From: Panopea generosa
Lineage: Eukaryota; Mollusca; Bivalvia; Adapedonta; Hiatellidae
Assembly (NCBI GenBank): GCA_029582155.1
Contig: CM055896.1
Span: forward strand, 25,635,184 to 25,699,183
Length of the DNA stretch: 64,000 nt
Reading direction: 5' to 3'
Shown here piece after piece: positions 1 through 64,000 of this stretch. Numbering within the stretch: the first letter of the stretch is position 1; the number at the start of each line of letters is the position of its first letter. The notes beneath the pieces were generated by a model. It saw only the letters and a program-made list of their open reading frames with translations, ran no database searches and was not told the origin of the DNA. A program made the translations under genes and the position numbers.

Positions 1-1590
1 GATGTGAACAGGAAAATCAGTTTTCCCTATAATATTCCTATGTAAACATCAAATACACACATAACAGGGCCCCAAAATATCCCAGCCCCTTGATATGCAG
101 ACTTCAATTCTTGCTGATTTATATCAAATATGAACTAGTTGACTGAAAGGTTATTGAGAGGAAGCTGTGTGAAAATTCCTAATTTTAACCTTATTGCACC
201 ACCCACCCCCTCGCCCCTTCTGGAAATTCAATCCTCTTTATTGAACAAAATCAGACTTATTGTTACTAGACAATGCTTTAGATCTCAAATTAAACAACAT
301 ATTTACACAAATGAAAGAAAAAAATGAGAATTTTCCATTTTCCCATAGTATTCCAATGTAAAACTCAAAGACCTCTTACAGGGCCTCTATACATCCCAGT
401 GCCCCTTGATTTGTACACACTTAAAATCTCTTAATCCTAGGGATAATTTATATCAAATATTAACAAATCTGACTGACCGGTTGTCAAGAAGATTTTTGAA
501 AATTTTGTATTTTGACCCTTTTTTTACAATGGAACCCAATCATTTTTACAAATCTAAACCTCCTTCACAAAATAATGCTTCTGTAAAGAAATAGACAAAA
601 TCATTTCCATCTTAAAAAAAAAATATATATATTTATTATAATGACAAGTGTCCCCTAATTGAACCCTCAAGGTGGGGTCGTTTTTAACCCTAGGGACACC
701 ATTTGAACAAATCAAACAAAACTATAGTTGATTATCATAACTACATAAACATTTTGAAAATCTGTTGGGCCGTTCATGAGAAGATTTTTTAAGTTTTTGA
801 GTATTTTTAGTAAAGGCAGCCATCTTGAATTTCAGATTGAAAAAAAAAGCGTTCTGTATATTCTCCCATGTAATAGAAACATCCATGTGAAGTTTCAGTT
901 GAATTGGCCCTGTGGTTTCAGAAATGACAAAAAAATAGCGAATTTTTCTGTTTACCCATAGTATCCCAATGTAAAATTCTAAGTCCCCTTACAGAGACCC
1001 TATAAATTTTAACCCCAAAATTCTTATCTGCAATCAAACCCCTACACATAGGGATAATTCATGCCAAATATGAACAAATCTGACATACCAGTTCTTAAGA
1101 AAAAGATTTTTGTAATTCCCAAATTTTACCCTTTTGGGGCCCCTTCTGACCCCTTAAGACAGTGGAACCCAGTCAATTTTACAAATCTGAACCTCCTTCA
1201 CCAAACAATGCTTCTGTGAAGAAATAAGGCAAAATCATTTCCATTTAAAAAAAATATAATTTTTTATTATAATGACACCATTTGAACAAATCTAACAAAA
1301 TTGTAGTTGGTTATCATTACTACATAAACATTTTGAAAATCTGGCCGTTCATGAGAAGATTTTTCAAGTTTTGGACTATTTTTATTAACAGCGGCCATCT
1401 TGAATTTGAAATTGAAAAAAAAAAAATCTGTAATAGTTTCCTATGCAATAGAAACATCCATGTGAAGTTTCAGTTAAAATGGACCTAGTGGTTTCAGAGA
1501 AAGTGCTGCTAACAAACTTTGGAGACAACGGACAACGCGCCATCGCATAAGCACTTCTGGCCTTTGGCCAGTAGAGCAAATTATGGCCAG
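1..1590 (+). repeat. Dispersed repeat family A, copy 1 (5' end outside window)
   Basis: This is non-coding repeat DNA. It shares long stretches with 6564-7596, 11078-11725, 24157-24690, 34443-35866 and 40194-41215: blocks such as CCTTTTGGGGCCCC, GACAGTGGAACCCAGTCA, GAACCTCCTTCACCAAACAA and GGACTATTTTTAGTAA recur in the same order. The internal module of about 500 bp occurs more than once within this copy. It ends with GACAACGCGCCATCGCATAA, CTTCTGGCCTTTGGCCAGTA and AGAGC-like sequence. Short open frames here are chance ORFs. No family name is claimed. Repeats of this style are common in bivalve genomes, which is background knowledge. Confidence 0.85.
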
Positions 1591-1943
1591 AAATCATGAA
1601 AAAAAAATTAAGTCAATAAAAAAGTTTGGGTAGCTGCAATTTTGAGTGGATAGGTAGGAACACGGCAAGCAATATAAGGATGGCCCCACTGTTAAAATAA
1701 AGAAAAATGACCCATTCATGAATATCAAACATTTCAAACACAGGGGGGATACCCCCTCCCATACCCACCCCATCATATCTTTTGTTTTGTCCCTTATAAA
1801 ATTCCTGCGGGGAACAGTGGACTTTTCAATGAACAGACTGCTGAAAAAATATGTAATGCAAATTTATGGAATTTTTTCCTATTTTCCCCTTTTACCCAGG
1901 AATATACAAAACAATAAACTCTGTTTTTTTCTTCAATACTCAC
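1591..1943. other. ISWI intron sequence with a diverged direct repeat
   Basis: This is non-coding intron downstream of ISWI exon 3. A segment at about 1597-1680 (AAAAAGTTTGGGTAGC..., TTTTGAGTGGATAGGTAGGA, ACACGGCAAGCAAT) is repeated in diverged form at about 2290-2370. Nothing else is recognised. Confidence 0.5.
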
Positions 1944-2113
1944 TCTCCTGCTTCCACTAGTTTTGCCTTCTCAGCCAGTTTACTCTTTGATTTTTTCATT
2001 TTGAGAGGACTGGTCGGAGACTTCATGCTACTGTTCATGCCTGTCATCATGAAATGGGCAAACAATTCTGTCTGTTTCAACAAGTAGCCAAATCTATTTC
2101 CACGATCAGATTC
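1944..2113 (-). CDS. SMARCA5: ISWI chromatin remodeller, exon 3 (internal)
   Basis: This exon of the SNF2-family ATPase ISWI encodes residues 49-104 plus two bases of the next codon. It reads [20 protein letters not shown], then [11 protein letters not shown] and [14 protein letters not shown]. The block [15 protein letters not shown] followed by PTSPLKMK is characteristic of the conserved segment N-terminal to the ATPase domain in SMARCA5 and SMARCA1, where the human sequence has the same [17 protein letters not shown] and TPTSPLKMK arrangement. The acceptor is CTATACAG and the donor GTGAGT. The donor leaves GA, so an aspartate codon is expected next, matching the GDYRHRR that follows in the family. 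The ATPase, HAND, SANT and SLIDE domains would lie left of the window. ISWI slides nucleosomes in NURF-, ACF- and CHRAC-type complexes. Confidence 0.93.
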
Positions 2114-2472
2114 CTGTATAGAGAAAAGAGTAAGAAAGAGTGTCTAACATTCTTCAGGCCATCCTTAAAAAATATTTGTTAGTGCTGTGGTCTGACCTGG
2201 TATTTTTCATGTGGGAAGGTAGGTGGCTAATTTTTTTGGGCAAAATTTTGATTATGAGGAGTCATTTTAAGAAAAATGGATATAAATCTGAAAAAAAATT
2301 AAATGCCTTGAAAGTCAATCAAAAAGTTTGGAGTAATTTTGAGTAGGTAGGAGCATGGCAAACAATAATTTTTTTCAGGTACCTTGTTTTCAGGGTTCTC
2401 CCTTCTCATTGGGGGAATGGGTTTTCGTGTTAGTGTCATAACTGTGGTTTGCATAAAAACTTATAATACATG
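2114..2472. other. ISWI intron 2, no gene seen
   Basis: This intronic stretch holds the second copy (about 2290-2370) of the diverged direct repeat described at 1591-1943. No coding potential with splice support was found. Confidence 0.5.
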
Positions 2473-2639
2473 CAGGGCTTTCAGTAAGTTTTGAAGTAGG
2501 AGAGTGAAAGGAAAAAGTAGAATGGGGGTCTGGGGGTCCTTCGCAATAAATGGAAGAAATTCAGCTGAAAATAGCTGGGTGTTTTAAGTAAGAATAGCCA
2601 GGGGAAATCCCCAGCCCCCGGTTTCTAATGACAGCCCTG
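2473..2639. mobile_element. Small TIR element (MITE-like), 167 bp
   Basis: The left end CAGGGCTTTCAGTAAG and the reverse complement of the right end, CAGGGCTGTCATTAGAA, form imperfect terminal inverted repeats. The element is flanked by the direct repeat ACATG at 2468-2472 and 2640-2644. No coding capacity. The CAGGG terminus is hAT-like, but the superfamily is not established. Confidence 0.65.
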
Positions 2640-2954
2640 ACATGTATAAAAAGTTGAATAGAAAAAACAATAAGTTTAACCAGTTCCAAGTTTCCTTTGT
2701 TTCTTTAACCAGGCAATTCTCCTCCTGGGAGAAATTATATAGGGAGATGGAATGGAGCCGAAAAAACTGTCAAACAAGAGCCTTGCACTTGTAAGGCGAA
2801 AAAAACTTTAATATTTGAGCATTTTAAGCCGTCATCCCATTTGTCCAAACACCTTGATTTATGCTATTTTAATTGTACCATAAAAACTGCCATGTTGTAG
2901 AGTATCACATGACTGTCCATGGCTTTGAAAGGCTACTGATAAAAATATATTTAC

Positions 2955-4790
2955 CAGAGTTTCCCCCAGAGTCATAACGCATGTCAGCATGCGGACATCC
3001 CAGGGTTTCGACATAAACTCACGTCCAACAGATAAAGACTAGTAAATACTTGGTCAGGTCGTGTTCTACTGGAGTGAAGGTAGCCCCACTAATCGTGTTT
3101 AATAAAAATTTAGAAATCAGTGCAAAAAGCACCAAAACCTGAGCTGATAATAGTTTATCACTGAATCGATTAAAATGCACCTGCTGATGAGCATGTAATA
3201 TCATTGATAATCTATAATTTGTAGCATTACGGCAAACGCGAAAACACATAATGTAGAATTACTAAGCGGTCCAAACTAAGCGTCATAACTCTAACCTGTT
3301 CTAATGACGCAATATATTAAGCGGCTTAACTCTTCCAGATACTGATCGGCTATACCGTGTTGGCTTCAGTTATTTCCCTTCTATAGTTTACGACATTAGA
3401 AGACCAATTTATGATTTATTTATATTAACGACGAACAACACCTTTCGACATGTCGCTATTCAATTTTGGCTTCACCGGGGGAAAAGATCTGGATGATAAC
3501 AATGACAAAAATACAAAAGGCAGAACTGAAACAAAGAAAACTTGAGAAAGCTCTGATTGTGACTAACTTTCAGTACTATGTCCGGAGTCATAGTTACAAT
3601 ATTGGTCCGGGCTAGTGGAAGTTTGGTCAGGTCTAGTAGTTTTACTGAGTTACTAGCCCTGGTGGTCTAGTGTGAAAAAAAAATTAATGTCTAACCCTGC
3701 CTCCCTTCAAAAGATTTGGTTGATAAGCCACATTCCTTCAAAAGATTTGGTTGATTAGCAACATCCCTTCTAAAGATTTAGTTGATTAGCGACATCCCTT
3801 AAGTGGCCCAACATGCCTTCCCACCCGTTACGACTACCATTAAACAAGCCCATCAGTAATTAAACAAGTGACCCCGTGATCAATTGACCTATTTTACTGA
3901 CTTGTCAATCACTCGCAAGTGTGAACTGGAGGTGTGTACAGGTAAGCCAAGCAGAACGAATCATTTGAAGATTACTCTGCCCCAATATAGAATCCGGTGT
4001 CCTGTGAAATTTCTTCATCTGAAAATGTTTTTCACAGGATTTAAAATCGACTATTGACCAAGGTGTCGGCATTACCTTTCAATTGATTCATTAACCTCCC
4101 AATCACATGAAGTCTGTGTAGTATGTATGTAAACAAATGGAAAGAAACACTTAATAAAGTGTCAACCATTTCTCAGATCAAGACAACTATAAATAGATCG
4201 CAGTGTATAGTAAGGGCTTTATGCAAGTAAGCAAAACAATGAAATCGTAAAGGGTTTCCTCAGCATCTTATTTCAACAAAGCTAGAATAAAATCCCCACT
4301 TAAAACGGTTTATTTTGTAAATAAATTGAAGAAAAAATACGAAAAACACCCATGCTGCCTACCGGATGTTAACAAATTTGAGAAACCTGTTCTAAAAGTC
4401 TGCACCTTCAAAAGTCGGATCCTTAAAAATCTGTTATAGCGGTCACGTTTATTAGTGATGTTTAAGACTTAACTATTAATGTTTCCTCTTATAAAATTTA
4501 CATTTTATTTGGAAATACACTGACACCTAATGAAAATTACAGAATAAAAATGTAAACTTCTCAATTTTATTAACACATGAAATATGACAAATTGTCCATT
4601 TATAAACATTCCTTTACTATATTTGTATGGCAATAATATTCTAATATTAGGATAGAAACATATATTTGAAATGCACATTAATGGATAGTTGGATACCCCC
4701 GGTTTATCAGCATCTTATTTTAACAAATAAGATCCCCACTTAAAACAGTTTAATTTTTTTAACATAAATTTAAGCGTTTTCAATCATATA
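2955..4790 (+). mobile_element. CAGGGTTTCCCC-type TIR element, truncated copy
   Basis: It starts with CAGAGTTTCCCCCAGAGTCA and runs parallel to 62369-64000; it matches 50238-51208 in reverse orientation. Shared blocks include GATTAGCGACATCCCTTAAG, CAAGTGACCCCGTGATCAAT, GTGAACTGGAGGTGTGTACA and the tract around ACTGACACCTAATGAAAATT. It loses similarity near 4790, before the distal end of the sibling copies. A second element (3001-3699) is inserted near its left end. No ORF of note. Confidence 0.75.
3001..3699. mobile_element. Nested non-autonomous TIR element, 699 bp
   Basis: The left end CAGGGTTTCGACATAA and the reverse complement of the right end, CAGGGTTAGACATTAA, are inverted repeats. The insertion interrupts the host repeat. 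In the reverse copy at 51150-51208 the sequences AACATCC and CTTCAAAAG are directly joined. Flanking CATCC (left) and CCTCC (right) look like an imperfect 5-bp target duplication. A minus-strand frame at 3019-3249 is probably chance. Confidence 0.65.
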
Positions 4791-5789
4791 TAGAGCTGAC
4801 AGACACACATACACTGACCCACCATTGTATTGACTATGTCAAGCTCTGACACCACAAGCAGGCTCAACAAAATACTTCCTTTGATAGCAGAACAGTTTGA
4901 AACTTGTGATCTAATTTATCAGTCAGATGAATAACACTGTCAACAGTATAACAAGGAATATAGCACAAAATCAACATTTGTATGACGACTTTAGAAAGAC
5001 TCACTTTCCCTTGCCTTCCAAAAATCAAAGCGGAAACAATATCTCACTAGCATTATCCCCAAGGGCAAAAATATGTAGCAGGGTTTTACCAACAAAGCAG
5101 GGTTAGACAGAACTTTTTGTCCACAGGACAATTTGTTTTTGTAAATTCACTTGTCCCTTGACAAACATTACTTTTCCCAATTATATTTTCATTACAATAA
5201 ACTAAATTAATAACCTAAATCTGTGGAAAAAATGCAGTATTTTTATTCTTCTACCCAACTAATAGAAGACTTCTCAAGCATGAAACATCTTGTTTTAAAT
5301 CATTCTAATCTTATGTAAAGAAAACTTGCAGATCAAACTGATTTAAAATCAATAAATAGTAATTTGGGTTTCAAACTTTACATGTCCAGGGGGCAACTAT
5401 AAACTGGAAAAAAATTACTTGTCCCTCTAGAAATCAGCACAATACAATGACAACAGGTCAACCTTTATTTTGTTACTCTGCAACATTTTTTACCTGTCCT
5501 CTGAAGAGTATAAAATCAACTTGCGCTTTGTCACAGGTGTATTTAATCCAGGGGTTACAATCCACTGACATGCACAATTGAAAAATATTCATGCACAAAT
5601 TTAATTGCATTGGGAAAGGAGACTTCGTTAAAACAATAACTGTAAAAGATATTTGAATCTGCATCTAATTATAGGGAAAATCAAATATTGAGAACCAGTC
5701 CATTCTCAGCTGTTTCAGTAAAAATTAAACCAATCCTTTCAATACAAAATCAGACTGAGATAACCTAGAATTCAAGCCTGGTTACTTAC
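4791..5789. other. ISWI intron 2 with repeat fragments
   Basis: At about 5098 a segment begins CAGGGTTAGACAGAACTTTT, resembling the termini of the nested element at 3001-3699, but no matching right end was found. TTGTCC-rich sequence follows to about 5435. The rest is unremarkable AT-rich intron. Confidence 0.4.
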
Positions 5790-5882
5790 AATCTTGGCAT
5801 CGTAGTCATCATCCTCTTCTTCAGGCGTATCAGCATTTTTACCTTTTGGTGGAGCCTTCAACAAAACAGATGGTCCTGGAGC
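5790..5882 (-). CDS. SMARCA5: ISWI chromatin remodeller, exon 2
   Basis: This 93-bp exon encodes residues 18-48 (31 codons). It begins APGPSVLLKAPPKGKN and ends with an acidic run, TPEEEDDDYDAKI. The acceptor ATCAAG and donor GTAAGT are both phase 0, so it joins exon 1 (ending DES) and exon 3 (starting ESDRGN) without a frame change. The acidic, low-complexity N-terminus ahead of the [12 protein letters not shown] block is the usual ISWI layout, and this part is poorly conserved between species. The assignment rests on splice phase and position rather than on sequence similarity of this exon alone. Confidence 0.85.
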
Positions 5883-6563
5883 CTTGATAAGTAAAAAAAA
5901 CATGACTATTTGAATTTCAATGTTCATTAATGTATCTCAGGTGTTAATAAAACCATTTATATTCTTATCCTCCCTTGGAGGATATCAATTATGATGGGGA
6001 ATGGAGTCAGTTTTTCCATGACTAGTATATTATGGTAAATTTTTACCACATGTATTTCGTTGAAACACAAGTTTCTTAGTTTTTTGTTTTCTTATGTAGA
6101 CATATATTTCCCCTTCATCTTGATGTAAATATTTCAAACCCAAAATAGTTTCCTTACTTTATTAGTAGAGAACAATTTAAAAGCAAAATGTGCTCGACAT
6201 TCTTTAATGATATTCATAAATATACATCAGTGAAACGTGACTTCAAAACAGAATTATTGACAGGTCACAGTTACTAACACATATAATTATGAACATGTAT
6301 GTAATTATAACAGTTGCAATAACTGTCAAAGATTCCATGTAAATACTATATTTTTCGGAAAATTATAATCGGATAACATTGGTAACTTTTCTTTTGCTCT
6401 GGAAGCAAAGTAAATAAAAAATTTGCTTCTAATTATGACTGGTGTCATTTTGTTTAACAACAAATACAACTGCATATGGCAACAAATAAGATAAGTTTTC
6501 CTATAATATCTTCACTGCTATGAAATTCACTTGCAAGATTTTGTTCATATAGGTGGATTAAAA
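5883..6563. other. ISWI intron 1, no feature recognised
   Basis: AT-rich intron sequence with no ORF with splice support, no TIR pair and no match to the other repeats in the window. Confidence 0.5.
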
Positions 6564-7596
6564 AACAAGAGGCCCAAGAGGGCCTGAGGACGCTCTAATG
6601 ACTCATAGTGGCCATAGCACTTTTTGAAATTCTACTATGCAATAGAAACATCGGGGCGGGGTCGTTTTTAACTCTAGGGACACCATTTGAACAAATCTAA
6701 CAGAACTATAGTTGGTCATCATTACTACATAACATTTTGAAAATCTGTTGGACCAATCATGAGAAGATTTTTTAAGTTTTGGACTATTTTTAGTAACAGT
6801 GACCATCTGAAATTTTAGATAAAAAAAAATCTTCGGTATAGTCTCCTATGCAATAGAAACATCCATGTGAAGTTTCAGTTTAATTAGCCTAGTGGTTTCA
6901 GAATAAATGGAAAAAAAATGGAGAGAATTTTTCTGTTTTCCCATACTATCCCTATGTAAAATTCTAAGTCCCCTTACAGTGTCCCTATAAATTTTAGCCA
7001 CTAAAATCTTATCTGCAATCAAACTCCTACACATAGCGATAATTTATGCAAAATATGAACAAATCTGACATACCGGTTCTTAAGAAAACGAATTTAGTAA
7101 TTCCTAATTTTTACCCTTTTGGGGCCCCTCCTGACCCCTTAAGACAGTGGAACCCAGTCATTTTTACAAATCTGAACCTCCTTCACCAAACAATGCTTCT
7201 GTGAAGATATAGGCAATATCATTTCCATTTTAAAAAATAAAAATAAAAAAATATTATAATGACACATGTCCCCTAATTGAACCCTCGGGGCAGGGTCATA
7301 TTTAACCCTAGGGACACCATTTGAACAAATCTAACCAAACTATAGTTGGTCATCATTACTACATAAAGATTTTTTAATTTTTGGACTTTTTTTAGTAACA
7401 GCGGCCTTCTTGAATTTCAGATCGAAAAAAAAAATATCTTCTGTATAGTCTTCTATACAATAGAAACACCCATGTGAAGTTTCAGTTAAATTGGCCTAGT
7501 GGTTTCAGAGAAAGTGCTAACAGACTGACAGACCACGGACGACAGACAACGCGCCATCGCATAAGCACTTCTGGCCTTTGGCCAGTAGAGCTAAAA
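6564..7596 (+). repeat. Dispersed repeat family A, copy 2 (complete ends)
   Basis: This is the most complete copy of the family. It starts AACAAGAGGCCCAAGAGGGC, followed by CTGAGGACGCTCTA, TGACTCATAGTGGCC and a module holding GGGTCGTTTTTAAC... and CCTTTTGGGGCCCC. It ends with GACAACGCGCCATCGCATAA, CTTCTGGCCTTTGGCCAGTA and GAGCTAAAAA. The CTGGCC/GGCCAG segment near the end can form a short hairpin. No TIR pair and no coding capacity, so the mode of spread is unknown. Confidence 0.85.
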
Positions 7597-7849
7597 AATG
7601 AAGCCTAAACATGACATAGGTGTCAAAAAATTAAACACTGAATATCCCTATTGATGTTTATTGCATTCTGTGGCTAACATCTTAAAATTTATTTACTCAT
7701 ATTGTCGGGATAAGTAAACATTGTGTGAATTTTTGTAGTACTTCATTTGGTTTTAAAGAACTTTTATGTCATGGTATACAATTTTTTAGAATTTAAAACC
7801 TCGAACAAAAGTACAAATTTGATTGAGACTGATGACAAATCCAAGCAAA

Positions 7850-8602
7850 TAAGAGTTATCTAACTTACAAAATTGAGTAAGTCTTATAATTGCAATACCT
7901 TGTACGAAGTTTCAATTCAATACATGCAGGGACTGCTGAGTTATAAAATTTCTAAGTAAAACAAAGGCCTTAATTTGCAAAAAAAATCTATCAAGAATTA
8001 TCCCACTTGATTTAATTGTTTGGTTTCACGACTACAAAACCATATGTAAAATTTCGATCAAATACATTGAGTGGTTGGTGTGATATGGACTTGATGGTAC
8101 TTGCATGCAAAACTTTAACCAAAAGTTCTAAGTCAAAGAAAGGCAATAATTTGTATTATATTCAAGCAAGAGTTATGTCACTAGTTATTTTAGTAAGTTT
8201 GTCCTGGAAAGTCTAGTGTGAAGTTTCAATCAAATATATTAGGTGGTTGGTGAGATATGGACTTGATGGATATGGCATGCAAAACTTTAAAAAGATTTTC
8301 TAAATCAAACAAGGGCAATACTTTTCATTACACTTAGCAAGAGTTGTCAAATTTAAGTTATTGTAGTATGTTTGATGCCTGGAAAGTCTTGTGTGCAGTT
8401 TCAAACAAATACATAAAGTGATTGGTGAGATATGGACCATCAGTACTTGAATGCAAAACTTTAACCAGAATTTCTAAGTCAAACAAGGCAATAATTTTGC
8501 ATTATATTCATGCAACAGTTATCTTACTTAGTTATTGTAGTATGTATGATGGCTGGGAACTCTTGTGTAAAGTTTTAAGTCAATACAATAGTTACTGAGA
8601 TA
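7850..8602 (+). repeat. Tandem array, about 172-bp units, left part
   Basis: Diverged units recur with the markers GTGAAGTTTCAATCAAATA, GGTTGGTGAGATATGGACTT, GCAAAACTTTAACCA and AAGAGTTATCTAACTTA. The phrase around 'AGTTTCAA' recurs at about 7907, 8050, 8222, 8394 and 8568, giving a period near 172 bp. The array is broken by the transposon at 8609-10664 and resumes at 10671. Another fragment lies at 13690-13780. Not coding. Confidence 0.8.
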
Positions 8603-8803
8603 GGGACTCAGTCTGTGCGAAAAACATTTCAGGACTATAGCCCCTTCGGGCTATAGACTTTCCAAAAATGTATAGCCCGAAATTCATGTTTTATAGTCCG
8701 TTAAAAAAAAAAGAAGACTTGAACTTTACAATATATATTTTTTTTATTTTATCATTTAATCACAATTTTTTTCAAAGAAATGGCGTTAGTTTCTTGCAAC
8801 ATC

Positions 8804-8887
8804 TTAAGATAGTTCCATTTCATCTTCATCACCGTCATAATCGGATCCATAGTCACTGTCACTGTCCTCAACCTTTCCAGTACCCTT
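8804..8887 (-). CDS. Terminal exon of transposon gene, acidic C-terminus
   Basis: The acceptor is AATTTCAG. The 84-bp exon reads KGTGKVEDSDSDYGSDYDG, then DEDEMELS and a TAA stop. It is phase 0 with the preceding exon at 9116-9268. The product is a strongly acidic Ser/Asp-rich tail with no recognised domain. It lies inside the TIR element 8609-10664, so it most likely belongs to the transposon's gene and not to ISWI, although it sits within ISWI intron 1 on the same strand. Confidence 0.55.
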   Translation of the reverse strand, partial: KGTGKVEDSDSDYGSDYDGDEDEMELS

Positions 8888-9115
8888 CTGAAATTACATA
8901 TGAAAAATTATAAGAACACTGACCCTGTTATAGCAACAGAATAATTTCGGTCAATGAACATTACATTAATCATTAATATTTATGATTCAGATTGCATATG
9001 AAGTCACATATATGTCTAATATATATAAGAGATGAAAATATTTAAAAAAAAAACATTTTTATAGATAAAATTATTTTGAAACAAATGAAAATTAGATGCA
9101 ATGGATGTACATCAC

Positions 9116-9268
9116 CTGTTCTACCACAAGTTCAATTTGATCTTGTGATGGGTCAGCTTCTGGTTCATCATCATGTGTGATTGGTTCAAGCTGATATCCT
9201 TGGTCTGCATATTCCAACTGTAAATCTGGTTTTTGTCCTGTGTTTGTGTCAGCATCAGCCTCAGGTGT
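9116..9268 (-). CDS. Internal exon of transposon gene, acidic
   Basis: This 153-bp exon (51 codons) runs from acceptor TATTCAG to donor GTGATG, with phase 0 at both ends. It reads TPEADADTNTGQKPDLQLEY and later ITHDDEPEADPSQDQIELVV. It is rich in Asp, Glu and Gln with no recognised fold. The open frame, both splice sites and matching phase with 9443-9609 and 8804-8887 support a real spliced transcript at some time in the element's history. Confidence 0.5.
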
Positions 9269-9442
9269 CTGAATACAAGAAATTAAACAACTGATCAGTC
9301 ATTGATGATACAGTGATCATATCATACAGTTTAGAAAAGGGAAGATCCTAGTACTGCTATTAAACCAAGTACTTTCATTACTTTCATAAGTACAACATGA
9401 AGTTTGCAGACTATTTTTATTCATGATGTTCACATTGACTTA

Positions 9443-9609
9443 CTTTGTAATCAACTATGATTGGTGTGGCAATCAAATTGAAATCACCGCTAGTATCAAG
9501 TGCTATAATACTGCATTCACCTACAGGTGACACAGTTTCAACATATTCAGTCTCAGGCTCCGACTGGGAAATTGGTTCCAGTTGAGATGAACCTAGGTTA
9601 GAAAATTCT
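9443..9609 (-). CDS. Internal exon of transposon gene (start uncertain)
   Basis: The donor is GTAAGT after DYK (phase 0). The frame reads EFSNLGSSQLEPISQSEPET and then EYVETVSPVGECSIIALDTS, among others. The acceptor is ambiguous between AG at 9611-9610 and AG at 9609-9608. The second gives the phase needed to follow the ZNF862-like exon that ends at the GTAATT donor near 9729 (RFIGI|E). Function unknown. Confidence 0.45.
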
Positions 9610-9724
9610 CTGCAAGTAAATGGAACCATTACCTCTTGAAAATGTGGTAGGAGAAACATTATTTGTGACACAATGGCTTTTGTCAAGTATTGCCAAACAG
9701 AAACAAATTACAATACAAGAAGTA

Positions 9725-10370
9725 ATTACCTATGCCAATGAATCTTCCAATGATTTTGCTTCCAGTCGAAGTCCAAATAAATAGGCTTTCATACTCATCT
9801 CCAGTATAGTCTGATGTCCCATCACACAGTGAAACTGATAAAGCTTGCAGTCTTGAATATATTTTCAGTTTTTCTGTGTTCAATTGAAGCGATGTTTCCC
9901 ATAAAGTCAGCAGCTGCCTTATCATTTATGTATGTGTTGCCAACATCTTTACCCTTACTTCTGTCCAGGGCACAGAAAACAGTGAAAGTTTTGAAAGACA
10001 AATTATGGGGGTTGCCTTAGCAGTCTCTTTTCGAGATGCTTGAATGTGACTCCTGGTGTTTGCATGCGGTGACGACTTCTAATTTAAAATTGACACCCAA
10101 TGACAAAATTGTTACCGATGTTCCCGTTTAGCTCGCACTATGAAACAAAACATTTTACCATTCTCAAACATTAACCAGTCCTGATCTTTCGTCCACTGCT
10201 TCTGGAATGTACGAACATGCTTGTGTTCGTATTGTCTTTTCTTGTCAGACGAATCTGTAACGCGTAACTTTTGTTATTTCCTTGCTTTGCACAAGTCGAC
10301 CATTTCAAGGTTGCCATCTTGTTTGATTTACGATAATTTACCATTCGGTAGTTTCCTGGCATCATTCATA
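9725..10370 (-). pseudogene. ZNF862-like transposase N-terminal region, frameshifted
   Basis: On the minus strand, going left from about 10325: MATLKWSTCAKQGNNKSYAL and so on; then, after frame changes, NNFVIGCQF near 10090; then FTVFCALDRSKGKDVGNTYI, NDKAAADF and ASFISFTV near 9830-9990; then, in another frame, DGTSDYTGDEYESLFIWTS and IIGRFIGIG to about 9729. The order FT-x-F-x-x-C-x-LD-x-x-KG-x-x-VG-x-TY-x-NDK followed by F-x-S-x-x-x-DG-x-x-D is the layout I know from ZNF862-like, hAT-related proteins (DUF4371-type region). At least two frame changes and a stop (10017) make this copy non-functional. The catalytic core and C-terminal dimerisation region are absent. Confidence 0.7.
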
Positions 10371-10670
10371 AAAACATATTACGGACTTAAGTAATAAATT
10401 ATTCATAACAGAAATTACCAAATGCCGGGCAGATGAAAATGACGAGTTCCGATTGGTTGTAAAAAAGCAATACTCCGTAATTCCATCATTAAGACATATC
10501 CCTCTGAGGAGTATCTATTTTAAGACACAAAATTTCCAGAATTTGGTCTCTTGTGCTATAAATACTTTAATAGTCCAGTTGGACTACACGTCTGCAAAAC
10601 TTTTGTAGCCCTACCAAAAAAATTATAGCCTAGGTCTCGGACTATATCTATATTTCACAGACTGGGGACT

Positions 10671-10945
10671 TGCACACAAAAACGTTAACCAGAATTTCTA
10701 AGTCAAGAGTTATCTAACTTAGTTATTGTAGTTGGTTTGATGACTGGGAAGTCTTGTGTGAAATTTTAATAAAAAAACATAAAGCGGTTGGCAAGATATG
10801 GGCAAGATGGTACTTGCACACAAAATTTTAACCAGATTTTCTATGTCAAACAAGGGCAATAATTTGCATCAGATTCATGCAAGAGTTATCTTACTTACTT
10901 TTTGTAGGTTTGATGACTGAAAAGTCTTGTGTGAAGATAATTCAG
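10671..10945 (+). repeat. Tandem array, about 172-bp units, right part
   Basis: This continues the array 7850-8602 beyond the inserted transposon, with the same markers (GGTTGGCAAGATATGG, CAAAATTTTAACCAGA, GATGACTGAAAAGTCTTGTG). It resumes exactly at the right-hand GGGACT duplicate. Confidence 0.8.
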
Positions 10946-11077
10946 TGTTCTGTCAAGGATTATAAACAGTGGGGACAATTGTCTAATCAGCCCTTAAAAA
11001 TAGGGGACATTTTCAAAATCAGTGGGAAAATAGGTTTTTAAATTTTCTTCTCTCAAATAATCAATGTTAAAACAATA
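10946..11077. other. Short unassigned segment
   Basis: It holds CAGTGTTCTGTCAAGG and GTGGGGACAATTGTC-like sequence. Possibly the end of another CAGTG element, but no partner end was found. Confidence 0.3.
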
Positions 11078-11725
11078 AACAAGAGGCCCTGAGGACACTC
11101 TACTGACTCATAGTGGCCATAGCACTTTTTTGAAATTCTCCTATGCAATGGAAACATCGGGGTGGGGTCATTTTTAACCCTAGTGACACCATTTGAACAA
11201 ATCTAACAAAACTATAATTAGTCTTCATTACCACATAAACATTTTGAAAATATGTTGGGCCGTTCATAAGAAAAAGATTTTTTAAGTTTTGGACTATTTT
11301 TAGTAACGGCTGCCATCTTGAATTTCAAACCGAAAAAAAAATCTTCTGTATAGTCTCCTATGCAATAGTAACATCCATCTAAAGTTTCAGTTTAACTGGC
11401 CTAGTGGTTTCAGAATATATTTTGTTTTCCCATAGTATCCCAATGTAAAATTCTAAGTCCTCTTAAAGGGACCCTATAAATTTTAGCCCCTCAATTCTTA
11501 TCTGCAATCAAACCCCTACACATAGGGACAATTTATGCTAAATATGAACAAATCTGACATACCGGTTAAGAAAACGATTTTAGTAATTCCAAATTTTTAC
11601 CTTTTGGGGCCCATCCTGACCCCTTAAGACAGTGGAACCTAGTCATTTTTACAGATCTGAACCTCCTTCACCAAACAATGCTTTTGTGAACATAAAGGCA
11701 AAATTATTTCCATTTAAAAACAAGA
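11078..11725 (+). repeat. Dispersed repeat family A, copy 3 (3'-truncated)
   Basis: It starts AACAAGAGGCCCTGAGGACA and matches the first two thirds of 6564-7596, including GACAGTGGAACCTAGTCA and GAACCTCCTTCACC. The distal part is missing, and another repeat begins at 11727. Confidence 0.85.
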
Positions 11726-11726
11726 A

Positions 11727-12755
11727 AATATCGTGGAACAGATGGATGCTCCCCAAGTGAGTGTTTGACTGTACCATATTCCCTTAGTGCTGATGGCTAC
11801 TTGGTTGAAAAATACCAAACTGCATAGCAGGAACAATATGTGGCTCTGCACTTGACAGAACTCATTCGCAAATCATTGAACCGGAACAAAATGACAATAT
11901 GTGCATATCCTAGTTAGTTCTACAAAATTAAAACCAGAGGTTGTAACGAAATAGCGTCATGAAGACGATATGCACATCTCCACTTGGTAATCATGCATAC
12001 TAGCAAGTTTCATAAAATTCCAACCACAGGTAGTAGAGAAATAGAGTGGTAAAGAATTTGGTCACAGACTGAATGAAAGGGCCATAACTCCGTGAAAAAT
12101 CATCAAACCAAAACACAAACATAGCTAGTTTCATAAAAAAATTTAAGTTTTTACTAATTAAACTTGCCCCACTCACTGGCGGCCAATTTTTTGACAAATG
12201 AATATTGTTTGAACAAACCTGGTAGAGGGTCACCCAAGGAACATTTCTGTGAAGTTATATCAAAATTGGCCCGGTGGTTTCAGAAGAGAAGTTGTTAGAA
12301 GCTAAAAGTTAACGATGGACAATGGACGACAGGCGACGGACGACATAAGACGTACACCAGGCGATCACAGAAATTGGTCACAAATAGAATCAAAGGGCCA
12401 TAACTCCGTGAAAAATCATCAAACCGGAACACAAAGACAGTATGCGCATCTGCACTTGGTAATGATGCATCCTTGCAAGTTTCTAAATTCCAACCAGAGG
12501 TTGTAGAGAAATAGCCCGGTCAAGAATTTGGTCACAAATAAAATCAAAGGGCCATAACTCCGTGAAAAATCATCGAACCAGAACACAAAGATAGTATGCA
12601 CTTCTGCACTTGGTAATGATGCATCCTAATAAGTTTCATAAAATTCCAACCAGAGGTTGTAGAGAAATAGCCCAGGACAAGAATTAGGTGACACATGCAC
12701 GCACGGACGAAGTGGCGACTATATGCTCCCCCCCTTTGGGGGAGCATAAAAATTA
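11727..12755 (+). repeat. Dispersed repeat with about 170-bp tandem units and terminal hairpin
   Basis: It opens AACAAGAAAATATCGTGGAA. It then holds three to four diverged units marked by CATAACTCCGTGAAAAATCA, CGCATCTGCACTTGGTAATG and TTCCAACCAGAGGTTGTAGA. It closes at GACGAAGTGGCGACTATATG followed by the hairpin GCTCCCCCCCTTTGGGGGAGC at 12728-12748 and AAAATTAG. Minus-strand frames at 12419-12855 reflect unit repetition and are not genes. Confidence 0.8.
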
Positions 12756-12950
12756 GGGTATAAACATGAATGATATTTGTACTTTCAAGAAGAAATGGGT
12801 CACCTATAAAGATCGAAACTGACTGAAGTATGAAAATGGTAAAATGAGTTAGCAAAGATTTCTCTTCGTTGTATGTTCAAATGTGACCTAAATAAACAAG
12901 TAACCAAATTAGGACAGTTGGCGAATAGGTTTATTAAACTTGCAAATAAT

Positions 12951-13277
12951 CAGGGTTGTAGCTTGGACGTATACGATGTGTAGGCACAGTTGTAGGGAGG
13001 TCCAGGGATAAGGTCTTCCAAAAAAAAATCAGCTATACTGTGCGTTTTGGTGTATATTATGTTTTTAGCGGCCTGGTTATCCTTAATATATTAACATTGA
13101 TTTCATTGTTTTATAACCAAATAAATTGATATTAAATGTAATGTTTTAATATTTGTTCACTTTAATAAAGAGAAAATGAAGAGGCCTTCCTAGAGGTCGG
13201 ATTATTATTGCATTTTTATTTTTCTGATTTCTCAGAAAAAAAGTGCAGGCACATGCCTACAGGAAGCTACACCCCTG
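12951..13277. mobile_element. Small TIR element (MITE-like), 327 bp
   Basis: The left end CAGGGTTGTAGCTTGGACG and the reverse complement of the right end, CAGGGGTGTAGCTTCCTG, are inverted repeats that extend imperfectly over about 40 bp (GTAGGCACA / GTAGGCATGTGCCT). ATAAT flanks both ends (12946-12950, 13278-13282). No coding capacity. Confidence 0.7.
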
Positions 13278-13992
13278 ATAATATAAAGCAAAATAAAACC
13301 GGTTGTTAGATCTAATTAATTTCAAAATTATTTCTTTATATTCCCAACGAATCTATCATAATTAAAGAGCAACAATTGATGTGTGACCAATTATCTTAAC
13401 TTGTGCAATGATACTTGCTATGAAGAATCAGATTATAGCGACAATGAGAAGTGTATACAGACAAGGAATTAGAGATTCTTCCATAGTTCCTTGATACAGG
13501 GCAATGGGCCGAGACAAGTTGATTAAAGAATAATGATAAAATATGATAAACTTATGGGTTTTTTTTCTTTTTATGTTTTAATATAAAAAAAATCTTCAAA
13601 AATATTTGGGCTTCCAACATGCCATTTGGGCCAGTGACTCCAATTATTAACTCGTCCAAAAAGATTTTTCGGGCCAGCCTCCATTTCAGGACACTGTGAC
13701 TGGGAAGTATTGTGTAAGGTTTCAAGTTAATACATGCAACAGTTACTGAGATAGGGGACTTGCAAGCAAAACTAAAGTGCAATGCCGACATCCAGGCAAA
13801 TAGAATAGCCTTCTTATTCTTTGAATAGTTGAGCTAAAAAGAGCAGAGTAGTTTCTGGGAATAAAACTGGGAATGGGCATGGGTTTCTATGCACCTGAGG
13901 GAGCATTTCTAATCATATATTTTGGAAAAGTTTTTAAACTCCAGTTAGCAAGTGATGTCAGCGATTCTTGTGTTCTCAAAAAAAAAATTATT
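13278..13992. other. Intron 1 of ISWI, unassigned
   Basis: AT-rich sequence with a fragment of the 172-bp tandem family at 13690-13780 that preserves the undisturbed GATAGGGGACTTGCAAGC site. No gene seen. Confidence 0.5.
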
Positions 13993-15352
13993 AACAAGAG
14001 TTGTCAGAAGACAACAAAGCTCGCCGATGGGATAAAACTCACCACCAATGCAAAGATTGAGATTGGAGGCAAACACCAATATTTAAATGCATCTAAACGC
14101 TAAAGTTTAACCTGGGTGTGTACAGACGAAAAAATTTAGTCTTAAATGGGCCATAACTCTGCCAAAAAGCAACCCAGAGTTATGGTTCTTATCTCTGTGT
14201 GTTTCAGTGATGATGGTGAACACACATGCAAAGTGTCATTCATATCCAATGAGTCGGTTGCATAGATATCTTATGTGATAAAAAACATTAACCTGAAAAA
14301 TTAAGTAAAAAAAGGGCCATAACTGTGCCAAAATGCAACCCAGAGTTATGTTTTTTGTCTCTGTGTGTTTCAATGATGATGGTGAACACACATTGCAAAG
14401 TTTCATTCATATCCAATGAGTGGTTGCACAGATATCTTACCTGTTAAAAAAATTAAACCCAGTGATTTATCTACAAATTCCAATGTACGAGTCCCAGGAC
14501 TCGCTGCACTACAAATCTGTGAATCCAAAAAATGAAAGTGTGAGTCCCATTTTTCGAGACAGTTTAACTAAATTATTATAATTTCAAATGATGCAACATT
14601 GTGAAAATGAAGATACTTCACCATTGCACTGTGTGAACCTTTAGCTGTGCACCATTTAAACAACCACAAATGAGAATTAAACAACAGTAAACACTGACTG
14701 GAACAGTTAAAAACATTAAAAAAAAAACACTTGTGCAGCTTAGTCAAACAGTAAAAACACTTGTGCAGCTTAGTCAAACATAACTGTGCAAAAAAGCAAT
14801 CCAAAGTTATGGTTCTTGTCTCTGTGTGTTCCATTGATGATGGTGAACACACATGTAAAGTTTCATTCACATCCAATGAGTGGTTGCATAGATATCTTAA
14901 ACTTAAACGCAACTAAACGCAAAATTTAACCTTGGTGTCTAAGTCCAAAAAGGGCCATAACTGTGCCAAAATGCAATCCAGAGTTATGGTTTTTGTCTCT
15001 GTGTGTTCCATTGATGATGGTGAACACACATGTGAAGTTTCATTCACATCCAATGAGTGGTTGCATAGATATCTTAAACTTAAACGCAACTAAACGCAAA
15101 GTTTAACCTGTGTGTCTAAATCCAAAAAGGGTCATAACTGTTCCAAACTGCAATTCAAGAGTTATGGTTCTTATCTCTGTGTGTTCCATTGATGATGGTA
15201 AACACACATGCAAAGTTTCATTGACATCCAATGAGTGGTTGCATAGATAACTGAAACTAAAATGCAAAAGTTTAACCTGGGTGTCTACAGACGACACCGA
15301 CGTCGGGGTCATGACAATAGCTCTCCTTGAACTTCGTCCCGACTAGCTAAAA
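13993..15352 (+). repeat. Dispersed repeat with about 178-bp tandem units
   Basis: It opens AACAAGAGTTGTCAGAAGAC and closes with CGACGTCGGGGTCATGACAA, TAGCTCTCCTTGAACTTC and GACTAGCTAAAAA. In between, about five units share GGGCCATAACTGTGCCAAAA, GTCTCTGTGTGTTCCATTGA, GATGATGGTGAACACACAT and TCCAATGAGTGGTTGCATAG. Marker spacing is about 178 bp in the clean part (14835, 15013, 15193). A foreign insert at about 14465-14580 resembles 38587-38660. A partial copy is at 40000-40180. Frames on the minus strand are shadows of the repeat. Confidence 0.8.
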
Positions 15353-16860
15353 AGTTTGTGAAATTTGGGGTGAGTGAAAACCGGGTACCCGATGATATAA
15401 TTGCCCAGGATAACTTGTCTCAAGATTGTCTTTAAATATGGGAGTTGTCTCGAAACTTGTGATGAGTTGTCTCGAAACTTGCGACGAGTCAAACTCAAAA
15501 TGTAGGGTGAGTTTTCCTTAGGACGACTTGTCCTGTACCCGTCTTGATTTAGGGCATACCTTCGATAATAATGAACATGATTTTTCTGTATTGGGTCAAT
15601 TATAGCAAGTGAATACGAACGAATGTGTGGCAAAGCCATGCATTCGTGAGTATGCAAGCTCATATGGTAACATGTAGGATATAAAAACAAAACAAAAATA
15701 AATGATATACAGATATATACTAAAATTGAAAATCAGAAATGACAACTCACTGTTTTCATGGGTGATTTGGAACACTCGTATATATAGGCTGCTATTAGTT
15801 TGATTACATAAAATATAAAAATTCTGACAAAATCTTGTTTTTAAAATTCATTTTTTTATTTTGAATCATCAATAGTTATTTTGAAAGCTCTGCTGATATT
15901 CATGTATAAAATATATTATACTAAAAAAAACAATACACCACTTTAAATGTAAACAAAATGTACACAAAGAATAAATATTTTTGTGCTGGCGGTAAATAAA
16001 AAGAATAATAAAAAAAGAAGTGCAGCATCTCAGAAATGTCTTGGTTTTAGTATCTAATACCCGCCCGCTAAAACCCGGCCAATGTCCAACTGACACTGCC
16101 ACATTGCAGCTGCAAGGAAAAGACAAACGTGATGTGTAATATTGATTGTGGTGTTCTATTGCACTAATTTCAATCATTTTGAACTGTCTTTGCATATTTA
16201 ATAAGAAAATATCGAATACGAATAAGTAATATAAAAATGCCTATTTAAGTATAGAATTTTACTTTTGGCAAATTTTTGCTGTTTTTTGACAAATTGACTG
16301 GCAATTTTAAGTAATTAATTTTCAAATGACCATGGATTCAATCAATTGTCACAAAGAGTGTGATATGCTGAACCCGTATCATTGAAAATAAAAACAAAAA
16401 CAAGAAGATATGAATGTTTATTTTGCTCGAAACCTTGGATATTTTCTTCGCAGTGTTTTTATCAGTGTGGTGTATTTTTAGTACGTAGTAAGAAATTGTT
16501 TGATACATATCAGGGATATTATTTTAATGTGCATTCGTAAGTAATAGGTATATCGCGGTATTAGGTATACAAGGGATAATGTGAATATCTACCTATTCGC
16601 TCGCCATTTAGATTTTTACACAATTCATATCATCTTATTAATATGTCAATGCTGTATACATTTCCACTATGATCGAACTGGCTTTGGAAACAAAAAGGAA
16701 CTATGAAATATTAGTTTCCCGAAAAATAAAAACCACTGATAATTATGAAAAAAATGTGCTCATTGCACCCCCTCTTTGCATCACCCCACCCACTTTTTTA
16801 ATAATCTAAACAAAAGAAGGTCTACTGAAAACGGATTGGAAACTAGATTTGTATACTTAC
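15353..16860. other. ISWI intron 1, proximal part
   Basis: Mostly AT-rich. A local direct repeat of GAGTTGTCTCGAAACTTG occurs twice around 15440-15490. A 108-codon minus-strand frame at 15869-16195 has no splice support or recognisable motif and is treated as chance. Confidence 0.45.
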
Positions 16861-16911
16861 AGATTCATCTATTGGTTCGTCGCTTAAGCTTTCTGACTCT
16901 GACTCTGACAT
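16861..16911 (-). CDS. SMARCA5: ISWI chromatin remodeller, exon 1 (start codon)
   Basis: The first coding exon reads MSESESESLSDEPIDES and then the consensus donor GTAAGTATA (phase 0). The ATG has adenine at -3. The Ser/Glu-rich acidic start is like that of other ISWI proteins, whose extreme N-termini vary. It joins in phase to 5790-5882 over an intron of about 11 kb that contains several transposons. Assignment to ISWI rests on phase, strand and the absence of any other acceptable upstream exon. Confidence 0.8.
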
Positions 16912-17060
16912 TTTAATGATTTTGGTCCTGAACGTTATATTCTTTTAAAATGTTACAATAGAATCGCTTTTTACACCGGTTCTTTTGGCGCTGATGTTCA
17001 ATTCCCGCGTATTATCGTATTGAGTGAGAATACACAAGGTTATGTCTAAATCCTTGACAT
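16912..17060 (-). promoter_or_regulatory. ISWI 5' UTR / proximal promoter with E2F-like motifs
   Basis: Just upstream of the ISWI start codon are TTTGGCGC at 16984-16991 and TTCCCGCG at 17002-17009, both close to the E2F consensus TTTSSCGC. They are 73-98 bp from the ATG in an otherwise AT-rich stretch. No TATA box is evident at a fixed distance. The transcription start is unknown, so these could lie in the 5' UTR. Confidence 0.35.
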
Positions 17061-17417
17061 TTCTCTAGGAACGAACGGAAGGCTACTTCGCCAGAGACAT
17101 CATCGTCGAAAAGAATGTCGGACGAAGCCTACCACTGCCTTTCCGTACCAGGACAAGGCGTACTAGTTTCTAGGACGAAGCGTACCACATATAGTTTTAT
17201 ATAGGGAAAATTTAATAATATTAATGTATTGTTTGTTAAACTGTTCAAATGTGTATTATGTTATTTTTTTTATCTAATGTTCATCTTGTCTAATTTACAT
17301 CTATAAGTACTACAATATAGCGAAAATAAAGCGAGAATAATAATAAATTAAAATTTGAATATGTCTAGTATAATTTCGAAGACATGTGTTAATTATTTAT
17401 TTATATTTTTACTGCAG

Positions 17418-17552
17418 GGATCACACATGCTCAGAATCGTCAGTTGCAGAGGGGGGCAGATCAATCTGGAATGGTCTTGCGGAGAATGTAGATCAGAATC
17501 AACAGACACAATTGCCGCTGACATCACAGACACTGTGTCACAGCTTCAATAA
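17418..17552 (+). CDS. Possible terminal exon inside TIR element
   Basis: The acceptor TTTTTACTGCAG is preceded by a T-rich tract. The frame then reads GSHMLRIVSCRGGQINLEWS, CGECRSESTDTIAADITDTV and SQLQ, ending in TAA. The two CxxC-like cysteines (SCGEC) may be incidental. AATAAA follows at about 17808. No homologue is recognised. This may be the last exon of the element's gene or of a captured host exon. The upstream exon was not found. Confidence 0.35.
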   Translation, partial: GSHMLRIVSCRGGQINLEWSCGECRSESTDTIAADITDTVSQLQ

Positions 17553-17555
17553 ATG

Positions 17556-17740
17556 TTAAATGTGCTTATACTGATCGACGAGTTATGATTTTTATTATGA
17601 TATATGAAATTGTTGTAAATATTGAAATTTTAATAGTGAATGAAGAAAAAAATGTATGTTTGGCTATTAATTATAATTATGTGCTTTATATGAAATGTGC
17701 TTATACTGATCGATGAGTTATGATTTTTATTATGAATGAA
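17556..17740 (+). repeat. Tandemly duplicated 3' segment
   Basis: ATGTGCTTATACTGATCGA followed by GAGTTATGATTTTTATTATG occurs at 17556-17600 and again at 17694-17740, about 138 bp apart, just after the possible terminal exon. Confidence 0.7.
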
Positions 17741-18122
17741 TGAAGTAAAAAATGTATGTATGTATGTTTGTGCTTATTTTATGCGTTATTATGCGAAAAA
17801 AATAAAATGCTTATATAAAAAAGAAAGTGATCTATGTTTTCTCGTTCTTTATAACCTAACTTACAATAACTATATTGTACTGCTTTTACAATTAATCGGG
17901 ATTAATTAACCTGATAATACCCATTACTACTTTCTTTTTGTCAGTTTGCTTTAATTTACCACTGATTTGAGCAAATGATACTTGTTATTCACACCTAGTT
18001 GACAACGTATTATCGAGCGTCCCACCAGGTATTTACTACTATATTATCTATATGTGGTACGCTTCGTCCTGAAATGGATACGTAAAGGCCGTGTTACGGA
18101 AAGACAGTGGTACGCTTCGTCC

Positions 18123-18473
18123 TGCACCCGTCAAAAACCCCGTCAGTAAGAAAAGTTAAAGCAGATAGATTAATTTTGTTTGTATTATTAATACTGTTCT
18201 GACCAAGGAATTATTTAGAGATATAAGTCCTTGTTCTGACTATGTTAGATAAGACCAAAGTCTAGTGTGTTAATTAAGGATGTTGTCTCGTCAAAATGAT
18301 AGTAATTTGATTTTTTAAATTCCATATGCATTCATTAGTATCTAAAATTGAGCACGAAAAGTGTACGTTTGCCGTTCCGTGCTCATTTTTGTGCTTTTCA
18401 TTTAGTGTTTAAAACTTTATTTTGTTTATTACATGGGTCTCCTTGCAAAACATCATTTCCTGTACATGTCTGG
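18123..18473. other. Intergenic, nothing recognised
   Basis: AT-rich sequence between the TIR element and the LINE tail. No ORF, TIR pair or match to other repeats in the window. Confidence 0.5.
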
Positions 18474-18552
<79 letters not shown>

Positions 18553-18566
18553 GATAATAATAATAT
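18474..18566 (-). repeat. AAT/GATAAT microsatellite, LINE 3' tail
   Basis: Runs of AAT (about 12 copies) followed by GATAAT repeats. On the minus strand this is an (ATT)n/(ATTATC)n tail lying immediately 3' of the LINE coding sequence, as in CR1/L2-type elements, which end in short tandem repeats and not poly(A). Confidence 0.8.
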
Positions 18567-18791
18567 CTTTATTTATAGAAGGTCACACATTATGGACATA
18601 ATACAATTGAATTCAAGGTACACATCATATTTTCAATATGGCCTTCTGCAACAATATTTGAAACATTACAATATAATATTACAAATTACAATGTATAAAT
18701 ACTTGTGACAAACACTCAATTTAGCAAAGCATGCAAATTAGCCTTTATATATTTGTACATTTATACTATTTTATTCAAACAATAACAAAAA

Positions 18792-19327
18792 TCATTTATT
18801 AGGTGATTGGAGAAGGTAATTTCTATATTGACATTTAAATGAGTGAATATTTGAAAGATGTCTTATAGATACTGGTATAGCATTCCATATTAGTGTACTA
18901 GTATAACCAAAGCTATTTTTTAAATAATTGGTGCAAGCCTTTTGAGTAACGAGATCTTTTCTATCAATAGATCGTAAGTTATATGATGTATTATTTGAAA
19001 ATATCAAAAGGTTTGATATATAAGGTGGTGCTTTAGTTTTAAAAGCTTTAAATACTAAAACAGCAGTGTGATAAAAACATCTTTTGGTAAATGGAAGTCA
19101 TTGCAATTTATTGAACATATCTTGAGAATTTGTTTTCAATGGATTATTTAGTATTATTCTCGCTGCTCTTTTCTGAGATTCAAATATTGTATTTTGTATA
19201 TGTTTACCTTTTCCCCAAACAATACAACAATAATCAAATTGTGACATTATGTAGGCATTGTAAAACAATACTTTCATATCATATGTTAAATAATATGATA
19301 TTCTTTTAAGAAGGGCTATTTTTTAGT
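18792..19327 (-). pseudogene. LINE ORF2 C-terminal region
   Basis: The part next to RT reads NAYIMSQFDYCCIVWGKGKH near 19255-19200, with QKRAARIILNN after it, the D-Y-C...W-G and Q-K-R-A-A-R signatures of CR1/Jockey-type ORF2. It ends with YNLRSIDRKDLV, SFGYTSTLIWNAIP and VSIRHLSNIHSFK (19007-18792), matching the usual LRS...F.Y.....WN.LP..IR pattern. Interrupted by at least one stop. Confidence 0.8.
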
Positions 19328-19951
19328 TTAATTTGGCACATATTTTAGTAAGCTGAGTTTTCCATTGTCTATATAAACACCTAATAATTTCTGAGAGGTA
19401 ACATTTTCTACAAACACATTGTTAATGATTAAATTTAGTTCCTTTTTATTTCTTAACTTGTATTTCGTAGCAATTACCATGCATTTTGTTTTTTCAGAAT
19501 GTAATGACATGTTATTAGTTGTACACCATCTGCTTATTGAATTTAATCTGTCCTGGAGTTGAATTTGTATTTCTAATAAATAATTTGATGTTTCACAAGT
19601 TGTGGTATCATCATCATCATAGAGATCAGTATTTCCAGTTTCAAAAATAAAAGCAATGTCATTCATATATAAAAGAAAAAGTAATGGTCCTAAGATACAC
19701 CCTTGTGGTATGCCAGATATTATTGGAAGCATATCTGATTTTAGATTTTTCACTCTATTTAATTGTTTTCTATTCGAGAGATAGACTTTAAACAGTTGAA
19801 CAGCTAATTTGGGAAAATGGCAAAGTTTCCATTTGTGAATAAATATATCATGATCAAGAAGATTGAAAGCTTTGAGTAAATTGAGAAATACAGCACCAAC
19901 ATAATTTCCTGAATCTACATCTTTAAGCCATGTGTCTGTGAGATGAGTCAA
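19328..19951 (-). pseudogene. LINE reverse transcriptase core
   Basis: The 207-codon frame has LLKAFNLLDHDIF (RT block with the catalytic Asp position changed: usual D-x-S-K-A-F-D), GIPQGCILGPLLFLLYMND and YDDDDTT in place of the usual YADDTT, then LNSISRWCTTNNMSLHSEKT and KLLGVYIDN. Substitution in the first catalytic aspartate region (LKAFN for SKAFD) also argues that it is inactive. Confidence 0.85.
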
Positions 19952-20153
19952 AGCAGTTTGGCAAGAATGATTTTTCCTAAATTCTGGTTGCGTATCATGA
20001 ATAACTTTATACTTTTTAAAATAGTCTTGTATCTGGTTTGCTATATATGTCGTTCAAATATTTTTGATATTGTCAGCAATATGGATATGGGACAGTAATT
20101 ATTAGGATTATTTCTATCTCCTCCCTTGTAAATGGGAATTATACATTCTTTCT

Positions 20154-20660
20154 TCAATGAATCTGAATATATATACATTGGTTTATTGATTTATTTATAA
20201 TTGATGCAAGTGCAGGAGTTATACAATCGCCACAGTATTTTAGGATTCTAGGTCCAATGTAATCCAGGCCTGTAGATTTATTTATGTTAAGTTTATCTAT
20301 AAGTTTTCGCACTTCGAATGGAGTTATTGGTTCAATTTTGAATTCGATATTACGTAATTTTGCATCAAGTTTACATTCTAATTCTGCAAATTTTTCTTTG
20401 ACAAAAGATGTTCTTATAATGATATCGGATATATTTACAAAAAGTTTATTTAATTTGTTCATTATATGTAGCTGTCCTGTAATATTTTGTGTGCTGGTCA
20501 TTAAGGTGTCTGGCATAAAAAACCCATGTTCATTTCCTTTACCTGTACTCGCAATACTTTTAACTTTTTTCTTTAAGTAACTTGGACTTTTATTATCTTT
20601 AATAGCATTGTTATAAAAATTATTTTTACTTTTCTTAATAAGTAATATTTTATTTTGCAT
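20154..20660 (-). pseudogene. LINE ORF2, linker and RT N-terminal part
   Basis: This frame holds ITPFEVRKLIDKLNINKSTG and LDYIGPRILKYCGDCITPAL, matching the V...I..L...KS.G.D.I....LK......P.L..I.N.S conserved start of RT in this LINE group. It is separated from the RT core by a frameshift near 20050-20154. Confidence 0.8.
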
Positions 20661-20933
20661 TTGTTTGTATTCACCAAACCTTTTGTTTTTTGTGTAATTT
20701 ATCCCTCATACTTATTGCTTCCTTAATCTCATTTGTAAACCAACCAAGTTGGGTGTCATATTTAACTCTTTTTTCTTTCATAGGAGCATGTATGCTTAGT
20801 AAGAAACAAATTGATTATAGAATATAACAGAGTTAGAGATTGGTTTGGATTATCAATATATTCAATAATATAGTTTCACTGAATTTCTTGAAACATCTGT
20901 ACTTAATTGTGTCATGGCAATTTCCTTTCGCTA

Positions 20934-21425
20934 TTATACTACCCATGCACCGTGTAAAATAACAGGATAGTGATTGCTAATGCTGTATAAGGGCAATATA
21001 ACCTCTGATATTAAATCAGGCATATTTGTATATATATGATCTATAATATTAGAGCTGGATTTGGATATTCTAGTTGGTGATTTAATTATTTGTGTAAGAC
21101 CAAATTTCACAATAGTGTCATTCCATCTTTTTATACTATAGTTTTCAACATTAGTATCCAATAAACATTTGATATTGAAATCCCCAAGCATATAGATTTC
21201 TAGATCTAAGTGATCGACTTTATCTAATATTGATTCAAAAGACACATTCATGATTGAATTTCTTTTGGCGCTCTATATATGAAGTGTAGTATACGGTTTA
21301 CTATTTGGATATTTTATTCCTATACATATTGATTCTATGTCATCGCACTCTTAATCGCACTGTCTTCGATACGGAATATTAGACTTTAAATATGCTAAAA
21401 CACCTCCACCAATTAGATTGTAATA
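20934..21425 (-). pseudogene. LINE endonuclease (EEP fold) remnant
   Basis: The frame has YMLGDFNIKCLLDTN (the GDFN catalytic motif), ITQIIKSPTRI-like text (here LTQIIKSPTRIS), then SSNIIDHIYTNMPD and ISNHYPVIL (usual SDH replaced by SNH). The upstream GGGVLAYLK and KYPNSKPYTTLHI segments are in a shifted frame with stops. The N-terminal catalytic residues are lost. Confidence 0.8.
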
Positions 21426-23209
21426 TTGATATAATATGATGAATAGTATATAATTACAACAAATTATTAAATATATACGATTCAATTAAAAAGGGAGAAA
21501 AACATATATATTTATTACATTGGTTACACATAAAATACGCCATTAAAATTCAATAAAAACATGTAAAATACAAGATAAAATATCATATATGTAAGACAAC
21601 AATTAATAATTCATGTGAAATATTGCAAAAATATTTTCACTTTGTATTAGAACCAGACTTAATACTTGGTGTGAAACAAAACATATATTTAATGATTCAC
21701 AGTTTGGTTTTAGAAATAAAAAAAGTGCATTGCATTTTCAGAAAAAGCAAATCATAATCATGGTTATTTTTTGTTTGTAGCTATATATACAATGCAACCT
21801 AGGATTTATATCTAATGCCGAAAAGTCGATACCAATAAATTCATTATACTATGGTAGATCATTCTGATATAAACAGATAAATACAGTTTGTTTTTATGAT
21901 AATTTTTTAATTTTAGCCCTTTTTTAAAGCACAATCAAAATAAGATTTTTTACTTCAATATTTCGACATGAAAATGTCTCAACCTGTGGATAATTTACTT
22001 TTTAATTTTTCTACATAAAATTTACATTTCTATATATAGTTAAAAAGTATTTGTTCAAACTAGTACACTCATTTTTTTTTGGTTAAAAGATGTGGTTAAT
22101 TAAAAATTCTTTTTTTTTTCGTTTCAACTCGTTAGTTTTAATTCAGACGGAAAATACAATAGCAAACACTTTTCATCTTGACTTTGATACTAAAAGTCCT
22201 TAAATTGAGGATATTTGTCAAAGACTTCTAAAAAATACTTAAGCTTCAAACGAAAATTAAGATCTAGTCTACGATTGAAACGGACTAATGATTTTGTGCC
22301 TATGCCATATTTGTTTAAATATTCTTTGTAAATGGCAATAAGCAATTGTATATTGTCATTATGCCAATAAAACTGAAATTGATAATCAAGCAAACAATTA
22401 TAAGAGTGAAAAACTAAGATTTATTTTATCTCAATTTTCTATATCAGTATTCTACTTAATTATTACCTAACTAATCATCTGATGAAATCATCATTCATGT
22501 ACATATTTAAAGTTTCACAAATATAAAATTGCGCTTAAAGCAATTGATTATCCAAATCATTTCATAGTTGTAACAAGTATTGTTATTTGCTAAAACTGTT
22601 AGCATAAAATCATACAACATTTAGTTATTTTGGAATGTTCCAAATTTATAGATATTCAATTCTATACACCCTATACTGCGTACAATTATTTAGGCACCTT
22701 TTTCTGTGTGTATTGCCCTATCTGCCTGTTTCAATAGTTAAGTCGTGAAAGGATGTTTATCCACTATTGATACAAACAACATATTGTGACATTGGCAAAA
22801 CTGTAAGCACTTCCACTTTCGATCACTCACTTTAACTGTACCGTATATTGCCATGAGCATACATACAACAGTCCTAAACTGTCAGTTGGTAATTAAAGCA
22901 ATCAACTGATTTATTTCACTGAAAAATATATAAATCTTCCATGAGGCCCTCAAGAAATTTAATATATACATTATACAACCTAGGATAGCAATTTACTAAA
23001 TTTTTTGTGAACAGGCCAACTGATTTATTTCACTGTAATTTATTTCTTGTGTAACAGTCAAATACTGAATAGGAAAAACTTCAGGAAATATACACAACTA
23101 TTAAGTGAATTGGGTTTAAAAAAATAAAGATAGAAAAAGGAAAAACTTATTGAAATTTTAAATAAAAAAAATAGCTTCTTGATAAGATAAGATGATCATA
23201 GACACAATG
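21426..23209. other. AT-rich intergenic, no gene recognised
   Basis: A long AT-rich stretch. A 67-codon minus-strand frame at 22190-22393 (IAIYKEYLNKYGIGTKSLVR...) has no recognised homologue or splice support. Nothing else is identified. Confidence 0.5.
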
Positions 23210-23405
23210 AACAGAATAGATAATTACAGAAAGGTCTGAAAGTTTGGTATGATACGCGCGACACATCGTCATGTTATGTTGATCATTTATAGTAAGTATT
23301 TATATAATCCATCTATGAATGATAAAGTTACAAACTGGACACGAAATATTGGACGTACACTATGATCACTACATGCCACCTCAAATACACCGAACAGCTT
23401 TAAAA
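23210..23405 (+). repeat. Diverged copy of the CATGACAAAGTTACAG repeat
   Basis: GACACATCGTCATGTTATGT, TTGATCATTTATAG, ATCCATCTATGAATGA and CTACATGCCACCTC match, in order, repeats at 38840-39140, 42240-42520 and 54720-55655. Not coding. Confidence 0.6.
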
Positions 23406-23593
23406 ACGCACAGGTAGTCGAACCCCTATATTTCAAAAGAGAAATGTACTTAAATAAAAAGTTATGTTTATGTTACGAATCCAAGTTGATAAGCTATTTA
23501 CTATGGCAGAGTTGCACTTGATATATCGTGTGAATGGCGTGTCATCGCGGTTGAGCTTATTTCCCATGTTATGCACGTGGCGCAAATGTGAAT

Positions 23594-23818
23594 GCTCAGA
23601 ATGATAATGCCCCTGCACACAGAGCCAGTTAATGGATTGGCCAGCGATGTCTCATATAGAGCATGTTTGGGATGAGCTTGGTTTTATGCGTGCAACCCCC
23701 TCCACGTACAGTTCCAGAGTTGCGTCAGGCCACAACACCATAAAGCAACATTCTCTCTTGGAGTCGCAGATGCCTGTTTATGTGCAAATTGGTCATATTA
23801 GTAGTGCGACTGAGTAGT
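23594..23818 (+). pseudogene. Tc1-like transposase fragment
   Basis: AGAATGATAATGCCCCTGCA can be read as QNDNAPAH, and then in the frame starting 23632 MDWPAMSHIEHVWDELGF. Together these correspond to the QDNA-PH-A and DWPA-SPDLNPIEHVWD-LG motifs around the second and third catalytic acidic residues of Tc1-type DD34E transposases. Only the C-terminal portion is present. It is frameshifted and lacks PDLNP residues. TIRs not seen. Confidence 0.7.
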
Positions 23819-24156
23819 TTGACCAGACATTACTTATAGTGCTGTATTTTTGTTAATTCTAAATACTCATTAATGATATTCACATGACGGTCTCTATTTG
23901 TTGAGTACTGAGTTTCGAGTGAGGAAAGTGAGTCAGGAAAGTGAGTTTCGAGTAAGAAAAGTGAGTTTCGAGTAACAGTTATTGAATTAATTTAAACACG
24001 ACTTGTACATGTATTTAAAATACTTGGCTGCCAAAACATAGTCTGTTCTTGAAATTTTCATTACTTTAAGATGATTAGCCCTTAAACAGTTTTTTTTTAC
24101 ATCTTGAATTCAATTTTATTTGTTAATGCAACATATGACGTTCTGAAATTTACATC
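23819..24156. other. Intergenic with short GTGAGTTTCGAGT repeats
   Basis: At about 23907-23975 GTGAGTTTCGAGTAAG-like units of about 20-25 bp occur three times. No gene seen. Confidence 0.5.
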
Positions 24157-24690
24157 AATAACAAGAGGCCCAAGAGGACCTGAGGACGCTTTACTAATAG
24201 TGGCCATAGGACTTTTTGAAATTCTACTATGCAATAGAAACATCGACCATCTTGAATATTAGATAAAAAAAATAAATCTTTTGTATAGTCTCCTATGTAA
24301 TAGAAACATCCATGTGAAGTTTCAGTTTAACTGGCCTAGTGGTTTCAGGAACAGATGAAAGAAAAAGAGAATTTTCTGTTTTCCCATAGTATCCCTATGT
24401 TAAATTCTAAGTCCCCTTACAGGGCCCCTATAAATTTTAGCTCCTAAATTCTTATCTGCTAATCAAACCCCTACATATAGGTATAATTTATGCAAAATAT
24501 GAACAAATCTGACATACCAGTTGTTAAGAAAACGAATTCAGTAATTCCCAATTTGTACCCTTTTGGGGCCCCTCCTGACCCCTTAAGACAGTGGAACCCA
24601 GTCATTTTTACAAATCTGAACCTCCTTCACCAAACAATGCTTCTGTGAAGATATAGGCAAAATCATTTCCATTTTAAAAAAAAAATAAAC
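24157..24690 (+). repeat. Dispersed repeat family A, copy 4 (partial)
   Basis: It starts AATAACAAGAGGCCCAAGAG and holds the TTTTGGGGCCCCTCCTGACC and CTCCTTCACCAAACAATGCT blocks. It lacks the distal end with GCGCCATCGCATAAG. Joined directly to the next repeat. Confidence 0.85.
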
Positions 24691-25798
24691 TAGACCTATC
24701 ACTAGGTGATGAATACCCCCGAACGCCGCCATGACAGAAAATGGTTAACCATTGTATGAAGTTTTATTAAATAATATCCAATAGTTTTAAAGTTATGCTC
24801 CAGACGAAACAAATTCTTAATAAAAGAGAATGTTATGGATTGAGTTTTTTGTATTGTTAATTTTTTTATGTTTTTTTTAAAACGGTCTTTTTAATTATTG
24901 TGCAGTGTACAAGCTTTCATGGCAATCAATAAATGTTATACTTTTTCGAGTTATGTTGAGGGACAACAATTTTATGGATAAGAAACAAACAAGAGCACTA
25001 GGAATACAATATCGAACCTGCTTTGCTCGAACTCCATGTATTCATCAACTTGGTTCTTTCATGAACTTTATTAAACTGTTATCACTGATGGCTTTAAAAG
25101 TACTTTAAAAGTACTGCACCAGACAAGGGAAATATATCAAAGGGCATTAACTCTGTAATTAGCAAGAATAGAGTTATGTTTCTTGTACACTGCACTTCCT
25201 TTCATTATATTCTATCATTGTATGAAGTTTGATGAAATTCCATCCAGTACTTAAAAAGTAATGCTCCAGACAAGGGAAATATATCAAAGGGCAATAACTC
25301 TGTAATTAGCAAGAATAGAGTTATGTTTCTTGTACACTGCACTTCCTGTCATTATATTCTACCATTGTATGAAGTTTGATGAAATTCCATCCAGTACTTT
25401 AAAAGTAATGCTCCGGACAAGGGAAATATATCAAAGGGCAATAACTCTGTAATTAGCAAGAATAGAGTTATGTTTCTTGTACACTGCACTTCCTCTCATT
25501 ATATTCTACCATTGTATGAAGCTTGATGAAATTCCATCCAGTACTTTTCAAGTTATGCTCCGGACAAGAAAAAATATCAAAGGGCAATAACTCTGTAATT
25601 AGCAAGAATAGAGTTATGTTTCTTGTACACTGCACGTCCTCTCATTATATTCTACCATTGTATGACGTTTGATGAAATTCCATCCAGTACTTTTCAAGTG
25701 ATGCTCCGGACAAGGAAAATTGCAACGGACAGACCGACCGACAGACCGACCACAGGGTGACTCCAATATACCAAACTTCGTTTGTCGGGGGTATAATG
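24691..25798 (+). repeat. Dispersed repeat with 146-bp tandem units
   Basis: It opens with AAACTAGACCTATCACTAGG and closes at GGACAGACCGACCGACAGAC, ACCACAGGGTGACTCCAATA and GTCGGGGGTATAAT. About four units are marked by GAATAGAGTTATGTTTCTTG at 25166, 25312, 25458 and 25604, a period of 146 bp with high similarity. A fragment of another repeat (AACAAGAGCACTAGGAATAC) lies near 24988. Not coding. Confidence 0.85.
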
Positions 25799-26589
25799 AT
25801 AAACGAGATGCATTTCCATTTAAAACATATCTTTTGAATACATTTATAAAACAGCATTTCTTCCTGATAAAATATGAATGCTTCACTTCGGTGAAAATGG
25901 CATAGTCGTTTGTTACAAGGAAAAGTTTACAGACCGACGAGAGACACAGGGCAATCAAAAAGCTCACCATAAGCTTTATTCAAGCGACGTAAAAATTTAC
26001 AAATTGGACTCCTGGGTCATGAACAAACCTGAGAAAAGTTCATGTAAGAATGCTCCACACCAAATTTGATGAATATCTGTAATGCTTTTTTTAGAATTGT
26101 TTGAAGCAAAATGTTGTGGACAAGACGCAGTGATATAAAAAAACTCGCCTATGAGCCTTTGGTTCAGGCGGGCTAAAACTTGATTAGTCTCAATGCAAAC
26201 ATTCTTGCGAAGATCTAGCAGATTTTGAGAAGCCGCTACATGCTTTTTTTCTTTGTTAATGAGTAAACAACAAATGGGCAGAAGCTGGATAATATAGAAC
26301 AATTGACTAGGGAATGGAATCACATGCCTATAAACTAAAAACTGGATATTAACGCATTAGACACAACATTGAGATACATACAGTTTATTGAATGTTTTAC
26401 ACATTTTGCAACAGTACAATCAAAGCATACATAATTCATGTACTATATTCAGATCCAGTTACATAGTAAAAGTAGTTCAACATAACAAGTCTCACTATAG
26501 AAAGCAGTGTACCTTTATGAGGTCTTATTAAATGATTACAATAAACTATTTTTTCAATCTACTCATGTTTTTTTGTTTTATTTTATTAA
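25799..26589. other. Intergenic with repeat fragments
   Basis: Around 25875-26180 are pieces ending ACTCGCCTATGAGCCTTTGG and CAGGCGGGCTAAAAC, again resembling the closing hairpin of a dispersed repeat. No gene with splice support. Confidence 0.45.
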
Positions 26590-26599
26590 AACCTCAAGT

Positions 26600-26760
26600 G
26601 AGTAACTCCATGGCCGAGTGGTCCAAGGTGATGTCGTCTTATGACCACTTATCTCTCACCAACAAGGTTGTGGGATCGAGCACTGCTCGGTTGAAAAAGG
26701 TCTTCGTCCACCAATAAAACTGGATATGCCATATAAATTAACCAGCCATGTTGTTAACCC
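26600..26760 (+). repeat. tRNA-derived SINE-like fragment
   Basis: CATGGCCGAGTGGTCCAAGG resembles the A box region of a class II (Leu/Ser-type) tRNA, and GGTTGTGGGATCGAGCACTG resembles a B box with TpsiC arm, about 55 bp apart. The acceptor stem does not pair, and a short non-tRNA tail (GGTCTTCGTCCACCAATAAA) follows. A SINE head is more likely than a functional tRNA gene. Confidence 0.6.
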
Positions 26761-27588
26761 CATTCAAAGAAACAAAATAAAAACTCAAGTACAGGTCACA
26801 TTTAGGGTGGCATAAACTGATATTCCTTTTTTTTAAAAAAAACCACTAAACTATGGTTTGTGGAGAAAACTTGTTTCAAATTTTATTGACAAATTATAAA
26901 ATTAGTGAATTCGTAACAAAAAATCTGTCCATGGGACACAAATACCCCTGCTTCAGTTTTGACAAGACTTTAAAATCGGAAAATAAGTTTCGAGTCTAGG
27001 ACATTTTAATGCCAATTAAGCAGTTAATAATAACCCAAGTTGGAAGCATTGTAAATGATATATGCAAGTCCTTGCCAATGGAAAAGCACACATTACTTTT
27101 TAATTAGCAACTACATTTTTAGATGTAAAATACACATTATAATTAATGCATTCTTATTTAACAACTATCTATTTAAAGGCAATCAAAAACATGGGGTAGA
27201 GTTCATTTTATCTGCTCCAACACTCTCATTTTCTTAACCAAAATGATGCAACACATAATATTTTATTTTGTACAACGTAATTTCATGATTCGAGAAATAA
27301 ATTTATACAAGTGACCATAAATTTTACAAGATTATAATCATTAACAGCAATGACAGCTTCAAACATTTGTAACATATGTCAATTCAAGCCTAGATTTTAT
27401 CAAACCAATATTGCCAAACTGACCATGCAATAATTTGTGTACATAACATCACAATTCATTTCCGATTTTCTCACAAATCCACGTGAACATATTACAAGTT
27501 ATGTACAGCCTCTTTCTACAAATAGAAATGTTATTGGAATGCTACAGCACAGGTCATGATCATTGTCATACAGCTTAAATAATATTTG
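26761..27588. other. Intergenic, no gene recognised
   Basis: AT-rich. A short piece near 26925 (TGTCCATGGGACACAAATAC, CCCTGCTTC) matches the opening of the repeat at 57311. Nothing else. Confidence 0.45.
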
Positions 27589-27980
27589 TTGAATGAATGA
27601 ATGAATGAATAGGGTTTTACGGCGTACCAACACGTTATAGGTTATTCGACGCCAACAGGAAGGAAGATTCCAGGTTCACTCTACATGTACAAAAACAACA
27701 AATTAACATACAGATTAAAAATAATACATCAACAAATGAATATGCAGAATGAACCTAGAACCTTGATACCTGCAGAACTGCAGGGTTTCAGCATATTCTT
27801 CCATATTTCTCAATTTGTCGCTTCTTACGACATGCAGAAGCCAGTGATCCTATTCTTGCCATCACTCATGGCTCCCTGGAACCACACAGGGGTTGATAAT
27901 TTAACCACAATAGTGAACATGACAAAAAATGATAAAACTGATTCTATTCTTAGCCGGAACCACACGGGCTATAATTGTTG
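27589..27980 (-). repeat. LINE-tail-like or SINE repeat with (TGAA)n end
   Basis: It begins with TGAATGAATGAATGAATAGG and GTTTTACGGCGTACCAACAC, and holds CAATTTGTCGCTTCTTACGA, CATGCAGAAGCC and CCTATTCTTGCCATC. The tetranucleotide run next to GGTTTTACGG looks like the 3' end of an element on the minus strand. I recall similar repeats in molluscs, but the exact family is not established. Confidence 0.55.
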
Positions 27981-29379
27981 ACTTAGGCATTAATAAATAA
28001 ATTCCTGGATTAACAACCAATTTTGTGCATGTGTGGAGGGGGAATTTTATCCTTTTTATTTTTCAGATATTCATCATAAAACGCAAGTGGCGCGTTAGTC
28101 GGGGGAAATGAAAGAAAATCAATTTAAAAGATCAAATGGTTTAAAACATGATTTCATTTAGGCAAATCTAGGAATTCATTTATAATGGCCTTAAAGGCAG
28201 TATGTCAGAATAAATCTCTACTAATGTCTAAAGTAATCAATACAAAGCATCTCATCATTTATAAATATAACATGAAGATTTGTTATTTCAAATCTGCCAA
28301 ACCAGGATAAAAAATTATATTTTAATTTGCATGTTGAAATTAAAACAAAATCCCTACCATATTCTGGCAAGGGAATAGGTCAAAGCTGATACAAGCTCCC
28401 AGATTCGAGTAGAACTTCAAACTGTTGAAGATATACACTGCACAATAATAACAAAAAATAAAGTACAAAAAGACGAGAGTTCTGTTATAAGAGGGTGAAT
28501 AAAGACTTATGGCAATATTATCTTCTATCCATGTTCTCTCCTTCCACATGTTATGCTATATTCACGGAAGACATAAAAATAAATATCATGCACATACTGC
28601 TTGACAATCTTCACTTCATAATCATTCAGGATTTCCGACTGAACAAACAAGAATGTTAAAAATAGACACAAGGGAAAACCTAAACAGCCCATGCCAATTA
28701 TCATACCTTTCTGTACAGTAGTGTTTGGTCTTACTATCCAATGTTGTAGTTAACAACCATCATGATTTGGCACCTACCCACAACAACATTGTAATGCTTT
28801 AGTAGGAGACATGAGTAGGCCATGTTAAAGTCCTAACACATGCTCGTACGGTATGTTTGTTAACAGGTACTCTAGAACACACAAGCACAGATGCCTATAT
28901 CCATGCCAATAAAAGAAGTTATTTATAACCTGGTATAACTTACAGATATTGCTTGAAATTTGTTATCGAAGACGCTTGTCCTATTTTTCCAATCTTGTTT
29001 TTGAACGCATAAAACCAAAGAAATACTAGTCAGTTTCTTATATATTACTCATTCTAGGCAGATTTTGTCATGGTGAACAAGTGGCCATTTGCAAATACTA
29101 ACTTCAGACGGGCATATAAAAAGACATATATACACACACATACACAAATACCTTCATTTCATCATAAACCATAGGCAAAAGTAAAACAAACCTGATGGCG
29201 CCCAGACACAGTGAACCAATTAGAGTAACAAATGTGGGTATTGATGCTGGATTGTGGGGTCACAAGAAAGGTGAAGGTTTAACACTTTACACATGAGAGA
29301 CGCTATTATAATTTTGAATTTTATTAGGGCTTAGGATTATTGTCTGCTGAGAAATTGACCACAGAGCCGCAACTCATTA
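27981..29379. other. Intergenic, nothing recognised
   Basis: AT-rich sequence with no ORF supported by splice sites, no TIR pair and no shared repeat found by reading. Confidence 0.45.
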
Positions 29380-29995
29380 AAAAAATTAACCGAGTGGAAA
29401 ATGCCGACGATATGCATAACAGTTGAACTAGGCTTGGTACCAATCACTTTTGTAAAGTGTCACTGAACTCCAGCAAATGGTTGCCAAGAAACAGCGACCA
29501 TGAAAAAAATGTCTGAATAATTCAAAGGGCCACAACTCATTGAAAAATTATTCGAATACATGCTGACGATTTGCACTAGACTTGGTACCAGTCACCCCTG
29601 TGGAGATTCATTGAATTCCAACAAATGGTTGCTAAGAAATAGCGATCACAAAAATTGTCCACAGATATATATGCACAACTAGGCTTGGTACCAGTCACCC
29701 ATGTAAAGTTTCATTTGATTTGGGCTAATGGTTGCTGAGAAATAGCGATCACAAAATTTGTCCCCTGACGGACGCTTGTAATAATTTAAAGGGCCACAAC
29801 TCAATGAAAACTTATTCCTGCGCAACATGCTGACAATATGCACAACAAGGCTTGGTACCAGTCACCCTTGTAAAGTTTCATTGAATTACAGCCATTGGCT
29901 GCAAATCACAATTATTGTCCACAGACAAAGCGACCGACGGACGAGCGCGACTCCTATATAGCCCCCATATATGTTGTATCTGGAGGTATAATAAT
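29380..29995 (+). repeat. Dispersed repeat with tandem units and GGAGGTATAAT end
   Basis: Units are marked by GGCTTGGTACCAGTCACCC (near 29433, 29581, 29683, 29850), GGCCACAACTCATTGAAAA and AGAAATAGCGATCACAAA. It closes with GACCGACGGACGAGCGCGAC, TCCTATATAGCCCCC and GGAGGTATAAT. Not coding. Confidence 0.8.
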
Positions 29996-30670
29996 GTTTA
30001 TGGCAGCAAGTCATGTTTTTGGCTTTTGAAACAATGTGCCAGGTATGTAGTGTATCAAATAATGGACACTATAATGTAACATAGTTTTGTTTATTGGTAT
30101 ACAACTATTAAACATTAGTTTCGGTCTAAAACAGCTACAGTTTGCAAACGAACAAAGTTTAGACGGTTAATATTTTACAGAGCAGTCACATTTACTTCAT
30201 TCCCAGATAGTGTATACACAATATACATTAAAGAAAGGAAAATTATAACAAAATTACATGCTAATGGACACAAAGCACCTAGATATGAAGCGTACTAAAT
30301 GTTGTATTATGCTCAACCCATTTTGATGCCTAGTACAAATTGAGTTATTCCACCTTGCCCAAGTCCCCTTCATGGTTGCGAACACACATAGTCGTATTTA
30401 AAAAACAACATAGTTTCTACAAATTATCTATATTACTTTTCAAGTTATGCTCCAGACAAGATAGCGGACAGAAGCATGGACAAAGCAGCAATTATCTGCT
30501 CCCCAAATATTTCATGGAGCAAAATGATTTAATTACTGGATCCTATTTACTACTGTAAATACTACATATAAATACACTGTGATACTTGATAAAACCAGCA
30601 TGATTCTCATGGACAGATGCTAATATTCTGCAAAGTGTAAAGATACAATCTCAGTAGAAATTTTCAAAGT

Positions 30671-30969
30671 ACCGTATATTCCCTTATAAACGCCCCCGGA
30701 GGGTGTTACATTTTACAAGGTGGTGGCGTTTATTAAAGATAAAACAAAGCAAGTTTAACAACAGTTAAAAATACAATAAAACCAATAAAGCCCTGGAAAA
30801 ACCCTTAAATCTGGTTTAAATCCCCCGAAAAAGTGGTTCAGAATTATTTGAGAGTGAATGAAATAATCTCCATAGGATGAAAAAAAGCTGAAAAACTGTA
30901 TGAGATGTTGTCTGTGTAACAAAATAATCGATGGGGGGGGGGGGGGGGAACAAGGGAATAAACGGTAGT
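30671..30969. mobile_element. MITE with TA-flanked inverted repeats
   Basis: The left end TACCGTATATTCCCTTATAA followed by ACGCCCCC pairs with the right end GGGGGGGG...AAGGGAATAAACGGTA. TA at each end could be the target duplication. The interior holds a G homopolymer of about 16 bp (near 30931), which is error-prone. Lies downstream of the zinc-finger gene stop. Confidence 0.6.
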
Positions 30970-31293
30970 TGTATGAATTCTACATCAACTAAAAATATTT
31001 CTACGATAGGAGTGTGATGGTTTGTTACCGGCCAAATCTGTGTGACAGCAACTACATAGGTTTTGTTTCCCCTCACATAGCCATAGAGAAAATGAAAATC
31101 AAGTAAATATACAAATGTCAATCTGTCTAAAAAATATTTTTTTTTTTACAATCATTCTGCATTTGATCACAATCATACTAACAACACATCTCATAATCTT
31201 TAATTATCATTCTTTTTTAAATTCTATTTAATCCAGCATGCACCACCATTTAAAAATTCATAGATGCCCCTAGATGTTTTGTAGCAGTCTTAA
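30970..31293 (-). other. Presumed 3' UTR of zinc-finger gene
   Basis: The sequence after the stop codon on the minus strand is AT-rich. No clear AATAAA was found before the MITE, so the polyadenylation site is not placed. A 101-codon antisense-like frame at 30816-31121 overlaps the MITE and is not supported. Confidence 0.35.
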
Positions 31294-34200
31294 TTATTGT
31301 ACTTGAGCCTCCTCATGCAATGCATATTGCACAGTGCCTCCTTGACCTACAATAGTTTGGGTAACATCATTTGGGTCATTTGTTTGGACAATAATGATTG
31401 TTTCCTGACCTTCTTGACCTTGTACAGCTTGTATGGCTTGATATTGACCATCACTGACTACTGCTGCATACTGTCCTTCAGAAACAGTCACATAAGTTTG
31501 TCCATCTTCACCCTCCATTTGCTCCAGACCTTCTTCTTCCTCTTCCATCTCCTGCTTAACATATGCTTCATCATCATCATCATCATCTTCATCATATTCA
31601 ATCTCGTATTTACGGATGATTGCCTGTGCTGCCTCTCCAGCCGACACATGCACCTTGCCAATATGTTCCAGTAACATTTTCTTCCTTTTGAATGTTTCCT
31701 GACACATGTCACACTGGTATGGGGAAAGCTTCTTGTGTACCAGCTGTATATGGGACATTAAGTTGGACTTGTTATTGAAGCAACGACCACAATCATGACA
31801 TTTGTGTGGTTTCTCTCCAGTGTGGATTAACATATGACGATCCACATGGTATTTCTTAGTGAAACGCTTTTCACAAACAGAGCAAATAAAGATTTTCTGA
31901 TTAGGTGATTTCCATCCCTCATGCACACGTTTTGTGTGACCAATAAGTGCTCCCAGCGTCTTGAAAGCTGCTTTGCACGTGTTGCACAGATATTGACGAG
32001 TGTGCAAATGCATGCCTTTGATGTGGGTGTTCAGGTTACCACGGAATGCTGACGAGTAATCGCAATGGGGACATTTGTATGGACGACGGCCAGAGTGAAC
32101 AGTTCTCATGTGAGAGCTCATGCCAGTCTTAAGGACCACTTTACCACATATTGGACAAGGTATCTGCATCCTATTTTGTTGATGGAGCTCCATGTGGCGC
32201 TTAAGATTTTTCGACATTTTTCCACACTCTGGACACGATTCGCCTTCTTCATTTTCTCCCATGGTCGATACCTTCATAATTCTCTCTCTCCACTTAGCAT
32301 TTCTCATCTCCTCTTCATAATCAGGTTCATCTTTGTGTTTAGTTTTGATGTGCTTCACAAGGCCTATAAATGCTTTGTCACAGAAAGGGCATTTCAAAGC
32401 TTCTTCAGCATTTCTCTTAAATGATCGACGTCTATTTTCCATATCCTCGAACAAACCAAGACCTTCATCCTTTCTGCGTCGCCGGGGTGCGTCATCAAGA
32501 TCATAATCTAAATCTCCATCATCTCCCAGAGGACCAAACTTCTTTTTCTTCAATCTTGGATCAGTTTGTGTCATGACTGTTCTCTTTCCAGGTGTTTCAC
32601 TAAATGTCACAACTTCAACAAAGTTCTCAAGTTCAGGAGCTTCAATAGGAGTTTGTGTAGAAAATGTTTTCATTTCTGGAGTATTAGCTGATGGTTTAAT
32701 ATCTTGTTGATTTTGTAAAGGCTGCTGTGGTGTGTTGGGAACTCCAGGTGGTTGTCTTTCAGACTCCTCATCAAAACTGTATGGATCAGCTTCAATGCAA
32801 TCTTCCACTTCTTCCAACTTACTACCAGGTTCCAATTTGTTTCTGTAGATCAATGGGTCTTCCACATCCTCATCATCCATGTCGTCCTCTTCTTCTTCTT
32901 CATATTCATCTTCAATTATCTCCTCTTCTTCCTCATCTATGTCCTCCATTTCTTCTTCATCCTCAATATCTTCAACCTCAACAACTTCAGCTTTCATTTT
33001 TTTCATCCCAGAGGTTGAAGGTTGCTGTTCATCAGATGTTCGACCTCGTTTTCTGGACTCTGGGAGATTAACAATTTCTTGTACTTCATCATTCACTATT
33101 TCAACCATACTCTCAGACTTTTTAGGTCTGCCACGGCGCGGTGAATTTTTAGCTGATGTAACTATTATATCTGACTTTGATGGTCTGCCTCTGCCTCTTT
33201 TTTGAGGTGAAACATCTTCCTCTGCTTCCACTTCTTCTTCCTCTAGTTCTTTCTCGAATACGTCTTTTTTCTGTCTACTTCTTCTTTTCTTTGAGGATAC
33301 AGATTCACCTTCACCTACCTCTTCTTTCATTTCTTCAACACCCTTTTTAGGTCGTCCTCTACCCTTTCCTTTTGGTGTCTCGTTAATATCTTCTAAACAT
33401 TTTTTTGGCCTACCTCTTTTTCCTGATGCTTTAACAGGAGTAGCATCTTCTTCTTCAGCATCTTCTTCTTCCTCTTCTTCTGCCTCAATCTCTTCTAACT
33501 GCTTTTTGGGTCTTCCTCTCTTCGAAGGGGATTTATTGTCTTCTGTTTCCTCCTTTTGAGCGGCACCTCTTCCACGTTTAGGATACTGCTTTCTGTCGCA
33601 ATCTCCTTCCTCTAGGTCTTCAGTTGATTTCACTATTCTGGTTGACTTACTTTTTCTTGTTAAATTTTTTTCTTCGTTTTCAATCTCAATTTCGGGTTCT
33701 TGTTTTTTTCCTCTTCCTCTCCTTTTTAATGGGCCTACTTCTACGTCCTCTATCTCAACATTTACAACATTGGATTCCTTCGCCTTTAAAGCTCTTCCCC
33801 TACGAGGCCTAGTATCCTCTTTTGAAATATCTTCAGCTTCAATAACTGGAGCATCTTGGTCTTGATAATCTTCTATCTCCTCTACATCACCTTCCTCTTC
33901 CAACATTGGAGGGGACATTGACTTGTCCTTAGTCGGAGATTTAGCCAGTACAGAACTTTTTGTTATTTCTTCTCCAGATTTGATAGTTACTGTTGATATT
34001 TCAACAGCTACTTTAGCTTGTCTAGCCATTGGCTTACTTTCTTCATTATTTTCACCACCTTCCAGAGGTGTATAGTCTTCAGCTACAATTGGAGTCGCTA
34101 CAACTGGTTCTGGATCTTCAGTAGGGAATGCTGCAATGATTGTTTGTGCCATTTCACCTGTATCTGTGTTATGAAATGGTGTCACTGTCTCTATGCTAAC
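31294..34200 (-). CDS. AT-hook C2H2 zinc-finger protein, exon 5 (terminal)
   Basis: The acceptor TTTTGTAG is followed in phase 0 by VSIETVTPFHNTDTG; the stop is TAA. The exon supplies residues 120-1087. Five canonical AT-hooks (KRGRPKK, KRGRPKK, GRGRPKK, RGRGRPSK, RRGRPKK) lie at about residues 345-480, interspersed with Glu-rich runs. An acidic block (D/E) covers about 525-565. Eight C2H2 fingers run from about 723 to 970, e.g. CPFCDKAFIGLVKHIKTKH, CPECGKMSKNLKRHMELH and CSVCEKRFTKKYHVDRHMLI-H with the linker TGEKPHKC. The C-terminus is Q/G/V/I-rich with repeated GQY. This is a nuclear DNA-binding regulator by architecture. I do not recognise a named orthologue, so target and role are unknown. 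Confidence 0.95.
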   Translation of the reverse strand, partial: VSIETVTPFHNTDTGEMAQTIIAAFPTEDPEPVVATPIVAEDYTPLEGGENNEESKPMARQAKVAVEISTVTIKSGEEITKSSVLAKSPTKDKSMSPPMLEEEGDVEEIEDYQDQDAPVIEAEDISKEDTRPRRGRALKAKESNVVNVEIEDVEVGPLKRRGRGKKQEPEIEIENEEKNLTRKSKSTRIVKSTEDLEEGDCDRKQYPKRGRGAAQKEETEDNKSPSKRGRPKKQLEEIEAEEEEEEDAEEEDATPVKASGKRGRPKKCLEDINETPKGKGRGRPKKGVEEMKEEVGEGESVSSKKRRSRQKKDVFEKELEEEEVEAEEDVSPQKRGRGRPSKSDIIVTSAKNSPRRGRPKKSESMVEIVNDEVQEIVNLPESRKRGRTSDEQQPSTSGMKKMKAEVVEVEDIEDEEEMEDIDEEEEEIIEDEYEEEEEDDMDDEDVEDPLIYRNKLEPGSKLEEVEDCIEADPYSFDEESERQPPGVPNTPQQPLQNQQDIKPSANTPEMKTFSTQTPIEAPELENFVEVVTFSETPGKRTVMTQTDPRLKKKKFGPLGDDGDLDYDLDDAPRRRRKDEGLGLFEDMENRRRSFKRNAEEALKCPFCDKAFIGLVKHIKTKHKDEPDYEEEMRNAKWRERIMKVSTMGENEEGESCPECGKMSKNLKRHMELHQQNRMQIPCPICGKVVLKTGMSSHMRTVHSGRRPYKCPHCDYSSAFRGNLNTHIKGMHLHTRQYLCNTCKAAFKTLGALIGHTKRVHEGWKSPNQKIFICSVCEKRFTKKYHVDRHMLIHTGEKPHKCHDCGRCFNNKSNLMSHIQLVHKKLSPYQCDMCQETFKRKKMLLEHIGKVHVSAGEAAQAIIRKYEIEYDEDDDDDDEAYVKQEMEEEEEGLEQMEGEDGQTYVTVSEGQYAAVVSDGQYQAIQAVQGQEGQETIIIVQTNDPNDVTQTIVGQGGTVQYALHEEAQVQ

Positions 34201-34442
34201 CTACAAAAGACAACAATATCCATGTATGTTACACTTGAATGAATCTGTAACAAATGGTCTAATTTGATATAAGCAATATTCTTTGGAAAACAAAGCTAAG
34301 TTATATTCATTTTCCAAGATCGAACAATTAGCCAGGTTTTAATGGAGAAGTGGTACCTTAAAATAAATAAGTTACTCATCTGGTTTCACATGTCACTTAT
34401 TTTCAAATTATGTATGGGCTAAGCCTATGATTATATTTATAG
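34201..34442. other. Zinc-finger gene intron 4, unassigned
   Basis: Short intronic segment between exon 5 and the next family A repeat. Nothing recognised. Confidence 0.5.
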
Positions 34443-35866
34443 AACAAGAGGCCCAAGAGGGCCTGAGGACGCTCTACTGACTCATAGTGGCCATACCACT
34501 TTTTGAAATTCGACTATGCAATAGAAACATCGGGGCGGGGTCATTTTTAACTGTAGGGACACCATTTGAACAAATCTAACAAAACTATAGTTGGTCAACA
34601 TTACTACATAAACATTTTGAAAATCTGTTGTGCTGTTCATAAGAAGAAGATTTTTTAAGTTTTGGACTATTTTTAGTAATGAACAAATCTGATATACCGG
34701 TTCTTAAGAAAACGAATTTAGTAATTCCCAATTTGTACCCTTTTGGGGCCCCTCCTGACCCCTTAAGACAGTGGAACCCAGTCATTATTACAAATCTTAA
34801 CCTCCTTCACCAACCAATGCTTCTGTGAAGATATAGGCAAAATCATTTCCATTTTAAAAAAAAAAAATAAAAAAATATTTTAATGACATGCGTCCTCTAA
34901 TTGAACCCTCGGGGTGGGGTCATATTTAACTCTAGGGACACCATTTGAACAAATCTAACAAAACTATAGTTGGTCATCATTACTACATAAACATTTTGAA
35001 AATCTGTTGGGCTGTTCATGAGAAGAAGATTTTTTAAGTTTTGGACTATTTTTAGTAACGGTTGCCATCTTGAATTTCAGATTGAAAAAAAAATCTCTGG
35101 TATAGTCTCCTATGCAATAGAAACACCCATGTGAAGTTTCAGTTTAACTGGCCTAGTGGTTTCAGAACAGATGAAAGAAAAAGAGAATATAGTATCCCTA
35201 CGTTAAATTCTAAGTCCCCTTACAGGGCCCCTATAAATTTTAGCCCCTAAATTCTTATCTGCAATCAAACCCCTACACATAGGGATAATTTATGCAAAAT
35301 ATGAACATATCTGACATAAGAAAACGAATTTAGTAATTCCCAATTTTTACCCTTTTGGGGCCCCTACTGACCCCTTAAGACAGTGGAACCCAGTCATTTT
35401 TACAAATCTGAACCTCCTTCACCAAACAATGCTTCTGTGAAGAAAAAGGCAAAATCATTTCCATTTAAAAAAAAAAAATATATATATATTGACATGTGTC
35501 CCATAATTGAACCCTCGGGGCGGGGTCATATTTAACCCTAAGGACACCATATAAACAAACCTAACAAAACTATAGTTGGTCATCATTTCTACATAAACAT
35601 TTTGAAAATCTGTTTGGCCATTCATGAGAAGAAGATTTTTTAAGTTTTGGACTATTTTTAGTAATGGCGGGCATCTTGAATTTCAGATAAAAAAAAAAAT
35701 GTTCTGTAAAGTCTCCTATGCAATAGAAACACCTATGTGAAGTTTCAGTTTTATTGGCCTAGTGGTTTCAGAGAAAGTGCTGCTAACAGACGGCAGACAA
35801 CAGACGACGGACGACAGACAACGCGCCATCGCATAAACATTTCTGGCCAGTAGAGCTAAAAACAAG
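34443..35866 (+). repeat. Dispersed repeat family A, copy 5
   Basis: It has complete ends: AACAAGAGGCCCAAGAGGGC at the start and ACGCGCCATCGCATAAACAT, TTCTGGCCAGTAGAGCTAAA at the end. It is longer than 6564-7596 because the CCTCGGGG-to-CCATTT module is present about three times (CCTCGGGG or equivalent near 34530, 34908 and 35513). Confidence 0.85.
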
Positions 35867-37628
35867 AACTGTCGAAGGGACAGTGCGCTTGACTATTTCG
35901 ATACTGTTCTAAAACACAGCTTTTTCAGGAAATAAGTACCAAATGGAAGCTCAGGGGAAATAAAATAAGCTGTAATTATTGCTTGTCTGTAAAAAATAGA
36001 TAAGCAAAATAATTCACCAAGACTATTTATTTTCATTATCAACAGTTGTTTTTTTGAAAACAACAAAGGGAATGGGTGTCTCGTGTTGCCTTAATATTAT
36101 TTAATTCAGCATTTATCATGTAACATTTGTCTTTAAAACTTTTAAATTGATTTATAAATTCGCTAACCATTGCTGACAAATAACCCTGATAGGTGTGGTA
36201 ATACCTAACTTAAGGCACATCATATTATTAACCCTAAATACTAGACACTTATTAAGTTGGTCAAGCAATACTTATATACAAATTAAACATTACCTGAAAT
36301 AATTCCAGCAAGAATTTAAAATATAGTGTAAGCTATAATTGAGATGATATTCTATTTCAAAATTAGTATATCAATGTTTTACATATGTGATACAAATTAT
36401 GCACTACCTTCAAATCATATGGTTATTTACCAGTTCTTGTTAATGGATCTATAGTCTTGTACCAACACATAGTGTTTTATCAATGCTTGATATCTTTCTG
36501 CATTCTAAATTGTTCAGTTTTATACATAGATATACAATACAGGCCACTAACTTCAAATCAAAGGGCAACATTTTGGTACCTGTTCATGAAAATGGATCTA
36601 TAGTTGAAATAATCATGTACCAGCATGCACATTTACCACAGCTGGATACCCTTTCATGCAAATGAAGAAGTAAAATTTACAGAATATTAAACTTTCATGA
36701 AAATGGAAAAAAAAGAAGAAAAAAAAAGAAAGAATTTAAATAAAAAATAATACCTGAAAAACTGTACAAACTTTAAACTGCTACGAATAGTTGAGCTAAA
36801 AATACTGATAAACCCCTGGGGCGGGGCCATATTTGACCACAGCATCATCATTTGAACAAACTTGAGATAGCTTGTGTAAGAATGCTTCACACAAAAAATG
36901 GTTTGAAGCAAAAGTTAACAACAGATGACAGACGAAGGTAACTTTGCTCAGATGAGTTAAAAAGATATTAAAACATTTTTAATGAACTCTTAGTAGTCTT
37001 GAGAAAAGTAATTTAACTTCAAGTTATGTTAAATAATTATATTTTTTATCATAATTGTTTTAAAAATTTAATTTTTAAAATTCATTTTTTTTTTGTGTTG
37101 TGAAAACCGTTAACAATTTCATGGTTTTATTAACTTTCAAAATATTATTATTACAAACTCGATCTTTGTCTTGATAAAATTTACATGACTGCATAGAAAA
37201 CCATGTGTAAAACATAAACCGAAATAATGTTCCAATAATCTTATATTTATACTGTCAGATATTAAAAAGTCGCCCTTGAGCAACTCAATACTTTTTAAAA
37301 CGAGACAGTGAAGTATTGCAAGCAATACATAAGTTAACATACACTGTTAGTGTTTTAAAGGACTTGTTTTTGTAAATGGTGAAAATTTGCAGTGCCATGA
37401 GAAAAATGTGGTTGTTCCCATAGCAACCATAACTTTTTGTCTACTAAATAAATAAAGGATCTACAAGAAATTTTTGAAGTATTTCTGACCTTGAACACCT
37501 AAGTGTGACCATGACATTTGACATATGCACCTGGGGCTTGTGTGGGACACATCATCTGATGATGGTGAACATTTGTACCACATTATTTTAAAATGTGTCA
37601 AATGGTTTACAAGAAATGGAGCAGATAT
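35867..37628. other. Zinc-finger gene intron 4, repeat fragments
   Basis: It opens with another repeat start, AACAAGAACTGTCGAAGGGA then CAGTGCGCTTGACT (about 35862). A short piece resembling family A (CCCCTGGGGCGGGGCCATAT) is near 36812. No gene. Confidence 0.45.
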
Positions 37629-38161
37629 TTAAAGGGAATATATCATTATTTTTCAAAACTTTGAAATTGGCTAAAAAAAAAAATTTCCAATATATTATAC
37701 CTATATATACTAATATTGTATAACCAACAGGATATCTATTTAAACCTGTTAAAATAATATATTGGAAACGAATTTCCTAACTTGGGCTATGTGCCTAGCT
37801 AGGTTAGACTAAAATAGATTTTTGTGATGTATTTTGTAATGTATTAACTGAGCCAAGTGATTTTATTTTGATCCCTTATATAGGTTTACACGTAGTAAAA
37901 ATTGTTTCATCTTCAGGAGTCCTACTGACGATGTGTATGTCGTCAAGCAGTATTTAAGTGCTGTCTATTTTTAGAATGAGGAGTTTGTTTCAAGTTTACC
38001 ACTCCAACTTATATTTCAATTTTGTCACGTTTTGGTGTATTTGATATACAATTATTTGGATTTTATTTTCAATGATAATGAGATGCCTTTAAACCATTTT
38101 CATATTTATTTTATTTTTATAAGACATTTATAGCGTTTTTTTCCTGATAAACTCCCTTTAA
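37629..38161. mobile_element. TTAA-flanked TIR element (Kolobok/piggyBac-like MITE)
   Basis: The left end TTAAAGGGAATATATCAT (37629) pairs with the right end GATAAACTCCCTTTAA (38161), with TTAA at both junctions. The end sequence AGGGA.TATAT is like that of the element at 52414-52887. A second inverted repeat, TTTCCAATATATTAT with ATAATATATTGGAAA, lies inside at 37683-37770. No transposase frame. Confidence 0.6.
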
Positions 38162-38349
38162 CTTTGACCTTTGAGATAAGGAACCGAGTCTTGTACCCTA
38201 CACATTGTCTGCTTATGGTAAACACTTGTGCCATGTTATTTCAAAATCGGTTACCGAAAAAGCAGTTTGTAATTTTAATAATTTTGCTTTTCCATAGAAA
38301 AATCCAAACAGTTTTATGCTATTTAAGCTTACAACAAAGAAATTCTTAC

Positions 38350-38396
38350 CTTTGTGGGAATCACAGTCTGGAAACCTATGTTATTTTGGTTATACT
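38350..38396 (-). CDS. AT-hook zinc-finger protein, exon 4 (47 bp)
   Basis: The small exon has acceptor ATATTTCAG and donor GTAAGAATT. With the G left by exon 3 it completes Glu and reads YNQNNIGFQTVIPTK, ending in phase 0, exactly what exon 5 requires. Without it, exon 3 (phase 1) joined to exon 5 would hit an immediate stop, so the exon is needed to keep the frame. Residues 104-119. Confidence 0.8.
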
Positions 38397-38660
38397 CTGA
38401 AATATAAAAAAGTTACATATCTACATTACAACCTGGATCCTATGTATATATATAAATATATATATATATAAATATATCTACAGCCCATATAGCTTTACAA
38501 AAACTGAAGGCCAATAATACTTAACAGATTTGTCACAGAGGGAACTTATGTTATAGACCACTTGATTCATTTTCTATTTTCCATGCATGAGTCCTAGGAT
38601 TCACTGTACTACAAATCTATGAGTCCCAAAATGAAATTGTAAGTCCCATTTTAAGTGTCT
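38397..38660. other. Intron with AT microsatellite and short shared repeat
   Basis: Contains a TATATA run near 38445-38476. CATGAGTCCTAGGATTCACT and GTACTACAAATCTATGAGTC (38585-38660) match the insert at 14485-14560. Confidence 0.5.
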
Positions 38661-38689
38661 ATCTAGGAATATACAAGAAATGTCACTGG

Positions 38690-39150
38690 TTGCACATGCA
38701 CCTCAAATGGTCTGTGAAAATAACGATTTATTCATAATAGGCATGGATTTAAATATATCCATGAATATCAACAGTAATGGACTGAGGTTTCAGACAAGAC
38801 ACGCATTTTCATGGGTTTTTTTATATTAAAGTGTGACCGTGACATCTGATGTAAAGGCCTGGATATTTCTGAAGGTAAATGCAGGTGACACATCATCATG
38901 ACAAGTTGATCACTTGTAAGACACGTGTCTGGGTCTTAAGTGTGATGCATTGTCATGTCATCTTGATCAATTGAGCAAAGTTAAATCCCTCCATATAAGA
39001 CAAAGTTATTTACCAGACACAAAATATCGAACAAATTGATCTATGCATGACAAAGTTACAGGCCGGACATGAATTATTGGATGGGAAGACAGACGGGCGG
39101 ACACTGCGATTATTATATGCCACCCAATATATTTTTGGATGGAGTACTCC
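38690..39150 (+). repeat. Repeat of the CATGACAAAGTTACAG family
   Basis: Contains GTGACCGTGACATCTGATGT, GACACATCATCATGACAAGT, CTATGCATGACAAAGTTACA and the end GACGGGCGGACACTGCGATT, ATTATATGCCACCCAATATA. Partial similarity to 42240-42520 and 54720-55655. Confidence 0.65.
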
Positions 39151-40193
39151 AGTCTAGATTTTGTTACTCCATAATAAGCCAATTAAAATCCATCTTTCAA
39201 TTTCGCACGGGATTCAATCGAATCATGTTTGAGGATAACAGACGAACTAGCTTTTTTCTACCAATTTTGGCTTAAAAATCACCCTGCGGATTAATCTCGA
39301 GTGAGGATTATAATATTTTATATTCTTTATTATCAGTACTGCAGAATAGTATTGAGACAAACCGGCCAAAGGGGACCATTTCAGATAATTGGGATGTATT
39401 GACTGGGATTTTTTGTGTCAAACGGATGCATTTCTTTCAGAATTGTGTATATGCGACCCAATGTGTGTGTGTCTGGGATGCAGGAGGGGTAAATGAAACA
39501 CTGACAGACATTGTCACATTGTAATTTTATGAGCAGTTTTTAAAGGCAACAACTAGACAGCTTGTTTTTGCCAAGACAAAACTTTAGGTATTTCATAAAA
39601 GCGAACACATTTTGTGATGGACATACACAATACAGATTCATGCTCTGCACATTGTGTTGATACAGAGAACATCTGTGAAAAGTTTTTGCAAATCCCTCGG
39701 AAGCGATATGGAACGGACACGAAATACCGCCTATTTGACCTCTTATTATAACCTTGAATCGGTATAGCTGGAAGTTGAGCACTTCACATCTTCACATAGC
39801 AACATTTGTTATTTAACAAGAAGCCCAAATCTACCAAATATAATCATGACTTGGGCAGCCATCTTGTTCCACACAGAAACACAAAAAACAATAATGCAGT
39901 AATTTTAAAAAAAAATTCACAATAGCAGAAAGAAAATAGTTAAATTATATTCAAATTGTTGCTTAATATTTGAAATTCTAAAAATGGGCAGATCCCAGGT
40001 GACTGATGGCAATAACTAATTCTGTAAAGGCATTGATGATGGTGAACATACATGCAAAGTTTCATTCATATCCAATCAGTGGTTGCATAGAAATCTTAAA
40101 CGCAAAAGTTTAACCTGGGCGTCTACAGACGGTCATAGCAATAGCTCTCCTTGGACATTCATCCCAGCAAGCTAAAAATGCTTTTTTAAAGAA
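39151..40193. other. Zinc-finger gene intron 3, unassigned with repeat piece
   Basis: About 40000-40180 is a partial copy of the repeat at 13993-15352 (GATGATGGTGAACATACATG, ATCCAATCAGTGGTTGCATA, ATAGCTCTCCTTGGACATTC). The remainder is not recognised. Confidence 0.5.
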
Positions 40194-41215
40194 GAACAAG
40201 AGGCCTAAGAGGGCCTGAGGACGCTCTACTGACACATGAACCCTCGGGGTGGGGTCATTTTTAACCCTAGGGACACCATTTGAACAAATCTAACAATACT
40301 ATAGTTGGTCATCATTACTACATAAACATTTTGAAAATCTGTTGGGCCGTTCATGAGAAGAAGATTTTTTAAGTTTTGGACTATTTTTAGTAATAGCAGC
40401 CATCTTGAATTTCAGATCGAAAAAAAAAAAATCTTCTGTAAAGTCTCCTATGCAACAGAAACATGCATGTGAAGTTTCAGTTTAATTGGTCAAGTGGTTT
40501 CAGAATAGATGAAAGAAAAAGAGAATTTTCTGTTTTCCCATAGTATCCCTATGTAAAATTCTAAGTCCCCTTACAGAGCCCCTATAAAGTTGAGCTCCTT
40601 AATTCTTATCTGCAATCAAACCCCTACACATAGGGATAATTTATACCAAATATGAACAAATCTGACATACTGGTTGTCAAGAAAACGATTTAAGTAATTC
40701 CCAATTTTTACCCTTTTGGGGCCCCTCCTGACCCCTTAAGACAGTGAAACCCATTCAGTTTTACAAATCTGAACCTCCTTCACCAAACAATGCTTCTGTG
40801 AAGATATAGGCTAAATCAGTTTCCATTTAAAAAAAAAAAAAAAAAATATATTATAATATTATAATGACATGTGTCCCCTAATTGAACCCTCGGGGCGGGG
40901 TCATATTTAACTCTAGCGACACCATTTGAACAAATCTAACAATACTATAGTTGGTCATCATTACTACATAAACATTTTGAAAATCTGTTGGGCTGTTCAT
41001 GAGGAAGATTTTTTAAGTTTTGGACTATTTTTAGTAACAGCGGCCATATTGAATTTCGAATTCGAAAAAAAAAATCTTCTGTATTTTCTCCTATGCAACA
41101 GAAATATGCATGTGAAGTTTCAGTTTAATTGGCCTAGTGGTTTCAGAGAAAGTACTGCTTACAGACGACAGATGACGGACGACAGACAACACGCCATCAG
41201 CATAAGCACATCTTC
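40194..41215 (+). repeat. Dispersed repeat family A, copy 6
   Basis: It starts AGAACAAGAGGCCTAAGAGG and ends GGACGACAGACAACACGCCA, TCAGCATAAGCACATC. All main blocks of 6564-7596 are present. A frame at 40926-41270 is a by-product. Confidence 0.85.
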
Positions 41216-41414
41216 ATTATGCATTCTCAAGGAAGCTTTCCTGTTTCAAATGGTGGTACTATGCCTATAAGGGGTCGTTTAGAACTCCCCACAATATGCT
41301 GCAACTTAACAAAGGTTTGGTTGTATATCATATGTGGAATACTATTCACTCAAGCTTACTAAACTGCTCAAACTTTACTCATATCTAGGGTTCTGGCATT
41401 AAAAAGCTCCATAC

Positions 41415-41493
41415 CTTGTTCTTCATTCCGCTCACTGTGTGACTGCTGGTTGAACAAATCCTCACTGTTTGTCACATCAGCATTAGCAAAACC
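41415..41493 (-). CDS. AT-hook zinc-finger protein, exon 3
   Basis: The acceptor ATATTTTAG and donor GTATGG flank 26 codons, GFANADVTNSEDLFNQQSHS then ERNEEQ, plus one base (G). It enters in phase 0 after exon 2 (QSAQQQ) and leaves in phase 1, matched by exon 4. It is a polar, acidic, low-complexity segment (residues 78-103) with no domain. Confidence 0.8.
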
Positions 41494-42890
41494 CTAAAAT
41501 ATCAAATCTGAAATGTTTATTTTCTTTTATAGTCAATATATAGTTAGAATAATTGCATGATATATAAATCTGATATATTTATATCCTTGTAGGCAATAGA
41601 AAATTAATAAGTAAATTCGCATCCAAGTTTTGGAATGAGCAGAAAAGACTAGGTGGACTACATCAGGGCTGGATGTCATGAAGAATTCTGATAAGCAAGG
41701 GAGACACTTCCTCCTAGGAAAATAGTTCTTGTTTTTTTCTCATCAGCAACACAGTAACAGTAGAACTAAATAATTTCAAAACCAGAGCTTTTAAACCTTA
41801 TTAAACAGAGGTCGAAATTTGCTGGCTTCCCAATTCAAAAATTGTCCCCCCCCCCCCCCCCCCCCCGAGTTAAAAAAAAATCCAAAAATTTGGGCCTCTT
41901 GCCAACTTCCAGAAAAAAGTCTCTGTAACCAATATCTATAGTATCAGAGCATTTAAGATTTTTCCTCTCTCTCTTTTCATCTCTGATCCTTTTTTTACAA
42001 AAGCTAACATCATAGAAATGTAACATTTCAAACTTACACCTTTTCAAATTGAGGCCTAAATTAAAATATTGTTTTTAAAAAGAAACAACATACATGTATT
42101 TATAAATGACGAACATTTTTGTAAATTTTCATCACTTTTTATGCATTCAAGAAACCATTTATGGAACATTGCATGACAAAACAAGAAATGTTACTGTTAA
42201 GTGTCACATGCGCCCCCCCCCCCCCCCCCCCCCCACCCCAAACACACGTCATGATGTTATGTTGATCATTTGTAGCAAGTATCATTAAAATTCATCTATG
42301 CATGACAAAGTTACAGGCCAGAAACAAAATCTCAAACAGACTCAAATTGTGACCTTGACCTTTGAGGTACGGGTGTGGGTCTTACTTGCGACACGTTGTC
42401 ATGATCATTTGTTGCAAGTATCAACGAAATCCATCTATGCATGACAAAGTTACAGGCCGGAAACGAAATACCGGACAGAAGGACGGACAGACGCTGCAAT
42501 TACTATATGCCACCCAAAAAAATTTGGGGGGGGGGGGAGGGGGGGCATAAAAAGTGTTACCAGGGAAATAAACAAGAAAGTATTATTCTTGTCAAAGGAT
42601 TCAAACTCCAATCACCCAAGCGACAATTTGCATAAATAACAGAAAGGTAGGATATTATCCAACATTTTGGCAACAACAAAAATATTTAATAAATTTATAT
42701 TTACATTTAATAATTGTTTGTTTTTTTAATGCAATAAAATGATTAGAGCAGAGGCAACATTATCAGGGAGGTAGGTAAAGGACAAACATTACTTTATTTT
42801 AAGATGGACCATCCCGTATGCCTATCATGGGAAAATTAAATTACCGGTAAAACATGCCACCCAAATGGTCTGTGAAAATAATGATATATT
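41494..42890 (+). repeat. Intron 2 of zinc-finger gene: repeats, poly-C and poly-G tracts
   Basis: A C-run of about 22 is near 41847, another of about 23 near 42212 and a broken G-run near 42526-42545. From about 42240 to 42560 is a two-unit copy of the CATGACAAAGTTACAG repeat, with TGACCTTGACCT at 42350-42361 and the end GGACGGACAGACGCTGCAAT, TACTATATGCCACCC. No gene. Confidence 0.65.
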
Positions 42891-44835
42891 CAGGGTTTCC
42901 CCAGGAAGTTTTGAAGGCATGTTGCTTAAAATGGGAGGGGTGGGTACGGGAGGTGTCCCCTCCTGTGTTGATTTTTTTTACATTTGACCCTCATGAATGA
43001 TGCATTTTTAAGTATGTGTTTCTATTTAGAATATTACTGCAATAAAATTGAATACAAAGAAATTTAAAGTTTTTTTTAATGGATGACTAGCAAGGAATTA
43101 TATAGAGAAGGAAAGGCAACTGATTGAGATTGTGTGAACGCCTGTGTATTTACACAATATCTCGCAATACCTCGTTTTCAATTATCTTAACTTCCATTCA
43201 AAATTCAAAAAATTCAAAATTCTTGCATTGCAGAGAGATATTTTCACCAAAACAATACCATTCCCAGAAATTTGTGTTAAAAATTGCTGTAACACTTTTG
43301 ATTACAAAATATCTCTACTGCAGTTAAAATAACAACAAGTTAATTATGATAAATTTTCCTTCAAGCTTCAATATCTAGCCAAATAATTAATTCTTTGTGT
43401 GCTATTTCATAAACATTTAATCTGGAGATATATCCTGCATAAACGGTACCACAGTAACCAAATTTTGACCGTCACCACATCTGGGTATTTCTAATGAACG
43501 AAAACGGTTTAATCTTTGTTAAAAATTGAAACTGTTTTAAGTGGGGATTTTATTTGTTGAAATAAGATGCTGAGAAACCGGGTGTATCCAACAAACTATT
43601 ACAGTGCTCCAAGAATAGGATAGCCCGATGCCCGGGGCTTGTCAAATCTGGATCCGGGCATGTGCCTTTTTCAAAAATCGAACAAGCTAGTTTTCACAAT
43701 AAACAGGTCTGCAAATATCTCTATTCGAAACGACACAGGTCACTGCTGTTTAAAGACAGTAACTAATCAGTATAAACAATTGACCCCTGTGGTGTTTATC
43801 ATACCACACGTCCGATAATGCGACTTTGGTAAACCTCTCATGCATATTCATTTATCTATTTTAATTCCTCTAATGTGATTGGTGGATAGCTTTGAATATA
43901 AAGTTATCTATTTTTAATAACCGCTCTGATTGGTCGGATATCTACGCCCAAGGTAAACATGTTTCTTACCACCTACCCGAGCAAAGACTAAAAAAAAAAT
44001 AAAAGACGACGTAATTCGCGGGTGTTTCTCAAATTCTCCATTATGAAGAGTATAAAATTACCTCCCTTTGCTAAAATGGTAACGATTTCAAAAAATCTGG
44101 TAATGTTTTTGCAGATAATTTGCGATCGATCACGTTATGTAAAATGTCAGCGTTAGGTTCTGTTAATTTTATAAATATTTCGTAGATTTACAATAATTGG
44201 AACTGTATGTATATAAATTTTCTTCTGTGAAAACGTGAGAGTTGATATTGAAATTGAGTTTACGGTTAAGAAAAATGTGGGTGGGGTATTATAGTAATAA
44301 ACATTGCTTTTTGGTTGTGTAGTTTCAGCATGTATTTTTTTGGCATTTTTTTTTTAAATATTTGAAATATAGTTGACTAGTTGTACTTTCTAGATATTTG
44401 AAGGCTATCATAGACTGCATTCATTTATCATATTGCCAAGTTCTCTTGGATAGATTGAATAGCTTTGTAGGCTTGGCATTGCCATTATTGTATGTTGTGA
44501 CAGCAATAATTAGAAAACATGAGAAAGATATTTAAAATAATGTTTTAAATATACTCCTGCTCCCACACTGCCGCTGAATAGACAGAACAGAAATGATAGT
44601 CAATAAAGAACAATTCGTTGGCTCAGCGCAAAACCCCAGTAACTGCATTTTTCTTACTTTTCAGGAGAGACAAAAAACTGATTATATCAATTACTAGTTA
44701 AAAGACTTAAGTTTAATCTTATTATTAAGCATATTCATTAAAAACAGTTCTTCACATTTGTATCTTGTATAAAAAAAAATATTAACAAAGTATTAAAAGT
44801 AATCTGAAAAATTAAGTTGGAAATTTGCGTTGAAA

Positions 44836-44965
44836 AACTCGGCGCAAAACTCCAGTTACAGCACTTACTGATTTTTTGCTCTGAAATATATTTGTGCAAA
44901 ACTCCAGTAAGTGCATTTACTGGTTTTTTGCTCTTAAATTTATTTGTGCAAAACATCAGTATTTA
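44836..44965. repeat. Subterminal GCAAAACTCCAGTAA inverted motifs
   Basis: GCAAAACTCCAGTAAGTGCA and TTTACTGGTTTTTTGC (44892-44930) form a hairpin. Related motifs occur at 44836-44875 and 44946-44965, and in reverse at 49640-49700. They repeat the inner part of the TIR (CGCAAAACCCCAGTAACTG), so they may be binding sites for the mobilising protein. Confidence 0.5.
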
Positions 44966-46101
44966 CTCTAAAAGGTATATTGTACAATTAAAATGGCCAA
45001 AGATTTACTAAACAGTACAACTAGTATAATAACATTAGTTTAATGGAAAAAAGAGTTTATTTGACTTTTACAATAGACAATATTTATTCAAACACTATTT
45101 TATTCAAAAGTAATTCTGGCCTCTGGCCCATAATACAAATATACATAGTAAACATGCACATAACAACTGACTTGCTATATTACTAATAGTAACTGCTTCT
45201 TATAAAATTAATTTTGTTTTTTTATTAGTTTTTAAATTAAAAAATCAAATAATATTAAAATGAAACATTTCTTTTCTTACACTGATATTTATTAAGCTTC
45301 ACAATAGGCATGAATAGAAAGTTCTGTGGAATTATAAACTGTTTTAAAACCATAAACAGAATGATTCATATTTCTCTTTTATAAACACTATTTCTGTACT
45401 TCATATCGCAATTAAAAAAAAAATTCTTAACATTATTTGAGCAGTATCTATCAATTATAATCTTTAGTAATTTAAAAAAAAAAATGCAAAAAATTTCATC
45501 TATTAGCAGTGACTTTTATCTAAAAATGTGTTGCTTTGAGTCATCGTATTACAAATAACGTGTCGTTTTTCATTAATTAAATAACAATAGAAGTCATTCA
45601 ACATTAATAGTAACTATAACTATATTTGCCAGTTATGCTAAAAATGAATAATAAATTAACGGACAAGTTGGCTGCTTTGTTACCATTAATAAACAAACAG
45701 TATTTCTTTGAAACCTTCCTTTTACTATTGGTCTTATTTAGAATTGGTTGTTCTAGAATTGTTCGAGACATATAGTCTCTTTGGCGATCAATATTACCAA
45801 GGTCCCAGAAATCATTGAATAAAGTTTCCCTTTGGTTTTCTGTAATATGAAGTTGACATTTCTTTTACAAAGCAATCAACAACCTTTTTTAACTGATTTA
45901 GCATATTTATTCACCCCATAATGACTTGTATAGCTGAGACCTCTGTTTCTTTTATTTTTTATAATATTTCTTTTCCAGTTAGATTCCTGTTTCTTTTTTT
46001 CTCCCCCTACTTTGATTTCCTACATTTAAGACATTTCCCATTTGACATTCATTAGAGGGGCTATTGAGTTCAGAGGTGTGAGGGATTAAATTCCTAACGG
46101 G

Positions 46102-49100
46102 TCATGCAAAGTAAATCAATGGTCTGTCATCATAATCATCAACTGTATTCTCACTCATTTCTATATTACAACTCTTATCACAAGTACCATTTATTTTACT
46201 ATTCATCTCAGTAGAATTCCTTCTATTACTAACATTTTTACCTGACTTGCCACCACTACCGCTATTCATATCACTACCATAGCCTCTATCACCAATCTTA
46301 GTTCCATCCCCTCTTTCACCACACTTACCCCAACTACCACTATTCCTCTCACTATCATCGCCTCTTATCACTAGACTCACCAACACTACCACTTTTCATC
46401 TCACTACCATCGCCTCTATCACCAATCTTAGTTCCATCCCCTCTTTCACCACACTTATCCCAACTACCACTATTCCTCTCACTATCATCGCCTCTTATCA
46501 CTAGACTCACCAACACTACCACTTTTCATCTCACTACCATCGCCTCTATCACTAATCTTACTACTATCCCTTCTATCACCAGACTTACCACCACTACCAC
46601 TATTCATCTAACTACCATCGCCTCTATCACCAGACTTACCACCACTTTCACTATTCATCTTACTACCATCGCATCTATCACCAGACTTACCACCACTACC
46701 ACTATTCATCTTACTACCATTGCCTCTATCACCAGACTTACCACCACTATTACTATTCATCTTACTACCATCGCCTCTATCACCATACTTACCACCACTA
46801 TCACTATTCATCTTACTACCATCGTCTCTATCACCAGACTACTAACACGACCATTATTCATTTCATTGCAATCGATTCTATCATCAGACTTACCACCACT
46901 ATCACTATTCATCTCATTACCATCCACTCTTTCACCAGACTTACCACCACTACCACTATAATAATTCATCTCACTATCATCACCTCTATCACCAATCTCA
47001 CTACCATCCATTCTTTCACTAGATTTACCACCACAACCACTAGAATAATTCATCTCACTACCATCGCCTCAATCCCCAATGTCATTACCATCCCTTGTAT
47101 CACCAGACTTACAATCACTACCACTATAATAATTCATCTCACTACCATCCATTCTTTCACCAGACTTATCACCACTACCACTATAATAATTCATCTCACT
47201 ATCATCACCTCTATCACCAATCTCACTATCATCCACTGTATCACCAGACTTACAATCACTACCACTATAATAATTCATCTCATTACCATCCATTCTTTCA
47301 CCAGACTTGTCACCACTACCACTATAATAATTCATCTCACTATCATCACCTCTATCACTAATCTCACTACCATCCACTGTATCACCAGACTTACAAACAC
47401 TACCACTATAATAATTCATCTCACTACCATCCATTCTTTCACCAGACTTACCACCACTACCACTATAATAATTCATCTCACTATCATCGCCTCTATCACC
47501 AATCTCACTACCATCCATTTTTTCACTAGATTTACCACCACTACCACTATAATAATTCATCTCACTATCATCGCCTCTATCACCAATCTCACTACCATCC
47601 ATTCTTTCACCAGACTTGTCACCACTACCACTATAATAGTTCATCTCACTATCATCGCCTCAATCCCCAATCTCACTACCATCCCCTGTATCACCAGACT
47701 TGTCACAACTATCGCTATAAAAGTTCATCTCACTATCATCGTCTCTATCACCAATCTCACTACCATCCCCTGTATCACCAGACTTGTCACCACTACCACT
47801 ATAATAATTTATCTCCCTACCATTACCTCTATCACCAATCTCACTACCATCCCCTCTATCACCAGACTTACAAACACTACCACTATAATAATTCATCTCA
47901 CTACCATCACCTCTATCACTAATCTCACTACCATCCTCTTTATCACCAGACTTGTCACCACTACCACTTTAATAATTCATTTCACTACCATCGCCTCAAT
48001 CCCCAATCTCACTACCATCCCCTGTATCACCAGACTTGTCACAACTATCGCTATAAAAGTTCATCTCACTATCATCGTCTCTATCACCAATCTCACTACC
48101 ATCCCCTGTATCACCAGACTTGTCACCACTACCACTATAATAATTTATCTCCCTACCATTACCTCTATCACCAATCTCACTACCATCCCCTCTATCACCA
48201 GACTTGCAAACACTACCACTATAATAATTCATCTCACTACCATCGCCTCTATCACTAATCTCACTGCCATCCTCTCTATCACCAGACTTACCAACACTAC
48301 CACTATAATAATTCATCTCACTATCATCATATCTATCACTAATCTCACTGCCATCCCCTCTATCAACAGACTAACCAACACTACAACTATAATAATTCAT
48401 CTTGCTACCATCGCCTCTATCACCAATCTCTCTACCATCCCCTCTATCACCAGACTTACCAACACTACCACTATAATAATTCATCTCACTATCATCGCCT
48501 CTATCACTAATCTCACTGCCATCCCCTCTATCACCAGACTTACCAACACTACCACTTTAATAATTCATCTCACTATCATCGCCTCTATCCCCAATCTCAC
48601 TACCATCCTCTCTATCACCAGACTTACCACCACTACCACTATAATAATTCATCTCACTACAATTGCCTCTACCATCAATCTCACTACCATCCCCTCTATT
48701 ACCAGACTGACCAACACTACCACTATAATAATTCATCTCACTACAATTGCCTCTATCACTAATCTCACTGCCATCCTCTCTATCACCAGACTTACCAACA
48801 CTACCACTTTAATAATTCATCTCACTATCATCGCCTCTATCCCCAATCTCACTACCATCCTCTCTATCACCAGACTTACCACCACTACCACTATAATAAT
48901 TCATCTCACTACAATTGCCTCTACCATCAATCTCACTACCATCCCCTCTATTACCAGACTGACCAACACTACCACTATAATAATTCATCTCACTACAATT
49001 GCCTCTATCATCAATCTCACTACCATCCCCTCTATCACCAGACTGACCAACACTACCACTATAATAATTCATCTCACTATCATCACCTCTATCCCCAATC

Positions 49101-49543
49101 TCACTACCATCCTCTCTATCACCAGACTTACCACCACTACCACTATAATAATTCATCTCACTACAATTGCCTCTACCATCAATCTCACTACCATCCCCTC
49201 TATTACCAGACTGACCAACACTACCACTATAATAATTCATCTCACTACAATTGCCTCTATCACCAATCTCTCTACCATCCTCTCTATCACCAGACTTACC
49301 ACCACTACCACTGTAATAATTAATATCACTATCATCGCCTCTATCACTAATCTCACTACCATCCTCTCTATCACCAGACTTACCAACACTACCACTACAA
49401 TAATTCATCTCACTATCATCGCCTCTATCACTAATCTCACTACCATCCTCTATTTCAGAAGTAGAAAAATCTGTTATATTTATATCTATAGAATTTAAAA
49501 ACATGCTGCTGTCATTCAGATCCAGATATTTTTTTTGTTTTCT
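46102..49543 (-). pseudogene. Ser/Gly/Asp-rich minisatellite protein, interrupted
   Basis: The acceptor CTCTCCCTAG at 49542-49551 leads into KQKKYLDLNDSSMFLNSIDI then NITDFSTSEIEDGSE. About 40 units follow of a 28-residue motif, e.g. MNYYSGSGGKSGERMDGSE then IGDRGDDSE. A shorter 17-residue unit (MNSDSGGKYGDRGDGSK) is used in 46560-46850. The unique end is NVSNRRNSTEMNSKINGTCD, then DDYDDRPLIYFA and a stop at 46102. From 49561 to about 46808 one frame is kept, interrupted by point-mutation stops (AGA to TGA; TAT to TAA); two frameshifts follow near 46808 and between 46392 and 46608. No signal peptide is visible in this exon. Function unknown. Confidence 0.6.
46135..49460. repeat. 84-bp minisatellite array, about 3.3 kb
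   Basis: The plus-strand unit holds CTATCACCAGACTTACCACC, ACTACCACTATAATAATTCA, TCTCACTATCATCGCCTCTA and TCACCAATCTCACTACCATC. Units are multiples of 3. Higher-order blocks recur: 47660-47966 and 47996-48240 are near copies, as are the stretches around 48545 and 48808. Large arrays like this may be collapsed or mis-sized in an assembly. Confidence 0.9.
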
Positions 49544-51601
49544 AGGGAGAGGGAGTGTCAATAAAAAATTATAGTGCAGGAATTTATAAAATCAACGATA
49601 ATACTGGCTTTTTGCATTATTGATTTTTTGTATTGTACTTTAAAAACTTTGTGCAAAAACTCAGTAAGTGCAGTTACTGGGGTTTTGCGCTGAGAAAAAT
49701 CATGAATGCAGTTACTGGATTATGCTATTTTTTGAATTAAAACATTAAAAAAAAAATTTCAACCACCATATTTTGATAGGAGGTGTAACTTACCTTTATA
49801 TACCAAATTATTGAAAAAAATCATTTTGGGATAAATGTCAGTTACTGGGGTTTTGCGCCGAGCCAACGAATTGATTGATTGATTGATTGAATATTTAGCA
49901 TCTTTTTTAAGCTAATAAAGAACAAAGATTAAATACAACATACTGATAGAGACATAGTCAGTTTTCCCGAAATTCTCTCACTTCTCCCAGTCTTATTCAA
50001 ACTCTAAAACTTGTGATTTAGACATGCATAATGTTATGGGGAGCTTACCCTACATAAAATGAATACATTTAAGTCTCTGTTTACATATTTCATATTATAC
50101 CACAAGGTGTATTGGTAATAAAAATCTGGGCATGTGAACCGTTGATGAGGGCAAGTTATTTTTCAGCCAGGGCAAGTAGATTTTTTCAAGTCTACTTGCC
50201 CTGGGCTAGTCCCAAATTTTTTTTTCTTGGAGCACTGCATTAATGTGCATTTCAAATATATGTATCTATCCTATATAAGAATATTATTGCCATAAAAAAA
50301 TATAGTAAACGAGTGTTAATAAATGGACACTTTTTCATATTTCAAAGTTAATAAAATTGAGAAGTTTGCATTTTTAATGTTTGATTCTGTAATTTTCATT
50401 AGGTGTCAGTGTATTTCCAAATGAATATAAATTTTATAAAAGGAAACATTAATAGTTAAGTCTTGAACATCCCTAATAAACCGATGCACCGATTTTTTAG
50501 GATCCAACTTTTGAAGGTGCCGACTTTTAGACCAGGTTTCTCAAATTTGTTAACATCCAGTAGGCAACATCCAGGTGTTTTTTCTTCAATTTATGTACAA
50601 AATAAACCATTTTAAGTGGGGATTTTATTCAAGTTTTGTTGAAATAAGATGCTGAGAAAACGCTTCATGATTTCATTGTTTTGCTTACTTGCATAAAGCC
50701 CTTACTATACACTGCGATCTATTTCTAATTGTCTTGATCTGAGAATGGTCGTGACACACTTTATTAAGTGTTTTGTTTCGATTGATTGCATAAATACTAC
50801 ATAGACTTCACATGATTGGGAGGTTAATGAATCAAATGAAAGGTAATGCAGACACCTTGGTCAGTAGTCGATATTAAATTTTGTGAAAAACAATCTCGGA
50901 TGAAGAAATTTCACAGGACACCGCATTCAATATTGGGGCGGATTAACCTTCAAATTACTCATTCTGATTGGCTTAACTGTACACACCTCCAGTTCACACT
51001 TGCTAGTGATTGACAAGTCTGTGAAATAGGTTAATTGATCACGGGGTCACTTGTTTAATTACTGATGGGCTTGTGTAATGGGATTATCTAACGGTAGTCG
51101 CAACGGGTGGGAAGGCATGTCTGGCTGCTTGAGGGATGTCGCTAATCAACCAAATCTTTTGAAGGGATGTTGCATGCGACATGCGTTATGACTCTGGGGG
51201 AAACCCTGCTGATGTTTCAGACTAGCCATGCAATTTCATGTTGTTCTTATTTTTTTTACATAAAGGCAGAGCTACATATAAGAGGCGTTTAGGCGTAAAA
51301 ACAAATAAATATTGCATAAAAACGTTTGAACTTTGAAACAGGGCATAAAAAAATGCTTTGCAATTAAAAACAGGGAGTTATAAAACAAATTGCAAATTCC
51401 GACGTACATTGTTTTGATGGATAACGCTGTTCGGTAATTTTTTACCTCAACACCGCCCGGTCCCGTAATATTTAGTACTTGTGATATTCACAAGTGTCGC
51501 GGTTACCTCCCTTTTCATAAGAGGTTTGTTAAAGTCAAAAGTAGATATAATCAGTTAACTCCTGTTGTATTGAAAACAGCCGAAATTCGGCACGTCTGAA
51601 A

Positions 51602-54287
51602 ATGGCGAGTTACAGAGCTTCACGCTCTAAAAGAGGTAGAGTTTTAAAACTAAATTATGACACAAGTACGCCGTCTATGATAAATTTTGAAACACAACCA
51701 TCTGTTTTCATTGCTCCTGAAACAATCGCAAGTCCTGTTATTAATGACATAATAGACCATTCATTGAACGGTTTTAATCGAAGAGTAAAAAACATACGGG
51801 TGCGACTATTTTGGGAAAGTGTTACGATCATGGAAAAATGATTACCCATGGCTATTAGTTGAAGGTGATGGACTTGAAATGTGTTTCAAATGTAGTGTTT
51901 GTTTAAAAATGCAATGTAGCAAGCACATGGGCTAGAGAAGATTCTAGTAACATACAGAAAAATAGTATCTATTAACATAGTACTGCCAAGGAACATAAAT
52001 CAGCTGAAGAAAGGCTTGCCTCAGAGAAGTTGGGACCTGTTAGTGATGATTATATAGTCAGATAATGTTGACATTGTAGATAGTTGTGGACTTGACAATG
52101 ATGATATCAGTTTGTTCCGCACTGTGTATTATGTTGCCCGTGAAGAACTACCTTTAACAAAGGTATATGGTTTACTTGAATTGCAAAGTTTGAACGCTGC
52201 AAATTTGACATATAAGAAAATCAGCTGGGATACTATCTCTGATATCCAGTCATGTATTTATACAATTATACAAAGAGATCATCTCTCTTGACATTATTGA
52301 ATCAGATGTATATGCAATTATGCTTGATACAACTATTCATAAGCACTTGTCAGTTTGTGTAAGATATTTGAAGCAAGGTGAAGCTGTGACCAAATTTTTG
52401 TGTAACATCCCAATTAAAGGGATTATATTGGCATATAACCATCAATTCCCTGTCCTAAATACACACGCCCAGCTTGAAGATACACTTATAACTTATAAAT
52501 ATATTCACGTCTAAAGTGTGTAATTGCATAACCTCTTTATTACAAACATCGGGTTGCTGAAGCCACGTTTTTGTTTACATTTGCCATTTTCAACGAACCA
52601 CTTTCGGGTTACAAAACAATCATCGGATAACATCATGAAGACTTGATCCCGATCTCATTTTCGAGGCTTTGTTCGGGAAGTTTACGGAGTTCAATGTAAA
52701 CATTGTGCAATATTTTATTGCGGGACGTATTAAAATTTTGACAAATATTCAGTTACTGTTTATTTGTTAACTTTTAAGTAAATAAAGGTTATACGTCAAT
52801 GCATAAGCATTATTTTGTGCACACTGCATACAGAGAAAGTCTGGATTAACAGCGTGTTTGTGTTACTTGCCAATATACTCCCTTTAAAGATGGAAAGGCA
52901 CATACTATTGTACACGAAGTGCTTGGTTGTTTGAGTAAAGTTGATCTTGACCCCCGATAAGGTTGTTTCTCTTGCCACTGATGGTACAGCTACTATGACA
53001 CAGAGGAAAACAGGTATAGGAGTTCAGTTGAAGTCTAAATATGCACCGTTCTCAGTGCAAACCCATTGTATTACCCACAGATTAAATCTAGCAGTGACTG
53101 ATTCAATAAAAACAAACAAGACACTTCAGAAACTCAGAGCAAATTTTAATTCTCTGTACATTTTCATGAGCAGTTCAAGTTTGAGGGTTGAAAAGCTTAA
53201 AGCAATTCAAACTTCGTTAGGTGAGGCTGATCTAACAATTCAAGAGCCACATGGAATAAGATGGTTAGGTCTAAAGATTGCACTGGAAGCTGTCTATGAA
53301 AGCTATAATTCTGTGTTTGCAACATTGTCAAGTTTTGCTGAAAACTCTGCTGTTGCAAAAGGTCTGCTCAATTATTTCTCCGCATATAAGACAGTAGTAT
53401 TCGTAGCTTTGATGATGGAAGTGCATGAGGCTCTTGGTATTCTGAGCAAACAGCTGCAGAAGCAAAGTCTTGTGTTTAGTGAAATCCAACCCTTAATGGA
53501 TGGAACTTTGACTCAGCTTGAATTCTTTGCGTCCCATGATGGCAAAGCATTAGCCTCTGTGAGACACTGTATTGAAATAAGAGATGAAGAGTCTGGCAAG
53601 TCAGCGTACTTGAAGGGGGATAAACTCAAGAGGTATTCAGATAATACTGAGGAAGAATTAGTGTCTTTAAAGAAAGAGTATGTAACCGTCCTGCAGAAAA
53701 ACATTAGACACAGATTTAAGAAAGAAGCTAGTGAAATCTTCAAAGACATGAGTCTCTTAATAGTGCCTGGAGTAGTGACTTCATCAGATTACAAAGAATC
53801 TCAGATTGCACTTGAAGCTATAGGGTCATTATATGTAGAGGATAAAGAGGTGAAAGTTGTCTAAGGTGATATTCAAGAAGGTGTACATGAAGAAAGAAAA
53901 GATGTAAAGAGCCTTCTAGACAAAGACAAGTTGATTCAGGAATGGCCAAGGATGAAAGGGATCGTGTTAGGATCCTAGAAAAATCTGTCAATGGCAAGTC
54001 TGTGCAAAAGGATAATCAATTTACATCAAGATGTACCAGAATTTCTGAAACTATGCAATATAGCCCTCTGTTACTCAGTAACCAGTGATGAATGTGAAAG
54101 AACATTCAGCACACAGAATAGATTAAAAAGCAAGTACCATAGTTCATTGAAAGATGAAAATGTGGACATTTTAAGTCTAATTGTAATGAGTAACATTGAT
54201 GTGTCCACTTTTAATGCCACAAGGGCAGTGAGGTTGTGGCATAGTAAGAAAAGTAGGAGGAAGGGTCGACTAACACAAGACTTCTAA
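51602..54287 (+). pseudogene. ZNF862/hAT-like transposase, disrupted
   Basis: It starts MASYRASRSKRGRVLKLNYD. Remnants of a zinc-finger region follow (GLEMCFKCSVCLKM at about 51867; AKEHKSAEERLASEKLG at about 51980). Then EELPLTKVYGLLELQSLNAA, IIESDVYAIMLDTTI-like text and VRYLKQGEAVTKFLCNIPIK (52320-52417). After the insert the long frame 52941-53864 has PDKVVSLATDGTATMTQRKT, THCITHRLNLAVTDS, EPHGIRWLGLKIALEAVYES. The C-terminal piece 53991-54287 has LCNIALCYSVTSDECERTFS and TQNRLKSKY, the hAT dimerisation signature. At least four breaks (near 51841, 52040, 52270, 53864-53990) make it inactive; some could be introns. Confidence 0.8.
52414..52887. mobile_element. TTAA-flanked MITE inside the transposase gene
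   Basis: The left end AGGGATTATATTGGCA (52418) and the reverse complement of the right end, AGGGAGTATATTGGCA (52883), form a 16-bp TIR with one mismatch. TTAA occurs at 52414-52417 and 52884-52887. Removing it with one TTAA rejoins the transposase frame as IPIK and DGKAHTIVHEVL. The TIR and TTAA target fit Kolobok or piggyBac-type elements. No coding capacity. Confidence 0.8.
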
Positions 54288-54719
54288 CCCAGAGTGAAGA
54301 AATCATCAACAGTCTGTGGTTCAATTTGTGAAAAATAAAGAAACCCATATGTGTTGCTAACAGTTAACAGTTATTTACAAGTTAAATGTTGTTGTTCAGT
54401 GTTTAACATAATGAATCACCAGCACAGGAAGTGCTCCAATGTACATTAAGGATCAGCACAGGGAGTGCTCAAATTTTCATTTGAAGAATTCTGTAACACA
54501 GGAAGTATTTTATTCACAGTTATTATCATTAACACTTGAAACATTGCAGTGGATTAAAAGTAATATTTGAGTTTGATAACAATGTTTAATGGTAATACTA
54601 ATTGAAAATTGCAAAATACTAATTGATGTGAGAATCTGGTTGCATAAATACAATTTGAAATTAAAAATAGGGAGTAAAGTACTATTTTGGTCAAATCCTT
54701 ATCTGTAGCTCTGTAAAGG

Positions 54720-55656
54720 TGTGACCTTGACCTTTGTGTGAACTTGACATCTGATGTAAAGGTCTGAGTATTTAGGTGACACATCATTATGACATGTTGA
54801 TCACTTGTCAAGATAATTTAAAATCCCTCCATGTAAGACAAAATTACAGACCCATCGTAGTCATGATGATCAATTGAGCCAAATGCTTTTTGAAATCCAT
54901 CCATGTATGACAAATTTACAGATTGGCTTTAAAATCTCAAACAAGACTCAAAAGTGTGACCTGACCTTTGAGACACAAGTCTGGGTCTTACGTGCGACAC
55001 TTCGTCATGTCATCTAAATTGACTAAGTGAAGTTAAATCCCTCCATACAAGACAAAATTACAGACCAGACACAGAATATTAAACAAATTGAAAGTGAGAC
55101 CATGGTCTTTGAGGAAAGGTTCTGGGTCTTACATGCAACACTTCATCATGTCTTGTTGATCAATGAAGCCAACTATTTTTGAAATCAATATATGTATGAC
55201 AAAGTTACAGACAGGTCACATTATCTAGCACAGACTCAGTGTTGTCAAACAAACTCAAAGTGTGACCTTGATCTTTGGCGTACGGGCATGGGTCTTATGT
55301 ATGACAATTCGCCATGCCATGCCATGCCGATGATTTGAAATTTATCCATAGGTGACAAAGACACGAAATATGATAAAGAGTGAGAGTTGTTAAACAAAGT
55401 TAAAGTGTGACCTTGACCTTTGAAGTGGGCGTCTGGGTGTTACAGGTGACATGTAGATCACTTGTGTCAAGATATTTTAAATTCCCTCTTTTTAAGACAA
55501 AAGTGCAGACCAGACATGAAATATCAAACAAACTGAAAGTGTGACCTTGACATTTGAGGTAAGGTTCTTGGTCTTACACGCAACACATCGTCGTCATGTT
55601 GATCAATTGAGTCAAGTGTTTTTGAAATCCCTCCATGTATGACAAAGTTACAGACA
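54720..55656 (+). repeat. Tandem repeats with paired TGACCT motifs
   Basis: Six diverged units of about 130-235 bp begin with GTGACCTTGACCTTTG-like sequence (54721, 54957, 55085, 55261, 55407, 55541), followed by GGGTCTTACGTGCGACAC, CATGTTGATCAATTGAG, AATCCCTCCATGTATGAC and AAAGTTACAGAC. TGACCTTGACCT is exact at 54722-54733 and 55408-55419. Not coding. Confidence 0.8.
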
Positions 55657-55662
55657 GAAACC

Positions 55663-56915
55663 CAGTGCTACAAGAATAGGATAGCCCGATGCCCGGGGCT
55701 TGTCAAATCTGAATCTGGGCATGTGCCTTTTTCAAAGTTATTGACCCCCGCGATGTTTATCACACCACATGCCCGATATTGCGACTTTGGAAAACCTCTC
55801 ATGCATATTCAATTATCTATTTTTATTCCTCTAATGTGATTGGTGGATAGCTTTGAATATAATCTATTTTTAATAACCGGATATCTACGACCAAGGTACA
55901 AGTTTCTTACCACGCACCCAAGCAAAGATAAGAAATAGACGATGACACAATTCGCGGGTTTACTCAAATGCTCCATTATGAAGAGCATAAAATTATCTCC
56001 CTATGCCACTTTTGGTAACAATTTCTAAAATCTGATTATGTTTTTTAAGATAATTCGCGATTGATCGCATTATGTATAATGCAAGCGTTAGGCTCTGGTA
56101 ATTTTATAAATATTTCATAGTTTAACAATAATTGGAACTGTATGTGTATAAAAATTCTACTGTGAAAACATGAAAGTTGATATTTAAATCGAGTTTACGG
56201 TAAAGAAAAATGTGGTTGGGGTATTATAGTAATACATTTATTGCTTTTTGATTGCGTAGTTTCAGCGTATACTTTTCTTTGGCATGATTTAAATATAGTA
56301 TTGAAAACAACAATTAAGATCAATTATGAGGTTTTTTTTAGTATTTGAAATATAGTTGCACTTTCTAAATATTTGAAGACTATCACAGACTGCATTTATT
56401 TATCAATATTGCCAAGTTCTTTTGGATAGATTGAATAGCTCTGTAGGCTTGACATTGCCATTATTGTATGTTAAGACAGCAATAATTAGAAAAGAAGAGA
56501 AAGATATTTAAAATGAAGTTTTAAATAAACTCTTGCTCCCACACTGCCACAGAGTTGACAGAACAGAAGTGATAGTCAATAAAGAACAAAGATTAAATAC
56601 AACATAATAAGTTGGGCATACTGGTAGACGTAGTCAGTTCTCCCTATATTTCTTTCACTTCTACCGGTCTTATTTTTTTAATTTCAAACTTGTGATTTAG
56701 ACATGCATAATATTAAGGGGAGCTAACCCTACATAAAAAAATACATTAAGTCTATGTTTACACATTTCATATTATACCGCAAGGTGTATTGGTAATAAAA
56801 ATCTGGGCATGTGAACCGTTGATTAGGGCAAGTTATTTTTCAGCCAGGGCAAGTAAATTTTTTTTAACCTACTTGCCCAGGGCTAGTCCCCAATTTTCTT
56901 TTTCTTGGCGCACTG
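55663..56915. mobile_element. Middle-type TIR element, copy 2 (uninterrupted)
   Basis: It begins CAGTGCTACAAGAATAGG and ends TTCTTGGCGCACTG and matches 43602-50237 apart from the inner insertion, so it serves as the empty-site reference. GAAACC (55657-55662) and AAAACC (56916-56921) flank it, a possible 6-bp duplication with one mismatch. It is inserted into the CATGACAAAGTTACAG repeat, whose remainder continues at 56916-57065. Non-coding. Confidence 0.75.
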
Positions 56916-57065
56916 AAAACCTCAGACAGACTCAAAAGAGTTGTCAAAGTTGAAGTGTCACCTTGACCTTTGAAGTGGGAGTCTGGGTGTACGCGCAACA
57001 CGTCGCCATGTTGTGTTGATCATTTGTAGCAAATTTTTATCAAATCCATCTATGCATGATTAAGT

Positions 57066-57310
57066 GTCTGTTCTTTGACGGAACATAACATTGTAAATTA
57101 GTAATGTAGTTTCACTCTTAGTGTCTGTATGATACTTTATGCAATAAAATAGGGTTAACGAGTGATTTTGGTCTAAGATCAAATATTGCATTTTTTAACC
57201 ATCCAAGGACCTTAACTCTGACATTAATAATCCGATTTGGTTAGTTTAAGAACTTGTCAAAGATATTATGGTTTTGTAACTACTGTGCAAGTATGGAATG
57301 GCCATTATAA
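57066..57310. other. Zinc-finger gene intron 2, unassigned
   Basis: Short intronic stretch without recognised features. Confidence 0.4.
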
Positions 57311-60300
57311 ACTAGAAATGCGTCCATGGGACACAGATGCCCATGCTTTGTAACTACATTGTAGATATCAATAAAGCCAAATATCAAGTTTCATCAAGTT
57401 AGGTCCATCAATAAAGATTTTAGAGGTTGGAAGCTGTCAGGCAATCAAAATCCAGAGCACCTAATTAATATGTGTTAATTCCATCCTTTTTTTCTTCAAA
57501 ATCGGACCATAAATAAAGACTTGAGAGGTCGGAAACTACCAGCCAAGCAGAGCCCAAACACCTAATTAATATGCACAGCTCGAATTTAACACTCGCAAAT
57601 TCGCAAAATGCCAGTGGAAATGTGTTTGGTTTTTACATACGCTCACAAATTTTTGCGAGTGCAAAAAGTGAAATTGAAATGACGGCGGTTTTCATTTCTT
57701 CAACTTTCAGTTTCGTTCTGCTGTAAACATGCATCAATTGATGATGTTTTACACTACACATCCATTGATGACGTTTTTTTACACAGTGCACATACTCGCT
57801 AGACTGGTTTTACTGATTTTAATCACGTGGTGTTATTTCATCAACATATTTTGAAACACAATCCAATTAACCATGACTCAGCAAATTATCTGTGAAAAAA
57901 AACCCCAGATATTTATGTATATAAAATTTCTATAAAGAATGGTTGATCAAAATTGCGTGTAAAGTTGATATTTTGCAAGCTGAAATATCTTGTACTGGCA
58001 AAAATTTGCGAGTGCAAAAAATATTCTAGCCCAGATATGTAGGGATTTTGAAGGAAATCAAACTTGAGCTGTAGTTTATCACCATACATCTTTCTATCAA
58101 ATATGAATGAAATTCATCCAATCCTTCAGGCATAGTGCCACCATTGCAAAAGGGAAGTGCTTCCGTGGGGTAGTCGCATAATGGCAGGTTGTAAATAATC
58201 CTCAATTCTTCTTCTTTAAAAATGCATTTTCCTATTTTTAATGCTCATTTTTTTATTTGAATGGCATTATTGATGTATTTTGAACATTTTGATAGCATTG
58301 TCATGTTTGAATTGTGAATTTAGAAAAAAAAAATGATGCTTGGAAATTGGGGTATGAATTCATGATTTCGGAAGTCTACTTTCACTTTGTCACCAGTGTA
58401 CACACTGAGCAGAAAAAAAATCTCTTATATGACACATGACCCCTACTTTTCTCATCATATTTTGATAGTGCAGAGGTTGACAAACAGTAAAATGTAGGTT
58501 TCACTTCTTTCATTTGGGACCCTCTATGAATGACAAGCCTTCAAACTTTTATTATTTACTATAGAATTAAGAACAAAAATCAATGGTGGGGTTACACCTA
58601 TAAGAGAGACTGGAGTGAAATGGGGGTGATTTACCAAAATGTTAATTGTAGGTAAAATAACCTCTTTTCTACACTCTCATAGTATTAAATGACAAATTGG
58701 AGACATTTGCTTCATAAAAAAACACATTTTGGCAAGTGTATGCCTCAAATAAAGCATATATGTGCATATTTACATTGAAATTTCATGAAAAATCACAAAA
58801 TTTTGAAGATTTTTTATTTTGGATGATTTAAATGTGCAATTTTTAGCATGTACATTGTATTGAATAATGTATTTTGGTAAGATAATGTCTTCAGTGCATC
58901 ATGAGACTGTTTTGGTGTAAAAATTTTAATGGAATTAGGTAAAAAAAAATTTTTTGGGTAAAATTAGTCAAACACATCAAAATTGCATGTCGGTCAACAT
59001 CTCGCGCCTGTATATAATGATCATGTAAAAAGTGGTATTTTGACAAAAGTTTCAGTATTTAATGCCTGCAACTTGGTAGTATTACTTCAAATTGGTAGTA
59101 CTTAGCAAAAATGAGGTAATTATGAAATTAAAAAAAAAAGAGTTTCCTTATAGGCATAGTGCCACCATTGCAAAAGGGAAGTGCTTCCGTGGGGTAGTCC
59201 CATAATGGCGGTTGTAAATAATCCTCAATTCTTCTTCTTTAAAAATGCATTTTCCTATTTTTAATGCTCATTTTTTTATTTGAATGGCATTATTGATGTA
59301 TTTTGAACATTTTGATAGCATTGTCATGTTTGAATTGTGAATTTAGAAAAAAAAAATGATGCTTGGAAATTGGGGTATGAATTCATGATTTCGGAAGTCT
59401 ACTTTCACTTTGTCACCAGTGTACACACTGAGCAGAAAAAAAATCTCTTATATGACACATGACCCCTAATTTTCTCATCATATTTTGATAGTGCAGAGGT
59501 TGACAAACAGTAAAATGTAGGTTTCACTTCTTTCATTTGGGACCCTCTATGAATGACAAGCCTTCAAACTTTTATTATTTACTATAGAATAAAGAACAAA
59601 AATCAATGGTGGGGTTACACCTATAAGAGAGACTTGAGTGAAATGGGGGTGATTTACCAAAATGTTAATTGTAGGTAAAATAACCTCTTTTCTACACTCT
59701 CATAGTATTAAATGACAAATTGGAGACATTTGCTTCATAAAAAAACACATTTTGGCAAGTGTATGCCTCAAATAAAGCATATATGTGCATATTTACATTG
59801 AAATTTCATGAAAAATCACAAAATTTTGAAGATTTTTTATTTTGGATGATTTAAATGTGCAATTTTTAGCATGTACATTGTATTGAATAATGTATTTTGG
59901 TAAGATAATGTCTTCAGTGTATCATGAGACTGTTTTGGTGTAAAAAATTAATGGAATTAGGTTAAAAAAAATTTTTTTGGGTAAAATTAGTCAAACACAT
60001 CAAAATTGCATGTCGGTCAACATCTCGCGCCTGTATATAATGATCATGTAAAAAGTGGTATTTTGACAAAAGTTTCAGTATTTAATGCCTGCAACTTGGT
60101 AGTATTACTTCAAATTGGTAGTACTTGGCAAAAATGAGGTAATTATGAAATTAAAAAAAAAAGAGTTTCCTTATAGGCATAGTGCCACCATTGCAAAAGG
60201 GAAGTGCTTCCGTGGGGTAGTCGCATAATGGCAGTTGTAAATAATCCTCAATTCTTCTTCTTTAAAAATGCATTTTCCTATTTTTAATGCTCATTTTTTT

Positions 60301-60900
60301 ATTTGAATGGCATTATTGATGTATTTTGAACATTTTGATAGCATTGTCATGTTTGAATTGTGAATTTAGAAAAAAAAAATGATGCTTGGAAATTGGGGTA
60401 TGAATTCATGATTTCGGAAGTCTACTTTCACTTTGTCACCAGTGTACACACTGAGCAGAAAAAAAATCTCTTATATGACACATGACCCCTACTTTTCTCA
60501 TCATATTTTGATAGTGCAGAGGTTGACAAACAGTAAAATGTAGGTTTCACTTCTTTCATTTGGGACCCTCTATGAATGACAAGCCTTCAAACTTTTATTA
60601 TTTACTATAGAATAAAGAACAAAAATCAATGGTGGGGTTACACCTTCAAGAGATATCGAGCGGAAACCAATTTCTTGACATTTGTCAGTAATTAAAAGTC
60701 CAAAAAGGGGGTAAAACTCCATCAAAAATCATTAGATCGGAACAAAATGTGAACTTGACCTGTATTACCTGCATGTAAAGTCACACACCAAATTTGGTTT
60801 AAATCTATTCTTAAAAACTAAAGATATGTCGGAAACCATTTTCGTACAGACAGCTGTGATACTATAGTGCACCCCACATTGAAAATGGCGGGGGTATAAT
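57311..60900 (+). repeat. Long dispersed repeat, GTCCATGGGACACAG start to GGGGGTATAAT end
   Basis: It opens with AACTAGAAATGCGTCCATGG and GACACAGATGCCC, and closes with AAACCATTTTCGTACAGACA, CCCCACATTGAAAATGGCGG and GGGTATAAT. Embedded are pieces with repeated ACCTAATTAATATG and, from 58129, the 1.02-kb tandem array. Not coding. Confidence 0.65.
58129..60650 (+). repeat. 1.02-kb tandem repeat, about 2.5 near-identical copies
   Basis: Units start GGCATAGTGCCACCATTGCA at about 58131, 59154 and 60177 (periods about 1.02 kb). The first two copies are nearly identical by eye (CGTGGGGTAGTCGCATAATG; GACAAACAGTAAAATGTAGG; CGGTCAACATCTCGCGCCTG), differing by a few substitutions and single-base changes in A/T runs. 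The third stops near 60650. No open frame spans a unit. Confidence 0.9.
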
Positions 60901-61206
60901 TAATTGCGAGATTGTCATCCAAATTTTTTTTTAAAAAACGTGAAGGGCGGGAGGATTTTAATTTCATTTTAAAAATTTTATGAAAATAAAGGGTCGGGGC
61001 AGCATGAAAATTAAGGGGAGGGTGGGGATGATAATCTAGCAATTAATTTATAATGGCCCAAGGATCAATTGAAAAATGCAGATGCTAGAGTGTGCACATA
61101 AGGTCAAATAGTGCATTTTTTTCATGTTTCAAGGGCCAATATAATTCATTTCAAAATGAGCATGACTTTAATTTTTCATTTTTACTTTTTCTTCAAATAT
61201 TCTTAC

Positions 61207-61286
61207 CTGTTGCTGAGCAGACTGATCTGCCATGATGACTGGTGGCACAGCTTCAGTAACAGCTTCTATAGAACCATAGCTTCCAT
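61207..61286 (-). CDS. AT-hook zinc-finger protein, exon 2
   Basis: The acceptor ATATATACAG and donor GTAAGA flank an 80-bp exon. AT completes the Asp codon begun in exon 1, then GSYGSIEAVTEAVPPVIMAD and QSAQQQ in frame, leaving in phase 0. Residues 51-77. The stretch is neutral to acidic with no domain. Confidence 0.82.
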
Positions 61287-61964
61287 CTGTATATATAAAT
61301 ATATATAATATAAAAATATATATCCATGTAAATAAACCCTTTTCACTGAGAGGTACTTTCATATCAGTCATAACAATCTAATACAGTGGACTCTTTATCT
61401 TAGGTCTCGTGCAATATAGGTTTTCACAACAACATTGACAAGAACTATAACGAGGGGACCTCAGGATGCTCTAATGGCATATAGTGGCCACAATTTTCAC
61501 AATATTAACTTGCTTTGCAGTTGTCTTGGTGGAGACCATAAAATTCACAATTTCATTACAATCAGGCCAACATTTTTTAAAGACAGATGACGATGGACAA
61601 AGACAATCGCAAAAGGTCACTTGAGACAAAGTCTCAGGTGACCTAAAAACAACATAAAACTATATGTATTAATATACATATCTTTAACTGTTTCTATTTA
61701 ATATTTATTTGCGTAAATGTCTCCTTCACCTCTATTTTGTCTTTCACTTCTCCTTTTATTTTTACAGAGAAGTTAATACTTTAAACATCAACATTGTACA
61801 ACAGGTGGATAAATACCTGGATCTTTTGGTTCAGGTTGGCTTAAAGCCTCTGTTTGAAAAATGTTTCTTACATGTATCACAATGGGATATGATGATAGCT
61901 GTTTAGCAAATATACAATGGAAGGAAGGTGAACTGCAAATGAACACAAATCAATCAATACTTAC
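61287..61964. other. Zinc-finger gene intron 1 with a repeat
   Basis: A compact repeat lies at about 61445-61648, with CGAGGGGACCTCAGGATGCT, CTAATGGCATATAGTGGCCA and the end GACAATCGCAAAAGGTCACT, TGAGACAAAGTCTCAGGTGA (hairpin TGAGAC-AAA-GTCTCA). A TATATA run lies next to exon 2 (61290-61320). Confidence 0.55.
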
Positions 61965-62115
61965 CCTGAGTTTGAGCATATATAGCTGCTTCTGTGTCAA
62001 CGCCTGCAGCCATCTCTGAATACTGCTCTCCACCAACTTCAGGATCTTCCATCACCTCCCTAATAATAGGCATATCCATATTAACAGTGTTATTAGTAAT
62101 GTTTTCAGCATTCAT
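61965..62115 (-). CDS. AT-hook zinc-finger protein, exon 1 (start codon)
   Basis: From ATG: MNAENITNNTVNMDMPIIRE, VMEDPEVGGEQYSEMAAGVD and TEAAIYAQTQ, then donor GTAAGT after the first base of the next codon (50 codons plus 1). The frame stays open upstream to an AG at 62128-62129 (TTTTATAG), so this may be the second exon of the transcript with the 5' UTR, or a few more residues, encoded further right. The ATG is chosen as the first Met after that acceptor. Start position is thus somewhat uncertain. Confidence 0.75.
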
Positions 62116-62368
62116 ACAAACAAGGACCTATAAAATTAAACCACTTTTTTTCAAAGCCAAAATTTTCATTTTCAAGCACTTAAATATATCAACATTAAAA
62201 TATATCAACTCGTCATGTATTGGTACACACACATGGTTAAGAAGACAATCTGGGTCCAATGTGTCGACGTTTTCTTTTATTTAAAAAATGTTTTTAATTT
62301 CCTTCTGTTTCTCACTCTCACTGTGCGACTTAGGGCACTCTCCCATAGCAGTAAACTGTAATATCCAG
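62116..62368. other. Upstream of zinc-finger gene start
   Basis: Candidate 5' UTR/intron sequence. No promoter motif stands out and no upstream exon was found within the window. Confidence 0.35.
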
Positions 62369-64000
62369 GGTTTCCCCCAGTCATAACGCATGTCGTATGC
62401 AACATCCAAAAGATTTGGTTGATTAGCGACATCCCTTAAGTGGCCCAACATGCCTTCCCACTCGTTGCGACTACTGTTAGATAATCCCATTATACAACAA
62501 GTGACCCCGTGATCAATTGACCTATTTCACAGACTTGTCAATAACTCGCAAGTGTGAACTGGAGGTGTGTACAGGTAAGCCAATCAGAACGAGTCATTTG
62601 AAGGTTACTCCGCCTCAATATAGAATGCGGTGTCCTGTGAAATTTCTTGATTCGAGATTTTTTTTCACAAGATTTAAAATTGACTACTGACCAAGGTGTC
62701 GGCATTACCTTTCAATTGATTCATTAACCTCCCAATCCTGTCTGTGTGGTATGTATAATGCAATCAATCGGAACGAAACATTTAATAAAGTGTGTCCAAC
62801 CATTTCTCAGATCAAGACAACTAGATATAGATTGCAGTGTATATTAAGGCTTTATGCAAGTAAGCAAAACAATGAAATCGTAAAGGGTTTTCTCAGCATC
62901 TAATTTCATCAAAGCTAGAATAAAATCCCAGCTTAAAATGGTTTATTTTGTACATAAATTGAGAAAAAAAAACACCCGTATCTTGCCTGCCTGATGTTAA
63001 CAAATTTGAGAAACCTGGTCTATAAGTCGGCGCCTTCAAAAGTTGGATCCTTAAAAATCAGTGCATCCGTTATAGCGGTCCCGTTTATTAGGAATGTTTA
63101 AGATTTAACTATTAATGTTTCCTTTTATAAAATTTAAATTTATTTGGATATACACTGACACCTAATGAAAATTACAGAATCAAACATTAAAAATGCAAAC
63201 TTCTCAATTGTATTAACTTTGAAGTTTGACAAGTTGTCCATTTATAAACACTCCTTTACTATATCTTTATGGCAATAATATTCTTAGGATAGAAACATAT
63301 ATTTGAAATGCACATTAATGGATAGTTGAATACCAACGGTTTATCAGCATCTGATTTCAACAAATAAAATCCCCACTTAAAACGGTTTAAATTTTTAACA
63401 TAGATTTAAGCGTTTCTGTTCATTGGAAATACCCGGATGTGGTGATGGTCAAAATTTGGTTACTGTGGTTCAGTTTATGCAGAATATTTAGGGGACAGGG
63501 AAAAAAGAATTTTTAAGAATAATCTGTGTTTACTTTTATAAAATTGGTATTCGTTTGGAAATACACAAATACTATATAAAAAATATAATTTGCTTCTACA
63601 GTGTATATTGAATCAAACATTAAAACATATAAATTGTAACTTTCAAATATGACTAGTCATCAAGGACTTGTATAGAATAGGATAGGAAACTTGTATTGGA
63701 TAGGAAACTTGCATCTGCAGATTAAATGTTGATGAAATTGCACACAAAGGATCAATTATTTGGCTAGATATTGAAGCTTGAAGGAAAGTGTATCATAGTT
63801 AACTTGTCGTTATGTTAGCTGCAGTATAGCTATTTTGAAATCAAAAGTGTTTTAGCGATTTTAAACACAAATATCTGGGAATAGTATTGTTTTGATGAGA
63901 ATATCTCTCTGCAATGCAAGAATTTTGAATGGAAGTTTGATAATTGAAAACGAGATATTGCGAGATTTTGTGTAAATACACAAGTGTTCACAAAATCTCA
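62369..64000 (+). mobile_element. CAGGGTTTCCCC TIR element, copy running off the right edge
   Basis: It starts CAGGGTTTCCCCCAGTCATA and matches, in reverse, 51208-50238 and then 43601-43130, in the right order and without the nested insertions. It therefore documents the uninterrupted structure of the outer element. By comparison about 240 bp more would be expected before its far end. No open frame of note. Confidence 0.8.

Follow-up and report, generated by a model that had tools for sequence, protein, structure and literature searches.

Sola transposons were reportedly described by Bao et al. in 2009. They have a DDD transposase, 4-bp target duplications and terminal inverted repeats (TIRs), are mostly 2-9 kb long and occur in both bacteria and animals, according to PMC10741241, which also gives 7-12 bp for the target duplication of MULE/Mutator elements. 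A tegument-like deubiquitinase with a Cys and an Asp-x-His motif has been described from VTD-carrying Helitrons and Helentrons, which are rolling-circle elements with a Rep/helicase protein (PMC9741609), and internal tandem arrays are known aboard several transposons, Tetris among them (PMC4079207, PMC6947457). Searches of one open-access library found no literature on DUF7869, nor any on Herpes_teg_N with a transposon, and a further search there had no pertinent paper among the 8 of 8,549 matches listed.

The element considered here lies in a 64,000-nucleotide stretch of the Panopea generosa genome (the window). It is a non-autonomous DNA transposon of 5253 bp (44616..49868), whose ends, recognised by a TIR pattern search, are common to 34/34 copies for which both were read. 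The original prediction of an inserted inverted-repeat element was borne out by a perfect 4-bp duplication and by copies throughout the genome, with the limits corrected from 44614 and 49913. The left TIR, CGTTGGCTCAGCGCAAAACCCCAGTAACTG (44616..44645, plus strand), is matched by the right TIR (49839..49868, minus strand) with 1 mismatch; the predicted inverted repeats are thus present and are 30 bp long, or have 34/35 matching bp when the palindromic CAATT is included. As had been foreseen, the TIR motif recurs subterminally in inverted orientation, at three places in the element: a near-palindromic copy of the core at 44842..44879 (plus strand), which is a putative transposase binding site, a second on the left side at 44896..44931 (plus strand) and one on the right side at 49653..49690 (minus strand). 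Allowing up to 3 mismatches, the window has 5 occurrences of the TIR core where 0.00 would be expected. The element's own target duplication is AATT (44612..44615 and 49869..49872, both plus strand, target CAATTG) and not the direct repeat of 9-12 bp previously assigned to it.

The source genome has 1.47 Gb; both ends were read for 34 copies in it, every one of which had a perfect 4-bp duplication, and the target palindrome YANNTR was present at 29 of 32 distinct insertion sites. Of 40 ends fetched singly, 13 (6 left, 7 right) lacked a partner within that set and were excluded from the duplication count. The length of the element was 3258-6351 bp in 20 copies, ~9.5 kb in one and 6371 bp in a coding copy. 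In duplication length, TIRs, size and a probable DDD transposase the family resembles Sola as outlined in PMC10741241, but a deubiquitinase domain and a repeat linker, both found here, are not mentioned in that outline; it is to Sola that the family is closest, when likened by description and not by transposase sequence. MULE/Mutator membership was rejected on the 4-bp duplication.

That longer copies might encode a transposase had been raised as a check, and such a relative exists: L093, the 6371-bp coding copy, has the same ends and a single open frame of 1360 codons. Its protein consists, in order, of a PF04843 domain, akin to the herpesvirus tegument deubiquitinase, a Ser/Gly/Asp repeat linker, the domain of which the window element keeps remnants and, last, DUF7869 (PF25273). 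The match to PF25273 scored 56 bits (cut-off 26), over a region that is itself deleted in the window copy, and that to Herpes_teg_N (PF04843) scored 34.1 bits with the whole protein and 38.3 with the N-terminal piece (cut-off 25). The residues of the deubiquitinase motif are present in L093 as QC at 35-36 and D-S-H at 161-163, and in a second relative, L094, as QC and D-P-H. The two proteins are 42% identical in the transposase part and 38% in the protease part. The protease domain had 0 matches among PDB sequences. The sole NCBIfam match, to a collagen-like adhesin, was weak and lay well under its cut-off. The best Foldseek match (E 0.021) was a CRISPR-associated transposon assembly. Judged on sequence, the novelty lies in the fusion of a cut-and-paste transposase to a deubiquitinase, which two divergent proteins encoded in the source genome display. 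The Helitrons and Helentrons likewise encode a deubiquitinase of tegument type, but theirs is described with rolling-circle transposition and a Rep/helicase protein (PMC9741609), whereas here it is fused to a DUF7869 transposase and borne by an element with TIRs.

Relatives of the catalytic domain were found in bacterial genomes by a motif search, which gave 18 loci; 11 were kept, 2 of these being scanned with Pfam, and L004, L006, L008, L012, L014, L015 and L017 were dropped as having short chance frames only. The bacterial PF25273 proteins (L001, L005 and others) share the catalytic domain with DNCxGQNKN and GHTxxxxD motifs, and their elements are likewise bounded by TIRs with CAAAAC close to the end. 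They differ in that the seven longest frames, of 635-668 aa, are without the repeat linker, and PF04843 was absent from the two scanned with Pfam. Four aspartates are invariant across L093, L094 and 9 bacterial proteins, a count that excludes the fragments L007 and L011; three of them were taken as the triad, and a D-D-D triad in the DUF7869 transposase is probable. A profile of the bacterial DUF7869 N-terminal regions missed the window relic (~rank 38, E 22), this region being strongly diverged. No relative was found in IMG/VR with the TIR, the relic or the DxCxGQN motif, in bacterial genomes scanned for the TIR, or in phage and plasmid collections compared with a bacterial DUF7869 protein.

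Comparison with L093 also accounts for the coding content of the window element. The predicted minisatellite is present (46240..49457, minus strand), mostly with an 84-bp period, of which there are 30 copies at 46911-49448, and with a period of ~51 bp at the left end. The Ser/Gly/Asp repeat region and its flank are indeed the sole coding content, as the original prediction had it; Pfam gave nothing useful on the window ORFs. Two pieces of the transposase N-terminal domain remain on the minus strand, separated by a frameshift and a stop: one at 45604..45864, with 89% identity over 66 residues to positions 834-899 of the L093 protein, and one at 45879..46019, with 89% identity over 36 residues to positions 793-828. 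At 45670..45676, where L093rc 1102 joins 2592, ~1.5 kb is gone including the DUF7869 catalytic part, and at 49517..49521, where L093rc 4480 joins 6072, ~1.6 kb is gone including the gene start and the deubiquitinase domain. Read against the coding copy, the supposed minisatellite gene is the middle part of a transposase gene, both of whose end domains have been lost from the window element through two deletions. The repeat gene had been thought to stand in for a transposase; it is instead what is left of one, the expanded linker and the domain next to it, in a transposase gene that has lost its catalytic part by deletion. Like Tetris and similar transposons (PMC4079207, PMC6947457), the element has a tandem array on board, but here the array stems from the coding sequence of a transposase linker.

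A captured cargo gene with a function of its own, e.g. one for a secreted repeat protein, would fit the minus-strand stretches of the array, which are open for up to 260 codons. However, stops occur within the window array, array length is divisible by 3 in just 9 of the 19 copies measured (the linker array measuring anything between 1.4 and 7.5 kb, depending on the copy), and the counterpart of the array lies in frame inside the L093 transposase gene, with an unrelated repeat linker at that place in L094; we regard the cargo gene as very improbable.

Still less probable, to the point of being negligible, is that TIRs, tetranucleotide tail and 12-bp duplication form one unit, moved in a hybrid fashion, partly by DNA transposition and partly by target-primed reverse transcription. 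The window does show a (TTGA)n plus TTTAGC tail, a 12-bp repeat, AATAAAGAACAA, that encloses the whole insert on both sides (44602..44613 and 49914..49925, plus strand) and a paralogue at 56578 without either part. But the tail was in 0 of 20 further copies fetched for this comparison, in none of the 33 copies, besides the window's, for which both ends were read and in 0 of 39 other scored right ends; these copies stop at the TIR, the very outcome that had been named beforehand as refuting the tail's membership. Three other copies of the surrounding repeat (L034, L089 and L092) have the tail and both 12-bp repeats uninterrupted by the transposon, and the perfect AATT duplication sits inside the supposed unit. 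The long duplication and tail are thus foreign to the element, and the mixed mechanism that they had suggested is refuted; a non-LTR retrotransposon was rejected on the same missing tails. Both the tail and the 12-bp repeat predate the transposon and belong to the high-copy repeat that hosts it (plus strand, left part 43779..44613, right part 49914-50237, paralogue 55740-56915). The site at 56585 had been offered as proof of insertion, and insertion stands, but since this copy of the surrounding repeat lacks the tail as well as the transposon it is not the pre-insertion state, which is represented by L034, L089 and L092. The tail itself (49871..49913, minus strand, outside the transposon proper) is an older 43-bp insert, (TTGA)n plus TTTAGCATCTTTTTTAAGCT, and is perhaps the 3' end of a 5'-truncated retroelement on the minus strand; the 43-bp piece may have been acquired, or may have dropped out from between the 12-bp repeats that flank it. 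A LINE at 18.5-21 kb in the window has a different tail, and no second window copy of the tail core scored above shuffled sequences. A one-off rearrangement, for which the odd architecture alone might speak, has an equally negligible probability against 142 genome-wide matches to the TIR pattern, 0 to a control pattern and 34/34 target duplications.

The best explanation as a whole, and one held with high confidence, is that the window element is an internally deleted, non-autonomous derivative of a cut-and-paste DUF7869 transposon, including its mobilisation in trans, insertion at YANNTR and change in linker length. The full element encodes a DUF7869 transposase with an N-terminal tegument-like deubiquitinase and a repeat linker between them. 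Transposase supplied by coding copies would bind the 30-bp ends, with the subterminal copies as probable further binding sites, and excise the element, with catalysis presumably by the three aspartates. Insertion is staggered by 4 bp at YANNTR palindromes, best of all CANNTG, and duplicates ANNT; in the window the site was a CAATTG created at the junction of the older 43-bp insert and its flank. The derivative, lacking the catalytic and deubiquitinase parts, may then have multiplied in trans, and its linker, relieved of coding constraint, may have changed length through tandem-repeat slippage or unequal exchange. The deubiquitinase is predicted to protect the transposase from degradation by the host. 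Because two proteins that are so diverged carry unrelated repeat linkers, it seems rather probable, at a clearly lower level of confidence, that a tegument-like deubiquitinase fused to the transposase via a fast-changing minisatellite linker, and shielding it in this way, is the general architecture of an animal DUF7869 cut-and-paste lineage.

The hybrid mode of transposition thereby drops out as spurious and gives way to a testable system with complete ends, a sharp palindromic target, an open-frame relative and a family of non-autonomous substrates. The coding minisatellite that outgrew its dead gene would show one way in which a transposon can turn into a tandem repeat. The location of a herpesvirus-like deubiquitinase within a predicted cut-and-paste transposase bears on the origin of the protease family and on why deubiquitinases are repeatedly acquired by mobile elements; if the general architecture is true, there would be a second transposon carrier, outside the Helitrons, of the family thought to be the herpesviruses' source.

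The interval 44614-49913 of the window (C3:25635184-25699183 in a source genome of 1,474,161,289 bases and 39 contigs) holds the inverted repeats, (TTGA)n tail, 12-bp direct repeat and long minisatellite that had been described there, and the core of the terminal inverted repeat (TIR) occurs five times in the window against 0.00 expected (up to three mismatches allowed). When the left 300 bp were compared with the source genome there were 132 candidates, of which the 40 scored were 97-100% identical; 20 of these matches were fetched with 10 kb apiece and the right end was reached in 19. These 19 copies and the window copy (44616-49868) are bounded by CGTTGGCTC...GAGCCAACG, the outer 20 bases differing at no more than two positions, and a perfect 4-bp duplication, AATT in the window, flanks all 20. 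When the left 4-mer of one copy is compared with the right 4-mer of another, 94 of 380 pairs are alike, owing to the frequency of ATAT. A further 40 single ends fetched afterwards supplied both ends of 13 more copies and the right end of L042, the twentieth fetched copy; 13 unpaired ends were excluded from the count and the duplication was present in 34/34 copies overall.

The original prediction treated the TIR element, tail and long duplication as one insertion and proposed looking for the tail in every copy. It was found in 0/33 other copies (for some, in the first 10 flanking bases examined), and among 40 right ends scored from 520 candidates the window's is the only one whose match continues beyond position 394 of 426. 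At three other loci, L034 (about 9925-9980), L089 and L092, the tail is present with both 12-bp repeats and no transposon separates them. The tail, whole or minus its first few bases, is also joined to its right flank in each of the 39 other copies of the surrounding repeat that were scored out of 1522 candidates; L088, L090 and L091, where an exact 9-base probe had no match, fell outside the reading of the left side. Since transposon-free copies have the tail with both 12-bp repeats and other transposon copies lack it, a single event does not hold: the 43-bp piece (49871-49913) was already in this high-copy repeat and the transposon arrived later. The supposed empty site at 56578-56589 does contain a single AATAAAGAACAA, but it lies in a paralogue of the surrounding repeat, with 81% and 85% identity on the two sides. 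The transposon entered CAATTG at the junction of the left 12-bp repeat and the 43-bp piece, duplicating AATT, and its target preference explains why it lies at the edge of an older insert. The insert itself consists of (TTGA)n and a short inverted repeat, flanked on either side by the 12-bp direct repeats; it may be the 3' end of a retroelement that lies in minus orientation and was truncated at its 5' end. Other repeats in the window include a non-LTR retrotransposon on the minus strand (18500-21272), which has reverse transcriptase motifs and whose 3' tail is long and ATT-rich, a tandem of an approximately 1-kb unit with copies 99% identical (58128-60653) and a dispersed family of about 1 kb (526-1562, 6641-7597, 34768-35862 and 40237-41213) with 81-87% identity within the window.

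With two duplicates removed, the 34 copies represent 32 distinct sites and define the palindromic target taYANNTRta. Its fixed A and fixed T, each at 31/32 sites, are strongly supported. YANNTR was found at 29/32 sites compared with 2.4% of window positions and CANNTG at 15/32 compared with 0.5%, an enrichment that is indicative, since the copies were selected for similarity at the left end and part of the count may come from AT-rich repeats.

At least 135 matches to PF25273 (DUF7869) were found in the source genome (150 of 224 candidates scored), one of which (C13:8232355-8232795) sits inside a 1360-codon open frame (C13:8229013-8233092; L093:2614-6693). This frame belongs to L093, a coding relative with the same ends, whose TIR-bounded copy covers 6371 bp (C13:8227880-8234250), with both ends confirmed by TIR pattern search and an ATAT duplication at L093 1477-1480 and 7852-7855. 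Its protein joins a herpesvirus-tegument-like deubiquitinase domain (PF04843, Herpes_teg_N, residues 21-167, E 2.7e-8, or 1.4e-9 with the N-terminal piece alone) through a repeat linker of 51-bp period (106 Gly and 99 Ser in 445 residues counted) to a DUF7869 transposase (PF25273, residues 1115-1261, E 5.2e-15). Between linker and PF25273 lies the domain that survives in the window as two broken pieces (46019-45879 and 45864-45604, minus strand), downstream of a minus-strand array of Ser/Gly/Asp codons; these relics are 89% identical to the L093 protein. Alignment of the window element to L093 revealed two deletions (L093 reverse-complement coordinates): one, 1103-2591, removed the last third of the gene, and the other, 4481-6071, removed its start together with the protease domain. 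By position alone, perfect TIRs starting from C5:55140942 on one side and 55146820 on the other enclose a second DUF7869 match (C5:55144968-55145384).

The two relic pieces never share one open frame in the 21 copies compared (window plus 20 fetched); a stop after KKGC is common to 16 and the remainder are broken otherwise. The distance from left to right block ranges from 1368 bp (L037) to 7465 bp (L042) and is divisible by three in 9 of 19 measured copies, a set excluding L042 and also L040, where the right block is lost; there is therefore no sign of coding constraint on these derivatives. Divergence over the left 1.6 kb of the 21 copies is low (median 2.1%, maximum 3.6%), which marks the family as young. 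One copy (C12:64626829-64636338) has a minisatellite grown to about 7.5 kb in an element of about 9.5 kb.

A divergent protein of 1248 codons on C18 (L094:362-4105) has the same architecture as that of L093, the transposase parts of the two being 42% identical and the protease parts 38%; its linker of Asn/Asp/Val repeats is unrelated, and no matching TIRs were recognised within the stretch examined. Bacterial contigs (L001, L005, L010, L013 and L018) also carry DUF7869 elements, whose TIRs measure about 40 bp except on L013, where the TIR is 61 bp long and a further partial inverted copy resembles the subterminal repeats of the window element.

Sola transposons are described as having DDD transposases, 4-bp duplications and mostly 2-9 kb of length, and as ranging from bacteria to animals (PMC10741241); curated Sola1 elements of bivalve genomes are given a mean of 5445 bp (PMC10294476). 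The element fits the description of Sola in transposase, duplication, size and host range, but as the comparison involved no Sola sequence it is not assigned to Sola. Tegument-like deubiquitinases are described as occurring mostly in Helitrons and having a triad with Cys and Asp-x-His; cnidarian fusions to several transposon-associated domains are mentioned, and herpesviruses are proposed to have probably taken theirs from a Helitron-type element (PMC9741609). Both L093 and L094 retain Cys and Asp-x-His. The literature searched gave no instance of a deubiquitinase fused, as in these two, with a transposase of the DUF7869 kind; the parts are individually of known kinds, and it is their combination that is new.
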